From Pseudodesulfovibrio sp. JC047 (GTDB lineage: Bacteria; Desulfobacterota; Desulfovibrionia; Desulfovibrionales; Desulfovibrionaceae), in the NCBI RefSeq assembly GCF_010468615.1, contig NZ_WUEH01000021.1, forward strand, positions 1-64,000: DNA of 64,000 nucleotides, read 5' to 3'. Positions 1 through 64,000 of this stretch are shown piece by piece. Within the stretch, counting starts at the first letter, position 1. The number at the start of each line of letters is the position of its first letter. The translations under genes were made by a program, and so were the position numbers. The notes under the pieces are model-generated. The model saw only the letters and a program-made list of their open reading frames with translations, was not told where the DNA came from and made no database searches.

Positions 1-18
1 ATGATATTTTAATCCTAG

Positions 19-90
19 CCATGTCGGCCTCCTTTGAGCTTCACTTTTACTGGTACTGTTACCAGATTAAGCCTTGGAGTGCCGACATGG
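19..90 (+). other. Nested inverted repeat before the first gene
   Basis: A perfect 10-bp inverted repeat (CCATGTCGGC at 19-28, GCCGACATGG at 81-90) encloses a second perfect hairpin (CTGGTA at 50-55, TACCAG at 60-65, loop CTGT). The structure ends about 34 bp before the ribosome-binding site of the TPR gene. It could be a structured leader, a small RNA or the terminator of a gene left of the window. Only a short T-run (TATTTTTG) follows it. Confidence 0.4.
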
Positions 91-138
91 TATTTTTGTG
101 TATTGAGATGGTATCCCACCACCCAAGGAGACCCAACC

Positions 139-696
139 ATGGCTTTTTTCGACCGCTTTGTGCAGCCGTATCGCATTGGTGAAAAGAATTTCGAACGAGG
201 GCGAACCGCTGAATTCCGTCGCGATGAAACAAAGGCCGCCGCATATTTTGCCACGGCAGCCACCGCGTTTGACGACCATCTGCGCAAAAAAACCGCCGCA
301 CACAAGGACGTGCGCCCGTCGCATCTGGTCATGGCCGGTATCTGTTATGCCCGAACTGGACGTTTTGAAGACGCCCTCCACACCCTTGAAACATGTCTCG
401 AAGCAAAGGATATTCCTGATGCCTTCCTTCATGCCGGATACGCAGCAGCCAAACTCGGCAAGACGAAAACCGCCATTGCGCACTGGACACACTACCCGGA
501 CTGGGCCGGACAACGCATCATCAGCACGGCCCTTAAAACAATCCTGCGGACCATTCAATCCGCCGATGAACCGGACCTTCAGTTTGCCTGTGAAGCCGTG
601 GCCAACGCCATCCGAGCACAAGACGCATACAACCGTGTGGACAGGAATTTTCGAGACAGGGGACAACGAGATCGTGAACACCGGCAGGGATATTGA
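139..696 (+). CDS. TPR-like helical repeat protein
   Basis: This is a 185-aa soluble protein with no signal peptide. Residues about 55-115 read as tetratricopeptide-type helix pairs (YARTGRFEDALHTLETCL followed by AGYAAAKLGKTKTAIAHW), so it is probably a protein-protein interaction scaffold. The C-terminus is polar and charged. I chose the ATG at 139 because AAGGAG lies at 124-129; an in-frame upstream extension to 34 has no ribosome-binding site and runs through the leader hairpin. It ends just before the beta-helix gene on the same strand, which suggests co-transcription. The partner is not identifiable from sequence. Confidence 0.75.
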   Translation: MAFFDRFVQPYRIGEKNFERGRTAEFRRDETKAAAYFATAATAFDDHLRKKTAAHKDVRPSHLVMAGICYARTGRFEDALHTLETCLEAKDIPDAFLHAGYAAAKLGKTKTAIAHWTHYPDWAGQRIISTALKTILRTIQSADEPDLQFACEAVANAIRAQDAYNRVDRNFRDRGQRDREHRQGY

Positions 697-740
697 CCCA
701 CCATTTGTCAACCCGGTCCAAAGCATGTAATTTCTTCTCC

Positions 741-2072
741 ATGCCACACAGAATTCTTCGCTTGAAATTCACTCTATCCGGACTGGTCACGCTCTTTTTG
801 CTGGCCCTTGTTTGTGCAGTTCCGGCCCATGCAGCCGATACCACCGTTATTGGCACTGACACTCCGACGCAGGATGTCCCCAATGTTCAGGCCGCCGTGG
901 ACAAGGGCGGCTCAGTGCTGCTCAAGGGACATTTCAATTTCGGAACCGACGGGCGAATCAAAATCACGAAAAACATCCGCATTTCCGGAGAAATCGACGA
1001 AATAGGTGATCCAAAAACACTCATCAGCGGCGGATTTTGGACATTGTACGCCCCTTTGCCGTACCCGGACGCTCCTCCGGCCGAAACCGGGCCCATTGTG
1101 GCCATCCGCGCCATCCGATTCGATCGGGCCAAAGGCTCGCCGCTTCATTTCCCGCATGTCAGTGGGCTGGATATCAGGGACTGTGTCGTGACCAACGTCC
1201 TTCCCCAACAAATCGACATCGAACGATCCGAACGGGACACCCTGCCCTTTCAAGCCGGAGTCGTTGTGGGCAATCGCATCGTCTTCACCAAAGGACCATT
1301 GAAAAAAGCGGTGACCGGCACGATTCGAATTGAAGACAATCGGTTTTTCATGGAAGACACCCACCCGGACACCACAGCGGGATTCGGCGTTCTCGCGAAC
1401 TGGACCACCGGCGCAGCAATCACTATCCGCAACAACACGATCCTCCACACCTCTCGCAACGCCATTGAAGTGCTGGATAACGTCCGGGATATCAAAGGGA
1501 ATGGGTCCATATCCATCGCCGAAAACCGCATCGTGACTGCCGAAGAAGGAATTCCCTACCCACACAAATATACCCCGAACGGCATTGTGGCCGGCTGGTA
1601 TTTCGATACGCGAGGGGGCACGGATTTTTCCCGCAACAGTCGAATTGCCATAACCGGCAACCGCATCGAAGGACGCGGCAATGCCTCCACCGGAATATTG
1701 CTCTATGCCAATGACACTGTGGTCACCTGCAACGACATCGTTCTGGCAGGCGGCGACAGGTCTCGCGGCATCGTTCAGACCGGCTCGCGCGGTTTTTTTG
1801 CCAACAACCGGGTCCGGGGTGAAGGTCGATACGCGATCTATTGTTATCCCTTTGAATCACTCAAGGCCACGGCCAACACCTTTGCCTGGACCGATCTCAA
1901 CGATTTCACTGGCATCAAGGGACATATCCTGCTTGGCGGTCAGGTCAACCTTGTCATCGGCACAGCCCCTTTCCTTCTGGATAAAGGCCGGGGCAACCGG
2001 GTCGTTGAAACGCCTCCATGCGCGCTCCCGGAAATCGATCCGGAAAACGAATCCTGGACCTCAACAGAATAA
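741..2072 (+). CDS. Secreted right-handed parallel beta-helix protein
   Basis: This 443-aa protein has a clear Sec signal peptide (residues 1-31, hydrophobic core LSGLVTLFLLALVCAV, cleavage near AHA-AD). The mature part consists of repeated rungs with Asn and aliphatic ladders such as ITIRNNTILHTSRNAIEV and IAITGNRIEG, typical of NosD/pectate-lyase-like beta-helix proteins that bind or modify polysaccharides at the cell surface. No catalytic site can be assigned, so a carbohydrate role is inference from the fold. The ATG at 741 is preferred over an in-frame TTG at 693 because it starts directly at the signal peptide, although its ribosome-binding site is weak. It follows the TPR gene in the same direction. 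Confidence 0.75.
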   Translation: MPHRILRLKFTLSGLVTLFLLALVCAVPAHAADTTVIGTDTPTQDVPNVQAAVDKGGSVLLKGHFNFGTDGRIKITKNIRISGEIDEIGDPKTLISGGFWTLYAPLPYPDAPPAETGPIVAIRAIRFDRAKGSPLHFPHVSGLDIRDCVVTNVLPQQIDIERSERDTLPFQAGVVVGNRIVFTKGPLKKAVTGTIRIEDNRFFMEDTHPDTTAGFGVLANWTTGAAITIRNNTILHTSRNAIEVLDNVRDIKGNGSISIAENRIVTAEEGIPYPHKYTPNGIVAGWYFDTRGGTDFSRNSRIAITGNRIEGRGNASTGILLYANDTVVTCNDIVLAGGDRSRGIVQTGSRGFFANNRVRGEGRYAIYCYPFESLKATANTFAWTDLNDFTGIKGHILLGGQVNLVIGTAPFLLDKGRGNRVVETPPCALPEIDPENESWTSTE

Positions 2073-2144
2073 CCGGATCGACCAAATCAGTGCCAATGGC
2101 CTCAGGCACTGTTCCTCCAACCTAAAAGAAAAACGGCTTTTGTG

Positions 2145-2194
2145 TTGACACCCCCTCATTCTCACTATATTGATTGATAACGATTTTCAATTTC
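2145..2194 (+). promoter_or_regulatory. Promoter with Fur-like box upstream of the DUF2325 gene
   Basis: A TTGACA -35 element at 2145-2150 is followed by an AT-rich -10 region near 2166-2173. Immediately downstream, 2176-2194 matches 14 of 19 positions of the classical Fur box GATAATGATAATCATTATC. The box sits over the probable transcription start and 20 bp before the ATG at 2214, a position suited to Fur repression in iron-replete cells. Fur control is inference from the motif. Confidence 0.6.
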
Positions 2195-2213
2195 AACAAC
2201 AAAAGAGGCAAAT

Positions 2214-2495
2214 ATGTGTGCTGCGCTCGTTGGCGGAATGGACAGGCTCAAAAGGGAATACATGATTGAAGCCAAGAAAAATGGCGTCAAACTCAAACAT
2301 TTTACCGGCAAGGAACGAAAGATATCCCAATCATTGGGAAACGTCGATTTTGTGGTGATGTTCACCAACAAGGTCTCCCACAAGGCCCGGAAAGACGTGC
2401 TTGACGCAGTGCGCGGCAAGAATGTTCCGGTCTACATGCACCACTCCTGTGGCATCAGCACCCTGCGCAAACAGTTGGGTGAAGTTGTCGGCTAA
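2214..2495 (+). CDS. DUF2325 domain protein
   Basis: This 93-aa protein matches the compact DUF2325 family: an initial CAALVGG strand, a central VDFVVMFTNKVSH segment and a conserved HHSCGIS motif near the C-terminus, where the His and Cys residues could bind a metal or redox cofactor. It is full length for the family, whose function is not established. The AAAAGAGG ribosome-binding site sits 6-8 bp before the ATG. The Fur-like box upstream suggests induction in iron limitation. Its stop codon overlaps the stop codon of the convergent cheV gene, leaving no intergenic terminator between the two. Confidence 0.8.
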   Translation: MCAALVGGMDRLKREYMIEAKKNGVKLKHFTGKERKISQSLGNVDFVVMFTNKVSHKARKDVLDAVRGKNVPVYMHHSCGISTLRKQLGEVVG

Positions 2496-3448
2496 CAGGA
2501 CTCCTGTTCGCTCCATCCTTGAATCAACTGAATAACCTTCTGCGTCAATCCTTCGAATTCAGGCTTGGTTACTTGGGCATCAGCCATGACGGCCTTGCCT
2601 TTGTGCAGGACGGATTTTGAAATAAGTGATGAGAACAAGGTCACGGGCAACACCTTGAGCACAGGATCTTCCTTGATTCGGCGAGTCAACGTGTAGCCAT
2701 CCATCTGAGGCATTTCCACGTCCGACACCACCGCGTCCAGATACTCCAGAGGACTTTTTCCTTCCTCGATGGATTTTTCCTTGATGTCTTGCAACCGTGC
2801 CCATGCTTCGGCCCCATCACCGACCATGTCCACGTCAAAATTCGCCGTGGTAAAATTATTTTCCAACAACTGCCGCACGGATGTGGAATCATCCGCGATC
2901 AATGCACGATATCGCTCATCGGCAACCACACTGTTCTCTTGCACATTGGCAGCCCCGGATCCGTCAAGATCAGCCAGGACCTGTTCAAGGTCGAGCATGA
3001 GGACAAATCGGTCCTTGATCTTGATCGTGCCGGTAATGCAGTTTGTCTCCATGGACGAAACGTACTTGCTGGGCGGCTCCACATCGGCCCAATTGACGCG
3101 ATAAATCTGCGTTACGCCGGAAACCAGAAAACCGGTGATCATGGAGTTGAATTCCGTGACAATAATCGGTTCATTCGGGGCTGGTGCCTTGGTGATATCA
3201 AGCCAGACGCTCAAATCCACAACGGGCAAAATCAGATCTCGAAGGGGAATCGTCCCAAGGAAACTCGGATGCACGGCCGCTTCGGACCCTTCAAGTCCCT
3301 CTGGAGCCTCGACAACTTCAAGAACTTTGGCGACATTCACGCCATAATATTGGGTGACCACACCCTTCTCAGTCTCTTCCTTGACAAAAAACTCAATAAT
3401 CTCAAGTTCATTTGTCCCTGTTTCCAACAATATATCAGCCTGGCTCAT
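2492..3448 (-). CDS. cheV: Chemotaxis coupling protein CheV (CheW-REC)
   Basis: This 318-aa cytoplasmic protein has a CheW-like coupling domain (residues about 15-165, with YGVNVAKVLEVVE and LGTIPLRDLILPVVDL) fused to a response-regulator receiver domain (about 185-312). The receiver contains ADDS near its start, the phospho-acceptor Asp in VVSDVEMPQMDG and a Lys in VTKPEF. CheV proteins link chemoreceptors to CheA, and phosphorylation of the receiver is thought to help adaptation. A GGAGG ribosome-binding site precedes the ATG at 3448. The gene stands alone, convergent with the DUF2325 gene; other chemotaxis genes in the window (MCP, CheX) are distant. Confidence 0.93.
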   Translation of the reverse strand: MSQADILLETGTNELEIIEFFVKEETEKGVVTQYYGVNVAKVLEVVEAPEGLEGSEAAVHPSFLGTIPLRDLILPVVDLSVWLDITKAPAPNEPIIVTEFNSMITGFLVSGVTQIYRVNWADVEPPSKYVSSMETNCITGTIKIKDRFVLMLDLEQVLADLDGSGAANVQENSVVADERYRALIADDSTSVRQLLENNFTTANFDVDMVGDGAEAWARLQDIKEKSIEEGKSPLEYLDAVVSDVEMPQMDGYTLTRRIKEDPVLKVLPVTLFSSLISKSVLHKGKAVMADAQVTKPEFEGLTQKVIQLIQGWSEQESC

Positions 3449-3568
3449 TTGGTTTCCTCCCTTCCCCGAATGGACTGTCCGAAGACACGCTTAACACGGC
3501 CTCATACCCAAAATGAATGATTATTTTCACTTTTATCCGATTTTGACACCACCCCTTTCAGGCACGAC

Positions 3569-3601
3569 AAAACCCCACAAACAAAAAGCTCATGGGGTCT
3601 G
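3569..3601 (-). terminator. Probable terminator downstream of neuB
   Basis: On the minus strand an ACCCCA/TGGGGT stem with a loop of about 15-18 nt is followed by TTTTG. It lies about 70 bp beyond the neuB stop codon. The stem is short, so the call is tentative. Confidence 0.35.
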
Positions 3602-3673
3602 AAAAAAACGACGCATCTTTCATGAACACGTCACGCTGTGACGCGCTGCATCAAGGGCACCGTATTCCCTTGT

Positions 3674-4765
3674 TCAGGACGTCGCGACCTCGCCAACAGT
3701 TCCCGCTTCATTCCGCAGGGTATCCCATTGGACGGGCTCTTCGAGCTGAACAGCGCGATTGAGAACCTTGCCCAAAACTTCATCCCAATGGACCGGAGAC
3801 ACACCGACTCTCGGACAACGCGTGGTCAGATCCGCTTCGGTCAAGACATGCCCCGCAGGCAATTCCCGAGAAAACACGATGCATTTACGGAGTTTTTTGG
3901 AAGCGGCCTGCTCTTCGGGAAACACGACCTTTCCCTTGACCTGAATGGCTTTTTCCACTTCCCGAATCATGGTCACCATGGACGCCAGTTCCTGCGGTTC
4001 CAGCGACGCTTGGTGATCGGTTCCCTTCAGGCTTTTATCCAACGTGAAATGCCGCTCGACAACACACGCTCCAAGAGCTGCTGCGCCCACACTGGGACCA
4101 ACGCCCTTTTCATGGCCGGAATAGCCCACAGGGACGGTGTACCGTTCCCTCAAAGCGTCCATGACCGGCAGTCCAATCTGGTCTTCCGGGCAGGGATACG
4201 TGGAATTGCAATGCAACAGAATCACCTTGTCATGAAACGCATGAATTTCGGCCAAGGCCACATCAATATCTTCCAGACTGCTCATGCCGGTGGACAAAAT
4301 GATCGGAATACCCGTAGCAGCATACTTGCGTACCAACGGCACATTGACCAGCTCAGCAGAACTGATCTTAAGCAGCTCCACATCCAGGCTGACAATCTGG
4401 TCAAGACTGGGTGCATCCCAGGCTGAAGCAAAAAAGATCAATCCCTTGGATTCGCTGTACGCCTTCAGCCGTCCCATTTCTTCAATAGACAACTCCAAAG
4501 CGTCACGATGCTCACCATAGGTCGGTCCAAAACTGTTGGGGCCGGTATACGGCGCAGCCCTGCCCTCCCGGGTCAGAAGGGCCTCGGCATCCCTTTTTTG
4601 AAATTTAACCCCCTGCACACCGGCAGCGGCGGCTTCATCGACCATCTTTTGGGCGATATTGTACTCACCTTGATGGTTGTTGCCGATCTCTGCGACAATA
4701 AAACAGGGATGGCCGGAGCCAATGGTGACACCTGAACGAAGTGTGACGGACTGAATCTGTTGCAT
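3674..4765 (-). CDS. neuB: N-acetylneuraminate (sialic acid) synthase family protein
   Basis: This 363-aa enzyme of the NeuB family condenses phosphoenolpyruvate with an N-acetylated hexose to make a nonulosonic acid for surface glycans or flagellin. The TIM-barrel part (residues about 20-270) shows FIVAEIGNNHQG, GVQGVKFQKRD, LLKISSAE, ILSTGMSS, HCNSTYPCP and GYSGHEKG, all hallmark segments. The C-terminal region (about 300-355) is an SAF antifreeze-like domain. Length and architecture are normal. Sequence alone does not separate sialic, legionaminic and pseudaminic acid synthases. Its start is one base from the stop of the upstream wHTH/Rossmann gene, so the two form one transcript; no cytidylyltransferase is nearby. 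Confidence 0.88.
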   Translation of the reverse strand: MQQIQSVTLRSGVTIGSGHPCFIVAEIGNNHQGEYNIAQKMVDEAAAAGVQGVKFQKRDAEALLTREGRAAPYTGPNSFGPTYGEHRDALELSIEEMGRLKAYSESKGLIFFASAWDAPSLDQIVSLDVELLKISSAELVNVPLVRKYAATGIPIILSTGMSSLEDIDVALAEIHAFHDKVILLHCNSTYPCPEDQIGLPVMDALRERYTVPVGYSGHEKGVGPSVGAAALGACVVERHFTLDKSLKGTDHQASLEPQELASMVTMIREVEKAIQVKGKVVFPEEQAASKKLRKCIVFSRELPAGHVLTEADLTTRCPRVGVSPVHWDEVLGKVLNRAVQLEEPVQWDTLRNEAGTVGEVATS

Positions 4766-4766
4766 A

Positions 4767-5441
4767 TCAGAATCTCACAATTTGAAATCCGCGCTTTTCA
4801 GAATATGGCTCGAGCTGCTCGAAAATCTCGGCCTGTTTGCCAAAAGAAGTAATGACAACGGCATCGCAGTCAACCTGATCCAGAACATGCGGCGCGGAAA
4901 CCACATGACCATTAAAAATCTGCCCCTGTTTCTTCGTATCATTATCAAGCAGTGCCAGTATTTGGAATCCTGTCTCTCGAAGAGCGGACAGCACCACTTC
5001 GCACGTCTCGGAAGCACCGAACAAGACCAATTTTGTCTTTCCCTGTTTTTCCAGAAAACCAAGCCGGTTCAACACGAATTCCTTGATCGTCGAGTACAGA
5101 CGAACCGTTTCAGACGAATAGTCGGAAAACATCCGCTGTCGAGACGCCTTACCCTGTTCTGTCAGGGTATAGTTGTAGCTCTTTCCGTTGACCGGGTAAA
5201 ATTCTATCAATTGTTCGGATTGCAGTTGCTTGAGATATTGATTGACCATGGCCCCGGACAGATGAAGCTGCCGACCCAACTCAAACTGGGACACTGTGGA
5301 ATCCCGTGAAAGCGCATCCAAAATGGCAAGCACTCGCGCGCGCTTGCTCGGTTTCAGATAACACCCATCGGTTATCAACATTCCGGGAATCACATTTTCA
5401 CCATGGTCAGCCATAACTCTCTCGGTCGTTCGTTCGGTCAA
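4767..5441 (-). CDS. Winged-helix DNA-binding protein with C-terminal Rossmann-like domain
   Basis: This 224-aa protein has two parts. Residues about 25-110 form a winged helix-turn-helix (STVSQFELGRQLHLSGAMVNQYLKQL and a wing NGKSYNYTLTEQG), as in MarR/ArsR-like regulators. Residues about 135-224 (KLVLFGASETCEVVLSAL, ILALLDNDTKKQG, CDAVVITSFG) resemble a nucleotide- or sugar-binding Rossmann domain like the N-terminus of PglD/sialic-acid O-acetyltransferases. It directly precedes neuB, so it may couple nonulosonic-acid metabolism to transcription; that is inference. The TTG start at 5441 has GAGG 8 bp upstream; an ATG at 5414 is possible but its GAGAG is too close. Confidence 0.75.
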   Translation of the reverse strand: MTERTTERVMADHGENVIPGMLITDGCYLKPSKRARVLAILDALSRDSTVSQFELGRQLHLSGAMVNQYLKQLQSEQLIEFYPVNGKSYNYTLTEQGKASRQRMFSDYSSETVRLYSTIKEFVLNRLGFLEKQGKTKLVLFGASETCEVVLSALRETGFQILALLDNDTKKQGQIFNGHVVSAPHVLDQVDCDAVVITSFGKQAEIFEQLEPYSEKRGFQIVRF

Positions 5442-5925
5442 TGAATCATCCTCGACACAGAGGATTTACACATCAAAACATGTCACTCTAGACAGGGGCT
5501 GTAGCCCTGTCAACACACCAATTTTCCATGATTTGAAACGGATTTTCGTCCATGTCTTTTTCAAAGCCATTGCGCGACAATCGTTGACACATTGAATAAT
5601 CGGTCGGTTTCAATGCAAACTTTAGCCGCACGGAAATCCTTTCCTCATTCTGGAAACAAAAAAAAGAGTTGCAAAGAATCTGCCAAAACACGATTCTCCC
5701 GATGGCAAACGGGGCCCTCTCAGATCAACTCGCTGGCATTCATATGTTTATTTTTCATAACATGCTGCCAGAAAAACACATTTTCCCAGCCAAAACGGCA
5801 ATGATGCGTTCGTTCGTCAAAAACTCGACTTGTCACCGTTTGAAACACACTGTATTGACCCCGTGCCCCGCCTATTATAGGTTTGGGAGACACTATTATT
5901 TCAACACAACAAGGATATCCTCTCC
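5442..5925. other. Divergent intergenic region between the wHTH and acyl-CoA ligase genes
   Basis: This 484-bp region must hold both divergent promoters. It contains an imperfect palindrome at 5491-5511 (GACAGGG...CCCTGTC), close to the start of the wHTH gene, which could be an operator. No ORF with convincing coding character was seen. Confidence 0.5.
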
Positions 5926-7665
5926 ATGGAGCATATAGAACGCCCCTGGCTCAAGGCGTATGACCCTGACGTGCCGCCAACCCTGGACTATGACAAAATT
6001 CCCTTATTCCGTTTTCTGGACAGGGCTGCCCACAAATGGCCAAAACGAACGGCCATTGTCTTCAAGAACTGGTCAATCACCTATGCCAAGCTCAAAATTC
6101 AAAGCGAAATTTTCGCAGCCAATCTCAAAGCCGCCGGAATACGCAAAGGGGATCGGGTTGCCCTGATGCTCCCCAACCTCCCGCAGACCATCATCGCTTT
6201 TTGGGGCGTTCTGCGGGCAGGAGCAACAGGTGTCATGACCAATCCGCTGTACATGGAAACGGAAATCATTCACCAGTTCAACGATGCAGGGGTCAGATGC
6301 TGCATCACTCTGGACATGCTTTGGCCCAAATTAAATAAATTGCGAGGGGCCATTCCGGTCGAAAAATTCTACATCACCACCGTTGGTGAAGGATTGAAAT
6401 TTCCCCTCAGCACTCTGTATAAACTCCAAGCCAAAAAAAACGGCACTGCTCCCAAAATCCCCTACGACGGAAAACACGTCCTCCCCTTCAAAGACCTGAC
6501 CAAAGGCCGCGAGAGATTCACCGAAGAAAAAACGAACTATCAGGACCCGGCCCTGTTCCAATACACTGGCGGGACCACCGGCGTGGCCAAGGGATGCATT
6601 CTCAGTCATTTCAATATCAGTGCAAACATGCGGCAGTGCCATGCCATGATGCACACTCTGGGTAAGGAAAAAGAAACCTTTCTCGGTATCCTCCCCTATT
6701 TCCATATATATGGATTGACCACGTGCCTGGCCTGGCCCACCAGTCTGGGCGCAACGCTCGCTCCATTCCCGAGATACGTCCCACTGGATGTCCTCAAGGG
6801 CATCAACAAGCTCAAGCCCACGGTCTTTCCCGGGGCACCGTCGCTGTACATTTCCCTGCTCCAGCAGAAGAACATCGACAAGTATGATCTCAAGTCCATC
6901 AATGTCTGTGTGTCCGGGTCCGCGCCCATGCCAGTTGAATACATGGAACAATTCAAGGAACGCTCCGGCACCGCCATCACCGAGGGGTATGGCCTGACCG
7001 AGGCCTCTCCAGTCACCCACTTCAACCCGCTGGAAGGCGTGAGCAAGGTCGGTTCCATCGGACTGCCCTTCCCGGATACAGACGCAAAGATTGTTGATAT
7101 GGAAGTCGGTGGCGACCCGCTCCCGCCGGGCAAGCGCGGGGAACTCGTGGTCCGAGGACCGCAGATCATGCAAGGCTATTACAACCGCCCGGACGCCACG
7201 GCCGACGTCCTGCGAAACGGCTGGCTGTACACCGGCGACATCGCCACCATGGATGAAGAAGGATATTTCTACATCGTGGACCGCAAGAAAGACCTCATTA
7301 TCTCGGGTGGATACAACATCTACCCACGAGAAATCGATGAAGTGTTGCACTCGCATCCGAAAATCAAGGAAGCCGTATCCGTGGGTATCCCGCATGAAGC
7401 ACGCGGTGAAATCGTCAAGGCATACGTCGTGACACAACCGGGCGAAACGTTGTCCAGAAGTGACGTCATTGCCTACTGTCGAGAAAAAATGGCCAACTAC
7501 AAGGTCCCCCGCAAGGTCGAGTTCCGGGAAGACCTTCCCAAGACCATGGTTGGCAAGGTGCTTCGCCGCGCTCTGCGAGAAGAGGAAGAAGCAAAGATCG
7601 AAGCGAAAAAGGCCCGAAAAGCCCAAAAGAAAGCGCAAAAAAACGCAAAAAATGACACCCAATAA
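5926..7665 (+). CDS. Long-chain fatty acid-CoA ligase (AMP-forming)
   Basis: This 579-aa adenylate-forming enzyme activates a fatty acid with ATP and CoA. Core motifs are the P-loop-like segment YTGGTTGVAKG (near residue 210), EGYGLTEASP, LYTGDIATMDEEGYFYIVDRKKDLI and the C-terminal catalytic lysine region PKTMVGKVLRR. The arrangement is that of FadD-type long-chain ligases rather than acetyl-CoA synthetase. The last 30 residues are a Lys/Ala/Glu-rich tail. AAGGAT precedes the ATG at 5926. The gene overlaps the start of the APS kinase gene by 14 bp, so they are probably translationally coupled, and the liv transporter genes follow. Confidence 0.88.
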   Translation: MEHIERPWLKAYDPDVPPTLDYDKIPLFRFLDRAAHKWPKRTAIVFKNWSITYAKLKIQSEIFAANLKAAGIRKGDRVALMLPNLPQTIIAFWGVLRAGATGVMTNPLYMETEIIHQFNDAGVRCCITLDMLWPKLNKLRGAIPVEKFYITTVGEGLKFPLSTLYKLQAKKNGTAPKIPYDGKHVLPFKDLTKGRERFTEEKTNYQDPALFQYTGGTTGVAKGCILSHFNISANMRQCHAMMHTLGKEKETFLGILPYFHIYGLTTCLAWPTSLGATLAPFPRYVPLDVLKGINKLKPTVFPGAPSLYISLLQQKNIDKYDLKSINVCVSGSAPMPVEYMEQFKERSGTAITEGYGLTEASPVTHFNPLEGVSKVGSIGLPFPDTDAKIVDMEVGGDPLPPGKRGELVVRGPQIMQGYYNRPDATADVLRNGWLYTGDIATMDEEGYFYIVDRKKDLIISGGYNIYPREIDEVLHSHPKIKEAVSVGIPHEARGEIVKAYVVTQPGETLSRSDVIAYCREKMANYKVPRKVEFREDLPKTMVGKVLRRALREEEEAKIEAKKARKAQKKAQKNAKNDTQ

Positions 7666-8263
7666 CAGCAACGGTACATTCCGTGGCGAAGTCTTCCGGA
7701 AGCACCGCGAAACACGAAATGGCCACCGCGCCGTGACGCTGTGGTTCTGCGGCCTGTCCGGAGCCGGGAAATCAACCATTGCCCACGCCGTGGGAAAACG
7801 CCTTTTCGACAGTGGCATTCATGCCTACACTTTTGATGGCGACAACGTCCGGCATGGGCTGTGTGGCGACTTGGCTTTTTCACCGAAGGATCGAGCCGAA
7901 AACATCCGACGTATCAGTGAAATGACCAAACTCTTCATGGACGCCGGGACCATCTGCCTGTGCGCGTTCATTACCCCGGAGCACGACGTTCAACAGCGTC
8001 TCCGTGCCATGCATGAAGATGGGGATTTCTATCTCATCCATGTGGACTGTCCGGTCGAAGAATGTGAGAAACGTGATGTCAAAGGGTATTACAAACTCGC
8101 TCGGCAGGGAAAAATCAAAAATTATACCGGCATCAGTGCTCCGTATGATCCACCGGAAAACCCGGACCTGCACCTTGAAACAGCCACCAGATCCCTCGAA
8201 GACTGCGTGACTGAAGTCCTGGATTTTATCAAAAGGAAAACACTCAATTCGTCCATGAAATAA
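7652..8263 (+). CDS. cysC: Adenylylsulfate (APS) kinase
   Basis: This 203-aa enzyme phosphorylates adenylyl sulfate to PAPS. It carries the P-loop GLSGAGKST (near residue 34), FDGDNVRHGL, the FSPKDRAENIRR segment and KNYTGISAPYDPPENPDLHL, all conserved in CysC. It is a stand-alone kinase with no ATP-sulfurylase domain. The ATG at 7652 lies inside the end of the upstream ligase gene. In sulfate reducers APS is reduced directly during respiration, so PAPS here more likely serves sulfate-group transfer or assimilation; that is inference. A perfect 16-bp palindrome lies 50 bp downstream. Confidence 0.92.
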   Translation: MTPNNSNGTFRGEVFRKHRETRNGHRAVTLWFCGLSGAGKSTIAHAVGKRLFDSGIHAYTFDGDNVRHGLCGDLAFSPKDRAENIRRISEMTKLFMDAGTICLCAFITPEHDVQQRLRAMHEDGDFYLIHVDCPVEECEKRDVKGYYKLARQGKIKNYTGISAPYDPPENPDLHLETATRSLEDCVTEVLDFIKRKTLNSSMK

Positions 8264-8313
8264 GCCATAAATACACAATTGAGTTTTTTGAAAACTTTAT
8301 GTTGACAATATTG

Positions 8314-8350
8314 GAAACCGAAATTTTTCTTTTTGAAAAATTTCGGTTTC
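8314..8350. promoter_or_regulatory. Perfect 16-bp inverted repeat between cysC and livJ
   Basis: The arms at 8314-8329 and 8335-8350 are perfectly complementary (16 bp) around a five-T loop. The stem is AT-rich, with a GAAACCGAAA core. A TTGACA at 8302-8307 lies just upstream. It could end the cysC transcript or act as an operator or attenuator for the liv operon. It shares the half-site AACCGAAAT with the palindrome upstream of dsrA, but in the opposite order. Confidence 0.5.
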
Positions 8351-8509
8351 ATTTCTTATGAAACACCTTGAAAAGACGTCTTTTATCCAACCATACCACC
8401 ATATTTGCAAAATTGTATTTTGAAAACCCCCTTCCTCTAACGGGGTATTTCGTGTAAGCATCTACGCTGTTTCGATTGGTAACTACTATTTCTATGAGAG
8501 GAGGAGAGG

Positions 8510-9691
8510 ATGAAAGGAGTTTTCAAAGGCATTGGTCTGCTGGTCCTGATGATGGTATGCAGTGCTTTTCTGTTGGCTGGTTGTAGCGAGGAAAAATCAA
8601 ACACGATCAAGATCGGCTTCAACCTGCCGCTGACAGGTGACATCCCGGAAGTTGGCGAAGGGTCCAAAAACGCGGCAGAAATGTATCTCAAGGACATCAA
8701 CGACGCGGGTGGCCTGGACGTCGGCGGCCAGAAGTATATGCTCGAATTCGTGTACATGGACAACGAATCCAAGGCAGAATCCGCCACCAATGTTGCCCTG
8801 AAACTCATTGACCAGGAAAATGTCGTGGCCATCATCGGTCCCAACTCATCCAGACAGGCTGTCCCCGCAGGCGGCACCTGCAATGAGAATCGCGTGCCCA
8901 TGATTTCCCCGTGGTCAACCAACCCGAGCACCACGCTCAATCGCCCTTGGGTCTTCCGCGCCGCCTTCCTCGATCCCTTCCAGGGACCTGTTGCCGCGGA
9001 TTTCGCATCCAAGAAATTCGGTGCCAAAACCGCTGGTGTCATCTTCGACGTGTCCAACGACTATTCCAAGGGTCTGGCCGAAATTTTCAAGACATCCTGG
9101 GAAGCCAAGGGATTGGGTCCGGTCGTCGCCTTTGAGTCTCACGGCACCAAGGATCAGGACTTTTCCGCGCAGTTGACCACCGTCATCAGTGCCAAGCCCG
9201 ACTTCATTTTCGTGCCTGACAACTACAATCAGGTCGCCCTGATTATCCAACAGGCCCGGGACCTCGGCTACAAAGGCCCATTCATGGGCTCCGACGCCTG
9301 GGGAACTCCCGACCTCATCAAGCTGTGTGGCGACGATTGCTACGGCAACTTCTTCTCCACCCATTATGCTGCGGCCGGAGCCAAGGGCGCGACCAAGGAA
9401 TTCATCGAACGGTATGAAGAAATGTACGGAGCCACCCCGGCCGACTACGCCGCTTTGACCTGGGATTCCATCGGCATGATGATTCAGGCCATCCAAAACG
9501 CTGGCACAGTCGAATCAGACACCATGGCCATGCGTAAGGCCATCCGTGAAGGCTTGTCCAACATCACATCCTTCGACGGCATCACCGGTTCCTCGAAATT
9601 CGACGCGCAAGGTGATCCCATCAAGTGCGCCGTGGTCGTCAGGATCTCCGACAAAGGCGAATTCGTCTTTGAAGAAGCTGTCTGTCCATAA
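8510..9691 (+). CDS. livJ: Branched-chain amino-acid ABC transporter substrate-binding lipoprotein
   Basis: This 393-aa periplasmic binding protein has a lipoprotein signal peptide ending in the lipobox LAGC (Cys25), so it is anchored to the membrane. The mature part is a type I periplasmic-binding fold of the LivJ/LivK family: IKIGFNLPLTGDIPEVGEG near the start, VVAIIGPNSSRQAVPAGG and ADYAALTWDSIGMM later. It captures Leu/Ile/Val or a related ligand and passes it to LivHMGF. A strong GAGGAGGAGAGG ribosome-binding site precedes the ATG. A terminator hairpin follows the gene, which usually lets the binding protein be made in excess over the membrane parts. Confidence 0.9.
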   Translation: MKGVFKGIGLLVLMMVCSAFLLAGCSEEKSNTIKIGFNLPLTGDIPEVGEGSKNAAEMYLKDINDAGGLDVGGQKYMLEFVYMDNESKAESATNVALKLIDQENVVAIIGPNSSRQAVPAGGTCNENRVPMISPWSTNPSTTLNRPWVFRAAFLDPFQGPVAADFASKKFGAKTAGVIFDVSNDYSKGLAEIFKTSWEAKGLGPVVAFESHGTKDQDFSAQLTTVISAKPDFIFVPDNYNQVALIIQQARDLGYKGPFMGSDAWGTPDLIKLCGDDCYGNFFSTHYAAAGAKGATKEFIERYEEMYGATPADYAALTWDSIGMMIQAIQNAGTVESDTMAMRKAIREGLSNITSFDGITGSSKFDAQGDPIKCAVVVRISDKGEFVFEEAVCP

Positions 9692-9717
9692 GGAATTAAC
9701 CAACATACTCTGATCGG

Positions 9718-9745
9718 GCGGGGGCTATTCGGCCCCCGCTTTTTT
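9718..9745 (+). terminator. Intrinsic terminator (partial) after livJ
   Basis: An 8-bp GC stem (GCGGGGGC/GCCCCCGC, loop 6 nt) is followed by six T. It lies between livJ and livH, so it probably acts as a leaky terminator within the operon. Confidence 0.8.
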
Positions 9746-9812
9746 ACCGTGAAAACGGGCCGACGCGCCTCAAATGTTGAAGGCCCACAGACAATTCCCG
9801 GGAAGTGCAACA

Positions 9813-10724
9813 GTGGATTTTATTATTCAGAACATACTCAATGCCCTCCAATGGGGCAGTTTCTATGCGCTCATCGCGTTAGGCTACACCTTGGTGTACG
9901 GCGTGTTGCGGCTCATCAACTTCGCTCATGGTGATATTTTCATGGTGGGTGCCTACATCGCCTTTTTCGTGGCCAGCTTCCTGCTCGGCCCGGCCATCGG
10001 GCTATCTCCTTTTCTCACATTCCTGGTTGCGGTTCCCCTGACCATGTTCCTGACCGCCTGCGTCGGCGTCACCCTTGAACGCGTTGCCTATCGACCACTC
10101 CGCCGCAAGGGAGCACACCGACTCTATGTTGTTATCACCGCGCTGATGTGTGGGCTGATCCTCGAATACTCCAACCTCGCGGTTCTGGGTGCCAGCCGTC
10201 TCAAATTTCCCGAGCTCGTCGAAAAATCGATCTGGCATTTCGGCGACGTCACCATCACCAACTTGAAAGTCATCGTCATCGTCACGGCCATCGCGGTTTT
10301 TGCCATCCTGAATTTCATCGTCACCAAAACGAAAATCGGCATGGCCATGCGTGGTATTTCCTACGATAAATTCGCGATCCCGCTCATGGGTATTCCCATT
10401 GACGCCATCATCGTTTTCACCTTCATTCTCGGTTCAGGATTCGCCGGACTGGCCGGACTGCTTTTTGCCATGTCCTATCCGGTCCTTGAGCCATTCATGG
10501 GGATGATTATTGGCTGGAAGGCCTTTATCGCGGCGGTTGTCGGCGGTATCGGAGACATCCGGGGTGCCTTTTACGGCGGGTTCCTCCTCGGCTTCATTGA
10601 AGTCGGTGTTGTCACGGTCTTCCCGTCCACCTACCGAGACCTGTTCGCCTTCACGATCCTGCTGATTATCCTGTGGATAAAGCCCACCGGATTATTCGGT
10701 ATGCCGCAATCAACCAAGATCTAG
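9813..10724 (+). CDS. livH: Branched-chain amino-acid ABC transporter permease LivH
   Basis: This 303-aa inner-membrane permease has about eight hydrophobic segments. The N-terminal NALQWGSFYALIALGYTLVYG and LINFAHGDIFMVGAY, and the later GGIGDIRGAFYGGFLLG, are signature regions of LivH. It forms the translocation channel together with LivM. The GTG at 9813 is chosen because GGGAAG precedes it and the protein then begins at the first membrane segment as in other LivH proteins; an in-frame upstream ATG at 9774 would add a polar extension without a ribosome-binding site. Confidence 0.9.
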   Translation: MDFIIQNILNALQWGSFYALIALGYTLVYGVLRLINFAHGDIFMVGAYIAFFVASFLLGPAIGLSPFLTFLVAVPLTMFLTACVGVTLERVAYRPLRRKGAHRLYVVITALMCGLILEYSNLAVLGASRLKFPELVEKSIWHFGDVTITNLKVIVIVTAIAVFAILNFIVTKTKIGMAMRGISYDKFAIPLMGIPIDAIIVFTFILGSGFAGLAGLLFAMSYPVLEPFMGMIIGWKAFIAAVVGGIGDIRGAFYGGFLLGFIEVGVVTVFPSTYRDLFAFTILLIILWIKPTGLFGMPQSTKI

Positions 10725-10738
10725 TCGGGAGACATCAC

Positions 10739-11809
10739 ATGAAAAAATACTCTCTCAACTTCGTCATGGTTGTCAGCGCCCTCTTCCTTCTGTCCCTGGC
10801 GCAATTCGGCATCATCAGCAACTATATCCAAGCCGTGTTCATGTATGTGGGCATCAACATCATCATGTGCACATCGCTCAATCTGGTCAACGGCAACATG
10901 GGTGAATTCACCTGTGGTCATGCGGCCTTCATGTGCGTGGGCGCCTACGCCTCCTCCGTCTTGTCCGTTCTCTGCTTCGGCCAAACCCTCGGCACGCCCA
11001 TGCTGCCCCCGGAAATGGCGATCTTCATCTTCCCGGTGATCATCTTCATCGGCGGTCTCGTCGCGGCCCTGACCAGTGTGCTGGTCGCTGTCCCGGCATT
11101 CAAAACCCGTGACGACTATCTCGCCATCATCACCATCGCCGTCAACTACATGGTCATTTCCGCCATTGAAAACATGAACTTCATTGGTGGCTCCCGAGGC
11201 TTTCAGGGCATGAAAGACACCGTCTGGGCCATGAAAGACACACTGAACGGCCCATGGATGCTTTTCTGGGTCATCACCTTCATGGTGCTCACCATCTGGG
11301 TCATCCGCCGGTTCATCACATCCACCTACGGCAAGGGCGTCAACGCCATCTGTCAGGATGAGACCGCTGCGGAAATCATGTCCGTGAACACCAACAAGAT
11401 CAAACTGGTCAACTTCATGATCTCCGCAGGACTGGCCGGGTGTGCCGGTGGCCTGTTTGCGCATGTGGTCGGCTACGTCAATCCTCAATCCTTCAACATC
11501 CTCAAATCCACCGAGGCCATGGTCATGGTCTATCTCGGCGGCATGGGATCGCTCTCCGGCGCGGTCATCTCGGCAGTGGTCTTCACGTTCCTGATGGAAG
11601 TTCTCCGTTCCCAGTCCCTCATTGATTTCCTCATGGCCCCGGCAACCTTCGTTTTCCCGGATTGGGAACCGTCAGCTGGTGTCATCAAATGGGTTATCAT
11701 CCCCCTGCTTCTCGTCCTGATCATGCAGTTCAGGCCCGAAGGCATCATGGGAAACAAGGAACTGTCAGACGTGTTCCCGAAACTCAAAAAGTACTACACG
11801 TTCAAATAG
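10739..11809 (+). CDS. livM: Branched-chain amino-acid ABC transporter permease LivM
   Basis: This 356-aa inner-membrane permease is the LivH partner. It shows NLVNGNMGEFTCGHAAFMCVGAYAS near the first third and AGLAGCAGGLFAHVVGYVNP with YLGGMGSLSGAV near the end, as in LivM. The ATG at 10739 has GGGAGAC upstream and lies 14 bp after the livH stop; the longer in-frame reading from 10673 overlaps livH and is rejected. Position and spacing place it in the livJHMGF operon. Confidence 0.9.
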   Translation: MKKYSLNFVMVVSALFLLSLAQFGIISNYIQAVFMYVGINIIMCTSLNLVNGNMGEFTCGHAAFMCVGAYASSVLSVLCFGQTLGTPMLPPEMAIFIFPVIIFIGGLVAALTSVLVAVPAFKTRDDYLAIITIAVNYMVISAIENMNFIGGSRGFQGMKDTVWAMKDTLNGPWMLFWVITFMVLTIWVIRRFITSTYGKGVNAICQDETAAEIMSVNTNKIKLVNFMISAGLAGCAGGLFAHVVGYVNPQSFNILKSTEAMVMVYLGGMGSLSGAVISAVVFTFLMEVLRSQSLIDFLMAPATFVFPDWEPSAGVIKWVIIPLLLVLIMQFRPEGIMGNKELSDVFPKLKKYYTFK

Positions 11810-11818
11810 GGGGACACC

Positions 11819-12586
11819 ATGTCACTGCTTAAAATTGATACCATGACCCAACGATTCGGCGGGCTTCAGGCCGTGTCCGAATTCAGCATCGAAATGCAGG
11901 GCGGCGAACTGATGGGGCTGATCGGTCCCAACGGTGCCGGCAAAACCACCATATTCAACCTGATTTCCGGCTTCTACCAGCCCACCGAAGGGACCATCAC
12001 CTTTGACGGTGCCCCCACCGCCGGTCTCAAGCCGCATCAGGTGACCTCCATGGGCATCGCCCGAACCTTCCAGAACATCCGCCTCTGGCACGACATGAGC
12101 GTGCTCGACAACATCCGCATTGCCCAACACTACCGCATGGGCTATTCGGTCTGGGATTCCATCATTCGTGGTCCCAAATACCGGGCACGCGAGGCCCGAA
12201 TTCTGGAAATCGCCGAGGAACTGCTCGAAGCCATGTCACTCACCGACGTTGCCAACGAATTCCCGAAGAACCTGTCCTATGGCCTACAACGCCGTGTGGA
12301 AATCGCCCGGGCCATGTCCATCCGCCCAAAACTGCTCCTCTTGGATGAACCCGCCGCAGGGCTGAACTCCTCCGACGTGGAAGACCTCATCAAGCTCGTC
12401 CACTGGATTCACGAGAACTTTGACATCACGATATTCATGATCGAGCACCAGATGAAAGTCGTGACCTCCCTGTGCCAATGGATCAAGGTCATCGACTTCG
12501 GGGCCACCATCGCCGAAGGCACTCCTGAAGACATTCAAAGCAACCCGGCCGTCATCAAGGCCTATCTCGGAGATGACACCATATGA
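11819..12586 (+). CDS. livG: Branched-chain amino-acid ABC transporter ATPase LivG
   Basis: This 255-aa ATP-binding subunit powers uptake. It has Walker A GPNGAGKTT (near residue 36), the Q-loop region, a signature-like LSYGLQRRVEIARA, Walker B LLLLDEPAAGL and the switch His in MIEHQM. The LivG-type insert around ARTFQNIRLWHDMSVLDNI is present. The ABC signature reads LSYGLQ where LSYGQQ is usual. A GGGGGAC ribosome-binding site precedes the ATG at 11819. Its last codons overlap the livF start (ATGA), indicating translational coupling. Confidence 0.92.
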   Translation: MSLLKIDTMTQRFGGLQAVSEFSIEMQGGELMGLIGPNGAGKTTIFNLISGFYQPTEGTITFDGAPTAGLKPHQVTSMGIARTFQNIRLWHDMSVLDNIRIAQHYRMGYSVWDSIIRGPKYRAREARILEIAEELLEAMSLTDVANEFPKNLSYGLQRRVEIARAMSIRPKLLLLDEPAAGLNSSDVEDLIKLVHWIHENFDITIFMIEHQMKVVTSLCQWIKVIDFGATIAEGTPEDIQSNPAVIKAYLGDDTI

Positions 12587-13320
12587 CCACTCCACTCATC
12601 GAGGTCGAAGACCTCTACGTCAAATACGGCAACATCGAGGCCCTTCACGGTATCAACTTCACCGTTGCCGAAGGCGAAATCGTCACACTCATCGGAGCCA
12701 ACGGAGCTGGCAAATCCACGACACTCATGTCCATTGCCCAGCTCCCGCCACCCGAAGCCCCGCAGATCACCCAGGGTGACATCCGTTTCAATGGCTCGTC
12801 CATACTCGGCATGGCCCCGGACAAGATCGTCAGTGACCTCCACCTCGCCCTGGTGCCCGAAGGCCGACACATTTTCGGCAATCTCACGGTCGAGGAGAAT
12901 CTCAAGTTGGCAACCTATGCCCGCAAGGACTCACAGGCCGACATCGACCGGGATTACAAACGCGTCTATTCCCTGTTCGCCCGACTCGACGAACGCAAAA
13001 AACAACGCTCCGAATCCCTGTCCGGCGGTGAACAACAAATGCTCGCCGTGGGCCGCGCGCTCATGTCCGGCTGCAAGATCATCATGCTCGATGAACCCTC
13101 CATGGGACTTGCCCCCCTGCTCATGTACGACATGTTCCGCACCCTCAAGGAACTCAATAAGGAAGGCATGACCATTCTCCTCATCGAACAGAATGCCAAC
13201 CTCGCCCTCAAATTCGCCCACCGAGGCTATGTCATCGATACCGGAGAAATCGTCGCCCAAGGCCCCTGTGACCAGCTCCGAGACGATCCCGATGTCAAAA
13301 AAGCCTACCTCGGCGGATAA
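12583..13320 (+). CDS. livF: Branched-chain amino-acid ABC transporter ATPase LivF
   Basis: This 245-aa second ATPase subunit has Walker A GANGAGKST, the signature LSGGEQQMLAVGRAL, Walker B IIMLDEPSMGLAP and the switch His-equivalent region LLIEQNANLALKFAHRGYV, where the usual catalytic His is a Gln as is normal for LivF. It pairs with LivG on the cytoplasmic face. Its ATG overlaps the livG stop by 4 bp. It is the last gene of the liv operon, and a composite repeat region follows instead of a simple terminator. Confidence 0.92.
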   Translation: MTTPLIEVEDLYVKYGNIEALHGINFTVAEGEIVTLIGANGAGKSTTLMSIAQLPPPEAPQITQGDIRFNGSSILGMAPDKIVSDLHLALVPEGRHIFGNLTVEENLKLATYARKDSQADIDRDYKRVYSLFARLDERKKQRSESLSGGEQQMLAVGRALMSGCKIIMLDEPSMGLAPLLMYDMFRTLKELNKEGMTILLIEQNANLALKFAHRGYVIDTGEIVAQGPCDQLRDDPDVKKAYLGG

Positions 13321-13322
13321 AA

Positions 13323-13388
13323 TGTCTCCGACAGCCTAAAGGGGAACCTCTCTCAAGAGGCCCCCCTCTGGTCGTCAGAGACATTCCA
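13323..13388. repeat. Partial copy of the intergenic palindromic repeat
   Basis: This degenerate palindrome (TCTCCGACAG...GTCGTCAGAGACATTCC) resembles one arm of the composite repeats at 13396, 21172 and 58964. It lies immediately behind livF and may also serve as its terminator. Confidence 0.6.
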
Positions 13389-13395
13389 TGCCACC

Positions 13396-13765
13396 CTACC
13401 GGGAGGCGCTTTCAGCGGGACCAGGACGCTGTCCTGGACCTGCCAAAGGCCCCTTTGAAAAGGGGCCTCTGGACTCCCCGAAACTTTTTGTCGCTCGCTT
13501 CGCTCGAAGCTGTCGGTAGCCGTTGTTCGTGCGGCTTGTGAGAGTACTTCGTGAAAAATTGTTTTTTACAGACGGTTAAGATTTGAAACGTTTTCTCTTT
13601 GTTAACCATTTTTGGCTCTTTATTTATTTTCTCTTTTCCCACTTCTTCAATTCCACTCAACGGATATCGCAGAGCCTCGCCGAAGGCGCGCCAAAAAGTT
13701 CTGGAGGGGAGTCCAGAGGGGAACCTCTTCCAAGAGGTTCCCCTCTGGCCGTCGGAGACATTCTT
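13396..13765 (+). repeat. Composite intergenic repeat, copy 1
   Basis: The element has two GC-rich arms around an AT-rich spacer. The left arm (13396-13525) contains GACCAGGACGCTGTCCTGG, a CCCCTTTGAAAAGGGG hairpin and TCGCTCGCTTCGCTCGA. The spacer includes GTTTTTTACAGAC. The right arm (about 13670-13765) contains GCCGAAGGCGCGCC and a long AGAGGGGAACCTC palindrome ending in CGTCGGAGACA. The same order recurs at 58964-59511 (same orientation) and 21172-21560 (inverted). No coding capacity was seen. Confidence 0.75.
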
Positions 13766-13774
13766 TATTTTATT

Positions 13775-14557
13775 CTATCGAATGAGCAGCCGTTCGGCTT
13801 TGGAGAAACACCGTTTGCGAATGAGCACGGAGACGATCAGCGTTCCGAGAGATGTTGCGGCGACAAGCATCAGCATGACCACAATTTGATAGCGAATGGC
13901 GGTCAGGGGATCTGCACCTGCGAGGATTTGTCCGGTCATCATGCCGGGTAATGACACCAGACCGACAGCCATGAGAGAATTGATAGACGGGATCATGGCG
14001 GCCTTGACGGCCTGACGAAGGATATCCTGTGAAGCTTCGCGATAATTGGCTCCCAAAGCGAGCTTCATTTCCACTTCGTGACGACGGGCTTTGAGATCGG
14101 AAAACAAACGATCGAGACAGATTGAAATTGCAGTCATGGAATTGCCGACGATCATTCCTGCCAATGGGATAAAATATTGTGGCGTCCACCAGGGCTTGGC
14201 ACCGACAATGATCCCGGTCACCAGCATGGACACAACGGTGTAGGTGAGCAGCATGGAGATAAAAGTTGGGACGACAAAGGGGATTGATTTTTCAGACACC
14301 CGGCCACGAATGATGTGAACCGCAGCCGCGACCATGGCGGTGAACATGAGTAAAACCAGCCAACTGATATTGACCTCAAAGACGAACTTAAGCACATAGC
14401 CCATGAGAAAAAGCTGGGCAAAGGTGCGGATGGTCCCGATGAATAAATCACGCTCCAATCCGAGCTGCTGCTTGAACGATGTCAGCCCTGCCAGCACCAC
14501 GAATCCAAGACAGAGCGTCAGTTGAAACGGTCCAATTTCTATGAGGGATTGCGTCAT
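13775..14557 (-). CDS. fetB: FetB/YbbM-type iron export ABC permease (UPF0014)
   Basis: This 260-aa inner-membrane protein of the UPF0014 family has about seven membrane segments and the family motif region PLAGMIVGNSMTAISICLDR, followed by ARRHEVEMKLALGA and SLPGMMTGQILAGADP. In E. coli, FetAB is reported to help iron efflux and oxidative-stress resistance; transfer of that role is inference. It starts inside the end of the ATPase gene (ATGA overlap at 14554-14557), so the two are co-translated. It lies right next to composite repeat copy 1. Confidence 0.85.
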   Translation of the reverse strand: MTQSLIEIGPFQLTLCLGFVVLAGLTSFKQQLGLERDLFIGTIRTFAQLFLMGYVLKFVFEVNISWLVLLMFTAMVAAAVHIIRGRVSEKSIPFVVPTFISMLLTYTVVSMLVTGIIVGAKPWWTPQYFIPLAGMIVGNSMTAISICLDRLFSDLKARRHEVEMKLALGANYREASQDILRQAVKAAMIPSINSLMAVGLVSLPGMMTGQILAGADPLTAIRYQIVVMLMLVAATSLGTLIVSVLIRKRCFSKAERLLIR

Positions 14558-15207
14558 TGCAGCACCAGTTTTTTTTCGTGAAATGAAACGAGCCGGGTCA
14601 CGCCTTCGGGTGTTTCTTCCGAATGGGAAATCATGATGACCGTGATGCCTTCTCGACTGAGTTCAGCGGCCTTGTTCAAAACGACGCGAGCACTTTCCGG
14701 GTCCAAGGACGCGGTCGGCTCGTCCAGAAGGATGACCTCCGGGCGCAGCAGGAGACTGCGAATCAGACAGATTCGTTGCGATTGGCCCACTGAAAGGCGA
14801 TCGGCCTCACTGTCAAGCGTCACCCCGGAAAGAAGAAAGGATTCAAGGAGCGCGGACAGTTCGAGGTCCGACGGTGGACACAAATCCTTGTTGGACTGAA
14901 AAGTAAAAGGCAAGAGCAGGTTGTCACGAACCGTCCCGGGAAGCAGTGTTGGCATTTGCTGGACATAGGCAACACACCGCCGCAATGAAGCGGGTGGAAT
15001 GTCGGTGATGTCGTGATCCTTGTAGTGAATTGAGCCGGATTGAATTTCTTCCAATCGACACAAGATACGGAGTAAGGTGGACTTCCCGGACCCGGATGGT
15101 CCCCGGACAAGAAAGAATGCCCCTTGCTCAAAGGTCAGACTGGCATGGCGCAAAATAGTCGGACCGTTTGGGTACGTGAATGAGACAGCATCAAGGGTTA
15201 AACACAT
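14554..15207 (-). CDS. fetA: FetA/YbbL-type ABC transporter ATPase
   Basis: This 217-aa ATPase subunit has Walker A GPSGSGKST, the Q-loop YVQQMP, an LSVGQSQRI signature, Walker B VILLDEPTASLDP and switch His in MISHSEE. It pairs with the UPF0014 permease encoded directly downstream with a 4-bp overlap. The signature reads LSVGQ instead of LSGGQ, as is common in this subfamily. Its start is one base after the stop of the TPR gene, giving a three-gene minus-strand operon. Confidence 0.88.
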   Translation of the reverse strand: MCLTLDAVSFTYPNGPTILRHASLTFEQGAFFLVRGPSGSGKSTLLRILCRLEEIQSGSIHYKDHDITDIPPASLRRCVAYVQQMPTLLPGTVRDNLLLPFTFQSNKDLCPPSDLELSALLESFLLSGVTLDSEADRLSVGQSQRICLIRSLLLRPEVILLDEPTASLDPESARVVLNKAAELSREGITVIMISHSEETPEGVTRLVSFHEKKLVLQ

Positions 15208-15208
15208 A

Positions 15209-16012
15209 TTACCCTTCTTTATTGATATATTTTAGAAACTTGTTTGCTTCCTTGTGTCCCGGTTTCAAACGCAAGGCCGTGTGCAGATTGTGCAGACAGG
15301 CGTCCTTGTCGCCTTGCTCGTAGTAGGCCCGGGCAATGTTGTAATACAGGTTTTCATCGTTTTTTGAAATTTCCAACGCGCGGGAATAATATTCAACGGC
15401 CTGATCGGTCAGTTTTGATTTGCGAAGATTAATGCCGAATTCGTTGAATAGATGCTTATGTTCCGGGGCAAAGGCCGCATCCAGATCAACCACCCGCTCA
15501 AAAATATCGGCAGCTTTCTCGCTCTCCCCCCGTTCCATGTAGGTTAATCCCAGTCCGAAATTGGCGCGGACGTTCTGTTCGTCGAAAGAGAGCGTGGCTT
15601 CGTATTCGAATTGTGCGGAATACAACGCACCTTGCTCACGCTGTTGTTCTGCCCGTTTCAAGGTGGAATTCATCTCCTGTATTCTGGGAAAGACTTCGGC
15701 CTGATAGTATTCCAACTCCGGGTTGAATTTTCCAAGGAATTCGGACAGGGAATAGCGTTCCTTTGGGCCGGATGGGATATTGTTGTTATTCAACGGTTGA
15801 ACCATGATACCCCTCCCCTGTTCGTCCGGCGCGGCTTCTTCGGCAAACCAGTAGGATTTTTGGATGGCCTTGCGCACGGTGGTGCCCGTGCCGACCTTGT
15901 TCAGGGATTGGGAAGAAAAGACACCGGATATTTTTTCACGTTCAATGTCTTCGGGAATGGTGATGGAGTGCAGGGAGTCATCCTGTGCAACGGTCTTTTT
16001 GTCTGAAGTCAC
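15209..16012 (-). CDS. Tetratricopeptide repeat protein
   Basis: This 267-aa soluble protein has a disordered, polar N-terminal part (residues 1-95, including the fragment NNNNIPSGPKERYS) and four or so TPR units from about 105 to 262, such as ARANFGLGLTYMERGESEKAADIF-like and NLYYNIARAYYEQGDKD segments. It is a probable scaffold. I chose the GTG at 16012 because GAGG lies 6 bp upstream; an in-frame TTG at 16024 would overlap that ribosome-binding site. It is the first gene of a unit with fetA and fetB, but a link to iron transport is not evident. Confidence 0.78.
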   Translation of the reverse strand: MTSDKKTVAQDDSLHSITIPEDIEREKISGVFSSQSLNKVGTGTTVRKAIQKSYWFAEEAAPDEQGRGIMVQPLNNNNIPSGPKERYSLSEFLGKFNPELEYYQAEVFPRIQEMNSTLKRAEQQREQGALYSAQFEYEATLSFDEQNVRANFGLGLTYMERGESEKAADIFERVVDLDAAFAPEHKHLFNEFGINLRKSKLTDQAVEYYSRALEISKNDENLYYNIARAYYEQGDKDACLHNLHTALRLKPGHKEANKFLKYINKEG

Positions 16013-16410
16013 GACTATCCTCAATTGTTATCAATTCTCTATGCATGATTGAAATTACACAGCCGGGCAAGGGATGGCAACCTGTTGAAGTGATTGATTG
16101 AACTAAACGAAATTTTGAAAGTGGATTAAACATCAGAGCCGATTTGAAGTGTCACATCATACGAAAAAGATCACGACCAAACACAAGAAGCACATACGGT
16201 TTCTCTCATCGTGTGCCACTTCAAGACCGATCATGGAAAAAAAGATAATTTTTCGTAGGAAATATCCGACTTTCCCCAATGGTACCAAGGTGACAATCCA
16301 ATTTCTTTCGGGTACATGCAAAAGCAGGAAAAGAGTGTCTTCCGGGTCGATCGATCGCAGAAGATTTTATATAATGTAGATAATGTTGATGTTTTAAGGA
16401 GACTCCACTG
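16013..16410. other. Divergent promoter region, no gene seen
   Basis: The 398 bp between the TPR gene and the first XRE-cupin gene contain a TATAAT at 16371-16376 suited to drive the plus-strand gene. An 8-bp inverted pair (TTGAAGTG near 16144, CACTTCAA near 16215) could be an operator. Short ORFs here lack ribosome-binding sites. Confidence 0.45.
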
Positions 16411-16971
16411 ATGGACACTATCGGCAAAAGGATTCAGTCCTACCGAGAAAAACAAAAATTGACCATTGAGGATTTGGCGAATCGAACAAATTTGAGTGAA
16501 GAATTCATTCGTGCTGTCGAGGTTGAAGACAGATACCCATCACTTCAACCACTCGTGAAGCTTGCCCGCGCTCTGGGAGTACGACTGGGAACGTTCATGG
16601 ATGACCATGTTTCCCATGATCCCCTGGTGACACGACTTGACGAACGCACGGAAGAACTCGTGATGCACCCTGATGGCAAGGAGCCGGGACTTCGTTTCCA
16701 CTCGCTTGGCAAAGGGAAAACCGATCGCCACATGGAGCCGTTCTTTATTGAATTGATGCCGGAATCCGCCAAGGACCACCACCTTTCGTCCCACGAAGGC
16801 GAAGAGTTCATCATCGTCCACTCCGGAAAAGTACGGATCAAATATGGCCAGGAAGTGACCATCCTTGAAAAAGGAGATTCCACCTATTTCAATTCCGTCG
16901 TTCCGCATAATGTTGCCTGTGCCGGTGATGAAATGGCTGAAATTTATGCTGTTCTCTACTTCCCGGAATAG
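16411..16971 (+). CDS. XRE-type regulator with C-terminal cupin domain (module 1)
   Basis: This 186-aa protein has an N-terminal helix-turn-helix (residues about 6-60: IQSYREKQKLTIEDLANRT, then EFIRAVEVEDRYPSLQPLVKLARALG) and a C-terminal cupin barrel (about 105-180: HEGEEFIIVHSGKVRIKYG, ILEKGDSTYFNSVVPHNV). Such HTH-cupin proteins sense a small ligand in the cupin and control a neighbouring gene. Here the neighbour is an acyl-CoA ligase beginning 8 bp downstream. A TTAAGGAGA ribosome-binding site precedes the ATG at 16411. A second module of the same design follows at 18819. Confidence 0.88.
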   Translation: MDTIGKRIQSYREKQKLTIEDLANRTNLSEEFIRAVEVEDRYPSLQPLVKLARALGVRLGTFMDDHVSHDPLVTRLDERTEELVMHPDGKEPGLRFHSLGKGKTDRHMEPFFIELMPESAKDHHLSSHEGEEFIIVHSGKVRIKYGQEVTILEKGDSTYFNSVVPHNVACAGDEMAEIYAVLYFPE

Positions 16972-16979
16972 GGGGCGAC

Positions 16980-18620
16980 ATGACAGCACTTCGTGAAATA
17001 ACCCTCGGCCAACTTTTGGACGAGGCGGTTGAAAAATGGCCTGACAAAGACGCCGTGGTCTATGTGGACCGCGATTTTCACCTGACCTACAAGGAATTTG
17101 GCGAACTGGTGGACACCCTCGCCAAAGGACTCATGGGCTTAGGCGTAAAAAAAGGCGAAAAGGTCGCCATCTGGGCCAACAATGTGCCCTATTGGGTGGC
17201 ACTCCAATTTGCCACGGCCAAAATCGGGGCCATCCTGTTGACGGTCAATACGCACTATCGGTCTCATGAGTTGAAATATCTGCTCCAGCATTCCGAAGCC
17301 GAAAATCTGTTCATCATCGGTGAATACCGTGGGCACGACTATCTCGCGTCCGTGTACGACCAGGTCCCGGAACTCAAGGTACAGGAACGCGGCCAGCTTC
17401 GGACCGAGACATTCCCTCACTTGAAGCGGGTATTCTATCTCGGCCACGAAAAACATCGTGGCATGTATTCCATCCCGGAATTACAGGCCATGTCCGCCAT
17501 GGTCTCTAATGAGGAATATGAAGCCCGTCAGGCCGAACTGGATTCACATGATGTCGTAAACATGCAGTACACGTCCGGAACCACCGGATTCCCGAAAGGG
17601 GTACAGTTGACGCATTACAACATCGGAAACAACGGATACTGGATCGGCAAGAACCAGAACTTCCAGCCCGGTGACCGACTCGCCCTGACCGTGCCGCTCT
17701 TCCACTGTTTTGGTTGCGTTCTTGGCGTGCTCGCCTGTGTGAACCACGGTGTCGCCATGATTATCCTCGAAGATTTCGTGCCGACCGATGTCATGCTCGC
17801 GCTTGACCAAGAAAAATGTACCGCCCTGTATGGTGTGCCCACCATGTTTATTGCCATACTCGATCACCCCATGTTCGACCGGTTTGACTACTCGTCACTC
17901 CGGACGGGGATCATGGCCGGATCGCCCTGTCCCGTCGAAGTCATGAAACGGGTCATGGACAAGATGAACATGAAGGAAATCACCATCTGTTACGGATTGA
18001 CCGAGGCCAGCCCGGTCATGAGTCAGACCACTGTCGGTGACAGCATCAAACACATGACGGAAACCGTTGGCCCGGCCATGCCCGAAGTGGAAATTCGCAT
18101 TACCGATCCAGAAACGGGCGAAGAATGCGCTCCCGGCGTTCAAGGGGAAGTCTGTTGTCGCGGCTACAATGTCATGAAAGGCTATTACAACAACGAAAAG
18201 GCTTCGATCGATGCCATCGACACGGATGGTTGGCTCCATTCCGGTGACTTGGGTGTCATGGATACCGATGGGTATCTCTCCATCACGGGCCGTCTCAAGG
18301 ACATGATTATCCGTGGCGGAGAAAACATCTACCCTCGTGAAATCGAAGAGTTCCTCTATTCGATGGATGGTGTTCTCGACGTCCAGGTAGCAGGTGTTCC
18401 CAGTGATAAATTCGGCGAACAGGTCGGCGCATTTGTCATTCTCAAGGAAGACGCGGATCTGGAGCCGGAAGACGTGGTTGATTATTGTCGCGGGAAAATT
18501 GCCCGGTACAAGATTCCGAAATTTGTCACGTTCATGACTGAATATCCCATGACAGCATCCGGGAAAATTCAGAAATACAAATTGCGTGATCTTGGGGCCT
18601 CTTTGTGGCCGGACGCCTAA
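16980..18620 (+). CDS. AMP-forming acyl-CoA ligase (module 1)
   Basis: This 546-aa adenylate-forming ligase shows MQYTSGTTGFPKGVQLTH (near residue 195), ICYGLTEASPV, WLHSGDLGVMDTDGYLSITGRLKDMIIRGGENIYPREIEEF and the C-terminal MTASGKIQKYKLR catalytic lysine segment. It groups by eye with medium/long-chain FadD-like ligases; the substrate is unknown. A GGGGGCGAC ribosome-binding site precedes the ATG, and the gene follows the XRE-cupin regulator by 8 bp. It differs clearly from the ligase of module 2, so the pair of modules is not a simple tandem duplication. Confidence 0.88.
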   Translation: MTALREITLGQLLDEAVEKWPDKDAVVYVDRDFHLTYKEFGELVDTLAKGLMGLGVKKGEKVAIWANNVPYWVALQFATAKIGAILLTVNTHYRSHELKYLLQHSEAENLFIIGEYRGHDYLASVYDQVPELKVQERGQLRTETFPHLKRVFYLGHEKHRGMYSIPELQAMSAMVSNEEYEARQAELDSHDVVNMQYTSGTTGFPKGVQLTHYNIGNNGYWIGKNQNFQPGDRLALTVPLFHCFGCVLGVLACVNHGVAMIILEDFVPTDVMLALDQEKCTALYGVPTMFIAILDHPMFDRFDYSSLRTGIMAGSPCPVEVMKRVMDKMNMKEITICYGLTEASPVMSQTTVGDSIKHMTETVGPAMPEVEIRITDPETGEECAPGVQGEVCCRGYNVMKGYYNNEKASIDAIDTDGWLHSGDLGVMDTDGYLSITGRLKDMIIRGGENIYPREIEEFLYSMDGVLDVQVAGVPSDKFGEQVGAFVILKEDADLEPEDVVDYCRGKIARYKIPKFVTFMTEYPMTASGKIQKYKLRDLGASLWPDA

Positions 18621-18706
18621 AAGATGCCCTGAAGGAGGAGGCTCACAGGTCTCCTCTTTTCCCCTTTCCCCTTTCGAGACTGCATCGACTGGAGAAAGAT
18701 GGTTCC

Positions 18707-18784
18707 GTCGTCGCAAAGCCTAATGTACACGGCTTGCGACGACAGGAGAAAAATTTCGGAAAGACCGCAAACAGGTCTTTTCCG
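18707..18784. promoter_or_regulatory. Two adjacent hairpins between the ligase modules
   Basis: Hairpin one pairs GTCGTCGCAAAGCC (18707-18720) with GGCTTGCGACGAC (18731-18743), with one bulged A. Hairpin two pairs CGGAAAGACC (18757-18766) with GGTCTTTTCCG (18774-18784). They sit in the leader of the second XRE-cupin gene, 35 bp before its ATG, where they could attenuate or end transcription of module 1. Confidence 0.5.
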
Positions 18785-18818
18785 ATGTGTCTGAAGTATC
18801 CCTGAACTGGAGGTATAC

Positions 18819-19367
18819 ATGGAACAGTACAAGGAAATAGCACCCCGTCTGGTGGGGTTGCGTGAAGGAATCGGCTGGACCGTCGCCGAAATGGCAGAGC
18901 TTCTGGGCCTGCCCGAGGACAAGGTTGCTGAGTACGAATCCGGGACAATCGAAATCCCGGTCGGCTACATGCTGGACGTCTCTCGCCTGTGCCGAGTTGA
19001 TCTGACCACACTCATTTCCGGCCAGGAACCCCACCTGAAGTCCTATGCCATGGTGAAAAAGGACGAAGGGTACGCCGTCGATCGCCGCACGGACTATGAT
19101 TACAAATCCCTGGGCTACAAGTTCGCCGGACGTGAAATGGAACCGTTTCTGATTACGGTGCCACCAAAGGCCAAGGAAGACATGGTCGAAACCGCACATC
19201 GCGGCCAGGAATTCATCTATGTTCTCGAAGGACGCTTGGAAGTTGCACTTGGTGGCGACTCAATCGCGGTCGAACCGGGGGACTCACTGTATTTCAATTC
19301 GGAAACGCCCCACGCCTTGCGCGGCATGGATGGCAAAGAAGTCAAATTCCTTGATGTGATTCTGTAG
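18819..19367 (+). CDS. XRE-type regulator with C-terminal cupin domain (module 2)
   Basis: This 182-aa protein has a helix-turn-helix (residues about 8-60: LVGLREGIGWTVAEMAELLG, EDKVAEYESGTIEIP) followed by a cupin domain (about 100-175: AHRGQEFIYVLEGRLEVALGG, VEPGDSLYFNSETPHALRG). It has the same architecture as the protein at 16411, with strongly diverged sequence. CTGGAGG precedes the ATG at 18819. It lies 95 bp upstream of a second, different acyl-CoA ligase that it probably regulates by sensing an organic acid or acyl-CoA; the ligand is not known. Confidence 0.88.
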   Translation: MEQYKEIAPRLVGLREGIGWTVAEMAELLGLPEDKVAEYESGTIEIPVGYMLDVSRLCRVDLTTLISGQEPHLKSYAMVKKDEGYAVDRRTDYDYKSLGYKFAGREMEPFLITVPPKAKEDMVETAHRGQEFIYVLEGRLEVALGGDSIAVEPGDSLYFNSETPHALRGMDGKEVKFLDVIL

Positions 19368-19462
19368 GGTTGGCTCTTTTCCAGTCAACCCGGACAAAGT
19401 TGTTTTTTTTGTATGGACACTCAAACGAGTAGAATTGATTCAGAATCACGGAGATAGTTATC

Positions 19463-21103
19463 ATGTTTACTAAGGAAGAATACGCCGATTACGCTGACTT
19501 ATGCGCTAGATATAAACCGGAATGCCCTGAAAATTTCAACTTTTCATACGACATTCTGGATGCGATGGAGCCGAAGAAAACCGCGCTTATTCATGTTGAT
19601 AATGCAGGCACTCGCCGAGAATTCGATTTTGGATTTTTCCAGAAGACATCGAGTCAGCTTGCAAACGCTCTTGTCAAACAGGGCGTCAAAAAAGGCGATC
19701 GGGTCATGCTCGTCCTGTATCGTCGGTTGGAATACTGGACGGTGATGCTCGCGCTGCATCGTATCGGAGCACTGCCCATTCCCTCACCGTTTTTGCTGAC
19801 AAAAAAGGATATTTCGGAACGAGTCAATTACGCCAAGGTCTCGACTTTCATCTGCGAAGACTCCATCTGCGATCGAGTGGATGCGGTTCGAGAAAAATGC
19901 CCCGGCTTGAAGCTGTGTGTGCAGGTGGACGGCGAAACCAAGGATGGATGGCAGGACTATGACGCCCTGCTGGAAACCGGCGAACCGTCTTTCCCGCGCA
20001 CGGCAGAAACGCCCGGCGGTGAAGATCCCATGGTCATTTTCTTTTCGTCCGGAACCACAGGACTGCCAAAGATGGTCATGCACTCGTTCTCATACCCTGC
20101 CAGCCATTTCACCACTGGTGCTCTCTGGCACGATCTCGAAGAAGACGACATCCATCTGACCCTTTCCGATACAGGTTGGGGCAAATCCGTTTGGGGAAAA
20201 CTCTACGGACAATGGATGGCAGGTGCGACCGTTTTTGTCTGGGATTTCCGTGGCCGATTTGATCCGGCCCATCTGCTGCAAATCATGCAGGACAACAAGA
20301 TCACCACGTTTTGCGCACCGCCCACGGTGTACCGTTTTCTCGTGCGTGAAGATTTGTCCAAGTACACACTCTCACTTCGACATTGCACCACCGCCGGTGA
20401 ATTGCTCAATGAATCGGTCTTCCACGCCTGGCAGGACGCGTTCAACATGTCCCTGTACGAAGGCTATGGTCAGACCGAAACAACCCTTCAGGTTGCAACC
20501 TTCAAATGCATGACGCCAAAACCAGGCTCCATCGGCAAGCCCGTGCCAGGTTGGGACATCGCGCTCATGAACGAAGCAGGTCAACGCGTCCCTCAAGGTG
20601 AAGAAGGTGAAATCTGCATCCGTATCGACAAGCCAGTCCGTGGTCTGTTCGATTCCTATCTGGATGAACCTGAAAAAACCGCGTCCGTCAAATTCGACGG
20701 TTGGTATCACACTGGCGACAAGGCCTGGGCAGACGAAGACGGTTATCTCTGGTTCATGGGCCGGACCGACGATCTCATCAAAAGCTCCGGGTATCGAATC
20801 GGCCCCTTTGAAGTCGAATCAGCTCTGGTCTCACACGAATCCGTTATCGAAGCCGCTGTAACCGGCGTTCCCGACGATGTACGAGGGCAGGTCGTCAAGG
20901 CCACCATCGTCCTCGCCCCCGGATACGAACCGACAGAGGAATTGACCAAATCACTCCAAAGTTTTGTCCGTGAATTGACCGCTCCGTACAAGTACCCGCG
21001 TGTCATCGAATACGTGGATGAGCTGCCAAAAACCATTTCCGGCAAAATCAAACGGAAAGAAATTCGTGAAGCTGATCTGAAAAAATATCACACCATGAAA
21101 TAA
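19463..21103 (+). CDS. AMP-forming acyl-CoA synthetase, medium-chain/ACSM-like (module 2)
   Basis: This 546-aa adenylate-forming enzyme has IFFSSGTTGLPKMVMHSFSYP (near residue 195), YEGYGQTETT, GWYHTGDKAWADEDGYLWFMGRTDDLIKSSGYRIGPFEVESAL and the C-terminal PKTISGKIKRKEIRE lysine motif. The overall pattern is that of acetyl-CoA synthetase-like and medium-chain acyl-CoA synthetases, unlike the FadD-like enzyme of module 1. The substrate is probably a short or medium organic acid. GGAGATAG precedes the ATG at 19463. A strong terminator follows at 21128. Confidence 0.88.
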   Translation: MFTKEEYADYADLCARYKPECPENFNFSYDILDAMEPKKTALIHVDNAGTRREFDFGFFQKTSSQLANALVKQGVKKGDRVMLVLYRRLEYWTVMLALHRIGALPIPSPFLLTKKDISERVNYAKVSTFICEDSICDRVDAVREKCPGLKLCVQVDGETKDGWQDYDALLETGEPSFPRTAETPGGEDPMVIFFSSGTTGLPKMVMHSFSYPASHFTTGALWHDLEEDDIHLTLSDTGWGKSVWGKLYGQWMAGATVFVWDFRGRFDPAHLLQIMQDNKITTFCAPPTVYRFLVREDLSKYTLSLRHCTTAGELLNESVFHAWQDAFNMSLYEGYGQTETTLQVATFKCMTPKPGSIGKPVPGWDIALMNEAGQRVPQGEEGEICIRIDKPVRGLFDSYLDEPEKTASVKFDGWYHTGDKAWADEDGYLWFMGRTDDLIKSSGYRIGPFEVESALVSHESVIEAAVTGVPDDVRGQVVKATIVLAPGYEPTEELTKSLQSFVRELTAPYKYPRVIEYVDELPKTISGKIKRKEIREADLKKYHTMK

Positions 21104-21127
21104 AAACCTTCAAATTCCAAACACACA

Positions 21128-21163
21128 ACGTCCCAAAAGCACTCGCTTTCGGGACGTTTTTTT
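21128..21163 (+). terminator. Intrinsic terminator after acyl-CoA synthetase module 2
   Basis: An ACGTCCC/GGGACGT stem is followed by seven T. A near-identical terminator with the same stem occurs at 58917 after the HEAT-REC gene. Confidence 0.85.
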
Positions 21164-21171
21164 GTGTTTTG

Positions 21172-21560
21172 TCTCCGACGGCTAAGGAAAAGAGATGTCT
21201 CCGACGGCCAGAGGGGAACCTCTTGAAAGAGGTTCCCCTCTGGACTCCCTTCCAGAACTTTTTATCGCGCCTTCGGCGAGGCCCCACGACATCCGTTAAG
21301 TGGGATTAATGAAACAAAAGAAAAGAACGCTGTGCAGAAACACACCTTTTAAAATGTCTCTATAGAATCTGTAAAAAATGTAATTTTTTACAACGTTCTC
21401 CCAAGAACCGCACGAACTGACGCTGCCGACAGCTTCGAGCGAAGCGAGCGATAAAAAGTTTTGGAGAGTCCAGAAAACCTTGTTCAAAAGGTTCTCTGGT
21501 GGGTCCAGGGCAAAGCCCTGGTCACGCCGAAGGCGACGCCAAAGGTGGCCCCCGGTAGGG
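21172..21560 (-). repeat. Composite intergenic repeat, copy 2 (inverted)
   Basis: Read on the minus strand this has the same order as copy 1: GACCAGGGCTTTGCCCTGG, an AGAACC...GGTTCT hairpin, TCGCTCGCTTCGCTCGA, an AT-rich spacer with GTAAAAAATTACATTTTTTA, then GCCGAAGGCGCGAT and the AGAGGGGAACCTC palindrome. It lies in opposite orientation to copies 1 and 3, so copies 1 and 2 bracket the fetAB to acyl-CoA synthetase block as inverted repeats. Confidence 0.75.
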
Positions 21561-21561
21561 C

Positions 21562-21577
21562 TGGCACGGGATATGCT
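21562..21577 (+). promoter_or_regulatory. Sigma-54-like promoter
   Basis: TGGCACGGGATATGCT has the invariant GG and GC of sigma-54 promoters with exactly 10 bp between them, and matches TGGCAC of the -24 element. It ends 54 bp before the ATG of the downstream orphan gene. No enhancer-binding protein gene is adjacent. Confidence 0.6.
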
Positions 21578-21631
21578 GTTGGCAAGGAGTGGGCAAGAAT
21601 TACCCAAAAACGTTGAAGAGTGAGGGCTGTG

Positions 21632-22246
21632 ATGGCTGTTCAATCGATCGGTTCAAATGGATACATGGATGCGTATGCGCTTTTGCAGGCTGCGAATGAA
21701 GAGCAGCAATTGCAAAGCAGGGCAACGGAGATGGACAAGGAGCAGGGAAAGACTTCAGGGAAATCGGGCATAGCGAACGAAATTGAGTCATACCTTGCCA
21801 AGATTCCCAAGGGCAAGGATAACAGATTATCTTTTCTGGATGTCGATAAGCACCGTGCTCAGTTGGAGGCAAAATGGGACATCACTGTCACCGCGGACCT
21901 CAAGGAACTGGGCGTGGATGTGACCAAACAACTTCCGTTGAGTTATGATCCAGCCACAGGCAAGGTCACCGTTGCCAAGGGACATGAAGATAAAGAGATC
22001 ATCGACAAATATTTTGAAGATAACCCGGACAAGGTTGATGAATTCAAAACGATTCTGCAATTGGGTAAACTGACGAGTACGGCCAGCGCCAAGTTGTCGC
22101 AAGGACAGATGATACAGGATCTTCAGGTCAAATCGATGACATGGTGGTTTGCGGACAATTCCGACCCGACGTCATGGTTTGACGGCGGCGGACTGATGTT
22201 CGGACAGGGGCAGACAGCGTATACCGGCCTGAATATCACCGTCTGA
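21632..22246 (+). CDS. Uncharacterized protein behind a sigma-54-like promoter
   Basis: I do not recognise this 204-aa protein as a named family. It has no signal peptide or membrane segment. Residues 1-55 are polar and Gln/Glu/Lys-rich, a middle part (about 60-150) is mixed alpha/beta, and the C-terminus ends in WFDGGGLMFGQGQTAYTGLNITV, a glycine-rich stretch. The ATG at 21632 has GAGGG 5 bp upstream; an in-frame GTG at 21620 is less likely. In this bacterial group sigma-54 often drives flagellar and surface genes, so a motility role is possible but unproven. Confidence 0.65.
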   Translation: MAVQSIGSNGYMDAYALLQAANEEQQLQSRATEMDKEQGKTSGKSGIANEIESYLAKIPKGKDNRLSFLDVDKHRAQLEAKWDITVTADLKELGVDVTKQLPLSYDPATGKVTVAKGHEDKEIIDKYFEDNPDKVDEFKTILQLGKLTSTASAKLSQGQMIQDLQVKSMTWWFADNSDPTSWFDGGGLMFGQGQTAYTGLNITV

Positions 22247-22278
22247 TCGACGACTCAATTTCATTTTCAACAAAAAAA

Positions 22279-22310
22279 GGCGTCCTGAGAAGTATCACAG
22301 GACGCCATTT
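22279..22310. terminator. Bidirectional terminator between convergent genes
   Basis: A perfect 9-bp stem (GGCGTCCTG/CAGGACGCC, loop about 10 nt) is flanked by seven A on the left and by ATTTCAT on the right. It serves the orphan gene and the convergent cyclophilin gene, and is stronger for the minus strand. Confidence 0.75.
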
Positions 22311-22343
22311 CATATGCAATCTGATGAATTTTTCGAGTCGAAA

Positions 22344-22841
22344 TTAGTCTTCGATCACAGTTGCCTTGGTGATGAAAATAGGCTCGACCGGAACGTCATC
22401 GTGGAAACCGCTGCGTCCGGTGGAAACTCCCTTGATCGTATCCACGATATCGGTGCCTTCCACGACCTTGCCGAAAACGGCATAGCCCCAACCCTGAGGG
22501 GTTTCGGACGAAAAGTTCAAGAAGCCATTGTCCTTGACATTGATGAAGAACTGGGACGAAGCGGAATGCGGGTCCATGGTGCGAGCCATGGCCAAGGTGT
22601 AACAGTCGTTTTTCAAACCGTTGTTGGCTTCGTTGACAATGGGTTCACGGGTTGCTTTTTCTTGCATGTTTTCGTCCATGCCGCCACCCTGAATCATGAA
22701 GTTTCCGATAACGCGATGAAAAATCAGACCATCGTAAAAGCCATCTTCCACATACTGCTGAAAGTTCGCAGCGGATTTAGGTGCTTTTTCAAAGTCAAGC
22801 TCGATGACGATGTCACCCATGCTGGTTTCCATTTTAATCAT
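22344..22841 (-). CDS. Peptidyl-prolyl cis-trans isomerase, cyclophilin type
   Basis: This 165-aa enzyme catalyses proline isomerisation during protein folding. Signature segments are [19 protein letters not shown] (residues about 40-60), the catalytic Arg in [17 protein letters not shown] and [11 protein letters not shown]. There is no signal peptide, so it is the cytoplasmic type (PpiB-like). The ATG at 22841 has AAGGAGAT at proper spacing; a longer in-frame reading from 22883 would begin upstream of that site. A terminator lies just beyond the stop codon. Confidence 0.93.
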
Positions 22842-22995
22842 TGTGTATCTCCTTTGTGCCGGCAATGCCCGGCGTGCTATCATTTGCGCTCCACCGTGTA
22901 ACAGAGGGACGCTTCACTGGCAAATTGTCGGCATATGCCGATAGATCTTGGACATGATGGAACGGACGATCCGCCCTGCCAAACGAGACCCTGCC

Positions 22996-23301
22996 CTATT
23001 CGGGAAGCAACTCGACTTCATCCGAAATAACGGGACTTGTAAATACGGGCAATCCCTCCTGTGCCACGGGCTCAATAGCCGTGACAGACAGGAGCGACCC
23101 CAATTTCATGATATTTTTCTCGATAACGAGTTCTGCTTGTGGTTCAAAAATTTCCGTTTGTTTCGCAACAGACTGTGCCTCTGAAGGGAAATGCACGGGC
23201 GCAGGCTTATCGACCAGAGCCGTCAGCATGTACGCCAATGCAAGCCCTGCCACAATCGGCTTGAGCACACGGGAAAAGGTTGAAGATCCACCAGTAGCCA
23301 T
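22996..23301 (-). CDS. Small single-pass membrane protein of unknown function
   Basis: This 101-aa protein has one hydrophobic segment (residues about 12-30, VLKPIVAGLALAYMLTAL) preceded by a short positively charged stretch, and then a polar periplasmic-looking tail. I do not recognise the family. AAGGATAACGC before the ATG provides a ribosome-binding site. It starts 3 bp after the DegT aminotransferase stop on the same strand, so it is co-transcribed with it. Confidence 0.65.
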   Translation of the reverse strand: MATGGSSTFSRVLKPIVAGLALAYMLTALVDKPAPVHFPSEAQSVAKQTEIFEPQAELVIEKNIMKLGSLLSVTAIEPVAQEGLPVFTSPVISDEVELLPE

Positions 23302-23304
23302 GCG

Positions 23305-24435
23305 TTATCCTTTGAGAGCCTCGGCGATATTCGCCTGATCCTCTTCGCCAAGATACGGATGCATGGGCAACGCAAAGACACGGTTGGCGATGTTCTCGCA
23401 AACCGGGAGATCGCCTTCGGTATACTTCAGGTTGGCAAAGGCCTTCTGGAGATGCAACGGTTTCGGATAATATATCGCTGAGGGGATCGAGGCGTCACTC
23501 AATTTGCCCATCAGTTCCGTCCGATGCTCTGAATTCTCGGCCAAGACACAATACTGCGCCCAAACAGAGGTATTCCCTTCAGCGACCGTCGGCGTGGTCA
23601 AACCGGGGACAGATGCCAGCAAGGCTTCATAGCGATCAGCGACCTGCTGCCGCTTGATGATTTCACCGGGGAAAATCTCGAACTTGGCAAGCAGAACGGC
23701 TGCCTGAATGGAGTCGATACGTCCGTTGATTCCCAACCGGACATTTTCATATCTGTCTTCGCCCATGCCATGGACACGAATCGACAAAAGCAATTTGTGC
23801 AACTCTTCGTTGTGGGCAAAAACCATCCCGCCATCACCGTAACATCCGAGCGGCTTGGCCGGGAAAAACGAGGTACAGGCGATATCACCCAACGAACAGA
23901 CCGGCTTGCCCTTGTAGGTCGCACCAAAGGACTGCGCTGCATCAACAACAAGAAACAGTCCACTGTTGTGAGCCAAGGGTTCAATGGCGTCATAATCAGC
24001 CGGCTGCCCAAAAATATCCACGGCAATGACACCCTTCGGGGTCAAATCGGACCGGTTGTCCTTGACGTCAGCAATCTTGCGACGCAAGTCCTCGGGGTCC
24101 AGATTATACGTCACGGGATCGACATCCACAAAAACCGGAGTTGCCCCGACCAAGGCAATGCACTCGGCTGTTGCCATGAAGGTGAACGGCGAAGTGAAAA
24201 CGGCATCTCCCGGGCCAACACCCAAGGCCATCAAAGCCATAATCAATGCGTCTGTGCCGGAACCACATCCGACACCGAAACGAACGGAGCTGAAACTCGA
24301 CAGCCGCGCTTCAAGGTCCGAAATTTCCGGTCCCATGATATACGCGCCATGCTCCAGAACTCCGTCGATGCCTTCCTTAACGGCGGATTCAATCTCTTTA
24401 TACTGTGATTTCAAATCAATAAACGGAATACTCAT
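23305..24435 (-). CDS. DegT/DnrJ/EryC1/StrS family aminotransferase
   Basis: This 376-aa PLP-dependent sugar aminotransferase has MSIPFIDLKSQYKEI at the start, GSGTDALIMALMALGVGPGDAVFTSPFTFMATAECI with the usual cofactor contacts, VDAAQSFGA (Asp binding the pyridine nitrogen), and the lysine in TSFFPAKPLGCYGDGG that forms the Schiff base. It makes amino-sugars for surface polysaccharides or glycoconjugates (WbpE-like); the exact substrate is unknown. I chose the ATG at 24435, since the in-frame GTG at 24447 lacks a ribosome-binding site. It lies directly downstream of dsrN. Confidence 0.88.
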   Translation of the reverse strand: MSIPFIDLKSQYKEIESAVKEGIDGVLEHGAYIMGPEISDLEARLSSFSSVRFGVGCGSGTDALIMALMALGVGPGDAVFTSPFTFMATAECIALVGATPVFVDVDPVTYNLDPEDLRRKIADVKDNRSDLTPKGVIAVDIFGQPADYDAIEPLAHNSGLFLVVDAAQSFGATYKGKPVCSLGDIACTSFFPAKPLGCYGDGGMVFAHNEELHKLLLSIRVHGMGEDRYENVRLGINGRIDSIQAAVLLAKFEIFPGEIIKRQQVADRYEALLASVPGLTTPTVAEGNTSVWAQYCVLAENSEHRTELMGKLSDASIPSAIYYPKPLHLQKAFANLKYTEGDLPVCENIANRVFALPMHPYLGEEDQANIAEALKG

Positions 24436-24514
24436 TATGCTACTCACTTGTTGTCTTGATGGGTTCAGCCGGACTTTCTCATGAAAGGCGACCAGGAGAC
24501 AAGAAATTTACGCG

Positions 24515-25909
24515 CTACGACGAAGAACGATATTTGCTGGCGGCCGCGACAAAGAGGGGTGCCCACTCAGGGACAGCCACGGCATGAATATGATTATATC
24601 CAGCCACTGTATTTTTGTGCAAAAAGCCATCCCAGCCAAGGCCTCCACCGTGCCCCCGACCCATTTTCAACACGGGCTTCAAGGGTGTAGAGGCTTCCGA
24701 GACACACAGGGAATAATGAAATTCATGCCCTTCAATACGCGACCCGGTACGGAAAAAAGGATTGTCTTCGACGACTTCGGCCTCGGTATACCCCAACCCC
24801 TGGGGCTTAGGACAAAATGAAGTCCCCACAGGAAAAACGCCCGCCATGGGATATGATGTTTCTCGCATTTCCAAAGAATTGCACAACACCATGAAGCCAC
24901 CACATTCCGCATAGATAGGCAGTCCGGCATTCGACAGAGTCTTCACATGGCGCATGATGGTTGTATTGGCCGCCAGACGGTCGGCAAAAAGTTCAGGGAA
25001 CCCTCCGCCAAGGTATAATCCGTCGATGGATGGCCATGGCGCATCGGACAAAAGACTCAATCGGACCAACTCTGCGCCCGCGTGTTCAAGGGCTTCCAGA
25101 TTTTCCGGATAATAAAACCAGAGAGAAGCGTCCCTGACATAGCCGATGCGCACCTTTTTGGAGGCAGGCTGACCAGGAAAAATCGGGCCGGGATCAGGAC
25201 CAAAGTCCGGGGCGGTCGCGGCACTGTGCAAAATGGCTTCAATATCCAGCCACTCTTCCGCCATATCGGCAAGGGCATCAAGTGCGTGTTGGGCTGTGGC
25301 GTCGGATTCATGATCGGTCACCAACCCCATGTGCCGCTCCGGGATCGGGTTTGTTCTGATTTTCGGCAACATGCCCAAAACAGGGACATCCGTATGAGTT
25401 TCAATGGATTTACGAAGCACTGATCGGTGTCGCTCTCCGGCCGTGCGGTTCAGAATGACACCGGCAATCCGCAAGTTTGGTTCGAACTGAAGACACCCTT
25501 GGAGCACCGCCGCCACCGTCCGTGTCATCTTTGTACAGTCGATAGCCAAAATGACAGGCGCATCAAGAATTCGTGCCAATTCTGCGGTTGAACACGATCC
25601 CTGTTCGTCCATACCATCAAAAAGACCCCGGTTGCCCTCCACAAGACACACGTCAGACCCCTGCGATTTATTATAAAAAAGCGCACGGATATCACGCACT
25701 GAATGGAAAAACGGGTCCAAATTTGAACAGGAATGCCCCGCAGCCACACTCAGCCACTGCGCGTCAATATAGTCCGGCCCCTTTTTGAAGGGAACCACCT
25801 TTTTCCCGGCTCTTTTAAAAGCACGGGTCAAAGCCAGGGAAACAATCGTTTTTCCTGTGCCACCGGACAAACCGGCAAGAATCAGACGAGAAAGCGTGTT
25901 CTGCACCAT
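24515..25909 (-). CDS. dsrN: Cobyrinate a,c-diamide synthase-like amidotransferase DsrN
   Basis: This 464-aa protein of the CbiA/CobB family has an N-terminal P-loop (LSGGTGKTIVSLAL, residues about 14-27), substrate residues in KKGPDYID and LVEGNRGLFDG, and a C-terminal glutaminase domain with GGGFPELFADRL and the nucleophile Cys in YAECGGFM. In sulfate and sulfite reducers the dsr-linked homologue DsrN is believed to amidate sirohaem to sirohaem amide for DsrAB. Its place two genes after dsrAB supports that assignment over cobalamin synthesis. No clear ribosome-binding site precedes the ATG at 25909. A terminator-like hairpin separates it from dsrD. Confidence 0.88.
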   Translation of the reverse strand: MVQNTLSRLILAGLSGGTGKTIVSLALTRAFKRAGKKVVPFKKGPDYIDAQWLSVAAGHSCSNLDPFFHSVRDIRALFYNKSQGSDVCLVEGNRGLFDGMDEQGSCSTAELARILDAPVILAIDCTKMTRTVAAVLQGCLQFEPNLRIAGVILNRTAGERHRSVLRKSIETHTDVPVLGMLPKIRTNPIPERHMGLVTDHESDATAQHALDALADMAEEWLDIEAILHSAATAPDFGPDPGPIFPGQPASKKVRIGYVRDASLWFYYPENLEALEHAGAELVRLSLLSDAPWPSIDGLYLGGGFPELFADRLAANTTIMRHVKTLSNAGLPIYAECGGFMVLCNSLEMRETSYPMAGVFPVGTSFCPKPQGLGYTEAEVVEDNPFFRTGSRIEGHEFHYSLCVSEASTPLKPVLKMGRGHGGGLGWDGFLHKNTVAGYNHIHAVAVPEWAPLFVAAASKYRSSS

Positions 25910-25930
25910 GGCGAATTATACCGTATAATC

Positions 25931-25971
25931 AAGAAAAGCCTTGCCCAGTATCATGAAGACACGGGCAAGGC
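25931..25971 (-). terminator. Terminator or attenuator between dsrD and dsrN
   Basis: On the minus strand a perfect 9-bp stem (GCCTTGCCC/GGGCAAGGC) is followed by TTTTCTT. It lies between dsrD and dsrN, so it should reduce dsrN expression relative to dsrABD. Confidence 0.75.
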
Positions 25972-25996
25972 CTCAATTACCGAGCTTTGCTAGAGT

Positions 25997-26245
25997 CTAG
26001 TCTTCGCCCTCGGAATGGGCCTGTTTGCCGGCTCCGGCAAGGCCGTACATGGTTGTGGACCCGGAGGACCAGAATACCATTTTTTCTTCCTGGATCAAGG
26101 CGGTCAAAATTTTCTTGACAGCACGAGCTTTTTCATCAGGAAAAATCTTGGTGAAGTCATTGAAGTAGAACTTGGATTTGTTCTTTGACTTCGACTCGCA
26201 AAAAGCAATGATTTCAGCTTTTGCAGTTTCCATATCGAGTGCCAT
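25997..26245 (-). CDS. dsrD: Dissimilatory sulfite reductase-associated protein DsrD
   Basis: This 82-aa protein is the small winged-helix-like DsrD that accompanies dsrAB in sulfate reducers. Conserved parts include AEIIAFCESKSKNKSKFYFNDFTKIFP and KKILTALIQEEKMVFWSSGSTTMYGL. It is not a catalytic subunit; it is reported to stimulate sulfite reduction by DsrAB. AAGGAG precedes the ATG at 26245. A GC-rich hairpin lies between it and dsrB (26274-26300), which may tune the ratio of DsrD to DsrAB. Confidence 0.95.
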   Translation of the reverse strand: MALDMETAKAEIIAFCESKSKNKSKFYFNDFTKIFPDEKARAVKKILTALIQEEKMVFWSSGSTTMYGLAGAGKQAHSEGED

Positions 26246-26273
26246 GATGGACTCCTTGTGAATTGAAAAGAAC

Positions 26274-26300
26274 GGGGTACGGCCGTGAAGACCGTACCCC
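26274..26300 (-). terminator. Hairpin between dsrB and dsrD
   Basis: A perfect 9-bp stem (GGGGTACGG/CCGTACCCC, loop 9 nt) lies 13 bp after the dsrB stop. On the minus strand it is followed by GTTCTTTTC, a poor T-run, so it is more likely an mRNA 3'-end stabiliser or leaky terminator. Confidence 0.6.
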
Positions 26301-26313
26301 GAATGTATTTATC

Positions 26314-27459
26314 TTACCACTTGAACTGAGTGGTCTGACGCCAGGTGTAGTAAGCAGGATCACGGAAGTCATCGATCAGATGCTCGGAGAAGGGCAGGTC
26401 GCATTTCTCGAAGAAACGTTCCCAACCAATACGATTGGCCCAGTCGCCCAGACGTTCGTATTTGTTAGCTTCTGCGGCGTAGGTGTCGAGGATCTTCTTG
26501 ATCACCTTGGTCAACGTAGGCCAACGAGGCGGCTCGTTGGGCACGAAGGGAACCACGACCTTGGAGAAGGCGGGTTTGGTGATACGGTTGGAGATCTTAC
26601 CACCGACCATGATGGCGATACCGTCGCCTTCACCGTCAGCCAGGGGCAGAGAGGGGCACATGGTGTAGCAGTTACCACAGAACATGCAACGCTCTTCTTT
26701 AACAGCAACGGTCTTGTAGGTCTTGCCTTCGATTTCAACCTTGGTCGGACGGACTGCACCAGTCGGGCAGGCAGCAACAGCCAAGGGGATTTCGCACAGG
26801 TTGTCCAAGTACTCGTGATCGATAATAGGCGGTTTACGGTGAATACCGAGAATCGCGATATCGGAGCAGTGAACAGCGCCGCACATGTTCAGGCAGCAGG
26901 CCATGGAGATGCGAACCGGAGCAGGCAACTTCATGTTGGTGAAATCGTCAAAGACGACATCCATCGTGGCCTTGACAGTACCGGAAGCGTCAGTTGCCGG
27001 AGTATGGCAATGGACCCAGCCCTGTGTGTGGACGATATTGGTGACAGCAGCACCAGTACCACCAACAGGGAACTTCATGGAGCCACCTTCGAACTTCTGG
27101 GCGTTCAGAAACGCCTTCAGTTCTTTGGCAGCCTCTTCGGTCTCAACCTGGAATTCGAGGTTGTTACGCGTGGTGAAACGGACGAAACCGCCACAGAACT
27201 TGTCTGCGATTTCACAGATTTCACGAATATGAGTAACGGTCATCAAGCGAGCAGTTGCTGCGCGGACGGTGTACGTCTTGTCGCCAGACTGGGCAACGTG
27301 CAGCAAGATACCGGCTTCGATGATTTCATGGTAGTCCCATTTCCCGAAGTTATCTTTGATAACGGGGGGCAGGTACTCACCGAAGTGACGAGGGCCAATG
27401 TCGGAAACCCGACCTTCCATCGGTTTGGCGGGATTGTACCCGGAAGAAATAAAAGCCAT
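26314..27459 (-). CDS. dsrB: Dissimilatory sulfite reductase beta subunit
   Basis: This 381-aa beta subunit carries the active sirohaem site of the DsrAB complex, which reduces sulfite in the last step of sulfate respiration. Cysteines for the sirohaem-coupled [4Fe-4S] cluster are at C151, C188/C189 and C193. A ferredoxin-like domain contributes C231 and C258-x2-C261-x2-C264 (CMFCGNC). Both clusters are complete, and the length is normal. The ATG at 27459 has GAGGAG upstream and is 18 bp from the dsrA stop. The encoded product is cytoplasmic. Confidence 0.98.
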
Positions 27460-27477
27460 ATTATTTCACTCCTCTTT

Positions 27478-28797
27478 TTAGCGCTGGTGACGCTTGCGGA
27501 AATCGTTGATATCGCGATCCCAACCACCTTTAACATCATCAGCTTTCCAGAAGATGTAGGGGTTGTGACGAGGTTCCTGAACCTGGCGGGCATCAAACGG
27601 AACGCCAGCAGCGTGGACCAATGCGGCCATGCCAAGACGTTTCATTGTTTCACCAACGCGCTCACGGTTCTTGCCTTCTTCCATCCACCAATCCCACACG
27701 TTTTCGATGAGATCTTTGATGGACTGATAGTCGTCGTCCTTGTTGACTTCCATGAAAGGCACAAGCAGGGAACCCATCTGGGGACCATCGAGAATCGGAG
27801 CTTTTGCGCCACACAGGATGGAGCAACCGCGTTCGTCACCGACTTTCAGTGCGCGAGGCATGGTGTTGATGCAATGCATGCAACGGACGCATTCCTTGTT
27901 GTCGATGGTCAATTTGCCATCTTCGTAGGAAATGCACTTGGACGGACACAGATCGACAACTTCTTTCTGGATGTCGAACGGGCCCCAGTCTCTGTCGGCA
28001 TGGGCGCCGGCATTCGGCGGGAATTCGCCACCGACATATGCGGCAACGGCTTCCTGATTGACCTTGATGTCGTCTTTCCAAGTACCGATGAAGGACAGGT
28101 CGGAACGAGCGATAGCAGCAACGCAACCGTTGGGGCACGCATCGAACTTGAACTTGAACTTGTAGGGGAATGCAGGACGATGCAGCTCATCCTGATATTC
28201 CATGGTCAGATTGTAGCACAGTTCCTGAGAATCGTAACAGGCGTACTCACAACGAGACATACCCATGCAAGCAGCAGGAGTACGCAGGTTGGAACCGGAA
28301 CCACCGAGGTCGATGTCCAGGTTGTGGGTCAGTTCGAAGAAGATTTCTTCCAACTGCGGGGTGCTGGTGCCCAAGAACACGATGTCGCCTGTGGCGCCAT
28401 GCATGTTGGTGAGACCGGAACCACGGAGTTCCCAAATGTCCATCAGATCGCCCAACAGCTTGGTGCTGTACCATTTTCCGTTCGGCTGAGCCACACGGAT
28501 GGTATGGAAATGAGCTACGCCGGGGAACATCTCAGGTTGGTCACAGTACCGGCCGATAACGCCGCCGCCGTAACCGAAAACACCGACGATTCCGCCATGC
28601 TTCCAGTGAGTTTCACCATCGGTGTAGGACATTTCGAGCACGCCCAGCAAATCCTCGGGACAGTCAACGGGGATCTGATAGTCAAGACCCTTCTCGTTTT
28701 TGGCTCGAGATGCAGCCTCCTGTTTAATGTCGGATACGAAGCTGGGCCACGGGCCGCTTTCCAGCTGATCCAACAGAGGAGTTTTGTGTTTCGCCAT
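27478..28797 (-). CDS. dsrA: Dissimilatory sulfite reductase alpha subunit
   Basis: This 439-aa alpha subunit pairs with DsrB in an alpha2beta2 sulfite reductase. It has the cluster ligands C177, C183, C221 and C225 (ACMGMSRC and CPNGC) and a ferredoxin domain with C284, C303, C306 and C309 (CVRCMHC). Positions equal those known for Desulfovibrio DsrA. The ATG at 28797 is chosen since GGAGG lies 9 bp upstream; an in-frame start at 28812 overlaps that site. It heads the dsrA-dsrB-dsrD-dsrN order, and a promoter with an adjacent palindrome lies upstream at 28937-29002. Confidence 0.98.
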   Translation of the reverse strand: MAKHKTPLLDQLESGPWPSFVSDIKQEAASRAKNEKGLDYQIPVDCPEDLLGVLEMSYTDGETHWKHGGIVGVFGYGGGVIGRYCDQPEMFPGVAHFHTIRVAQPNGKWYSTKLLGDLMDIWELRGSGLTNMHGATGDIVFLGTSTPQLEEIFFELTHNLDIDLGGSGSNLRTPAACMGMSRCEYACYDSQELCYNLTMEYQDELHRPAFPYKFKFKFDACPNGCVAAIARSDLSFIGTWKDDIKVNQEAVAAYVGGEFPPNAGAHADRDWGPFDIQKEVVDLCPSKCISYEDGKLTIDNKECVRCMHCINTMPRALKVGDERGCSILCGAKAPILDGPQMGSLLVPFMEVNKDDDYQSIKDLIENVWDWWMEEGKNRERVGETMKRLGMAALVHAAGVPFDARQVQEPRHNPYIFWKADDVKGGWDRDINDFRKRHQR

Positions 28798-28936
28798 TCC
28801 CTTAACCTCCATTTTTGATTAAGATGTTGCCATCAACCATTATTACACTCAGACCGGCAAACAGTGATGGAGATCACTTGATGCCTGAGCGCCTTTCCTA
28901 CGTAACGCAAGTCCCTTGAATTTCGGTGTTTGCACC

Positions 28937-29002
28937 GTTATTCACAAGGTGTGCAGAGCTGTCAACGTACTGAATATTTCGGTTTTATGTCAACCGAAAT
29001 AT
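28937..29002 (-). promoter_or_regulatory. dsr promoter with upstream palindrome
   Basis: On the minus strand TTGACA (28960-28965) and AATAAC (28937-28942) are separated by 17 bp, a good sigma-70-type promoter 140 bp before dsrA. Directly upstream, 28974-28984 and 28992-29002 form a perfect 11-bp inverted repeat (ATATTTCGGTT, 7-bp gap, AACCGAAATAT). Its centre is about 58 bp before the expected start, the usual place of an activator site. The rest of the 357-bp intergenic region (28798-29154) shows no gene. Confidence 0.55.
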
Positions 29003-29154
29003 CCACCAAATCATTGTCACTCCTTCACTTCCGGACCCAACGGACACCCTGTACTGATCATCACATTCCCGCTCCCGCTTGCCTTTGCGGCCCAGCCGGA
29101 GTATCGGTCCCGTGGTACAGGTTATGAAACGCATTAGGGATACCGCAAAAGGAT

Positions 29155-29841
29155 ATGAGGAGCAACACAAACTTGCAGAAACCAATTACAGATAAAACAC
29201 GCTGCCGACGTTGTGGCGATTGTTGCAGAAAAGGTGGTCCGGCCCTTCACACGGCTGACCTCCCATTGATTCAGGATGGAACCATTGCCCTGACGGACAT
29301 CGTCACCCTGCGCCCCGGCGAATGGGTCTACGATCAACCGAAGCAGGCGGTGGCTCCGCTTTCCGAGGAAATGCTGAAAATCAAGGGACGTGACGGGACA
29401 TGGACCTGCATGTACTTCAGCCCCGAAGGCAACACCTGCGGCATGTACAGTACCCGGCCCATCGAGTGTGAAGTCCTTTTTTGCGAGGACATCGAGCCAC
29501 TCAAGGCTATGTACGAGAAGGACCGTCTGAAACGCGCCGATCTGATGCCCGAAGGACACCCCCTGCTGGCACTCATGGCCGAACACGACGAGAAATGTGC
29601 GCCCCACGCCATGGAAATACTGGCCAAAGCTGCCCGTGATGGAGATCATCAGGCCGGAGAAGATCTGAAAGAAATGGTCGTTTTCGATCAGGAAATTCGC
29701 CGTCTGGTCCCTGAAAAGACCGGCATGTCCGTGGATATGAACGATTTTTTCTTCGGAAGACCCCTGAGAATACTGCTCGCGGGCATGAACATAAAGACAT
29801 ACGAAGCGGGTGGAACTCTCCGCTTTGGTTTCAACGGTTAG
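29155..29841 (+). CDS. YkgJ family cysteine-cluster protein
   Basis: This 228-aa protein begins with the zinc/iron-cluster-type motif CRRCGDCCRKGG (residues about 17-28) and has further cysteines in WTCMYFSPEGNTCGMY and RPIECEVLFCED, as in the YkgJ/Fe-S-oxidoreductase-like family. It is predicted to bind a metal cluster; the reaction is unknown. The start is uncertain: the ATG at 29155 contains the GAGGAG that would serve a TTG at 29173. The small gene at 29851 follows by 9 bp. It is divergent from dsrA, and so may share its regulation. Confidence 0.8.
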   Translation: MRSNTNLQKPITDKTRCRRCGDCCRKGGPALHTADLPLIQDGTIALTDIVTLRPGEWVYDQPKQAVAPLSEEMLKIKGRDGTWTCMYFSPEGNTCGMYSTRPIECEVLFCEDIEPLKAMYEKDRLKRADLMPEGHPLLALMAEHDEKCAPHAMEILAKAARDGDHQAGEDLKEMVVFDQEIRRLVPEKTGMSVDMNDFFFGRPLRILLAGMNIKTYEAGGTLRFGFNG

Positions 29842-29850
29842 GAGCGATCC

Positions 29851-30108
29851 ATGAAAGATGAACGAGGCCATTATTATACCCCATCACTACAACATCCCGA
29901 AGTCCGCATGTACGTCCGGACCAATGGTGATGATATAGAATTCAGACTGTACAATCCCAAGGAACCAGTCATCTGGGAAAAGCATAAATGGATGCCATAC
30001 GCAGCCATCGAACAGGCTGCCGCCATGTTCCGTGAACGTGGAACCGACCGCAACCCCTTGGCTCTCTATGACATGGACATTGCCAAAACGTTGCTCCAAA
30101 AAGATTGA
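29851..30108 (+). CDS. Small conserved-looking protein, unknown function
   Basis: This 85-aa soluble protein is not recognised. It is rich in charged residues and aromatic positions (YVRTNGDDIEFRLYNPKEPVIWEKHKWMPY), consistent with a small beta-rich fold followed by a helix. GGAGCGATCC precedes the ATG, and it follows the YkgJ gene by 9 bp, so they form one operon. A strong hairpin lies 21 bp beyond the stop. Confidence 0.7.
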   Translation: MKDERGHYYTPSLQHPEVRMYVRTNGDDIEFRLYNPKEPVIWEKHKWMPYAAIEQAAAMFRERGTDRNPLALYDMDIAKTLLQKD

Positions 30109-30129
30109 TTCAACGCCTTTATTCCAACA

Positions 30130-30168
30130 CAAGCAGCCGTCCAGCCACCCAAGCCGGACGGCTGCTTG
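30130..30168 (+). terminator. Terminator after the YkgJ operon
   Basis: A perfect 13-bp stem (CAAGCAGCCGTCC/GGACGGCTGCTTG, loop 13 nt) is followed by TGTTTC. The stem is very stable although the T-run is poor. Confidence 0.7.
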
Positions 30169-30319
30169 TGTTTCAAAAGATGCCCATATGGGATTTTTTC
30201 CCGACAGGTCCTTCGGACAACGGGAACATCCCCTATTGTCAGAACCACGCAAATATGTGTTTTATAGGGCACATGATTTGATAATTGTTTTCCCGGCGTT
30301 CCCCGCCGGGGACTCCCCC

Positions 30320-30356
30320 GAAAGGCTCCAAACACCGCCATGGAGCCTTTCTTTTT
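30320..30356 (+). terminator. Intrinsic terminator without an upstream gene
   Basis: A perfect 11-bp stem (GAAAGGCTCCA/TGGAGCCTTTC, loop 10 nt) is followed by five T. No ORF precedes it within 200 bp. A separate CCCGGCG/CGCCGGG-like stem lies at about 30293-30310. It may end a small RNA starting near 30250. Confidence 0.65.
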
Positions 30357-30399
30357 GTCCAAGACACGAGAATCTGTCGGACACGACATTCCCCCTGAC

Positions 30400-32310
30400 T
30401 CAAAAACGCTCAAACTCTCCGTCAGCATCCACATTGGACGGAAGCGATGGTGCTGATGCAGAAGGCATGGACTCCACCGACGACTCGTACTCACGACCAG
30501 CTTGCGAACCAAGCGCAGTCATGCCCGGATCATTCTGCAATGTGAAATAGCCGACGATCTGTTGCAACTGCATGGCCTGGCCAGACAACTCCTCAGCGGT
30601 AGAGGACGTTTCTTCCGAAGCCGCTGCATTTTGCTGCACCACCTGATCCAACTCCTGAATCGCCGCACTGACACGACTGGCTTCAGTCTTTTGTCCGCGA
30701 GTAGTCGCCGATATTTCCTGGATCAATTCGGCGGTCTTCTGAATATCCGGCACCAACTTTTTCAACATCTTCCCTGCCGTGTCAGCCACTTCCATGCTGG
30801 ATGAAGACAATTCACTGATCTCGCTCGCGGCCACACCGGAACGCTCGGCAAGTTTTCGGACCTCGGCAGCGACAACGGCAAACCCCTTGCCATGTTCCCC
30901 GGCCCTCGCAGCCTCTATGGCGGCATTCAACGCCAACAAATTGGTTTGGCGGGCAATTTCTTCAATAATCGAAATCTTTTCGGCAATATCCTTCATCGCC
31001 GAAACCGCCTGGGCCACGGCCGCACCACCAGACTGGGCATCCCTGGCCGCTTCACGCGCCAAAGATTCAGTTTCCTTGGCATTTTTGGCATTATTATTGA
31101 TACTGGTACTCATTTCTTCAATGGCTCCAGACAACCGTTCCACATCCGAGGCCTGAGTATTGGCCCCCTGCGCCAAGGTTTCAGCAGTTGCCGTCAATTC
31201 TTCTGACCCCGAAGCGACATTCTCACTGCCAGTGTGAATATTCCCAACCACCTGATGCAAATTTTTCACCATGGAACTGAACGATGTCCTAAGTCGAGCC
31301 AATTCCCCGCTGAACCGACCGGAAAAAGCAACAGACAAATCTCCATGAGCCACAGCTTCCGAGGTCTCGACAATCACGGCGAGAGGCCGAGTCACAAGTT
31401 TTCGAATAATGATGTAAATAAGCAAGAGGATGACCACCAATGAAACAAGACCTACAACAAGAACTTGCAGTTGCATTGCTCTGGCCTCGACCAGAAAATC
31501 AGATCGTTCCCCGGAGAGTGCCACAATCCACCCAGTTGCTCCAACCTGCCGAAACGCCATATATTTCACACTGTCATTCCAGATGTATTCGAGAAATCCG
31601 TTTTTTTCGCGAAGACTGGTCTGAATGAATGGGTATTTGCCAAGCTCCTTGAAAACCAAACTTTCGTCAGGATGTGCCAAAGCTCGCCCATTCGCATCAA
31701 AAAGAAAACAGTACCCATTTTCTCCGACCTTGATCGATAACAACCGACGAGCAAACCCTTCACTCAATACGGACATACCGACATAGCCGACAATCCGTCC
31801 GTCTTTCCGCACAGCCCGGACCAACGCCACTCTCGGTTTTTGGCTCACCGGCGACAATTTCAATTTCGAAATGAACGAGTCTTCTCCTCGACCGATCACC
31901 GCGGAATAATACCCCCGAGATCTATAATTTTTCCCCCGACCACCCGAATTGGTCGTGACGACACTGTTGCCTTGCGCATCATGCACAAAAAGGGATTCCA
32001 GCATCGGATCATTCTTTTTGGCAATTGTCAGCCACTCGGTCGCAGCCTGCCAGTCTCCCCCATCGGCCGCGTCGATCACCATGGGATTTGTTGCGGCAAG
32101 CTCCAAAAAGGCCATTTGGTCTCTGATCCAACTATCAACCAGATCGGTTGCGCTCCGGGCGTTTTGCTCAAGCGTTTTCTGAACAATGGACAAAGCCATT
32201 CCCTTTGTCCCGACATTGACGTTGATCCAAAAAAAAGCCACCAAAATGACCATCAAAACAGCCAAAACAGCCACCAGCCTCTGCCCAATCCCAATTTTGC
32301 CGAGTTTCAT
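30400..32310 (-). CDS. Methyl-accepting chemotaxis protein with periplasmic Cache-type sensor
   Basis: This 636-aa inner-membrane chemoreceptor has TM1 at about residues 10-28, a periplasmic Cache-like sensor (about 35-275, with segments such as [13 protein letters not shown] and [12 protein letters not shown]), TM2 at about 280-303, a HAMP linker, and a cytoplasmic signalling domain. The hairpin tip reads [20 protein letters not shown], which binds CheA/CheW. It probably senses a small organic molecule; the ligand is unknown. The ATG at 32310 has GGAGG at good spacing; the reading from 32322 would start inside this site. The gene is alone on its strand here. Confidence 0.93.
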
Positions 32311-32910
32311 GTATTCCTCCACTTGATATGCAAAGTGCTATAAAGCGCATAGCTCGCGATCTATTATATTCTCGAAAAAGAATGTGTATGAAAACTGAAA
32401 CACTGTGGCGGCATCTGAAAAGACAAAACAGGTCAATATAACGAACGTGTTGCTCAAGACTGTCATCGAGCAGAAAGGCGTCGCATCCATAGCAACACGT
32501 CAAATGACACGAAAAACAACGCCATCACGTGGCACCACCGGGGCTGAAATGTCAGAAGCGCCGCTTCAACGACATCCCCCAGTCATACCACCATCGCCAA
32601 TCCTGATTTTCTCTTGAAAGTATCCCGTGACAACACAGCACAAAGCCCCGCCGGGTGTTCATTTTTGCTGATGAATTGGAATACGAATAGGTGATTGCAT
32701 ACTTTTGCAAGCACAGCAATATAATATATTCTATTTCGATAAATAACGGGACTCAAATCACACTAACACAGTAGGGTTAAAGCGTAACGGAGAATCAGAC
32801 AAAAGAAAGGTTCTCTTTAAATATGAAGAAAAGGAAAAAACAACTCGACACGGCTTGAGAGAGGAGAAACGGACTCTCAACCGACTGAGTCTTCGAGGAA
32901 ACCAGAAAAA
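32311..32910. other. Intergenic region upstream of the MCP gene
   Basis: This stretch of about 600 bp contains AT-rich promoter-like sequence (for example near 32705-32745) but no ORF with a ribosome-binding site or recognisable protein. Short ORFs around 32405-32617 are not credible. Confidence 0.5.
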
Positions 32911-32940
32911 GGCGGGGTACGCTATTCATCGTACCCCGCC
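32911..32940 (-). terminator. Terminator downstream of the small membrane protein gene
   Basis: A perfect 11-bp stem (GGCGGGGTACG/CGTACCCCGCC, loop 8 nt) is followed on the minus strand by TTTTT. It sits 170 bp beyond the stop of the gene at 33112 and is the closest gene it could serve. Confidence 0.75.
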
Positions 32941-33111
32941 ATGACTCTCATTGGACTCAAAAAGGGCAGCCACTGAAAAAGGCTTTCCTCCACCTCGCCC
33001 CTTTGGACAACCCGGGGTATTCATGCACGAAATCGCCAGAAACGCATCAGTTTTTCCGGCCTGCATGAATAGACTCGGGACTGACCACCGGTTCACGACC
33101 TTCAGTGCTCC

Positions 33112-33285
33112 CTATTGGAACATAGCTCCCAAACCACCGAGCAGACCGGCAACCAAAACGGATAAGACGCAGAGAATAAAAATGGCTGGTATTGAGGCAA
33201 TAACCCATTTCACCATGAATCGGCACATGTTCCACATAGACATGTCAATATTCTTTACAGTCACTGTCTGAATTTCATTGTCCAC
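33112..33285 (-). CDS. Small single-pass membrane protein
   Basis: This protein of about 57 aa has a charged N-terminus with DMSMWNMCRFMVKW and one hydrophobic segment (IASIPAIFILCVLSVLVAGLL) ending in a Gly-rich turn (GGLGAMFQ). I do not recognise a named family. The GTG at 33285 has GGAG 8 bp upstream; an ATG two codons earlier (33291) is too close to it. Upstream ORF extension to 33588 looks non-coding. Confidence 0.6.
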   Translation of the reverse strand: MDNEIQTVTVKNIDMSMWNMCRFMVKWVIASIPAIFILCVLSVLVAGLLGGLGAMFQ

Positions 33286-33701
33286 AGTCATCACTCCTTT
33301 TTTAACGGATACAATTAAAAAAACGGAAAACACATAGCAAAATAAATGGTTAATTACCAGAAAACAAAATCCACCATACAAACCGATCCCCCAAAAGCCA
33401 TAAACACAAGGACTCTCAAGCGTTGAAAGGACACGCATCGAGACAGAAGGCTTGCCCTCTGCTTCAACGTGGAAAACGGTATGTGATTTCAATGAAAAGA
33501 CTGACAGCGCATTCAGCCTAACTGATGATATTTGATTGGCCCGACTCACGCTCAAACACACAAGGGCTTTTCGACAGCAGCCAGTCATTGGAGCCTAATG
33601 CTGATTGCGTGAAATTCTGGGACTGTGGAGACACTGATTCGACAGCTTGATGGAAGCAAATTTCGCACGGGTTCCCTCAAATCCATTCAAAACTCGGAAA
33701 C

Positions 33702-33752
33702 CCAAAAAGCGGCTTACGATTTTCATCGTAAGCCGCTAATTTTATTCTGGTA
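33702..33752. repeat. Left att-type direct repeat
   Basis: It starts CCAAAAAGCGGCTTACGAT and ends TTTATTCTGGTA, enclosing the hairpin AGCGGCTTACGA/TCGTAAGCCGCT. It is identical to the right copy except for three loop bases. It looks like a tRNA 3' end remnant and terminator displaced by integration. Confidence 0.85.
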
Positions 33753-34100
33753 AATGGGGGAACGCATATCATGAACACAACATCCTAATTATTAAACATT
33801 AACGAATTCAGCTTCGATTCAGTTACGCACATAGTTACTCACAAAACTCAAAAATTTCTTTCTTTCCAAAAAAACTTCAACACGAAAAAAGAAGAGGCAA
33901 AACAGAATATTGCAAAAAACACCAATACTTCTGTCTCTCGCATACGTCGTTCGAATCGAGCTACCAATTACTTTTTACCTTAATAGCCGCCAACACAATT
34001 TCTCCGAGCTACTTAAAACAACATGCTAATATCGTACAACAAATTCAGAAATCCCAAAATCTAGCACTGATCCACTCAAAATTTCTCAACACTAAAGATA

Positions 34101-34124
34101 CCCATAGTCGGTGGACTCATAGTC
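34101..34124 (+). promoter_or_regulatory. C-protein operator (double C-box)
   Basis: Two half-palindromic sites, CATAGTC (34103-34109) and GACTCATAGTC (34114-34124), are separated by GGTG. The second equals the canonical GACTnnnAGTC C-box, and the spacing resembles the tandem operators known for C.Esp1396I and C.AhdI. They lie 25 bp before the ATG of the XRE controller, so autoregulation is expected. Confidence 0.7.
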
Positions 34125-34148
34125 GTCTAAGCGAGCACGTTCTTTAGC

Positions 34149-34385
34149 ATGAAACAGCAACAAGAATCACAGATCAAAAAACTTTTTGGAGTAAACTTGC
34201 GAGCTATTCGAAAGGATGAAGGGTTAACGCAAGAAGCCCTAGCACTAAAATGCGGACTAGACAGAACTTACATTGGGGGAATTGAACGAGGAGAACGCAA
34301 CGTCAGCCTTATCAACATACACAAAATAGCTGACGCTCTTGGTATTTATCCAACCTCTTTATTAAATTACCCAATTCCAAAGTAA
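34149..34385 (+). CDS. XRE-type restriction-modification controller (C) protein
   Basis: This 78-aa protein is almost entirely one helix-turn-helix domain (LRAIRKDEGLTQEALALKCGLDRTYIGGIERGERNVSLINIHKIADALG). Its size and the RTYIGGIERGERN region match C proteins, which time the expression of a nuclease after its methyltransferase. The C-box pair just upstream and the nuclease gene 11 bp downstream fit that job. It probably activates its own and the nuclease transcription at moderate levels and represses at high levels; that is inference from known C systems. Confidence 0.82.
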   Translation: MKQQQESQIKKLFGVNLRAIRKDEGLTQEALALKCGLDRTYIGGIERGERNVSLINIHKIADALGIYPTSLLNYPIPK

Positions 34386-34396
34386 AGGAGTTAATT

Positions 34397-35539
34397 ATGT
34401 CAAAAAATTTTCTCGTTCAGGCTGTTACCCATGACAACCATTTGGAAGCGGTAAAACAGGTACTCGAAATCCCCAACCCGCAGCGGGTAATTATTAGCGC
34501 CGCCTTCATGACTAAGAGAGGGCTCTCACTTATAAGAAAGAATCTTGAACCCATTGCTGCACAAGCTACAATCCTAACTGGCATACGTAACGGAATTACA
34601 TCCGCACAAGGCTTGCAAGAAAGCATAGAAATTGGTTGTACTACTTATGCTGTGGATACAGGATCACGCTCAGTTATTTTCCATCCCAAAATATACTTTT
34701 CTTACAGCAACACCGAAATGCGCGTAATTATCGGAAGTGCGAACCTAACGGTTGGTGGTCTTAATTCAAATATCGAAGCAAGCCTTTTCCTTACATTAAA
34801 GATGGATGACTCCGAAAATCGCGACCTCAAAAGTGAACTAGAAAGTAAAATTGATGGTATGATCTCTGAATACAACAAAAACGTATTTCAAATCAATGAT
34901 AACGCCTCCATACAACAACTTTTCGATTCTGGACGAGTTGTTGACGAAAGCGTTACCCGGCCTCCAACGATCTCAGGCTCATCTAACAATCGTGATTTAG
35001 ACACCATTGGGAAAATGAATCTTAAAAATCAACTTGTTACAACATCTCCCGTTCTTGGAGTAACTCCCACAGGAGGTACAACAATATCGGGACGCTCAAA
35101 TTTAATAAATGTGTGGGAAAGTGGTCCATTGGTTCGCCGAGACTTAACTATTCCGACCGGAACCAACACTAATCCTACTGGCTCCATGCTCTTCAAGAAG
35201 GGAGCTATGGAGGGCATAGATCAGCGACATTATTTCCGAGATCAAGTCTTCAATGAGCTAGACTGGAGACTGGACACGACCTCAGGAACTCTTGGCAAGG
35301 AACAGGCAGAAGCCCAATTCCAACTAGTAATCCGTGATATTAACTATGGAATCCATGATTTAAGGCTGTCACATGACAGCCGAACTGATACTCGTACTTA
35401 TGAACAGAGAAACAGTATGACTAGAGTCCATTGGGGAAGTGCAAAGCCGATCATCGCAAGGGAAGATCTTTTAGGACGAACCCTCACCATGTACCGTAAT
35501 GAACTGTATCATGGTGTATTCGTCATTGAAATTGACTAA
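34397..35539 (+). CDS. PLD-superfamily restriction endonuclease
   Basis: This 380-aa protein has a phospholipase D-type nuclease domain. Residues 96-118 carry H96-x-K98 and the GSANLT segment with N116 and nearby acidic residue E127, equal to the HKD-like site of BfiI and NgoFVII nucleases, which act without metal. The C-terminal half (about 250-380) is probably the DNA-recognition part. AAAGGAG precedes the ATG. It follows the C-protein gene and is convergent with the N6-adenine methyltransferase gene, together a type II restriction-modification unit. The recognition sequence is unknown. Confidence 0.8.
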   Translation: MSKNFLVQAVTHDNHLEAVKQVLEIPNPQRVIISAAFMTKRGLSLIRKNLEPIAAQATILTGIRNGITSAQGLQESIEIGCTTYAVDTGSRSVIFHPKIYFSYSNTEMRVIIGSANLTVGGLNSNIEASLFLTLKMDDSENRDLKSELESKIDGMISEYNKNVFQINDNASIQQLFDSGRVVDESVTRPPTISGSSNNRDLDTIGKMNLKNQLVTTSPVLGVTPTGGTTISGRSNLINVWESGPLVRRDLTIPTGTNTNPTGSMLFKKGAMEGIDQRHYFRDQVFNELDWRLDTTSGTLGKEQAEAQFQLVIRDINYGIHDLRLSHDSRTDTRTYEQRNSMTRVHWGSAKPIIAREDLLGRTLTMYRNELYHGVFVIEID

Positions 35540-35541
35540 AT

Positions 35542-37200
35542 CTATTTAGAAGGCACGCGTTGTCGTCGGCTTCGAAGTTTGTTCCACGCGCTCAAAATAT
35601 TATCTTGTTCGCATGCACTCAGACCGAGTGTGCTAAGTATAATCTTCGACTGCTGTTCTAAGACTAAATCCATCGGTAAAGATCTAATGGCTTTATCCAA
35701 ACCTTGAACGTCCTCTGGAATATTTGCAGCCGTTGGTATTAAAAGGCGTTCAATCTCAGAGGGGACTAATTCAAGAACACCTCCACCATAAAAACGGCCT
35801 TCAAGTTCGGCACTTAGTGCGGTTAACGAATTCACAAAATTAAATACGAGCTGATTCGCGCTACCTTCTTTAATACGTATCCGGTATGCAGTATCCGTCG
35901 TATAAGCTTGAAGCTTGTTAAGTATCAGACGGGGTGCATTATGTGAGCGTTTCAGCATCCCTACTTCTGTGGAGTAAACAGATGGGACCTCATACCAAGG
36001 TTTGCGAATGCGACATTTGTAGCGGGTATGCAGTTTATCAGTTTCTCCTTGCTGTATATATGCCATCCCTTTGGGGTTTTTCTCTACGCTAGTATCTTGA
36101 AACCAAAGGAAATTAGTGGGCTTGCCATTTTTTGCATTTTCACGATGTTGATCCTTGTCATAAATTACACCGGGACAATGATCACTTCGCCCAAACATCG
36201 GATGTGCCCATTGTTCCAAACCGAATTGTTGAATGGTTTTGTCGTGGACTAAAAAAAACTTATTCGCGCCAGTCACAATCCCGACATCTACTTTAGCAAT
36301 ATCGTTGAACCTACGAATTGCTTTCTCCTCAAGCAACCCATCAAGAAGTTCAAGGGTAGAAGGGTCCACAAGCGCCCTGGTCCATTTGCCCTCAATCGTT
36401 TTCCCATTAATATGGCGAGGGGCATTGAATAACTCATCAGGATCTATCTTTATAAATTCACGTCCGCGAACAGGATAAATCCCGAGCCCCTTAGCTTTGT
36501 CACGTGGGCCGCGCTTCTTTTCTGCTAGCAACAATACTGCCCCTTGCAGCGTACCGGGAAACCATAACTCTTCTGGGTCAATGATCACCAGCTGTCGCGC
36601 CTCTTTGCCAAGGAAAGTTCGCAATGAGCTCGCATGCATTACATGGAGGACTTCTGTGGGGACAACCATCGCAAGACGACCGCCGGGCCGAAGTAATGCA
36701 AAGGAAGCCAAAACAAATGGAACCCAAGCATTGGTATGTTTCGTAAATTTGCACCCTAATTTTTTAAATATCTGTTCTGCGCGTTCTTGGAAAAGAGAAG
36801 GAAGGTACTGATAACGTATAAATGGAGGATTTCCGAGGACAGCATCAAACACAACCTTTTCCTTTTCAATTGCGTCAATAGCCCATCCTAAAAAATCGCT
36901 ATTTTGAATATTAATATTCTTTAGCCCAGAAGCCGTTGCACATTCGTATGCCTTGCATGCTTCATCATTATCAATTTCAAACCCCAACACATCTGGATTG
37001 TCGCAAGCTGATGCAATCTTATTTAAAAAAACGCCATCGCCACAGCTAGGTTCCAAAACAGATTGAGGATCCTTTTTGGCGACCCATCGAGCAAGAAAGT
37101 CAGCAAGGTCGCCGGGTGTATAGTAACCACCACGTAATTTTTGTTCTGTCTGGGATTCTTTAAAATTCAATGTGTCGATCCTTCTATCTAAACCAAGCAT
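35542..37200 (-). CDS. N6-adenine DNA methyltransferase (Eco57I-like)
   Basis: This 552-aa gamma-class methyltransferase methylates adenine to protect host DNA from the neighbouring nuclease. Motifs in order are X (KLRGGYYTP, residues 21-29), I (VLEPSCGDGVFL, 48-59), and IV (NPPF, 124-127). The long C-terminal part is probably the target-recognition domain. Its 3' end is 2 bp from the convergent nuclease stop. I prefer the ATG at 37200, since a TTG at 37224 is not better supported. Neither start has a good ribosome-binding site. Confidence 0.85.
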   Translation of the reverse strand: MLGLDRRIDTLNFKESQTEQKLRGGYYTPGDLADFLARWVAKKDPQSVLEPSCGDGVFLNKIASACDNPDVLGFEIDNDEACKAYECATASGLKNINIQNSDFLGWAIDAIEKEKVVFDAVLGNPPFIRYQYLPSLFQERAEQIFKKLGCKFTKHTNAWVPFVLASFALLRPGGRLAMVVPTEVLHVMHASSLRTFLGKEARQLVIIDPEELWFPGTLQGAVLLLAEKKRGPRDKAKGLGIYPVRGREFIKIDPDELFNAPRHINGKTIEGKWTRALVDPSTLELLDGLLEEKAIRRFNDIAKVDVGIVTGANKFFLVHDKTIQQFGLEQWAHPMFGRSDHCPGVIYDKDQHRENAKNGKPTNFLWFQDTSVEKNPKGMAYIQQGETDKLHTRYKCRIRKPWYEVPSVYSTEVGMLKRSHNAPRLILNKLQAYTTDTAYRIRIKEGSANQLVFNFVNSLTALSAELEGRFYGGGVLELVPSEIERLLIPTAANIPEDVQGLDKAIRSLPMDLVLEQQSKIILSTLGLSACEQDNILSAWNKLRSRRQRVPSK

Positions 37201-37295
37201 GGGATAACAATCGCCTACGAACAATAGTTGGTAACAAAGTTTAAACCATATCTACTTTTGGGAGTTCAAAGAATAATTGTTTCAGATGGCTTTAA

Positions 37296-37502
37296 CTAAT
37301 TTTTCACTTCGCTCAAAATAGCGTTCTTCATCTTATGGTCCATCATCTCCCAAGCCAGAATTACCGTTTTAGTATATGTTTCTAACTTGCCAGAGGTGAA
37401 TTGTCTGCTGATGGTGGTTTCATGCTTCCCAGTAAGAGCGGACAATTCTCGAGCAGAAAGCCCCGCCTCTTTCATACGAATCTGCCATGGATGACCTTTC
37501 AT
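37296..37502 (-). CDS. Small helix-turn-helix protein
   Basis: This 68-aa protein reads as a short XRE-like helix-turn-helix (IRMKEAGLSARELSALTGKHETTISRQFTSG) with a helical tail. It is divergent from the Rep gene (37596) and could regulate it; that is inference from position. Few ribosome-binding features are seen before the ATG at 37502 (only GTAGGC). Confidence 0.65.
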   Translation of the reverse strand: MKGHPWQIRMKEAGLSARELSALTGKHETTISRQFTSGKLETYTKTVILAWEMMDHKMKNAILSEVKN

Positions 37503-37595
37503 GGCTGTATGCCTACCAGAGGCTACTCCTTAGCACAACGCTAATTTATACCGACCATATATTGGCTATGGCGATCATTCTTCAGGCAGACGGCC

Positions 37596-38702
37596 ATGAA
37601 GCTCGAAGGGATAGAAAACAACCATCATGACCCTTTTGCCGAATTCAACTTCCTCACTTGTGGAGGTGCAAAGTCTTTTGGATGGGAAATACAGTACAAA
37701 GAGAATGGATCACGCCTTTCATCCTTTTCATGCGGCAAAACATCCTGCCCCGGTTGCAACGACAAGGATAAGGAAAGGACAGCTCGAAGGTTCTTCAACA
37801 AACTATTAGCGGCAGCAACAGCCCAAGGGATTAAACGTTTTTGGGCCTTTGTCTTTACCTTTCCAGAGGCGATTGAAGCCCAATTTCCTAAAGGTTCAAA
37901 AGAGCGCAAAGCCCTCCTCTGTGAACTCAAAAAATTTGAGCGTAAGTTGTTTGGCCTTAAGACTGAGGATGGTTTGTTTGCATACGCCAACATCCATGCG
38001 GTTGGAGACACCAACCTTATGCGTGACCGTTTCCACGTCCATAGTGGCGTTTTGCCCATAGCAATTCGCAGGGTGAATAAAAAACCACAAGTCATCAAAT
38101 GCGATATACAAGGTAAGATTGATGTCGATGTTACAAGGGAGTTGCTTGCGGACCATCTAGAACAAGTATTTCCAGGAATTGATCGAAGTCTTGTTCAGTT
38201 CAACGTCAAATACTTCCGTCTGGAATCAAAACGAAGTGTCGCTCAACTCGCTCACCGCCTCAAGTATGATCTTCGGGGATTCGGGAAGGATGTTGAAAAT
38301 GCCCCTATCTTTTTCGATGAGAACCACGGCCTGGTGGTGCTTGATGGGGGGAAAGACGACTATGGCATTTATACCGTTCGCCAAGTCGCTCTTCGCTGGA
38401 AATGGATTCGAAGTCAACGCGACCTTAGGACATGGGGGTTGCTCAACCAGTGGAATAAATATGCCGAGCTACTTGGCGTAGAATACAAGGAAGACCCTGA
38501 ACCCGAAATCCAAAGCGAGACGCCCGTCTCCATCGTCAGGGCAGTCGGGCGGAGATGGATTCACGAAAGAAGTCGAATCAAGTGGGTCAACGAAAAGAAA
38601 GCCTATCGCCTGTCTGGCGAAGAAATCACCAAAATTGAATGGGGCCGCAAAGGGTCCGAAGGGAAATGGCAACCAAAACCAAAGGAGGTTCCCAGTGAAT
38701 AA
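37596..38702 (+). CDS. HUH-type replication initiator (Rep) protein
   Basis: This 368-aa protein resembles rolling-circle Rep proteins. It has a Cys pair motif SCGKTSCPGC (residues about 45-54), motif 1-like WAFVFTFPE, motif 2 FHVHSGV with the HUH histidines (about 142-148), and a candidate catalytic Tyr in LKYDLRGFGK (about 225). The length is usual for plasmid Rep proteins. It implies that the element can replicate after excision, or use Rep for mobilization. It overlaps the trbJ start by 8 bp. Confidence 0.7.
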   Translation: MKLEGIENNHHDPFAEFNFLTCGGAKSFGWEIQYKENGSRLSSFSCGKTSCPGCNDKDKERTARRFFNKLLAAATAQGIKRFWAFVFTFPEAIEAQFPKGSKERKALLCELKKFERKLFGLKTEDGLFAYANIHAVGDTNLMRDRFHVHSGVLPIAIRRVNKKPQVIKCDIQGKIDVDVTRELLADHLEQVFPGIDRSLVQFNVKYFRLESKRSVAQLAHRLKYDLRGFGKDVENAPIFFDENHGLVVLDGGKDDYGIYTVRQVALRWKWIRSQRDLRTWGLLNQWNKYAELLGVEYKEDPEPEIQSETPVSIVRAVGRRWIHERSRIKWVNEKKAYRLSGEEITKIEWGRKGSEGKWQPKPKEVPSE

Positions 38703-39552
38703 GTGCGCTTTATGGTTTGCCCTGCTCTTAATCGGTCTGCCCCTTATATTCCCTTCTACATCCAAGGCGGGAGGAATAGCCGTAGCTGATGCGGTCTCCC
38801 ACATGTACGAATCGATGGGTTTAGAAAAAACTGTGCAGCAATTGGAAACGGCTCTGCAACAGCTTGAATTGGTTCAGAAGTACACTGACACCATCGAAAG
38901 CACTTACGAAAAGGCTCATACCAATTACAGCCGCGCCAAGGGCGTCTATGACGACCTTATGGCCGTCAAAACCTTTTACGATAAGACCAAGGCGTCCTGG
39001 ATGGGACGCTATGAGAAGTACAAAGGATTTTATGATGCCGTGTCAAACCCAGACAAGGCTATCGAAGATTTTGAAGACCTCCTTGATGATGCTTTTGTCG
39101 ACCCGCGCAGCATTGATCCTGACAAATGGAAAAGTCTCATGAATCGACAATTTGATCTTCGTCAACTGGCTTTGAAGGAACTTTTAGATAAGTCGGAAAA
39201 GACAACTCAAGGCATGGGGGCACGTGTTGAAAAGGCTCAAGAACTCGCCAGAAGTATTGATTCCACCAACAGTGAGAAGGATGCTGCAGACCTAAATAAC
39301 AGGCTCTTATTGGAAATCCTTCTTGTCCTTCAGGACATGCTTGCTTTGGATGCTCAGTATCAGCAATCAATGGCCGCTCTCAAATATGATGGTGTGTCCG
39401 AACAGGCCATCAAAGCCAGACAAGACAAACTCAAGGAAGTCACACAGCGACTTGAGGACCACCGGCGCTTTGAAGAATTGCTCATTGAAAGTGTCGGAGT
39501 CGAAGAAAATGATTCCATTTTGGAAATAATCAATAAAGCTACAGGACTTTAA
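38695..39552 (+). CDS. trbJ: TrbJ-like conjugal transfer protein
   Basis: This 285-aa exported protein has an N-terminal signal sequence (residues 1-23, ALWFALLLIGLPLIFPST) and a long coiled-coil-rich body (LEKTVQQLETALQQLELVQKY), as TrbJ/VirB5-type proteins have. It should contribute to the pilus tip or mating-pair formation. The GTG at 38695 has AAAGGAGG at good distance. The C-terminus ENDSILEIINKATGL recurs in the next, small lipoprotein gene. It is the first of a trbJ-trbK-trbL-like trio; no other trb genes are seen. Confidence 0.75.
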   Translation: MNKCALWFALLLIGLPLIFPSTSKAGGIAVADAVSHMYESMGLEKTVQQLETALQQLELVQKYTDTIESTYEKAHTNYSRAKGVYDDLMAVKTFYDKTKASWMGRYEKYKGFYDAVSNPDKAIEDFEDLLDDAFVDPRSIDPDKWKSLMNRQFDLRQLALKELLDKSEKTTQGMGARVEKAQELARSIDSTNSEKDAADLNNRLLLEILLVLQDMLALDAQYQQSMAALKYDGVSEQAIKARQDKLKEVTQRLEDHRRFEELLIESVGVEENDSILEIINKATGL

Positions 39553-39553
39553 A

Positions 39554-39787
39554 ATGAAAACTCTCGCACTGATGTTGGCATTGCTTTTGGTCGGTTGCAG
39601 TTCTGATTCTGATGAATTTAAATATGAAAAGCATAAAACTCTTCCCTCATGGGGAATTTATGATCCTTTATTTGAGGAACCAAACCAGGGCCATAAACGA
39701 CTTGAAGAACTACAGCAGGAAGCCCTTGATATTGACGAGGATGATTCCATTCTGGACGTCATAAACAAAGCAACAGGAGGATTTTAA
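39554..39787 (+). CDS. TrbK-like small lipoprotein
   Basis: This 77-aa lipoprotein has a signal peptide with lipobox LVGC (Cys15) and a short acidic mature part. In RP4-type systems the 60-80-residue entry-exclusion lipoprotein TrbK is encoded between trbJ and trbL; here the same position is filled, so this is the likely role. Its last 15 residues (DDSILDVINKATGGF) copy the end of TrbJ (NDSILEIINKATGL), which is odd and suggests a shared binding partner. Confidence 0.6.
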   Translation: MKTLALMLALLLVGCSSDSDEFKYEKHKTLPSWGIYDPLFEEPNQGHKRLEELQQEALDIDEDDSILDVINKATGGF

Positions 39788-39789
39788 TA

Positions 39790-40887
39790 ATGACTGTCTC
39801 AGCTTCAATATACAATTCTCTCACTATAAGTTTAAGCCGATTCTATCTTGAAATGTACCAAAGTATGATGGACAGCTTCGGCATCTTTTTTCATTCCGTC
39901 TTTGTCTTGTATCTCGTGTACACAGGGTTTCAGTATCTGTATGGAGAGAAGGACGGGAAAGATGCAAAAGACATCTTCATAACCTGTCTTTTGGTTTCGA
40001 GCGTTTATGTACTTGTCCTTCAATCGGCTGGATATTTTAATTATGTAATCCGGCCAACATTTGATCTTTTCACCGATCTTTTGACATTCTTGTTTGGCAT
40101 TGTTGAAAAAGTCAGCAGCCAGAATCCTACGGCTACAGGTCAAGCTGCTTATCTTAAAGAAATTAATACGATGACAGACCTTTTTACAGGTCTTGATATG
40201 ATGGCTTTGGAATTTATCAAGAGTTGTAAAGGCCTTTTGCCGTCATCCTGGAGCCTGCTTAATCCGGCTTGGGCATTCATTACTCTGTTGGCTATTCTGC
40301 TTTTGATCGCCGCCTACTTGATCATGTATTGTGCTTTCATTTTTATGTTCATCCTAAACTATTTTATGATGTGGCTTCTCTTTTATGTTGGTGGAATAGT
40401 CCTGCTTCTTGCCTGTTTTAAAAAAACGCGTGGCATTTTTTGGGGATGGCTTAAAATGCTGTGCAACTTTGCATTGACTGCAATATTCACGGCAATGGTC
40501 GTTGCTATTTGCTACAGCGGAATTAGCCAAGCCGTGTTTAAAATGTCGACCTACACCACCAATACAATTGATTTTACCGGCGATTTCCTTGGTTTGTTTA
40601 TCTGGTGCATCCTTTGCTTTGCTATCACACTCAAGACTCCTGAAATTGCCGCAGGATTGACTAGCACTGTGGCCGGAAGCACTGCCGGAATTGCCGGCAT
40701 GGCTTCCATGGCCGGAGGACAAGCTATGACAGCAAGCCTCACAGCTGGCACGGCAGTTGGAAAAGGACAACTTTCGATTGGGAAAGCAGTATATGGAAAC
40801 CGAGACGCCCTTTCTGGGGGTTTTAAGAGTGCCACTGATTATTTGAACGCAAAACTCGGAATACAAGATCCGAGAAAACCCCGTTAA
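39790..40887 (+). CDS. trbL: TrbL/VirB6-like conjugal transfer membrane protein
   Basis: This 365-aa polytopic membrane protein has about six hydrophobic segments between residues 25 and 290 and a Gly/Ala/Ser/Thr-rich C-terminal tail (AAGLTSTVAGSTAGIAGMASM), as in TrbL/VirB6. It should form part of the inner-membrane channel of a type IV secretion system. No other channel or ATPase genes (trbB, trbE, virB4) are in the element. It starts 2 bp after the lipoprotein stop. A terminator follows. Confidence 0.75.
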   Translation: MTVSASIYNSLTISLSRFYLEMYQSMMDSFGIFFHSVFVLYLVYTGFQYLYGEKDGKDAKDIFITCLLVSSVYVLVLQSAGYFNYVIRPTFDLFTDLLTFLFGIVEKVSSQNPTATGQAAYLKEINTMTDLFTGLDMMALEFIKSCKGLLPSSWSLLNPAWAFITLLAILLLIAAYLIMYCAFIFMFILNYFMMWLLFYVGGIVLLLACFKKTRGIFWGWLKMLCNFALTAIFTAMVVAICYSGISQAVFKMSTYTTNTIDFTGDFLGLFIWCILCFAITLKTPEIAAGLTSTVAGSTAGIAGMASMAGGQAMTASLTAGTAVGKGQLSIGKAVYGNRDALSGGFKSATDYLNAKLGIQDPRKPR

Positions 40888-40896
40888 AAACAATGG

Positions 40897-40927
40897 TTCG
40901 CCTTGGTGTTCTCAACACCAAGGCGAA
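40897..40927 (+). terminator. Intrinsic terminator after trbL
   Basis: A perfect 14-bp stem (TTCGCCTTGGTGTT/AACACCAAGGCGAA) with a 3-nt loop is followed by TTTGTT. It lies between trbL and the small gene at 40956. Confidence 0.8.
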
Positions 40928-40955
40928 TTTGTTCTCTAATACAATAGGAGCTTCT

Positions 40956-41150
40956 ATGATTTTAAACAGTAAACAGACGAGACATAACAAAAGTGAGCCT
41001 AAAATAACTCAAAAAGAAATTGATACTCTGGTGGCAGACAAAAAAGCTTTTTTCAAAAAATTGGAACCGGGAAAAATGCCCACTCCAAAAGTGGCCAAAG
41101 AATTTCAAGCGTTAAAAAGGAGGGTTCAAGATGTCCTGCGGAGATACTAA
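40956..41150 (+). CDS. Small basic protein upstream of the VbhA-like antitoxin gene
   Basis: This 64-aa, Lys-rich protein (about a quarter Lys/Arg) is not recognised. It contains a helical stretch around ITQKEIDTLVADKKAFFKKLEPG. TAGGAG precedes the ATG. Its end overlaps the start of the antitoxin-like gene (41131), so the two are translationally coupled. It could be a co-regulator of the antitoxin or of a Fic partner encoded elsewhere. Confidence 0.6.
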   Translation: MILNSKQTRHNKSEPKITQKEIDTLVADKKAFFKKLEPGKMPTPKVAKEFQALKRRVQDVLRRY

Positions 41151-41328
41151 ATTGGATAAATCGGAACTGAAAAGGCGAGCACGGGTCTTTCGTAATGCTA
41201 GCGCTTCCTGCGCCATCGAGGGTTTGTATTTGAGCAAAAAGGTCAAAAAAGAAATCTGGTCCTTATTCCTAACAGGTCTTTCGAGTGATGAATGCGTTGA
41301 GATATTTAAAAAGAATAGAGGCTTGTAG
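41131..41328 (+). CDS. VbhA-like Fic antitoxin (orphan)
   Basis: This 65-aa protein looks like the VbhA/YhfG antitoxin fold. It contains the inhibitory helix motif S-x3-E-G (SCAIEG, residues about 26-31), equal to the [S/T]xxxE[G/N] motif that blocks Fic AMP-transferases. AAGGAGG precedes the ATG. In known class I systems the fic toxin follows in the same operon; here no Fic gene (HPFx[D/E]GN motif) exists nearby on either strand. It may inhibit a chromosomal or competing-plasmid Fic enzyme. Confidence 0.6.
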   Translation: MSCGDTKLDKSELKRRARVFRNASASCAIEGLYLSKKVKKEIWSLFLTGLSSDECVEIFKKNRGL

Positions 41329-41664
41329 CTAAAAGGCTATTGAGAGGTCAGGCTGATGGCCTTTATACGGTCGGAAGCCTCCCTTGCTTGTCGAACCGGA
41401 AACCGGTTCCGTTCTCCCTTCGGTCGAGAACCTGGGGACACCCCTTGGAACCCCGTCAACCCAGGAAAGGCCCGCTGCAAGCGTATAGTGACCGAAGGGA
41501 ACGGAGGTCAACACAGTATGCAAAAGCGCGCCTTGAACCGCGTAACGAAGCGAAGCGCTATACGCATTCTGATAGCCTTACGACTTCATAAGAGGCTTTG
41601 CCTCGTCCTCTCACTGGTTCTTAATAAAAATCAAAAAAAATGATTTTAAAAAAAGGAATCGATC
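41329..41664. other. GC-richer structured non-coding block
   Basis: The 336-bp stretch has no convincing ORF. It holds an AACCGG-AAA-CCGGTT palindrome (41394-41408), GCGTATAG (41481-41488) matched by CTATACGC (41558-41565) at a distance of 70 bp, and several CCTC/GAGG pairs near 41590-41615. It may be a replication origin for the Rep protein or a structured RNA. Confidence 0.4.
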
Positions 41665-41958
41665 ATGAATGACAAAACAACAAAGATTAATGTCAAAGTT
41701 CCTCGGAAGTATGCACAACGGAAATACCTTGATGCCATAGGGATGGGACTTTTTGATTTGGCTATAGGAATTAGGCCGGAGCAGGACGATGTGGAAGTTG
41801 ATGATTTGATCAGCGCTCGTCTGGTTCTCAGCCCTAAAGCGACTCAATATTGGGAAAAATTGCTTCCTAGATACCAACACAACCAAAGACGTCTAATTCG
41901 TGAAGCATTGCATCTTATCTCCCTAGAGCCGGAATGCCAGCTTCAAACTCGCATTTAA
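41665..41958 (+). CDS. Small hypothetical protein with predicted DNA-binding tail
   Basis: This 97-aa protein is not a recognised family. The second half (SPKATQYWEKLLPRYQHNQRRLIREALHLISLEPEC) is helical and basic, compatible with a ribbon-helix-helix-like or accessory DNA-binding protein. AAAAGGAAT precedes the ATG. A terminator hairpin follows at 41964. It lies directly upstream of the iteron array, so it may be the protein that binds it; that is inference. Confidence 0.6.
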   Translation: MNDKTTKINVKVPRKYAQRKYLDAIGMGLFDLAIGIRPEQDDVEVDDLISARLVLSPKATQYWEKLLPRYQHNQRRLIREALHLISLEPECQLQTRI

Positions 41959-41963
41959 AACGG

Positions 41964-41992
41964 TGAGGCTTCGGTTAATGACCGGAGCCTCA
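41964..41992 (+). terminator. Terminator before the iteron array
   Basis: A nearly perfect stem (TGAGGCTTCGGT/ACCGGAGCCTCA, loop TTAATG) lies 6 bp after the gene at 41665. It is followed by TTCAAAAG without a clear T-run. Confidence 0.55.
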
Positions 41993-42004
41993 TTCAAAAG
42001 CTAT

Positions 42005-42130
42005 GGACACAGGCCTTAATGACGAGAACACAAGTCTTAATGCAAGGGATACAAGTCAAAAAGGTTGGGACACAATGAAAAGACACAGAGATACACTCGA
42101 TTTTGGATGGGACACAAATTGTGCTTTTTT
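42005..42130. repeat. Six tandem 21-bp iterons
   Basis: Units start at 42005, 42026, 42047, 42068, 42089 and 42110, all exactly 21 bp apart, with a consensus near GGACACAAGTCTTAATG. Units 1-4 are best conserved, the last two weaker. A spacing of 21 bp equals two DNA turns, so a protein could bind all on one face. The array lies between the small basic gene and the oriT-like site, and has no ORF. Confidence 0.75.
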
Positions 42131-42238
42131 ATGGCTTTTAATATATGTTCAATCATCTAAATAAGTTACGCTTTTGTCTGGTGTCTGAATACCATTACTC
42201 GGCAAAATTGAATCCAATGAAACATTGATTTTGTTTAT

Positions 42239-42308
42239 GGCAGGATACGCACTTTGCCAGACAAAGTGCTATTTGCTGGCGCAAATCCTGCCTTGTCAGT
42301 CGACAAGG
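42239..42308. other. Candidate oriT with nested inverted repeats
   Basis: GGCAGGAT (42239-42246) and ATCCTGCC (42285-42292) form an outer inverted repeat. Inside, GCACTTTG/CAAAGTGC (42249-42256/42262-42269) forms a hairpin. A CCTTGTC/GACAAGG hairpin follows (42291-42308). ATCCTGC is the nick-region core of IncP-type origins, and it is present in both orientations. The MobC-like and relaxase genes begin 80 bp downstream, the normal arrangement of oriT. Confidence 0.6.
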
Positions 42309-42388
42309 AGAGGGGGCAACCCCCTTGCTGCCTTTGGCAGCTTCACCCGCTTGGGCCTTCCCTAAAGGGTCCCGGCCAGGAGGCTTTT

Positions 42389-42739
42389 ATGAAATCGAAT
42401 AGAGTCACAGTTCGTCTTGATGAAAATATGCTTTTAGGACTTGAGAAACAAAAAAAGGAACTTGAGGCCCACAGCTTGTCTGAGTTGATCCGTGAAGCTG
42501 TGAAATCTTGTTTGCAAAGTGATCAACCTCAACTGAGCCGTGAATTGGTTGAAGAGTTTACGGCATGGCGCAAAGAATTTCATGGTGTTGGTTCCAACTT
42601 GAACCAAATCGCATACCGAATGAATTCAGGTCACCCGCAGGCTTCCCAGCAGGTGCTTGAAACTCTCAAGGAATTGAGCGCATCTTTTAAAAAGTTGGCT
42701 GAAGATTTCAAGAAGGTGCGTCATGGCTTCGACTTCTAG
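42389..42739 (+). CDS. mobC: MobC-like relaxosome accessory protein
   Basis: This 116-aa protein has an N-terminal ribbon-helix-helix region (RVTVRLDENMLLGLEKQ and SLSELIREAVKSCL) and a C-terminal MobC-type helix bundle with GSNLNQIAYRMNSG. Such proteins bind oriT and help the relaxase melt and nick it. AGGAGG precedes the ATG at 42389; an ORF extension to 42254 crosses the putative oriT and is rejected. Its end overlaps the relaxase start by 17 bp, so the two are coupled. Confidence 0.83.
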   Translation: MKSNRVTVRLDENMLLGLEKQKKELEAHSLSELIREAVKSCLQSDQPQLSRELVEEFTAWRKEFHGVGSNLNQIAYRMNSGHPQASQQVLETLKELSASFKKLAEDFKKVRHGFDF

Positions 42740-43991
42740 AAAGGACTCGGATGAATTTCGCGTTGGCCGAGCTAAGCGGAGTCGCGCTGGTTCCCTCCAC
42801 TTTTCGCAGACCAGCAATGCCAAAGCTAGAAAAACTTCAGGCAAGCCTTCATCAAAACGTTATACCCCGCAAGCGGTGGTTAAAGTTGCGGGATGGGCAA
42901 CGGCCCCTTCATCAGTCAAAAGAATGTTGGATTACATCGGACGAACCGAAGGCAAGGAAAATCAGGAGTTGGTCGACCTTGAAGCTGAAGATGGAGTCTT
43001 GCGTCGGGGGCAATTGGAAGTCGATGAGATTTACGATGAATGGAAACACGATTTTAAACGCAAACCACAACATGTGAAGAAACAGCCTCGTCATGCTGTT
43101 CATCTAATCTTATCTGCCTCAGCCAAACTGAATGAAGATAATATCGGCAAAACTTTGAAAGCTGCCCGTAGGGTGGCCGAAAAACATTTCGGGGAACCTG
43201 GCTATAAATATGCACTCGGAGTTCACCAGGACGGCAAATATCCGCATGTTCATATGATTGTGAACACCGTCAACACAGACAGGCAGGCCCCCAAGCTTCG
43301 GCTTGGGAAAAAACAAATTTTTGAAATGAGGCAGTCGTTGGCCACAGAGTTAACTAGGGAAGGCTTAGATCATGTTGCCACCAGAGGAAACAGCAAGGTC
43401 CGAAATCCAAAAACTAAGGGGGCGAAGCCCAATTCATTAGCCAAGGTCAAAAAGGTCTTGACCAAAATGGACAAAGAACAACGTCAGTTCGAAAGAGCGC
43501 TCACTCGAAAGAATCCACGAATCAATGCCATCCAGCATCGCCAACAACAAGCCAAGGTGCTGGATACATTACGTGCCCAGGTCAAAGACGACAGCTCTTT
43601 GAACAAAGAAGAAAGGTTGGAAGCTTTCAACCGGCTTCGCAAATTCCGGCGCGGCATCGAGAAGAAGGGAGTTAATGTGAAAATTGAGATACAAGCAACC
43701 GTCAATTTTTATGAAGTTCAGTTCAAAAAATGGAAAAAGAACGCCGAGCAGTTTAAGACAAACTATTACTTTCAGGGGAAGAAGGGACAAAAGGACGTGG
43801 CTTCAAATTTTGATGAAAAGAGCATGTTTTTACAAAAGAAACTGGAACGGTTTTTGAGAAAAGATTTGAAGCAACAAAACATTCCTGTTGAGGTGAAGAA
43901 AGCCATCCACAAACAGCTTCGTCCGCGGCTTAATGAAATAAAGAAAGTTCGCGAAATGAGTTTGGGAAACAGGCAAGCTTTTATAAAATAA
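42723..43991 (+). CDS. MobP-type relaxase
   Basis: This 422-aa relaxase nicks oriT and pilots the transferred strand. Motif III HQDGKYPHVH (residues 168-177, His168, Asp170, His175, His177) fits the HxDxxxxHxH metal site of MOB_P relaxases. A Tyr in KRMLDYIGRTEG (about 71) is a candidate nucleophile. The rest, from residue 230, is a basic, helical C-terminal region with no helicase domain, so the element is mobilizable rather than self-sufficient. AAGAAGG precedes the ATG at 42723. Confidence 0.85.
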   Translation: MASTSRKDSDEFRVGRAKRSRAGSLHFSQTSNAKARKTSGKPSSKRYTPQAVVKVAGWATAPSSVKRMLDYIGRTEGKENQELVDLEAEDGVLRRGQLEVDEIYDEWKHDFKRKPQHVKKQPRHAVHLILSASAKLNEDNIGKTLKAARRVAEKHFGEPGYKYALGVHQDGKYPHVHMIVNTVNTDRQAPKLRLGKKQIFEMRQSLATELTREGLDHVATRGNSKVRNPKTKGAKPNSLAKVKKVLTKMDKEQRQFERALTRKNPRINAIQHRQQQAKVLDTLRAQVKDDSSLNKEERLEAFNRLRKFRRGIEKKGVNVKIEIQATVNFYEVQFKKWKKNAEQFKTNYYFQGKKGQKDVASNFDEKSMFLQKKLERFLRKDLKQQNIPVEVKKAIHKQLRPRLNEIKKVREMSLGNRQAFIK

Positions 43992-44060
43992 CGACTTGCA
44001 TCCATTGCGGTCTCTTAGTATGCCCCGGAGAACTTAGATTCTATAAACAAAGGGGGATAT

Positions 44061-44729
44061 ATGCCTAAGAAAGTATTAATATTGGTTCAGGCACTTTTGG
44101 TTCTTTGCCTCGTGGGGTGCAGCGACAAACTCTCCAAAGAAACAGCAAAAGAGGTTCTTGAAAAGGACCTTATCGCTAAGCAGTCTAAGCGTTTTAGGAG
44201 TATTACTTTTGAGAAAGGCTCAGCCGGTTTTGAGTATTTCCAAAAAATGATTGCTGAGGGAAATTTTGAATTCAAAAAGAAGGAAGAACTTTGGAATGTT
44301 TTAAGTAAAGAACCATTGTTTGAAAAGATCTATTTGCCAAAGTCTGAGCTTGCTGGTGTGTTCGATAAAATCATAATTCGGGATGATCTTACTCTTACGA
44401 AAGCTACGGCGCTTGAAATCATGGAAAAAGCAATGAGGGGAAAACACAAGCTACAGCGCACAGTATTTTGTATTGTTGATTGTTGGATCACTCGTGAAGA
44501 AGTGCAAATAATTGATTCCGTTCTTAATGATGAAAAGGCGGGAACAGCAAAGGTTAAGTTCACCATTGCCGAAGTACCAATTGCTCCGTATTACGAAGAG
44601 CTTTTGGGCCTTGCGAAATCTGATCCGAAATTCCTTTCTAGGGTGTTTCAACTGAGAAAGCCCTATACGACTGAAGCTATGTTGAAAAGGTATGATGAAG
44701 GTTGGACAGTTGAATCTAAGTTTTTGTAA
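44061..44729 (+). CDS. Lipoprotein of unknown function
   Basis: This 222-aa lipoprotein has a signal peptide with lipobox LVGC (Cys20) and a mixed alpha/beta mature part without recognised motifs (YFQKMIAEGNFEFKKKEELWNVL, VFCIVDCWITREE). Its membrane anchoring next to mobilization genes suggests entry exclusion or surface defence, but that is unproven. A GGGGGAT ribosome-binding site precedes the ATG. A strong terminator follows at 44827. Confidence 0.65.
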   Translation: MPKKVLILVQALLVLCLVGCSDKLSKETAKEVLEKDLIAKQSKRFRSITFEKGSAGFEYFQKMIAEGNFEFKKKEELWNVLSKEPLFEKIYLPKSELAGVFDKIIIRDDLTLTKATALEIMEKAMRGKHKLQRTVFCIVDCWITREEVQIIDSVLNDEKAGTAKVKFTIAEVPIAPYYEELLGLAKSDPKFLSRVFQLRKPYTTEAMLKRYDEGWTVESKFL

Positions 44730-44826
44730 GGAAAATAAAAAAAGTCATCGCCGTTGGCAGTACACATTTTGAGTGAAGAAAGTGTTCCTGAATTTATTCT
44801 GTGGATTTGCTTTATCTATAAACGTT

Positions 44827-44868
44827 ATGACGCGGTTTCGCCAGCAGGCGGACCGCGTCATTCTTTTT
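44827..44868 (+). terminator. Strong intrinsic terminator after the lipoprotein gene
   Basis: A long stem ATGACGCGGT...ACCGCGTCAT with internal CGCC/GGCG pairs is followed by TCTTTTT. It ends the mob-lipoprotein transcription unit. The remaining sequence to 45065 shows no credible gene. Confidence 0.8.
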
Positions 44869-45065
44869 AAGGCCTGATAGAAATCTAGTGTTAACCACCA
44901 AGGCAAATAGATGAACAATTGATTAAGATTGTTTTTGTTCTCCCAAAACGTGCCTCACTTTCTACTCAAAATTTAGCACGAAAAAGTATTACTTATTTCG
45001 TGACAGGTAGTTCCATTCACCAACGCGTGTCGCCTTGCTCTAAATATGTCCAATCGAAGCCCTAT

Positions 45066-46178
45066 TTAATCTATGTTCGGCAAGTCTTTAGCAAGTCCAA
45101 GGCAAATGAATTCATAATTGTCAGAATTACTATCGAGTTGGAAATCTTCAAATTGAGCATGATGTGCGATAATCTCTGGAGCAGGTAGCCCATTAGGTTC
45201 TTTCCCACTCACAAATCCGTATACTTTCTTGCTCCCTCTTTTGTTGTGAATCATCACGTATGCATTTATATTTGCAGAATTGATCCTCTCAGAACGCTGG
45301 GCAACATGACAAAAGGTCCAAGCCATTTCTTTTTCATTTTTTACCATAGTCGGAGCATCGGGCAGGTGTTTAAGAGCTTCTTCTAAACGATCTGAGAATA
45401 CTTTGGAGTACTCAATATTGAGATATGAACGTTGGTTAATATCCAAATATGACTCAGGCAATGTTTCCAAATCAAAATCTTCACCAACCAATGAAACAAT
45501 CGTTCTTAACCACGCTTCATGTTGGCCTTGGGTTGGCGCTGGATTATCCAACAGACGCTCAAGAATCAATTGGCGAATGGTGACGCTCTCTACATTTCCC
45601 TTATAGTATATTAAACTATCATCTTGAGAGTAGTATCCAACCTGACAAGATTGATCAAAAGAGTAAAAGCCGCTGGTGACGTGGACAGCATCACGCAAGA
45701 ACAGCCTGGAGTATGATATTGATTTATCGATTAAATTCTCATTTCTCTTGTATGCAGGGGCACAGTAACCAATATCCTCCAAAGCTGCCGCGACTACATT
45801 CTTTTCCCACAAGACCTGCTTGGCCGCTTGCTCCAGCAGGTGAGAATGAAAAGCCTTTATAAGAAAATCATCTAGGGAATTATAAGTAGAAGTACCAGCA
45901 CCATTAATCTTGCACTCGATGGGTGAACTAAAATGGTGTGGAAGCAAGTCGCCTAATGAATGTTCTCGAATACAGACCCGCCATGTTCCAGGGTATTTTT
46001 CTAACCCTCGTATCCTAAAATACAACTCACCAAATTCATTCGAATCAGATCCATCGGTTACGATTTGCCAACCCAATTTAATCATGAAAGCCAACAGGCA
46101 AGCTTGATGATTGGGAAGGTTCTCAAATTCGACAAGTTCTTCATCGCCTGTGATTTTTCGCGTTGGGAGTGCCTTCAT
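45066..46178 (-). CDS. Uncharacterized protein paired with the DnaB-like gene
   Basis: I do not recognise this 370-aa protein. It has no signal peptide or long membrane segment. Notable parts are WRVCIREHSLGDLLPHHFSSP (about 67-87), a central all-helical region, and a C-terminal MAWTFCHVAQRSERINSANINAYVMIHN. TAGGAGAAACTC precedes the ATG at 46178. It starts 15 bp behind the stop of the DnaB-like gene on the same strand, so the two form an operon and probably act together. No nuclease or toxin motif is apparent. Confidence 0.6.
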   Translation of the reverse strand: MKALPTRKITGDEELVEFENLPNHQACLLAFMIKLGWQIVTDGSDSNEFGELYFRIRGLEKYPGTWRVCIREHSLGDLLPHHFSSPIECKINGAGTSTYNSLDDFLIKAFHSHLLEQAAKQVLWEKNVVAAALEDIGYCAPAYKRNENLIDKSISYSRLFLRDAVHVTSGFYSFDQSCQVGYYSQDDSLIYYKGNVESVTIRQLILERLLDNPAPTQGQHEAWLRTIVSLVGEDFDLETLPESYLDINQRSYLNIEYSKVFSDRLEEALKHLPDAPTMVKNEKEMAWTFCHVAQRSERINSANINAYVMIHNKRGSKKVYGFVSGKEPNGLPAPEIIAHHAQFEDFQLDSNSDNYEFICLGLAKDLPNID

Positions 46179-46193
46179 GAGTTTCTCCTACAC

Positions 46194-47114
46194 TTATTCA
46201 GTGATCCCATCGAGTAGCTCACTGAGGGAAGTCGTTGCGCCCATGTTTTCGAATAGCCCGTATTCCTTAATAAAGAACAATTCACATCTGCCGGTCGGGC
46301 CACAATGCTGTTTGGCTATAATGATTTCAGCATGATTTTTGAGAGGGTTGTCTTCAGATTTGTTGTATGCACTGTCGCGGTATAAAAAAATAATGTTGTC
46401 GGCGTCATCTTCGATGGCACCAGAATCTCGAAGATCAGGAAGCATGGGACGTTTATCAGTTCTTTCCTCAACTTTCCTGTTAAGCTGAGAAAGTAAAATC
46501 ACATGTGTTTTGGTTTCTCGGGCAAGGACTTTAAACATACGAGTCATATCTGCAATTTCTTGATCTCTTGGTGGCCTTGGATTTGTGGGCTGTAAGAGTT
46601 GCAAGTAATCAATTAAAATAAGGCCAGCTCCATATGTCTTAACGTGCTCATGAGTAACCTCAACAATTTTGGCACCCGTAATTGACGGCTCGTCATGAAT
46701 TTGAATGGGGGCATCGGCGAGCAAGTCTGCTCCTTCAGAAATTCTTAACCATTCCAGGTCTTCAAGATTGCCAGTTTTCAAATTGGTATTTACAATTTTA
46801 CATTGAAATGAAATCATCCGAGTTAATATATTTTCTACCGTTTCTCCTGGAGAGAATATAAGCACTGGAGTGTCAGATTTAATAGCGGCCCGTGTGCCAA
46901 GATTAAGAGCGAAGCTAGTCACTCCCATTGACGGGCGCCCTGCTATGACTGTGAGTTGGCTTTCTTGCAATCCAGCAGTTATGCAATCTAAGTCATAAAA
47001 GTGTGTTTGAATCCCAGTGACGGAGCTTTTAGTATCAAAACGGTCGGTTGTTTTCTGAAGTGCCGACTCCACGGCATCTTTCGCACTCCAGGTCTTGTTC
47101 TCGTATTGCGACAT
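46194..47114 (-). CDS. DnaB-like RecA-fold protein with degenerate active site
   Basis: This 306-aa protein equals the C-terminal ATPase domain of the replicative helicase DnaB and lacks the N-terminal domain. Alignment by eye with DnaB shows key changes: Walker A reads GRPSMGVTS (residues 59-67, the Lys is Val65), the catalytic Glu of FSLEMS is Gly90 (FSPGETVE), and the arginine-finger KQRNG is KQHCG (His270). Walker B LILIDYLQLL and LSQLNRKVEERTDKRPMLPDLRDSGAIEDDAD are intact. It should not hydrolyse ATP. The ATG at 47114 has AAAGGAAG upstream; a GTG at 47180 is the alternative. Confidence 0.78.
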   Translation of the reverse strand: MSQYENKTWSAKDAVESALQKTTDRFDTKSSVTGIQTHFYDLDCITAGLQESQLTVIAGRPSMGVTSFALNLGTRAAIKSDTPVLIFSPGETVENILTRMISFQCKIVNTNLKTGNLEDLEWLRISEGADLLADAPIQIHDEPSITGAKIVEVTHEHVKTYGAGLILIDYLQLLQPTNPRPPRDQEIADMTRMFKVLARETKTHVILLSQLNRKVEERTDKRPMLPDLRDSGAIEDDADNIIFLYRDSAYNKSEDNPLKNHAEIIIAKQHCGPTGRCELFFIKEYGLFENMGATTSLSELLDGITE

Positions 47115-47418
47115 CAAAGCTTCCTTTGGTGGAATGTTTTGAGCAGTTGCTTGTTCAGTTATTAGCTCTCCCACTATCACGACTTTGTGCGCATTTCAAA
47201 TATAAAACTTCTTGTTTTATCTAGCCTTTGGAGTTTTAAAAAAGGACAAACATATGACCAAGCTCAAATTGTCATTGAGACTTTTACAGCTATACAACGC
47301 TGACACCCAAGATCAATGCAAATAGGATATCTAATTATTGATACCCGTAGTATTTTCAGATAGCTTCCAGCTGAAACATGTGTTTTCTTAATATGTTGAT
47401 TAGAATGTCGGAGGGATC
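47115..47418. other. Divergent promoter region between DnaB-like and Mrr-like genes
   Basis: This 304-bp AT-rich region includes ORF 5' codons of the DnaB-like reading frame up to 47180 (if the GTG is used), and otherwise shows no gene. The two divergent defence-related units probably share it for regulation. No clear operator was found. Confidence 0.45.
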
Positions 47419-48456
47419 ATGGCTGTTTGGTTAGTTCGCGCAGGCTCGCATGGAGAATTTGAACAAAAATTTATTCAAGATGAACGTATATATGTCACTT
47501 GGGAAGATTTGGATAAAAATATTGAAAAGCTTGCCGACAAAGAATCTCTCTTTTCGCTTTTAGATTCGATGCATCCCGATTCAAAGCCTAAACGTCTTCA
47601 CAACTGGGTAAGCCAGATATGGCCTTTCGCCCATGAAATGGCAATTGGTGACCTTGTTGTCGTTCCACTAAAGAGCCAGTCTGTTATTTACTTTGGCGAA
47701 ATTACTGGCCCCTACCAATTTGAACCAGAAGGACCTAACCCTTACTATCACTGGCGTTCGGTCAAATGGGTTGGCGAAGCTATTCCTCGATCTCATTTTG
47801 GACAAGACCTCTTGTATACATTCGGTGCCTTCTTAACGATCTGCCGTGTCCAGCGAAACAATGCCGAGAAACGCATTGAAGCAATGCGCCAAAATGACTG
47901 GAAAGCTGAGAAAAAAGCGGATGTCATTTCTTCTTCTATGGAACCATATACAAATGGTTCAAGCGAATCGATCAACCTTGAAGAATTAGCCAGAGATCAA
48001 ATTGCTAAAATAATTGAAGCCAAGTTTAAAGGGCACAGCTTGACTCGTTTAGTGGAAGCTATTCTAAAGGCTCAAGGATACACAACGTATCGCAGCCCAG
48101 AAGGAGCTGACGGAGGAGCAGACATTCTCGCAGGAGCTGGCCCGCTTGGTTTTGGAGAGCCACGTCTTTGCATTGAAGTAAAATCTGAAAGTACGCCGAT
48201 AGACCGTCCCACTGTTGACAAGCTGCTTGGGGCCGTAACAAAATTTGGAGCAAATGAAGGACTATTCGTTTCCTGGAGTGGCTTCAAATCAACAGTTCCC
48301 AAAGAGCTTGCTGCCAGCTTTTTCCGAGTTAGGCTTTGGTCACAAAAAGATCTTATTGAACAGCTGCTAGCGAACTACGACAAACTCGATGAAGATTTAC
48401 AAGCAGAGCTCCCGTTAAAACGGATATGGACAATTACATTGCCCGAAGACGACTAG
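47419..48456 (+). CDS. Mrr-type restriction endonuclease
   Basis: This 345-aa protein has a C-terminal Mrr-like PD-(D/E)xK nuclease domain. The catalytic residues are D235 (GADGGADIL) and E253-x-K255 (CIEVKSE). The N-terminal part (residues 1-145, LVVVPLKSQSVIYFGEITG) looks like a PUA/EVE-type base-recognition domain. Mrr-type enzymes often cut methylated DNA, so a type IV role against modified invading DNA is likely. GGAGGGATC precedes the ATG at 47419. It is convergent with the type IIG gene, with 174 bp between their stop codons. Confidence 0.8.
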   Translation: MAVWLVRAGSHGEFEQKFIQDERIYVTWEDLDKNIEKLADKESLFSLLDSMHPDSKPKRLHNWVSQIWPFAHEMAIGDLVVVPLKSQSVIYFGEITGPYQFEPEGPNPYYHWRSVKWVGEAIPRSHFGQDLLYTFGAFLTICRVQRNNAEKRIEAMRQNDWKAEKKADVISSSMEPYTNGSSESINLEELARDQIAKIIEAKFKGHSLTRLVEAILKAQGYTTYRSPEGADGGADILAGAGPLGFGEPRLCIEVKSESTPIDRPTVDKLLGAVTKFGANEGLFVSWSGFKSTVPKELAASFFRVRLWSQKDLIEQLLANYDKLDEDLQAELPLKRIWTITLPEDD

Positions 48457-48630
48457 CCCCAGAACTCATTGACTTTCTTTCAAGCAAACTGGGTTGCCTA
48501 TTCGTCACCATAAACAACTTGAGTATCATAGCCGACTCTCCGCATCAGAACTCCCCGTTGCAAGGGCGCTATAAATCTCAACACCTACTATTATTAAATT
48601 GCCATATTTTTTTTATACAGCTACGACTTC

Positions 48631-51600
48631 TTAGGGCTGCCAATTCACTATTTGTTGTCGTATTTCGTCAAAGGCTTTGTCCTGCATATCCTCATCTCTA
48701 GTCCTAGCTTCTACCAATGCTTGGATGGTTTCATCTCTTCTCGCCACAAATTGCTGATACCTCTTATGCAGTAGCTTACAGTCCTCTTTGTGATGAGGAA
48801 CTCTGATTAAACCTCTAGTGCCAGCACTCGCAATTAAGATCACAAGTGGAACTTGGCTAGATTCTTTCAGTTCAACAACCTTAAGCACCTTTTTCCCCTT
48901 AACAAACTCTACGCCATGATCAACAAGTAGACTTTTATGAGGGTTAGCCAAACCTGCTGTAGGTAACTCATAAGTATCAAATGGTTTCTTTCTATCCAAG
49001 AAATCTGGATCATACTTTTGAAGTAATCTGCTATGATTTTTTACAATTTCTTCAAATATCTGCGTTCCGATCTCTAGCGAAGTAGCAGGAGTGCACCGCT
49101 TAGCTGTTTTCTTATTCGCTATGGCTTTTTCTTCCATCTGGCGTGTTTGCTCATAATGTTGCCCAACATACTCATAAATCTCAGAGAGTAAGGTTTCCCG
49201 CCTTTCCTTCGATTTTTCACCAAGCATCTCAAGGACAGCATCATCAAGCTCTCTCCTGTCTGCCATATCGAGCTCACATTCATCGGACAGCAGCTCAAGT
49301 TCGGCATCCTTTCCTTTTGCTAGATATGCCATCCTCCTAAGACGTTTTTCCGACAAAAAGTTCATTGCCTTACGATTTTTCATTTTTGAGAATGCGTTGC
49401 CGATACGTTTCGCTGATGACTTGGATGCCTTTGAATAATCAGGCACCAACATCATATTTACATCAATTACTTCTGTTTTTAAGTTACCCTCAACTCCAAC
49501 AGGCCGCCCGAATTGATGTTTAGACAGTGTTACAATGGTTGAGTTAAGGACTCCAGCTACAAGATTTGCGTCGATTTTACTTGATATGTGGACGTCGTAT
49601 AGATTGCAATTACACTGCAAATGATGCTCATTAAATGGTGCTACATGTTTGTATTGCTGTGATTTCGGCCAAAAGACAACACCTCTTCTGTGACCAGTGA
49701 GATCGTACCACTCCCGTTCCTCAGTCACCCTTGAAGCGCATGTGGCTCCTTTGTGATAATTCTGAGCTTCTCCCCACTCAATATAATCAAGAACGTGAGT
49801 TCCTTTCAGTTTCTTTTTGCTGTCTTTAACTAACAGAATTAAACGGCCACAATCTCCGGGCTGGACGGTAAATTCTCCCACCTCCATAAGGCTGTGGACT
49901 TCCGGCTCAAGATATTCAGATTCAATGGGTCGAATCTCGCCCCGTTGCTCTCCACAGAGGACGAGTTTTATCTCCCCGGCTTCCACAGAGTCTCTATTGA
50001 CTCCATAAATCTTGTAAAATTCGAGAGCATCTTCATACTCATCCAAACATTTTACGCTACAATCTTTTGGGTAGAAAAATACGTCTTTCCCGGACTTAAC
50101 CCCGAAGCGAATTTTCGCAGTATTTCCAAATGGGACAAAGAGATCCTTGTATGCATCTACTAAGTTAAACCACAAATCTGGAGCCCTTAGAAAAACTCCC
50201 CACTTCCCACCGAGGTAATTATCACTATCTCCATCGCGGTTCGACCTTTTGAGCACTTGCCCAATGCTTACACCTTCTTTCCAAAGTTGACTTTGCGAAA
50301 TCAATCGGACTCTATACTCCGAGGTTATTGTATTTTGAGAAAGTTTAAGAATTTCATCTCTGAAAGAGTCAACGACATTAACTGCTCCAGCCATAGTTCC
50401 ATCATGCTGGAGAATACTCTTAATTGGCACTCTGAGCTGAACGAAACGCACAGCGTTTGACATTCGTGCCGATTGTGATGATTGTTTGCGTAGTATAGTG
50501 ATGGCTGTGGTAACCCTAGCCCCGACGAACCAGGGTTCATCAACACTTTCAAAAACAGCCAATATTTCAAAATTCTCTAGCAACCACTTTTGCAACTTAA
50601 AACCATAGTCAGTATCTAACCACTGACTTGATGTTAAAAAAGCTAGGACGCCATCATCTTTTAAAAATGAAGCCGCGTGTGGCCAAAAATAGCAATGTAT
50701 ATCGCTCCTTGCTCCCAGCTCAGCCCCTGCTTCCAATTTGACAAGGTCTCGATAGAATTCCTTCGTGCCTTTTGATGGTGTTTTTCTTTTTTTACTTGTT
50801 TTGGGAATCAACTCTTGTCTTATGTAAGGAGGATTACCTACAATGGCATCAAACTCTGGCATTTCCAAATCAACTTTTTGAATTTCCCCAAGCCCTTTTG
50901 TCTTTATGTGCTGAGGTAAGGACATAAAACGATTGTTCAGCCGCACATCAAAAAAGTTACTGCATGCGACCCTTGGATAATTTTCATCATCAATTAGGTC
51001 TCTTGTCGCCAAGTTGATAGTTGTTAAATGGGCTGCATAGTTTGATATGTCTAACCCATACACTTCACTCAGTAGATCTTTGTGCTTTCTGCCGGGGTGT
51101 ATCTCCCTTTTTCGAGTGTAAGCCCGGACAAGAAAAGTTCCACCACCACACGCAGGATCCAATACTTTTTCCTCTCCTGAAAATATCGAAAAACTATTAA
51201 TGAGATCGACAACCTCTACACGAGTATAAAATTGCCCGTATTTGTGACGTTCTTCTGGGCTTATTAATCGTTCAAAAATACTACCAATAACATCATAGTC
51301 GAGCTTAGAAAAATCAAACTCATGAATTTGATCAATCAACTCCTTCCAATATTGAACGGAATAATCAGAGTAGAATGGAATTCTATTACCAATAGAGACA
51401 TGAGAAATACCAAATACGGTTTCATAGTCTTTTGTGACTCTTTTGGCCTCTTCAAAACATCCTTCAAGATGAAGTCTCAAATCTTCACCTTTAGTGATGT
51501 GATCTGGTACAACAATTTTTTCAATGCTGTTCCCGTAGCGTTTCAGCAGAGCCTCGTGGAATACTAGTTTATTCAGCAATGAATAGCAGGCAAATTTTGA

Positions 51601-52293
51601 TGCTCTTTCCAAATTTTCATATATGCCAATTGTATCATCTCTGATCACCCATCCTTGGTCATCACGCATCCAATTATTCAATTCATGTTCAAATTTAGTC
51701 TCCTTGTATTGCTTATTAAGCTCCTCAATTGAAAATAAAATGGGAGTACTGAGTGCAGACTCAAGGATATCAATAAACTGCTCATCGAGATCCTTCGATC
51801 CTATATCCACTGCCCCAGAAATAATGTCTGCAAATTCATTTAGAAAAGACGCGAGCCACTTTTTAATTGAATCAACAACAGGCTGATGTCTTAAGTGGCT
51901 TGGTTTAGTAATAGATGCAACATGCCGTCTGAGATAACCACTCTCGCTAGCTTTAGAGCTATCAGTTGAGAGTTTCCATAAAACAAACTCGTTTACATTC
52001 CACGTAAAAAAATATTCAGCATTAGCCTTTTGGGCTTTATGTCTAGCATCTTTTACAACAGCCGTATTATATGGACTACCTCCATCCTTTCGATATGGAA
52101 GCTTAACCTCTCCAGTAAGAACTATTTTCTTATCTTTTCCATAAAGGGTAAGATCGCGCCGTTTCCTCGAATTTTCGACGTATTGCTCACAGTTCGCTTC
52201 TGAGAAAGGTAACGCGGGGTTATAGCTGATTGCGTCATTGATCCAGCTTGAAACATCAGAGGTAAATTCCCATTCGTTAATATCTGTTGCCAT
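48631..52293 (-). CDS. Type IIG restriction enzyme/N6-adenine methyltransferase
   Basis: This 1220-aa single-chain enzyme combines cutting and methylation. The N-terminus has a nuclease-like motif around D47 and E62-V-K64 (LTGEVKLPY). GQFYTRVE (353-360) is motif X-like, VLDPACGGGTF (377-387) is motif I with the AdoMet loop, and NPPY (487-490) is motif IV of N6-adenine methyltransferases. The rest is a specificity region. The length fits type IIG enzymes, and I judge a BREX PglX assignment less likely as no BREX genes are near. The ATG at 52293 is followed by a fully open frame. Confidence 0.82.
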   Translation of the reverse strand: MATDINEWEFTSDVSSWINDAISYNPALPFSEANCEQYVENSRKRRDLTLYGKDKKIVLTGEVKLPYRKDGGSPYNTAVVKDARHKAQKANAEYFFTWNVNEFVLWKLSTDSSKASESGYLRRHVASITKPSHLRHQPVVDSIKKWLASFLNEFADIISGAVDIGSKDLDEQFIDILESALSTPILFSIEELNKQYKETKFEHELNNWMRDDQGWVIRDDTIGIYENLERASKFACYSLLNKLVFHEALLKRYGNSIEKIVVPDHITKGEDLRLHLEGCFEEAKRVTKDYETVFGISHVSIGNRIPFYSDYSVQYWKELIDQIHEFDFSKLDYDVIGSIFERLISPEERHKYGQFYTRVEVVDLINSFSIFSGEEKVLDPACGGGTFLVRAYTRKREIHPGRKHKDLLSEVYGLDISNYAAHLTTINLATRDLIDDENYPRVACSNFFDVRLNNRFMSLPQHIKTKGLGEIQKVDLEMPEFDAIVGNPPYIRQELIPKTSKKRKTPSKGTKEFYRDLVKLEAGAELGARSDIHCYFWPHAASFLKDDGVLAFLTSSQWLDTDYGFKLQKWLLENFEILAVFESVDEPWFVGARVTTAITILRKQSSQSARMSNAVRFVQLRVPIKSILQHDGTMAGAVNVVDSFRDEILKLSQNTITSEYRVRLISQSQLWKEGVSIGQVLKRSNRDGDSDNYLGGKWGVFLRAPDLWFNLVDAYKDLFVPFGNTAKIRFGVKSGKDVFFYPKDCSVKCLDEYEDALEFYKIYGVNRDSVEAGEIKLVLCGEQRGEIRPIESEYLEPEVHSLMEVGEFTVQPGDCGRLILLVKDSKKKLKGTHVLDYIEWGEAQNYHKGATCASRVTEEREWYDLTGHRRGVVFWPKSQQYKHVAPFNEHHLQCNCNLYDVHISSKIDANLVAGVLNSTIVTLSKHQFGRPVGVEGNLKTEVIDVNMMLVPDYSKASKSSAKRIGNAFSKMKNRKAMNFLSEKRLRRMAYLAKGKDAELELLSDECELDMADRRELDDAVLEMLGEKSKERRETLLSEIYEYVGQHYEQTRQMEEKAIANKKTAKRCTPATSLEIGTQIFEEIVKNHSRLLQKYDPDFLDRKKPFDTYELPTAGLANPHKSLLVDHGVEFVKGKKVLKVVELKESSQVPLVILIASAGTRGLIRVPHHKEDCKLLHKRYQQFVARRDETIQALVEARTRDEDMQDKAFDEIRQQIVNWQP

Positions 52294-52737
52294 TTTATTC
52301 TCAATATTTATTAACTGTTATGATCGTTTCGTATCTCAACCAGCGACATGGTCCAACCTTATACTTTTTACACTTAAAGCATGACAGCATTGCAAAACCC
52401 ACACAAAGCTAAAAACGCTCTGGTGAAACTTATCTTTTTGCCCTGAACGGTCTATTTGATACCAATCGTTGCCAGTCTTGATATTAGCTGTTCGTAAGCA
52501 CCACCATTCTTGGCAAGAACGGATTTGATAAGTAGACGAGAGGCTTCTTGCTAAGTTGGCTATCGTATTAAACCATGAATGGTAGATACAGTAACCTAAG
52601 AGGTTCTGTAAACGATACTTTTGATCAAAGAAACAGCGCTTACGAGTTTAATCGTTAACTGTGATTTAGCCATGGTAGTCTTACAGACGCCCCCCCCATT
52701 TCTAAGGCAGCCCTTATAGCAACTCTATGCTTTCATT

Positions 52738-52759
52738 TTGTGGGGCAATTGTGGGGCAA
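52738..52759. repeat. Two tandem 11-bp repeats (arm-type site candidate)
   Basis: TTGTGGGGCAA occurs twice in perfect tandem (52738-52748, 52749-52759), 25 bp from the right att repeat. GGGGCA-rich direct repeats of this kind are arm sites for tyrosine integrases in other tRNA-linked islands. The other sequence between 52294 and 52737 shows no gene. Confidence 0.55.
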
Positions 52760-52783
52760 AAACAAGAACAAGACAGCTTTATT

Positions 52784-52834
52784 CCAAAAAGCGGCTTACG
52801 ATTAATATCGTAAGCCGCTAATTTTATTCTGGTA
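52784..52834. repeat. Right att-type direct repeat
   Basis: This copy equals 33702-33752 except for three bases in the hairpin loop. It contains the terminator hairpin downstream of tRNA-Leu and its last five bases overlap the tRNA 3' end (CCA is encoded). It therefore reconstitutes the tRNA after integration. Confidence 0.87.
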
Positions 52835-52916
52835 CCAAGGGGGGGACTCGAACCCCCACAGCGTTACCGCCGGCGGATTTTGAATCCGCTGCGTCTACCA
52901 ATTCCGCCACCCTGGC
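52830..52916 (-). tRNA. tRNA-Leu (anticodon CAA)
   Basis: The 87-nt cloverleaf reads GCCAGGGTGGCGGAATTGG at the 5' end, has the anticodon stem-loop GCGGATT-CAA-AATCCGC, a long variable arm (class II), a T-arm GGGGGTTCGAGTCCCCC and an encoded CCA end. The acceptor stem tolerates two G-U pairs. Its 3' end carries the att repeat of the element. Confidence 0.95.
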
Positions 52917-53216
52917 ACGGGAGACGTATTTCATAGGGCAGGGACGGTTCGCTGTCAATCATCTTGTGTCATTCTGTTCATTTTTTTTGGTCTTTTTCTA
53001 AAATATCGAGAAAAATCCCGTTTCAAAACGCAACAGTTCTCTGGAGAAGCACCATTCCCACAGTGATTCGCATCGCGTATTATTTCATATACAAGCACCG
53101 GATTCCTGTCGTACAAGGCCGAAAGGACGGATACAATCCGTATCAATCGTCATGGCAGGGCCTCTGGCCGGGTGTAAACACCCTTTTTCTCACACCAAAC
53201 GTTTCAGGAGACTTCT
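52917..53216. other. Intergenic region between tRNA-Leu and the DUF554 gene
   Basis: The 300 bp should carry the tRNA promoter on the minus strand and the DUF554 promoter on the plus strand. No gene or repeat was recognised. Confidence 0.5.
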
Positions 53217-53900
53217 GTGCTTCCTCTCGGTTCCATCGTCAATGCCCTCGCCATCATCGGCGGCTCGGTTCTGGGTTGCTGGCTTCAATCCCGCTTCCCC
53301 GAACGTATTCGGACCATCGTCTTTCAAGGGCTTGGACTCAGTGTCCTTCTCATCGGTATCCAGATGGCCCTCAAAACCGAAAATACCATTCTCGTTGTCT
53401 TCGCCATTCTCCTTGGCGGGATCACCGGAGAACTGTTGCGGCTCGACACTCTGTTCGAACGCCTCGGCAACCGTTTCAAAAAACTCATTCGATCTAAAAA
53501 TGCCCGGTTCACCGAAGGACTCATCACTGCCTCGCTCGTCTACTGCATCGGAGCCATGGCCATCATCGGGCCACTGGAAGAAGGAATTCGCGGCGATACA
53601 ACGGTCCTATTCACCAAATCCATCCTCGACGGATTCGCTTCCATCGCCTTTGCCGCTTCCTATGGCAGTGGCGTGCTCTTCTCGTTCATCCCCGTCCTTC
53701 TCTATGAAGCCACGCTGACGCTGGGAGCCAACTTTTTTCAGCAATACTTTTCAGATATGATGATCGCCCAAATCACCGGATGTGGCGGTTTGCTCATCAT
53801 TGGCATCGGTATCAATCTCTTGGAACTGACCGAAATCCGCATGGCCAATCTCTTGCCCGGTCTCGTCTACATCGTCGTTCTCACTGCCATTTTCGGATAA
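53217..53900 (+). CDS. DUF554 family membrane protein
   Basis: This 227-aa inner-membrane protein has about seven hydrophobic segments and family-specific parts: LPLGSIVNALAIIGGSVLG at the start, GITGELLRLD, ASLVYCIGAMAIIGPLEEG and GGLLIIGIGINLLELTEIRMANLLPGL. The DUF554 family is probably a transporter, substrate unknown. The GTG at 53217 has AGGAG 6 bp upstream. It stands alone, with a tandem repeat behind it. Confidence 0.85.
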   Translation: MLPLGSIVNALAIIGGSVLGCWLQSRFPERIRTIVFQGLGLSVLLIGIQMALKTENTILVVFAILLGGITGELLRLDTLFERLGNRFKKLIRSKNARFTEGLITASLVYCIGAMAIIGPLEEGIRGDTTVLFTKSILDGFASIAFAASYGSGVLFSFIPVLLYEATLTLGANFFQQYFSDMMIAQITGCGGLLIIGIGINLLELTEIRMANLLPGLVYIVVLTAIFG

Positions 53901-53923
53901 ATTTTGTAGCCTGCGAGGGAGAC

Positions 53924-53991
53924 TTTCCGCCTTCGGCGGCCCCTCGCCGGGGGGCGTTTTCCGCCTTCGGCGGTCCCTCGCCGGGGGGCGT
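53924..53991. repeat. Two tandem 34-bp GC-rich repeats
   Basis: The units (TTTCCGCCTTCGGCGG... at 53924-53957 and 53958-53991) differ by about two bases; each holds CCGCCTTCGGCGG, able to form a hairpin. They lie just behind the DUF554 stop codon. Confidence 0.75.
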
Positions 53992-54002
53992 CTTCGACGA
54001 CC

Positions 54003-54062
54003 AAAGAACCTTTGAAAAGGTTCTCTGGACTCTCTAAACTTTGTATCGCTCGCTTCGCTCGG
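54003..54062 (+). repeat. Partial copy of the composite intergenic repeat
   Basis: AGAACCTTTGAAAAGGTTCT, CTGGACTC and TCGCTCGCTTCGCTCG match the left-arm core of the composite repeats, without the AT-rich spacer and second arm. Confidence 0.65.
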
Positions 54063-54181
54063 GGGGCCGGGAGTGCAAAGGGCTGTCGAGCGGTGAAAAG
54101 GAATTGGGAAAAAGGGAAAAGGAAAAAGAAAAGGCCCGTTTATGGTGAAACGGACCGGTCATATTCAAAAAAAAAGAGGGG

Positions 54182-54679
54182 TTATTCGGGTTTGGTTTTG
54201 ATGGTCTTTTGGCCACCGCACCCGCTACATCCGGTCTGCGCGTTCTTGGTGTATTTCTTGACCTCTTCATCCGCTTCGATCAAGCGAATATCATCTTCGG
54301 ATTCAAGTTGTTTCTTCAAGAGCGCATACTCGATCACATCTTCCAAAATCTGCTGACAATGGGATGTCGGGATATTCACCGCTGTCATGGCCCGTTGAAA
54401 ATCGGGTTTGTCAAACGGTTTGGCCCAATAATTATGTTTGAGGAAATCCCACGCCCCGGCCCTGGGAACGTCGATAGCCGGCTTGGTCGCCCGCAAGGAC
54501 ACTTCCCACTGAGTATACGCGTATACGTCATCCAGCGTTTCCTCCGGGGTACACCCGTGAGCATTGCTCGCCTGAAACGAAATCAGCACTTTACTGCCAA
54601 TGGCCAATTCTTTGAACACGCGCCCAAAAAGCTCATGTCGGGAAACCTCAACAAGATATTCTCTGAAATCTTTCGCCAT
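54182..54679 (-). CDS. Conserved-looking cytoplasmic protein with C-terminal Cys motif
   Basis: This 165-aa protein has no signal peptide and is not recognised as a named family. It has an alpha/beta body (FREYLVEVSRHELFGRVFKELAIG, WEVSLRATKPAIDVP) and ends with a GCSGCGG motif that may bind a metal or thiol partner. AAGGAGATCATA precedes the ATG at 54679, which I prefer over an upstream in-frame start at 54706. It is downstream of the AEC transporter gene but separated by 80 bp. Confidence 0.65.
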   Translation of the reverse strand: MAKDFREYLVEVSRHELFGRVFKELAIGSKVLISFQASNAHGCTPEETLDDVYAYTQWEVSLRATKPAIDVPRAGAWDFLKHNYWAKPFDKPDFQRAMTAVNIPTSHCQQILEDVIEYALLKKQLESEDDIRLIEADEEVKKYTKNAQTGCSGCGGQKTIKTKPE

Positions 54680-54759
54680 TATGATCTCCTTGTAGACCGT
54701 CTGCACAAATGATCGGCATATTCGCTCAATTCTCCCACGGAATCAAGGGGTTTTCCCAA

Positions 54760-55668
54760 CTATCTCAACAGCCCGAGTATCACCGGCAACGATATGGCGG
54801 AAAGCAGGGTTTGGAAGGTGATGATCTGCGACATCAAACGGTGATCTCCCCCCATTTGACGGGCCAGAATGAACGAAGACACTGACACCGGAATCGCGGT
54901 ATAAATCACAGCCGTCAGCGTGGCATTGGCACTGCCGCCGAACAGAGTACAGTACCCTGCTGCCATGAGCGGGAAAAGCACCAGATGAATCAGGGACGAA
55001 GCAATCAAAGACCGCTTGCCGCCAACCACCTTTTCCAGACGCAACCCCGCCCCCACGGCCAGCAATCCCATGGGCAAGGCCGCCCGACCAAGGATATCCA
55101 GAAAATCACTAAGCATGGCGGGCAACGGCACGTGCAATACATTCAGGGTCAACCCCACCACACACGCCAGAATCAATGGATTTTTTGCCAGCTTGACCGC
55201 CACGCCCTCATTCGGTCCCACGGGCGTTCCATGCCGGGACAATGTCAACACGCACAAGACATTAATGATCGGGATCATGGTCAGCAAGGCCACAGCGGAT
55301 AGCGTCATCCAATCCGGCCCGAGCAAGCTCGCGGCAATGGACAACCCAACATAAGAGTTGGGTCTGAATGCCCCCTGGAATAATGACGTATAGGCCGGGC
55401 CATCCAGTTTCAGCAACGGCCAGACGATTCGCGCCAATAAAGCCGAGGACAGGACAGCCAGAAAAACGGCTCCGGCCAACGGCAGACCGTCCGCCTGAAA
55501 CGTCCGTCCGGACAACCCCTGAACCAACAGCGCAGGGAGAAGGATGTAATAGGTCAATCGTTCTGAAACCGGCCAGAACCCCTGACCGGGGAAATCCAGA
55601 CGATACAGAATCCATCCAAACAGGATCAATCCGAAAATCGGGACAATTGCGAAAATAACCACAGACAT
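54760..55668 (-). CDS. AEC (auxin efflux carrier-type) transporter
   Basis: This 302-aa inner-membrane protein has about ten membrane segments in the AEC family pattern: IVPIFGLILFGWILYRLDF at the start, QGAFRPNSYVGLSIAASLLG in the middle, and LKLLLFP-like LIHLVLFPLMAAGYCTLFG with TAIPVSVSSFILARQMGGD near the end. It should export or import organic acids (malate-like) or metabolites. The ATG at 55668 begins right at TM1; the longer in-frame reading from 55791 runs through the preceding gene's end and is rejected. Confidence 0.85.
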   Translation of the reverse strand: MSVVIFAIVPIFGLILFGWILYRLDFPGQGFWPVSERLTYYILLPALLVQGLSGRTFQADGLPLAGAVFLAVLSSALLARIVWPLLKLDGPAYTSLFQGAFRPNSYVGLSIAASLLGPDWMTLSAVALLTMIPIINVLCVLTLSRHGTPVGPNEGVAVKLAKNPLILACVVGLTLNVLHVPLPAMLSDFLDILGRAALPMGLLAVGAGLRLEKVVGGKRSLIASSLIHLVLFPLMAAGYCTLFGGSANATLTAVIYTAIPVSVSSFILARQMGGDHRLMSQIITFQTLLSAISLPVILGLLR

Positions 55669-55705
55669 AACGGGGACCCTACGCCCGGAGGGGCAGCAGT
55701 GGCAA

Positions 55706-55739
55706 GAAAAACGGGAGGCTTTCAAAGGAAAACCTCCCG
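55706..55739 (-). terminator. Terminator after the MBL-fold gene
   Basis: On the minus strand a CGGGAGG/CCTCCCG stem (loop about 14 nt) is followed by TTTTTC. It separates the MBL-fold hydrolase gene from the AEC gene. Confidence 0.75.
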
Positions 55740-55760
55740 CGTCCATGTGGGGAAAAAACG

Positions 55761-56510
55761 TTATTCCGGGACCGTCTCCATGCTCGCCCATTTCGGCTCA
55801 TGCAACGGCAAAACATGGTCCGCCATGTCCTTGGCCTTGAGCAAGATGTCATAGGCCTCATTGGGGCCGGTGTTTGTTCCGGGCGGGATCACTTCCATTT
55901 CCATGGCCCTGACCTCAATGGGTGGATACAAATTTTCCAGAATGGTGCAGAATCCGCAAATCAACACGGACCCCTTGTCTGTATCGATCTTCACGGACAT
56001 GCCGCCGGGCGTATGCGCCGGAGTGTGGATCATGGTAATGCCGGGTACCACTTCGGTGTCGCTCTTCACCGCAACCACCTGCCCGTTTTCCTCCACATCC
56101 TCTATGTAGTCTTCAAGGTACCGGAAATCGAGCGGATGGGGCGTATGGATATGCTCCAATTCCTTTTCGTGGACATAGATCGTCGCGTTCTCGCATTTGT
56201 AATCGTTTTCGCAGTGGTCGTTATGCAAATGCGTATGGATGATGATATCGATATCTTCCGGCTTCAGCCCGTATTTCGCAAGTCCGTCTTCAAAGGTATA
56301 TATCGTGCCGCCAATGGCCTTTTCCCGTTCTTCGGAAATGATTGGCTGCATCTCGCCGGTGTCCACGAGGATACGCTTGTCGCCGCCTTCGATATACCAG
56401 GTATAAATGGGAATCGTGTACGGCGTTCCATACCCCTGTTGATATGTCATCATCCCCTTGTCAAACAACTTGGTTCCCATGACGATGGGATGAATCGTGT
56501 ATGTACTCAT
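55761..56510 (-). CDS. MBL-fold metallo-hydrolase
   Basis: This 249-aa protein has the metallo-beta-lactamase metal-binding motif THLHNDH (residues about 93-99), a further His in HTPAHTPGG and a downstream Asp/Cys-containing segment. The pattern resembles N-acyl-homoserine lactonases and related lactone hydrolases, where the third metal site is typically His-Asp. In this copy DKGSVLICGFC replaces the usual GD segment, so activity is not certain. It is cytoplasmic. GGGAGC precedes the ATG at 56510. Confidence 0.82.
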   Translation of the reverse strand: MSTYTIHPIVMGTKLFDKGMMTYQQGYGTPYTIPIYTWYIEGGDKRILVDTGEMQPIISEEREKAIGGTIYTFEDGLAKYGLKPEDIDIIIHTHLHNDHCENDYKCENATIYVHEKELEHIHTPHPLDFRYLEDYIEDVEENGQVVAVKSDTEVVPGITMIHTPAHTPGGMSVKIDTDKGSVLICGFCTILENLYPPIEVRAMEMEVIPPGTNTGPNEAYDILLKAKDMADHVLPLHEPKWASMETVPE

Positions 56511-56749
56511 GATGACAGCTCCCTTTTTTGTATTTTCTCAAAATATGAAGTCACCAGCGAATTTGTCAAGCCGCATCGGGCATTCTTGCTGCACATTTTT
56601 GCGGACCAACCCTGCTTTTCCGTTCTCCAAAGGCGTTATAGAGTGTCATTTCTCATTCTACACGTCTTGACCCCTTTACATGAAGCCGATAGGTAATTGA
56701 AATACGAGGATATACCATTTCCTCATCCATTCAACGACAAACACTGCCT

Positions 56750-56779
56750 TTGACGAACCATTTCAAAAGGTTGTATAAT
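56750..56779 (+). promoter_or_regulatory. Sigma-70-type promoter for cheX
   Basis: TTGACG (56750-56755) and TATAAT (56774-56779) are 18 bp apart. The transcript would begin about 40 bp before the ATG at 56824. No other element was found in the 313-bp intergenic region from 56511. Confidence 0.7.
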
Positions 56780-56823
56780 AAAGCTTCTGTGACAGCGAAT
56801 ATGATTTCCCAAGGAGAATAAGC

Positions 56824-57282
56824 ATGGATGTTAAATTGGCAAAACCCTTCATAAAAGCAGCCGTTGATGTACTGTCTACCATGGCATTCATCAAGCCGGA
56901 GGTAGGCAAGCCCTACGTCAAGAAAAATAATGTCGCGGCGGGAGACGTCTCAGGCATGGTAGGCATCACCGGCGAAAAAAACGGGAGCGTTTCTCTCTCA
57001 TTCTCCAAGGGATGTGCCGTCGCTATCGTCAAGAACATGCTCGGCGACGAGATTGATGATATTATGCAAGACGTCAAGGATGCGGTTGGTGAACTGACAA
57101 ACATGATTTCAGGCCAGGCCCGAGCAGGACTTGCCGAACAGGGATTCGTGTTCCAAGGCTCCACGCCAACAGTTGTCATGGGGGACAATCACACCATCTC
57201 GCACATGGCGAAATCCCCTATCATGGCCATCCCCTTCACGACGAAGGACGGGGACTTCACCATTGAATTTTGCTTTGAGTAA
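56824..57282 (+). CDS. cheX: CheX-like chemotaxis phosphatase
   Basis: This 152-aa protein has the CheC/CheX/FliY-type fold with the phosphatase signature E-x2-N (AVGELTNMISGQAR, residues about 90-103) that aligns with the CheY phosphorylation site. The single copy of the motif is typical of CheX, which works as a dimer. It should dephosphorylate CheY-like receivers. AAGGAG precedes the ATG at 56824. The next gene, HEAT-REC, starts 30 bp downstream and carries a receiver domain, a likely substrate. Confidence 0.88.
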   Translation: MDVKLAKPFIKAAVDVLSTMAFIKPEVGKPYVKKNNVAAGDVSGMVGITGEKNGSVSLSFSKGCAVAIVKNMLGDEIDDIMQDVKDAVGELTNMISGQARAGLAEQGFVFQGSTPTVVMGDNHTISHMAKSPIMAIPFTTKDGDFTIEFCFE

Positions 57283-57312
57283 ACCGCCGACCTTGTAAGA
57301 TGTGGAGAAACC

Positions 57313-58896
57313 ATGCCAATGCTTAACAATTTCAGAGACAAGGAATTTCTGGATCAAATCACGATCCTCAACGAAATTTCGGGAAGCAAAAACCCGGACG
57401 CTCTTCCGGGACTGTTGGAACTGCTCAAGAACCCGGTGGGAGACACGTCCATTGACTATATGGTCGTCAACGCACTCAATGCAGTCTTATCCAGCAATGA
57501 AGACAAGGTCGTTCAAGGTCTGAGCGACGCTCATGACGGGTACAAGATTCTCTGTATCCGTGTCGCCGGAGAATATGCCATCAAGAAAGCCGCGCAACCG
57601 TTGGTCGCCCTGGCCGAAACCGAGACCGATCTCGACAGGCTCATGGAAATTCTGACGTCGCTTGCCCGTATCGCCGACGACACAGCCCTGCCCATATTCA
57701 GACGCTTCCTGCATCACGAAGATGCCTTCATCCAATCGTCATGCATCGAAGCCCTTGGCAAACTCGAAGATCCCGAATCCATCGAACATTTCAAGAACAT
57801 GATCATCGAAAGTGAAGCCCCGGACCGTTTCGAAGTCTGCGACATCACCACGTGGAAAGCTGTTGACGCACTGGCAACGTACAACTCGGATGAAACCATC
57901 ACCTTTCTGGTCGAAAAACTACACCACAAGAACCCTACTGTCAGACGAATCATCACCGATGCCCTGATCGACACTGGCGCACGGTGCGTTCCCATGCTGC
58001 TTTCGGTTTTCAAAACCGGCGACACCGATAACAAGATTCTGGCCGCCAACGTGCTCGGATTTCTCCGAAACAAACTCGGCGCGGATGGACTCGTCGCTGC
58101 CTTCGACAAAGGATTGGCCGACGATCACAATGTTCGCTACGCCGTCTATGAAGCTCTTGGACGCATTGGCACCATGAAAGGCATCATTTGCCTGGTGGAT
58201 GGACTTTCCGAAACCGAAGAATTGATTCTCTTGGCCGTCATCGGTGGGCTTGAGAAGCACATCAATCCTGGCATGATCTCAACATTGTCCACCAAGATCA
58301 TCAATGCGGACGAACAGGCCGACCGTTTGGCACAAGGCGTTATCGCCTCCAAGGCGACCGGCATTTTCGACGCATTGTACGAGACACAAGGCGCGGCTGA
58401 CGCCCTGATGGAAGCCCTTGTCGCTTCGAACGACCCCGAAATCATCGAAGAATTCAAAGCCCTCCTGACTGAAATAGGTGGCCCCAGAGCCGAGCGGGAC
58501 ATCCAACGGCTGCCGCAGCTTTCCGCCAGTGCGCGCAAGGCCCTGGCTGCCGACGACTCCCGGTCCATGTGCGCCATGCACCGCGCCATCCTGACCGATC
58601 TCGGTTTCGAGCCCTTCATGGCCAGCAATGGCGAAGAAGCATACGATTTCATTGAACAAGGTGAAGAGTTCGATATCATCATCACCGACATGAACATGCC
58701 TGTCATGGACGGCATGGAGCTGGTCGGCAAGGTCAGGTCAACACCGGGACTCGAAGATATCCCCATCATCATGGTCACCACCGAATCGGAAGCGTCTCAA
58801 CAAAACCTCGCTGAAAAAGCCGGCGTGACCGCGTTCATCACCAAGCCGTTCAAGCCTGATGAACTCAAAGCAAAAATCGCCGAAGTGACCGCCTAA
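57313..58896 (+). CDS. HEAT-repeat response regulator (HEAT-REC)
   Basis: This 527-aa soluble protein has an N-terminal HEAT-repeat array (residues about 10-395) and a C-terminal CheY-like receiver (about 405-527). The receiver has DDSRSM near its start, phospho-acceptor Asp in IIITDMNMPVMDG, T/S in MVTTES and Lys in FITKPFKPDE. The HEAT part should bind other proteins. GTGGAGAAACC precedes the ATG. It is 30 bp behind the cheX gene, so the two probably form a unit in which CheX resets the receiver. A terminator follows at 58917. Confidence 0.88.
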   Translation: MPMLNNFRDKEFLDQITILNEISGSKNPDALPGLLELLKNPVGDTSIDYMVVNALNAVLSSNEDKVVQGLSDAHDGYKILCIRVAGEYAIKKAAQPLVALAETETDLDRLMEILTSLARIADDTALPIFRRFLHHEDAFIQSSCIEALGKLEDPESIEHFKNMIIESEAPDRFEVCDITTWKAVDALATYNSDETITFLVEKLHHKNPTVRRIITDALIDTGARCVPMLLSVFKTGDTDNKILAANVLGFLRNKLGADGLVAAFDKGLADDHNVRYAVYEALGRIGTMKGIICLVDGLSETEELILLAVIGGLEKHINPGMISTLSTKIINADEQADRLAQGVIASKATGIFDALYETQGAADALMEALVASNDPEIIEEFKALLTEIGGPRAERDIQRLPQLSASARKALAADDSRSMCAMHRAILTDLGFEPFMASNGEEAYDFIEQGEEFDIIITDMNMPVMDGMELVGKVRSTPGLEDIPIIMVTTESEASQQNLAEKAGVTAFITKPFKPDELKAKIAEVTA

Positions 58897-58916
58897 AACA
58901 GACTTCACTCAAAAAA

Positions 58917-58953
58917 ACGTCCCCAAAGCACACGCTTTCGGGACGTTTTTTTT
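58917..58953 (+). terminator. Intrinsic terminator after the HEAT-REC gene
   Basis: An ACGTCCC/GGGACGT stem, with AAAGC/GCTTT extension, is followed by eight T. It is a near copy of the terminator at 21128. Confidence 0.87.
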
Positions 58954-58963
58954 CGTGCCCCCT

Positions 58964-59511
58964 CCCTACCGGGGGTCGCTTTCAGCGAGACCAGGACGCT
59001 GTCCTGGACCTGCCAAAGGCCCCCTTGAAAAAGGGCCTCAGACTGCTGACAAACCGCCATCCGCGTCGTTGCTACAAAAAGCTCAGAACCTCACGTATGC
59101 ATAAATACGCTTCGGCCCTGAGCTTTTTTTGCGCCTAGCGGCTGACGATTTCTCAACAGCCTGCCAGATTGGACTTTGTAATCAATCTGAGGCCCCTTTG
59201 AAAAGGGGCCTCTGGACTCCCCGAAACTTTTTATCGCTCGCTTCGCTCGATGCCGTCGGCAGCATCAATTCGTGTGAATCTTGAAAAAACGTTGTAAAAA
59301 ATGGTATTTTTTACAGACTCTATAATCAAAATTTAAGCATTTTTCACAAAGCTTTCTCATTTCTTTAACCATCCCCTCTTTCATCTCTCCCCCTTCTTCA
59401 ATCCCACTCAACCGATGTCGTGGGACCCCGCCGAAGGCGCGATAAAAAGTTCTGGAAGGGAGTCCAGAGGGGAACCTCTTCCAAGAGGTTCCCCTCTGGC
59501 CGTCGGAGACA
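58964..59511 (+). repeat. Composite intergenic repeat, copy 3 (interrupted)
   Basis: It has the same order as copy 1: GACCAGGACGCTGTCCTGG, a hairpin, CTGGACTCC, TCGCTCGCTTCGCTCGA, an AT-rich spacer with GTAAAAAATGGTATTTTTTA, then GCCGAAGGCGCGAT and an AGAGGGGAACCTC palindrome. A 125-bp palindromic element (59039-59163) lies in the left arm, where the AAAGGGCCT hairpin is partly duplicated after it. Confidence 0.75.
59039..59163. mobile_element. 125-bp MITE-like palindromic element
   Basis: Imperfect terminal inverted repeats (CAGACTGCTGACAAACCGCC at the left, CAGGCTGTTGAGAAATCGTC on the reverse strand at the right) continue into AAAAAGCTCAG...CTGAGCTTTTTTT, which is a strong terminator hairpin. 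It has no ORF and splits composite repeat copy 3. A TIR-bounded, non-coding insertion fits a MITE or REP-like element. Confidence 0.6.
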
Positions 59512-59610
59512 TGCCACGCCACCTCACTGTGAAGGGAAAGGAACCTTGACCATTTTCCTTGAAATCTGCATGTTCTTTGGAATCATGAAAATTTTTCAAG
59601 GAGCGAAGAC

Positions 59611-60369
59611 ATGTTCACACGCGCAATAACACGTCGTCCATCTGAAGAAATGGTTGATGGTTTGACGACGGTGAATCGTGGCAAACCGGATTTCTATCTC
59701 GCCTTGCGACAACATGATGCATATTGTCAGGTGTTGACCCATTTGGGACTGGACGTCACGGTGCTTCCGGCCGAACCGGGATATCCTGATTGCTGTTTTG
59801 TGGAGGATACCGCCATTGTGTGTGACCAGGTGGCGGCCATAACGCCTTTGAGTGCCCCGTCACGTCAAGGTGAACAGCAAAGCATCGAGCCGGTATTGGC
59901 GCAGTTCAAGCCCGTTGCTCGGATTCCACCCTCGGTTCGCCTGGAAGGTGGGGACGTGTTGCAGGTAGAAAATGAGGTGTATGTCGGGTTATCTGACCGG
60001 ACAAATCACGACGGCTTTACGGCATTGAAGACGGTTCTTGAACCCCATGGATATCGTTTGAAAGCCATGGCGTGTTGTCCGAGTCTTCATTTCAAGACGG
60101 ACGTCAATTATATCGGAAATCAAACGCTTCTTGTGTCACCCTGCTGCAATGAACTGGATGCACTGACGCATTTCAATCGGATTGTTGTGGAAGATGACGA
60201 AGCGTATGCGCGAAACTGTCTGTATGTGAATGGAACCGTGATTGTTCCCGAGGGGTTCCCTGAGACGTTGGCGAAAGTCAGGGGCACAGGCGTTGAAACC
60301 GTGGTCTTGAATGTGTCGGAATTTGAAAAAATCGACGGCGGGTTGACGTGCTTGTCGTTGCGGTTTTGA
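59611..60369 (+). CDS. Dimethylarginine dimethylaminohydrolase-like amidinohydrolase
   Basis: This 252-aa enzyme of the amidinotransferase/DDAH family has FVEDTAIV (E65, D66), LEGGDVL, the catalytic His160 in PSLHFKTDVNYIGN and the nucleophile Cys247 in GGLTCLSLRF, close to the C-terminus. All needed residues are present. It hydrolyses a guanidino substrate such as N-omega-methylated arginine to citrulline and an amine; the exact substrate is unknown. AAGGAGCGAAG precedes the ATG at 59611. It is alone, behind composite repeat copy 3. Confidence 0.85.
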   Translation: MFTRAITRRPSEEMVDGLTTVNRGKPDFYLALRQHDAYCQVLTHLGLDVTVLPAEPGYPDCCFVEDTAIVCDQVAAITPLSAPSRQGEQQSIEPVLAQFKPVARIPPSVRLEGGDVLQVENEVYVGLSDRTNHDGFTALKTVLEPHGYRLKAMACCPSLHFKTDVNYIGNQTLLVSPCCNELDALTHFNRIVVEDDEAYARNCLYVNGTVIVPEGFPETLAKVRGTGVETVVLNVSEFEKIDGGLTCLSLRF

Positions 60370-60417
60370 GCGAGACGAAACCAGTGAATGGTGTATTATT
60401 TTTTTGACAATAAAAAA

Positions 60418-60447
60418 ATCCCGATGGGAATGATTTCCCATCGGGAT
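60418..60447. terminator. Bidirectional terminator
   Basis: A perfect 13-bp stem (ATCCCGATGGGAA/TTCCCATCGGGAT, loop 4 nt) has AAAAAAA on the left, so it ends the asmA transcript on the minus strand with TTTTTTTA; it also lies 48 bp behind the DDAH-like gene. Confidence 0.85.
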
Positions 60448-60460
60448 TGAATGAGTGCTT

Positions 60461-62485
60461 TTAGAAAAGTCCACCAAATGGATTTTTGGACTTTTCATCG
60501 GAACCCGATTCCGAGCCACCCAGAATATTTTTCTTCAAGGTGTCTTCCAAACCTTTGGTTCCTTCCTTGAACTGCCCTTTGAGCAGAGCTTCGGCCATGG
60601 CCTTGGCATCAAGGCTGATTGACGGATCGTTCAGATCGCCTTTGACGTGAATGGGCAACGGGAGTCCGTTCAGCTCTTCCATGGACGCTCCATCCTGCCC
60701 TTTGAGTGTTCCAACCACTGTCACGGTCGCGGTATAATCCGTGGTGTTTTTCGGAAGATCGGCCCATCCCGCGCCAGTGACGCGCAATAGTGGCGACTTC
60801 ATCAACAGATCATCGTTCGTGACATACCCATTTTTCAACACGGCTGAACCGAGTAGCTCGGCAAAATCGGTGCGGGCAGGTTCGTCCGTATTGACTGATT
60901 TCCCCTTGAGACGATTCCATCCATCACGGAGCATCTTGGCAATATTGACACCATTGATGGCCCCGTCCATCAGGGCAAAAGAAGCTGTGCCAGTGATGGT
61001 CTGTTTGATATTCGGAGGAGTCAACCCCATCCCCTTGAGATCATAATTGACCACCGTGGTGCCAAGCAGATGATCTTTTCCGGTCAAATCCTTGAGAAGT
61101 GGCCCTATCTGCACCCCTTTGAGCGTTGCTGATTCCGTCCAGGAGGCACGCTTGGTGTTACTATTCAGAATGGAATGGGCCGACAGGCTGCCTTCGTAGA
61201 GATGAGCAGTAAACGGCTTGATGGTGAGGACGCCCTTTTGGGCCTTGAGTTGGCACAGAATGTCCGCGATGTGCAGATTCATGGCCTTGAGCTTACCAAT
61301 GGTCAGTTTGGCCGAGAGGTCCAACTCCTTGAGCGCACTCAGGTCGGGTTCCTGCGCGGGCTGTTCCGTGGCAGGAGCTGGCTCCTTGGCCGTTGCTGTT
61401 TCGGATTTTTCCGAGGATGGCGGCAAATACCGATCAACGTCGATCGTGTCTATGTTGAAAGCGCATACAATGGCCGGTTTGGCAAAGTTTTTGACTGAAC
61501 CAGTGATATCAATGGTGGTGTCATCGAGCTGCGCGGTCATTTTCTCCAATAAAACGGCTGTGTCAGAACCGGTGTATTCCAAATCAAACATGAACTTTTC
61601 CAGGACCTTGGGATCAGCTGTTTCCAACGGGTCCATGCCCATGTCCTGCATAAGCTGTCTGATGGAAGCCTCTGCTAGCGACAAGGCACCGGAAAAAGCG
61701 GTTTTTCCATTTTTCGACGAAGCGAAGAACGATCCATTCAGTTTGAGATTCAGTGCTTCAAACGTCATTTCGTCGATTTCAATCGTTCCCTGCTGTTGAT
61801 CGAATTTTGCAAATCCGGCGAGCATGGGACGGGTTTCCAGTCGAGGGTTGTCGAGTTTCAGATCAAACTCCAGCTCAAAGGGGAACCGGAGCGTATCACC
61901 AACTTCACCGATGACAAGATTCAGATTGTTCACCGCACTGGTGGTACCTGCCTGTTGATCGTTGAACACGATATTCGCATTGGTAATTTCCACGCCCTGC
62001 ACCGAGAATTCTTGAATCTGCCCCCCTGATTGTGTCGCAGGCTGTTCATCCTGTACGGGCGGCGTCTCTTGCGTGGCGTCCTTTTTCACCAGATCATCCC
62101 AATTGGTGATTCCTTGGGCATTCTTGGCAAGATTGAGGGTAAATCCATCCAGTGCGACCATGCCGATCGTCACGGTGCCGGACAAAAGAGGCATGAGGCG
62201 GATGGACGCTTCCGCTTTTTCAATACGGACCATCTCGGACGGTGAGAATCCCTTGGCGTTGCCGAGCGCCATGGCACCGACTTCAAGCCCGATTCTCGGG
62301 AAGAATGTGAATCCGATATCCCCTTCAAAGGTCAATTGCCTGCCGGTCTGTTCCGTGACCGCCGATGCGATTTCTTCCTTGTAGTCATTGGGGTCAACCG
62401 TGGTCACCACAACGACGATTGCAATGATAAACAAAGCAATGAGTCCAACCACTGCCGCCAAAAGTATTTTGAGAATTTTGTTCAT
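60461..62485 (-). CDS. AsmA family protein
   Basis: This 674-aa protein has an N-terminal membrane segment (KILLAAVVGLIALFIIAIVVVV, residues about 5-27) and a long periplasmic part with AsmA-type segments: YKEEIASAVTEQTGRQLTFEGDIGFTFFPRIGLEVGAMAL near the start, FTAHLYEGSLSAHSIL and TGTASFALMDGAINGVNI near residues 430-520. AsmA proteins are thought to carry phospholipids to the outer membrane. There is a low-complexity Ala/Pro/Glu stretch near residues 365-385. GGAGTCGGG precedes the ATG. The DUF4197 gene is 9 bp upstream in the same direction. Confidence 0.88.
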   Translation of the reverse strand: MNKILKILLAAVVGLIALFIIAIVVVVTTVDPNDYKEEIASAVTEQTGRQLTFEGDIGFTFFPRIGLEVGAMALGNAKGFSPSEMVRIEKAEASIRLMPLLSGTVTIGMVALDGFTLNLAKNAQGITNWDDLVKKDATQETPPVQDEQPATQSGGQIQEFSVQGVEITNANIVFNDQQAGTTSAVNNLNLVIGEVGDTLRFPFELEFDLKLDNPRLETRPMLAGFAKFDQQQGTIEIDEMTFEALNLKLNGSFFASSKNGKTAFSGALSLAEASIRQLMQDMGMDPLETADPKVLEKFMFDLEYTGSDTAVLLEKMTAQLDDTTIDITGSVKNFAKPAIVCAFNIDTIDVDRYLPPSSEKSETATAKEPAPATEQPAQEPDLSALKELDLSAKLTIGKLKAMNLHIADILCQLKAQKGVLTIKPFTAHLYEGSLSAHSILNSNTKRASWTESATLKGVQIGPLLKDLTGKDHLLGTTVVNYDLKGMGLTPPNIKQTITGTASFALMDGAINGVNIAKMLRDGWNRLKGKSVNTDEPARTDFAELLGSAVLKNGYVTNDDLLMKSPLLRVTGAGWADLPKNTTDYTATVTVVGTLKGQDGASMEELNGLPLPIHVKGDLNDPSISLDAKAMAEALLKGQFKEGTKGLEDTLKKNILGGSESGSDEKSKNPFGGLF

Positions 62486-62494
62486 TCCCGACTC

Positions 62495-63190
62495 CTAAAA
62501 CAGTTTTTTCAAAAGGTCGCTTGCATTGGCCGCACCATTGGCCCGCAGGTCTTTTTCCTGATCACCGATGTACTGAAACATGGAGTCCAACACATGATCC
62601 GTGACGTAGTCTTCTGGAGCAAAGGATGTACCTGTGGCATTCGAAAGCATTTGAGCTGACGAGATGGCCTGTGTATACGTTCCGAGTCCAGCTGTTTCCA
62701 GGCTTTGCGCGACCACTGGACGGGCCATTTCCTTGAGTTGTGGCCGTGCGGTTTTTTCAAAATAATCGGTGATGGCCGTATCACTTCCGCCGACCATGGA
62801 GGTTGGATCTCCGATGTCCATGGTGTCAATGGTCTTGTTGAAAATCCCGCCGACTGAATCAACTGAATCTTCCGCTGCGGTGTTGAAGATGGAAAGCAGA
62901 CCGGAAGTTCCGACCATGGATGACAGGGAGTCCGGGAGGGGGATGGATGCTGCCGGATTGGCTGAGAATCCCCCGCTTTTCCCCAGTTCTTCAACCGCAT
63001 AATCGGTTCCCATATGGAGTATTTCCCGGATACCGGCATCCGCTTCGGACGGAGTGTACGACAATCCCAGGGCTTCAGAACCAGCGTCACCGGCCTGTTT
63101 GAGCGAGTCACCCCATCCGGCACTTCCGGGAAGGGTAAACAGCGTGCCCACCAAGACGACAGCAAGGAAAAAACGGAAGAACATTTTCAT
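62495..63190 (-). CDS. DUF4197 domain secreted protein
   Basis: This 231-aa protein has a signal peptide (residues 1-25, FRFFLAVVLVGTLFTLPGSAG) and a mature helical part that matches DUF4197 (GWGDSLKQAG, and VTDHVLDSMFQYIGDQEKDLRANGAANASDLLKKLF at the end). The family function is unknown; periplasmic location is inferred. The ATG at 63190 has GGGG 5 bp upstream; a GTG at 63196 overlaps that site. It ends 9 bp before the asmA start, so they are co-transcribed and may cooperate in the envelope. Confidence 0.82.
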   Translation of the reverse strand: MKMFFRFFLAVVLVGTLFTLPGSAGWGDSLKQAGDAGSEALGLSYTPSEADAGIREILHMGTDYAVEELGKSGGFSANPAASIPLPDSLSSMVGTSGLLSIFNTAAEDSVDSVGGIFNKTIDTMDIGDPTSMVGGSDTAITDYFEKTARPQLKEMARPVVAQSLETAGLGTYTQAISSAQMLSNATGTSFAPEDYVTDHVLDSMFQYIGDQEKDLRANGAANASDLLKKLF

Positions 63191-63309
63191 AGTCACCCCT
63201 TTTTTGACAATTGTTTGAACGCAAAGCGTATCACGGGGATGCTGTTTGTGCCTAGGGCATAGGCGTTATTATCAAGCAAAAATCCTGTCCGAAAACATAC
63301 GCGCTCCCC

Positions 63310-64000
63310 TTATGGCGTGGTGATCGAGAGTCGATGAAGTCCCGGATGATCCGGCGGAATTCGACTGGCCCGATATATGGGGCGATGAGAGGAGCTGCCG
63401 GAGACGGAATAACGATATTCCCAAAGAGGTTGTGCAGTAGAAGAGACTTCGACAATCCGCCCCGCCGGACTGTCACTGATAAGAGTATGTCCATTGGGCA
63501 GCCGTTGCGCTCCAGACGCCTGGTCCGCAAAGAACCGTGCGCCACCTTTTTTGCTGTACGACCAGACGACCTGTGCGTTCAGGCGGGTCGATTTGAAATA
63601 GTATTCAGGTCGTATTTCCAGAATATCAGACCGTTGTGTCTGACGATTGCCGTTGTTGAAAATCAAAATGCGTTCTTTTCCCGGTGCGTCGCCGAGCACC
63701 CAGCGTGCATCACGTTGTTCCACCAGTTCGGGCCGCCCTGCTGCACCGTAGGCCTGTGGATTCCCCCAGCGGAAAAGGATGTCTCCTCCCCGGTGCATGA
63801 GACCGCCGGTATTGGATGCAGCTTCTTCCGTGGTGGTCGAGTGATCGAGTATCCAGACCTCGCTGGTGTTGCAAAGGCAGAGGACAATCTGCCGGAGTTG
63901 CGGATTATACTCGATGGAGTTCGCGTGGAGCCAGTGCGGGGTGCGTGTCGGATTGTAATTGACGTCCATCCGCTGTGGCAATCGAACCGGGTTGGCATAA
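63310..64000 (-). CDS. Aryl-sulfotransferase-like protein (partial, start off the right edge)
   Basis: The frame is open from the right window edge to its stop at 63310, so only the C-terminal part of at least 229 residues is seen. It resembles arylsulfotransferase (ASST)-type beta-propeller proteins: HANSIEYNPQLRQIVLCLCNTSEVWILDHS, GGDILFRWGNPQAYG, RILIFNNGN, ADQASGAQRLPNGHTLISDSPAGRIVEV. A His in HANS and the downstream Arg/His set fit the family, in which the active-site His takes the sulfuryl group. It is the only ASST-like gene here; an APS kinase gene lies far away at 7652. Confidence 0.75.
   Translation of the reverse strand, partial: YANPVRLPQRMDVNYNPTRTPHWLHANSIEYNPQLRQIVLCLCNTSEVWILDHSTTTEEAASNTGGLMHRGGDILFRWGNPQAYGAAGRPELVEQRDARWVLGDAPGKERILIFNNGNRQTQRSDILEIRPEYYFKSTRLNAQVVWSYSKKGGARFFADQASGAQRLPNGHTLISDSPAGRIVEVSSTAQPLWEYRYSVSGSSSHRPIYRASRIPPDHPGLHRLSITTP

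Follow-up and report, generated by a model that had tools for sequence, protein, structure and literature searches.

In the window, a 64,000-nucleotide stretch of DNA from Pseudodesulfovibrio sp. JC047, a trio of genes at 38695-40887 encodes the pilus-tip protein VirB5/TrbJ, a lipoprotein whose gene occupies the place of the entry-exclusion gene trbK/eex, and VirB6/TrbL (Table 1). A preliminary description of this DNA had recognised an exported TrbJ, a small lipoprotein and TrbL, and all three open reading frames are present at the positions it gave. The first 8 nt of virB5/trbJ are also the end of the Rep gene that precedes it. A search profile built from the window VirB5/TrbJ and four relatives retrieved the solved VirB5 proteins TrwJ (7o3v_A, E=5e-5) and TraC (1r8i_A, E=0.005), and the protein matches the Pfam T4SS family PF07996 weakly (E=0.0086). 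The AlphaFold2 model of VirB5, with a mean pLDDT of 63, is too weak for a fold search, and Foldseek with this model returned unrelated helical proteins (best E=0.015). VirB6/TrbL scores 68.8 bits against PF04610, above the cut-off of 25.9, and its family profile reaches TrwI (7o3v_F, E=2e-4). The gene between virB5 and virB6 encodes a small exported lipoprotein, as TrbK and EexN are; neither Pfam nor NCBIfam gave a hit that would place it in the TrbK/EexN family. Because TrbK/EexN proteins are very divergent, we name it Eex-like by its position and its tail, without filing it in a family; we favour an entry-exclusion (TrbK/Eex) protein over a structural part, and it presumably acts in exclusion in the JC047 element.

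Table 1. The trio, its shared tails and the surrounding island (positions in the window)
Feature	Position	Strand	Details
Inferred island, about 19.1 kb	33702..52834	.	bounded by 51-bp near-identical direct repeats
Rep-like protein, IS91-type zinc finger	37596..38702	+	Zn_Tnp_IS91 E=0.0023, below cut-off
virB5/trbJ, exported pilus-tip protein, 285 aa	38695..39552	+	GTG start, signal peptide
VirB5 C-terminal tail, 30 aa, common to lipoprotein	39460..39549	+	local score 94
VirB5 tail core NDSILEIINKATGL	39508-39549	+	
eex/trbK-like lipoprotein, 77 aa, lipobox LVGC	39554..39787	+	position, size and lipobox as EexN/TrbK
Eex C-terminal tail, putative mimic of VirB5 tail	39692..39784	+	17/29 identical to VirB5 tail
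Eex tail core DDSILDVINKATGGF	39740-39784	+	
virB6/trbL, polytopic inner-membrane stalk protein, 365 aa	39790..40887	+	Pfam TrbL PF04610 E=7e-19
MobC-like relaxosome protein (RHH + MobC)	42254..42739	+	PF05713 E=1e-5, PF01402 E=4e-6
MobP1-type relaxase	42723..43991	+	PF03432 E=4e-10; NF041450 MobP1 E=2e-16, below its cut-off

The trio lies within a mobilizable island that adjoins tRNA-Leu and has its own MobC and relaxase. Specifically, the repeats that bound the island (33702-33752 and 52784-52834) consist of a terminator and the 3' end of tRNA-Leu, and the mobilisation genes, unmentioned in the preliminary description, are located 1.4-3 kb downstream of the trio. No recombinase gene was recognised among the scanned open reading frames inside the island, and comparison of the joined island flanks with 35 relatives yielded no intact empty site, as these genomes lack a conserved left flank. 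The Rep-like protein has homologues upstream of virB5 in genomes G539 and G555, and tblastn matches of 52-56% identity in L149/L150. The earlier view that the trio is isolated within a mobilizable element, with the rest of the secretion channel missing, holds beyond the window: PF03135, a VirB4 homologue (query, the true VirB4 of G148) and PF03743 (TrbI/VirB10) were all undetected in the whole 3.57 Mb assembly, outside the window as well as inside. A pDFE protein encoded at 35284-37647, between virB10 and virB11, was considered as VirB4 and set aside as a different protein. The JC047 element has its own relaxase, and neither it nor the genome has a complete T4SS; in these respects it fits the IMEs of the GIsul2/IncP-island kind.

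The same isolated arrangement, virB5-(eex)-virB6-mobC without other T4SS genes, occurs elsewhere: it recurs in G552 (a one-contig genome) and G539, which hold close kin of the trio in the same genus, and in G555 and G117. No relatives were found among viral contigs by VirB6 and VirB5 alignment scans, or in phage records. The trio could instead be the decayed remnant of a once complete T4SS, as might be thought of a genome with no other detected T4SS genes; this is very unlikely, however, given that all three open reading frames are intact, that the arrangement recurs in these four genomes and that a similar isolated arrangement is described in GIsul2 and the IncP island (PMC5704250).

VirB5 and the lipoprotein end in a shared tail, HRRFEELLIESVGVEENDSILEIINKATG in VirB5 and HKRLEELQQEALDIDEDDSILDVINKATG in the lipoprotein (17/29 identical). 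The likeness of the two ends had been claimed before; it is real, and longer than first reported. The pair has a local score of 94, compared with a non-cognate mean of 18.2 (SD 4.6, maximum 42), and among the system clusters neither tail scores higher with any other partner. Nine of the 17 identical residues use the same codon versus 7.7 expected from codon usage, so the JC047 tail is not a recent DNA copy.

This sharing is a property of most MPF_T systems examined, in which one tail closes both VirB5 and the Eex encoded next to it, with a sequence that differs per system, and it extends across IncN, IncW, IncP-alpha and -beta, Rhizobium, Xanthomonas, Sphingopyxis and Desulfobacterota. System-specific shared tails occur in the plasmids R46 (IncN), R388 (IncW), R751 (IncP-beta), pBS228 (IncP-alpha) and pDFE, in at least eight further plasmids, and in G148, Nitrosospira, Acidiphilium, Malonomonas, Solidesulfovibrio, Xanthomonas, Rhizobium, G552 and G539. 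The five named plasmids and G148 have complete, self-sufficient conjugation systems, and the idea of a docking device peculiar to the JC047 element finds no support. The preliminary description had named a tail general to all TrbJ proteins as evidence against its reading, and this holds by half: VirB5/Eex sharing is widespread, and the tail sequence itself is not general. We found no earlier report of VirB5/Eex tail sharing in the open-access papers searched.

The shared tails are specific to cognate pairs. In a comparison of 23 VirB5 clusters, the mean score is 47.7 for cognate tails versus 18.2 for non-cognate ones (z=14.2), 14 of the 23 form reciprocal best tail pairs, and 0/200,000 permutations reach the cognate score, which rules out chance similarity. 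Controls pairing the VirB5 tail with the VirB6 tail, the Eex tail with the VirB6 tail, and either an inner VirB5 segment or the VirB5 N-terminus with the Eex tail were all null. In the IncP-like family, VirB5 tails score 57.6 against their own Eex tail, versus 20.1 against other Eex tails and 22.2 against the tails of orthologues, indicating that VirB5 and Eex tails co-diverge. Against this, six of the 23 clusters fall short of p<0.05, each of the R46 and R388 pairs taken singly is modest (p=0.08 against 20 clusters), and no shared tail is seen in pKPC_UVA01, G004, L107 and L120. L089 was left out of the comparison since the wrong small open reading frame had been picked, and L083 yielded no trio. 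The VirB5 open reading frame of L082 appears fused to virB4.

Might the likeness be a by-product, without function, of gene conversion or duplication between neighbouring gene ends? Identical codons do exceed expectation in pDFE (14 vs 7.0), G281 (15 vs 10.2) and G461 (11 vs 6.6), and recent gene conversion could be the sole cause in these three. It is rejected as such for most pairs, which have no excess of identical codons, suggesting that protein-level selection, rather than recent copying, keeps most tails alike. Moreover, systems scattered over the phylogeny all have the copied stretch at the C-terminus or close to it, and the other neighbour, VirB6, never has the shared tail, leaving homogenisation highly improbable. 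A ribosome-binding-site constraint on gene ends was also discarded, since the likeness is at the protein level, spans up to 30 residues and is written in differing codons. Bartonella Trw loci, in which a search for eex genes came up empty, keep the R388-type VirB5 tail, which shows that the tail serves VirB5 itself.

Taken together, we propose, and consider somewhat more probable than its negation, that the trio is a VirB5-Eex-VirB6 specificity cassette in which Eex mimics the VirB5 tail and excludes the cognate machine. The system-specific peptide tail of VirB5 would have its own job in DNA transfer, in all likelihood to dock on VirB6, the protein that carries the VirB5 pentamer; in R388, VirB5 binds VirB6 (PMC9259494). 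Membrane-anchored Eex would display a copy of this tail in the periplasm of a cell already holding the element, and the displayed tail would bind the tail's site on the VirB6 (or the VirB5/pilus base) of an incoming cognate machine, VirB6 as the receptor being a guess. Occupation of this site would block channel opening, and entry exclusion would thus operate by mimicry of the element's own pilus-tip tail. Because tail and receptor would have to change together, VirB5, Eex and VirB6 would move together, and a satellite dependent on a helper channel would carry just these three genes; once satellite VirB5 and VirB6 take the place of the helper subunits, the satellite may no longer be subject to helper exclusion and may enforce an exclusion of its own.

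In line with mimicry of the VirB5 tail by Eex, when RP4 genes were expressed singly in the recipient, only TrbJ or TrbK protected it from killing by the RP4 T4SS (PMC11045733). RP4 exclusion needs the C-terminal region of TrbK, as cited in PMC8923210, and the donor target in the F and SXT systems is the VirB6-like TraG (PMC11493245). The contact regions of F and SXT are cytoplasmic (PMC11493245), unlike the periplasmic tail, which counts against the mimicry model. Additionally, the TrbK of pKPC_UVA01 excludes, and even cross-excludes IncP and IncN (PMC8923210), without a shared tail, so mimicry is not the sole route.

Two other readings give the tail a function. The VirB5 tail at the tip of an incoming pilus might pair with the Eex tail of the recipient and thereby arrest transfer, which would explain the mutual match of the tails without a third partner and suits the location of VirB5 at the pilus tip (reviewed in PMC12624023). 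But the Bartonella VirB5 keeps its tail where no eex was found and the distal tip facing the recipient in R388 is the VirB5 N-terminus (PMC11294453), and we hold such homophilic recognition to be unlikely, if worth bearing in mind. Alternatively, the tails may be assembly tags: the lipoprotein would serve the donor machine as a structural component or a chaperone, docking beside VirB5 at a site of the same kind, and exclusion would be secondary or absent here. Both proteins are exported and encoded together, TrbJ, TrbK and TrbL co-occur in satellites (PMC5704250), and the docking idea of the preliminary description agrees. Donors can nevertheless do without trbK (PMC8923210; RP4 trbK in PMC11045733), and the IncN and IncP proteins of this locus act in the recipient, which makes this reading, too, rather unlikely.

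Returning to exclusion by mimicry, it is an even question whether MPF_T entry exclusion generally is self-mimicry, with the copy of the VirB5 tail in Eex as the specificity code that sets which plasmids shut each other out, and satellites rewriting the code of the helper. No donor partner has so far been identified for IncP TrbK (PMC8923210); the shared tail names a candidate partner and, as a candidate for the specificity determinant, a short peptide. Tail sharing may likewise account for the reports of trbJ as well as trbK as exclusion genes in IncP, could give a sequence-based way to predict plasmid exclusion groups and offers a reason for satellites to carry exactly virB5-eex-virB6. The pairing of tails occurs in conjugative plasmids across Proteobacteria, each with its own copied sequence, and hints at the means by which a plasmid could recognise a further copy of itself and keep it out.

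Isolated TrbJ-TrbK-TrbL trios have already been described in the IMEs GIsul2 and the 'IncP island' of Burkholderia glumae (PMC5704250). These are integrated and mobilizable, as the JC047 element probably is, with virB5/trbJ, a small exclusion-type gene and virB6/trbL as their sole T4SS channel genes, and a MobP relaxase is encoded in the IncP island itself; tail sharing is not mentioned in the passages of that review examined. The JC047 trio differs in belonging to a divergent Desulfovibrionaceae lineage, not IncP. TrbJ-TrbK-TrbL of IncP and TraC-EexN-TraD of IncN resemble it in gene order, sizes, exported lipoprotein and shared C-terminal tail, but the JC047 tail sequence is unrelated to theirs and its genes stand without the remaining transfer operon. 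The exclusion pairs TraS-TraG (F), Eex-TraG (SXT) and ExcA-TraY (IncI) set, as proposed here, a recipient inner-membrane factor against a donor inner-membrane partner, which in F and SXT is a VirB6 homologue; the F and SXT contacts are cytoplasmic, and tail mimicry is not reported in the literature examined for the three pairs. The preliminary description had suggested that the element replaces or modifies parts of a helper's channel. Replacement of the helper's VirB5 and VirB6 may be the right reading; GIsul2 and the Burkholderia IncP island have been interpreted in this way before (PMC5704250). A tested analogue is SGI1, which is MPF_F, not MPF_T: its TraN, TraG and TraH reshape IncC pores and, as a satellite with a VirB6-like subunit, it thereby escapes the exclusion of its helper (PMC5389848).

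The exported VirB5/TrbJ-like protein and the adjacent small lipoprotein carry 29-residue C-terminal stretches identical at 17/29 positions, confirming the likeness of tails claimed in the preliminary description. Family membership was assigned with profiles built on five relatives: the one for VirB5 matched R388 TrwJ (E=5e-5) and pKM101 TraC (E=0.005), while the one for VirB6 matched TrwI (E=2e-4). A family-model search of the lipoprotein gave no match, and it is called Eex-like (entry exclusion) solely on its position, size, lipobox and tail. Structure prediction for the window VirB5 was too weak to use.

When the window's tail was sought in other conjugative elements, tail sharing recurred but the sequence itself did not; unexpectedly, the VirB5/Eex pairs listed here each have their own distinct common tail. 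The paired ends are ..ESDPEKIWKTLEAM / ..ESDPDKIWETLKEMK in pDFE, ..TDIEAVLDATYTGK / ..MDIDAILDATYKSK.. in relative G148, ..ILSQTSWQ / ..ILNNTSWQ in Nitrosospira, ..NFVFGTGGDVTASPSIN / ..LFVLGKEDGEINSPKI in IncN R46, ..GMPTIQ / ..GMPKIR in IncW R388 and ..GSYRASPARTW / ..GDFKPSPKREW in IncP R751. Further pairs include Sphingopyxis pDB-4 (KPTPIGTYQN in both proteins) and p1_035123 (SSGSLRNVNW / SSGSLRHINNW). In G530, a VirB5–VirB6 pair is accompanied by a small lipoprotein gene upstream and by another lying between its two genes; the VirB5 tail matches the latter lipoprotein modestly (score 38).

Local alignments matched the C-terminal 30 residues of VirB5 with the C-terminal 40 of every Eex, after 64 pairs had been reduced to 23 clusters (a pair joined a cluster if its VirB5 body shared >40% identity with that of the first member). 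Over these clusters, a non-random set gathered along the way from several searches with automatic trio extraction from genome contigs, mean scores were 47.7 for cognate versus 18.2 (SD 4.6) for non-cognate combinations (z = 14.2), and 0/200,000 permutations attained the observed cognate sum. Cognate pairs were reciprocal best in 14/23 clusters and reached empirical p<0.05 in 17/23, and four control comparisons were all null. The R46 and R388 pairs, each alone, match modestly. In the IncP-like family, the VirB5 tail scores 57.6 against its own Eex, versus 20.1 against other Eex and 22.2 against orthologous VirB5 tails, and therefore both tails diverge together; this contrast is weaker in IncN- and IncW-like families. 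Identical residues share the same codon at 119/218 positions versus 96 expected from codon usage (19 pairs), an excess lying mostly in the pairs of pDFE, G281 and G461. Presumably, a new tail can spread by copying between gene ends, with protein-level selection then keeping both alike.

VirB5 is seated on VirB6 and ends up as the tip of the pilus (PMC9259494; PMC12624023). TrbK works in the recipient and requires its C-terminal region, its donor partner not being identified (PMC8923210), and recipients singly expressing RP4 TrbJ or TrbK are protected from the RP4 machine (PMC11045733). In F and SXT exclusion, the donor target is a VirB6 homologue (PMC11493245). We propose that the VirB5 tail would dock on VirB6, or on VirB5/the pilus base, and that Eex in the recipient would display a tail copy filling the docking site of the incoming cognate machine. 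The VirB5 tail is retained in Bartonella Trw loci where eex is not recognisable, which means that this tail has a use for VirB5 itself. The main rival to mimicry is homophilic pairing, in which the tails would bind each other. Joint carriage of VirB5, Eex and VirB6 by satellites fits a mimicry-based ligand, decoy and receptor needing joint exchange.

No tail sharing was found at the exclusion position in proteins of pKPC_UVA01 and three further loci or genomes (G004, L107, L120). The published pKPC_UVA01 TrbK, 152 aa here, has neither a lipobox nor a tail common to its TrbJ, yet it excludes, so mimicry is not universal; this TrbK may represent a different class of exclusion protein. In the VirB locus of Bartonella, its second T4SS, several tandem lipoprotein gene copies follow virB5.

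Features of the island and of compared loci
Feature	Location	Remark
Putative island block	window 33702-52834	flanked by 51-bp near-identical direct repeats
PLD-type nuclease adjoining M.Eco57I-like methylase	window 34397-37224	restriction-type
Rep-like gene, IS91-type zinc finger	window 37596-38702	8-nt overlap with virB5
VirB5/TrbJ-like, exported	window 38695-39552	
Eex-like lipoprotein	window 39554-39787	77 residues
TrbL/VirB6	window 39790-40887	
DnaB-like helicase C-terminal domain protein	window 46194-47180 (-)	free-standing
Mrr-type nuclease	window 47419-48456	restriction-type
Large single-chain Eco57I/MmeI-like methylase protein	window 48631-52293	restriction-type
tRNA-Leu(CAA)	window 52830-52916	
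Rep-like homologue	L149 (G539) 7843-9336	upstream of virB5
Rep-like homologue	L150 (G555) 7985-9454	upstream of virB5
G530 locus	L151 8915-11475	
pKPC_UVA01 locus	L017 20217-22508	
Bartonella VirB locus	L086 8283-11421	

The island's repeats include a hairpin together with the tRNA-Leu(CAA) 3' end. Many genomes of the genus have part of this tRNA end duplicated at a distance of some kilobases, and in several the second copy of the 3' end/terminator (window 52784-52916) is 6-48 kb away; the site thus resembles a hotspot for islands in Pseudodesulfovibrio. Among the ORFs scanned in the island, none was recognisable as a recombinase of the tyrosine or serine type; integration may need a partner acting in trans, or else the island's integrase may have been lost. 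Relatives do not conserve the left flank, and for this reason no intact empty site could be demonstrated among them. The Rep-like protein lies immediately 5' of virB5 in three related islands, and the DnaB-like protein has a homologue in that of G539. On its downstream side, the window trio is followed by small ORFs and by genes for MobC and a relaxase of the MobP1 type.

The trio's isolation holds beyond the window: its own assembly (3.57 Mb, 147 contigs) matches neither PF03135 nor PF03743 (VirB10), and a genuine VirB4 taken from this genus has no homologue in it. The arrangement recurs in G552, a one-contig genome with virB5-lipoprotein-virB6-mobC-relaxase and neither VirB4 nor VirB10, and, with no other channel genes alongside, in G539 of the same genus; G555 (same genus) and G117 (same family) are alike without the lipoprotein. 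T4SS genes occur elsewhere in the G539 and G117 genomes, and both G148 and the Desulfovibrio ferrophilus pDFE have complete systems that include related trios. The literature already describes isolated TrbJ-TrbK-TrbL trios like this one for GIsul2 and the IncP island, for which reshaping of a helper MPF_T is proposed (PMC5704250), and therefore the window element is a new member of that kind.
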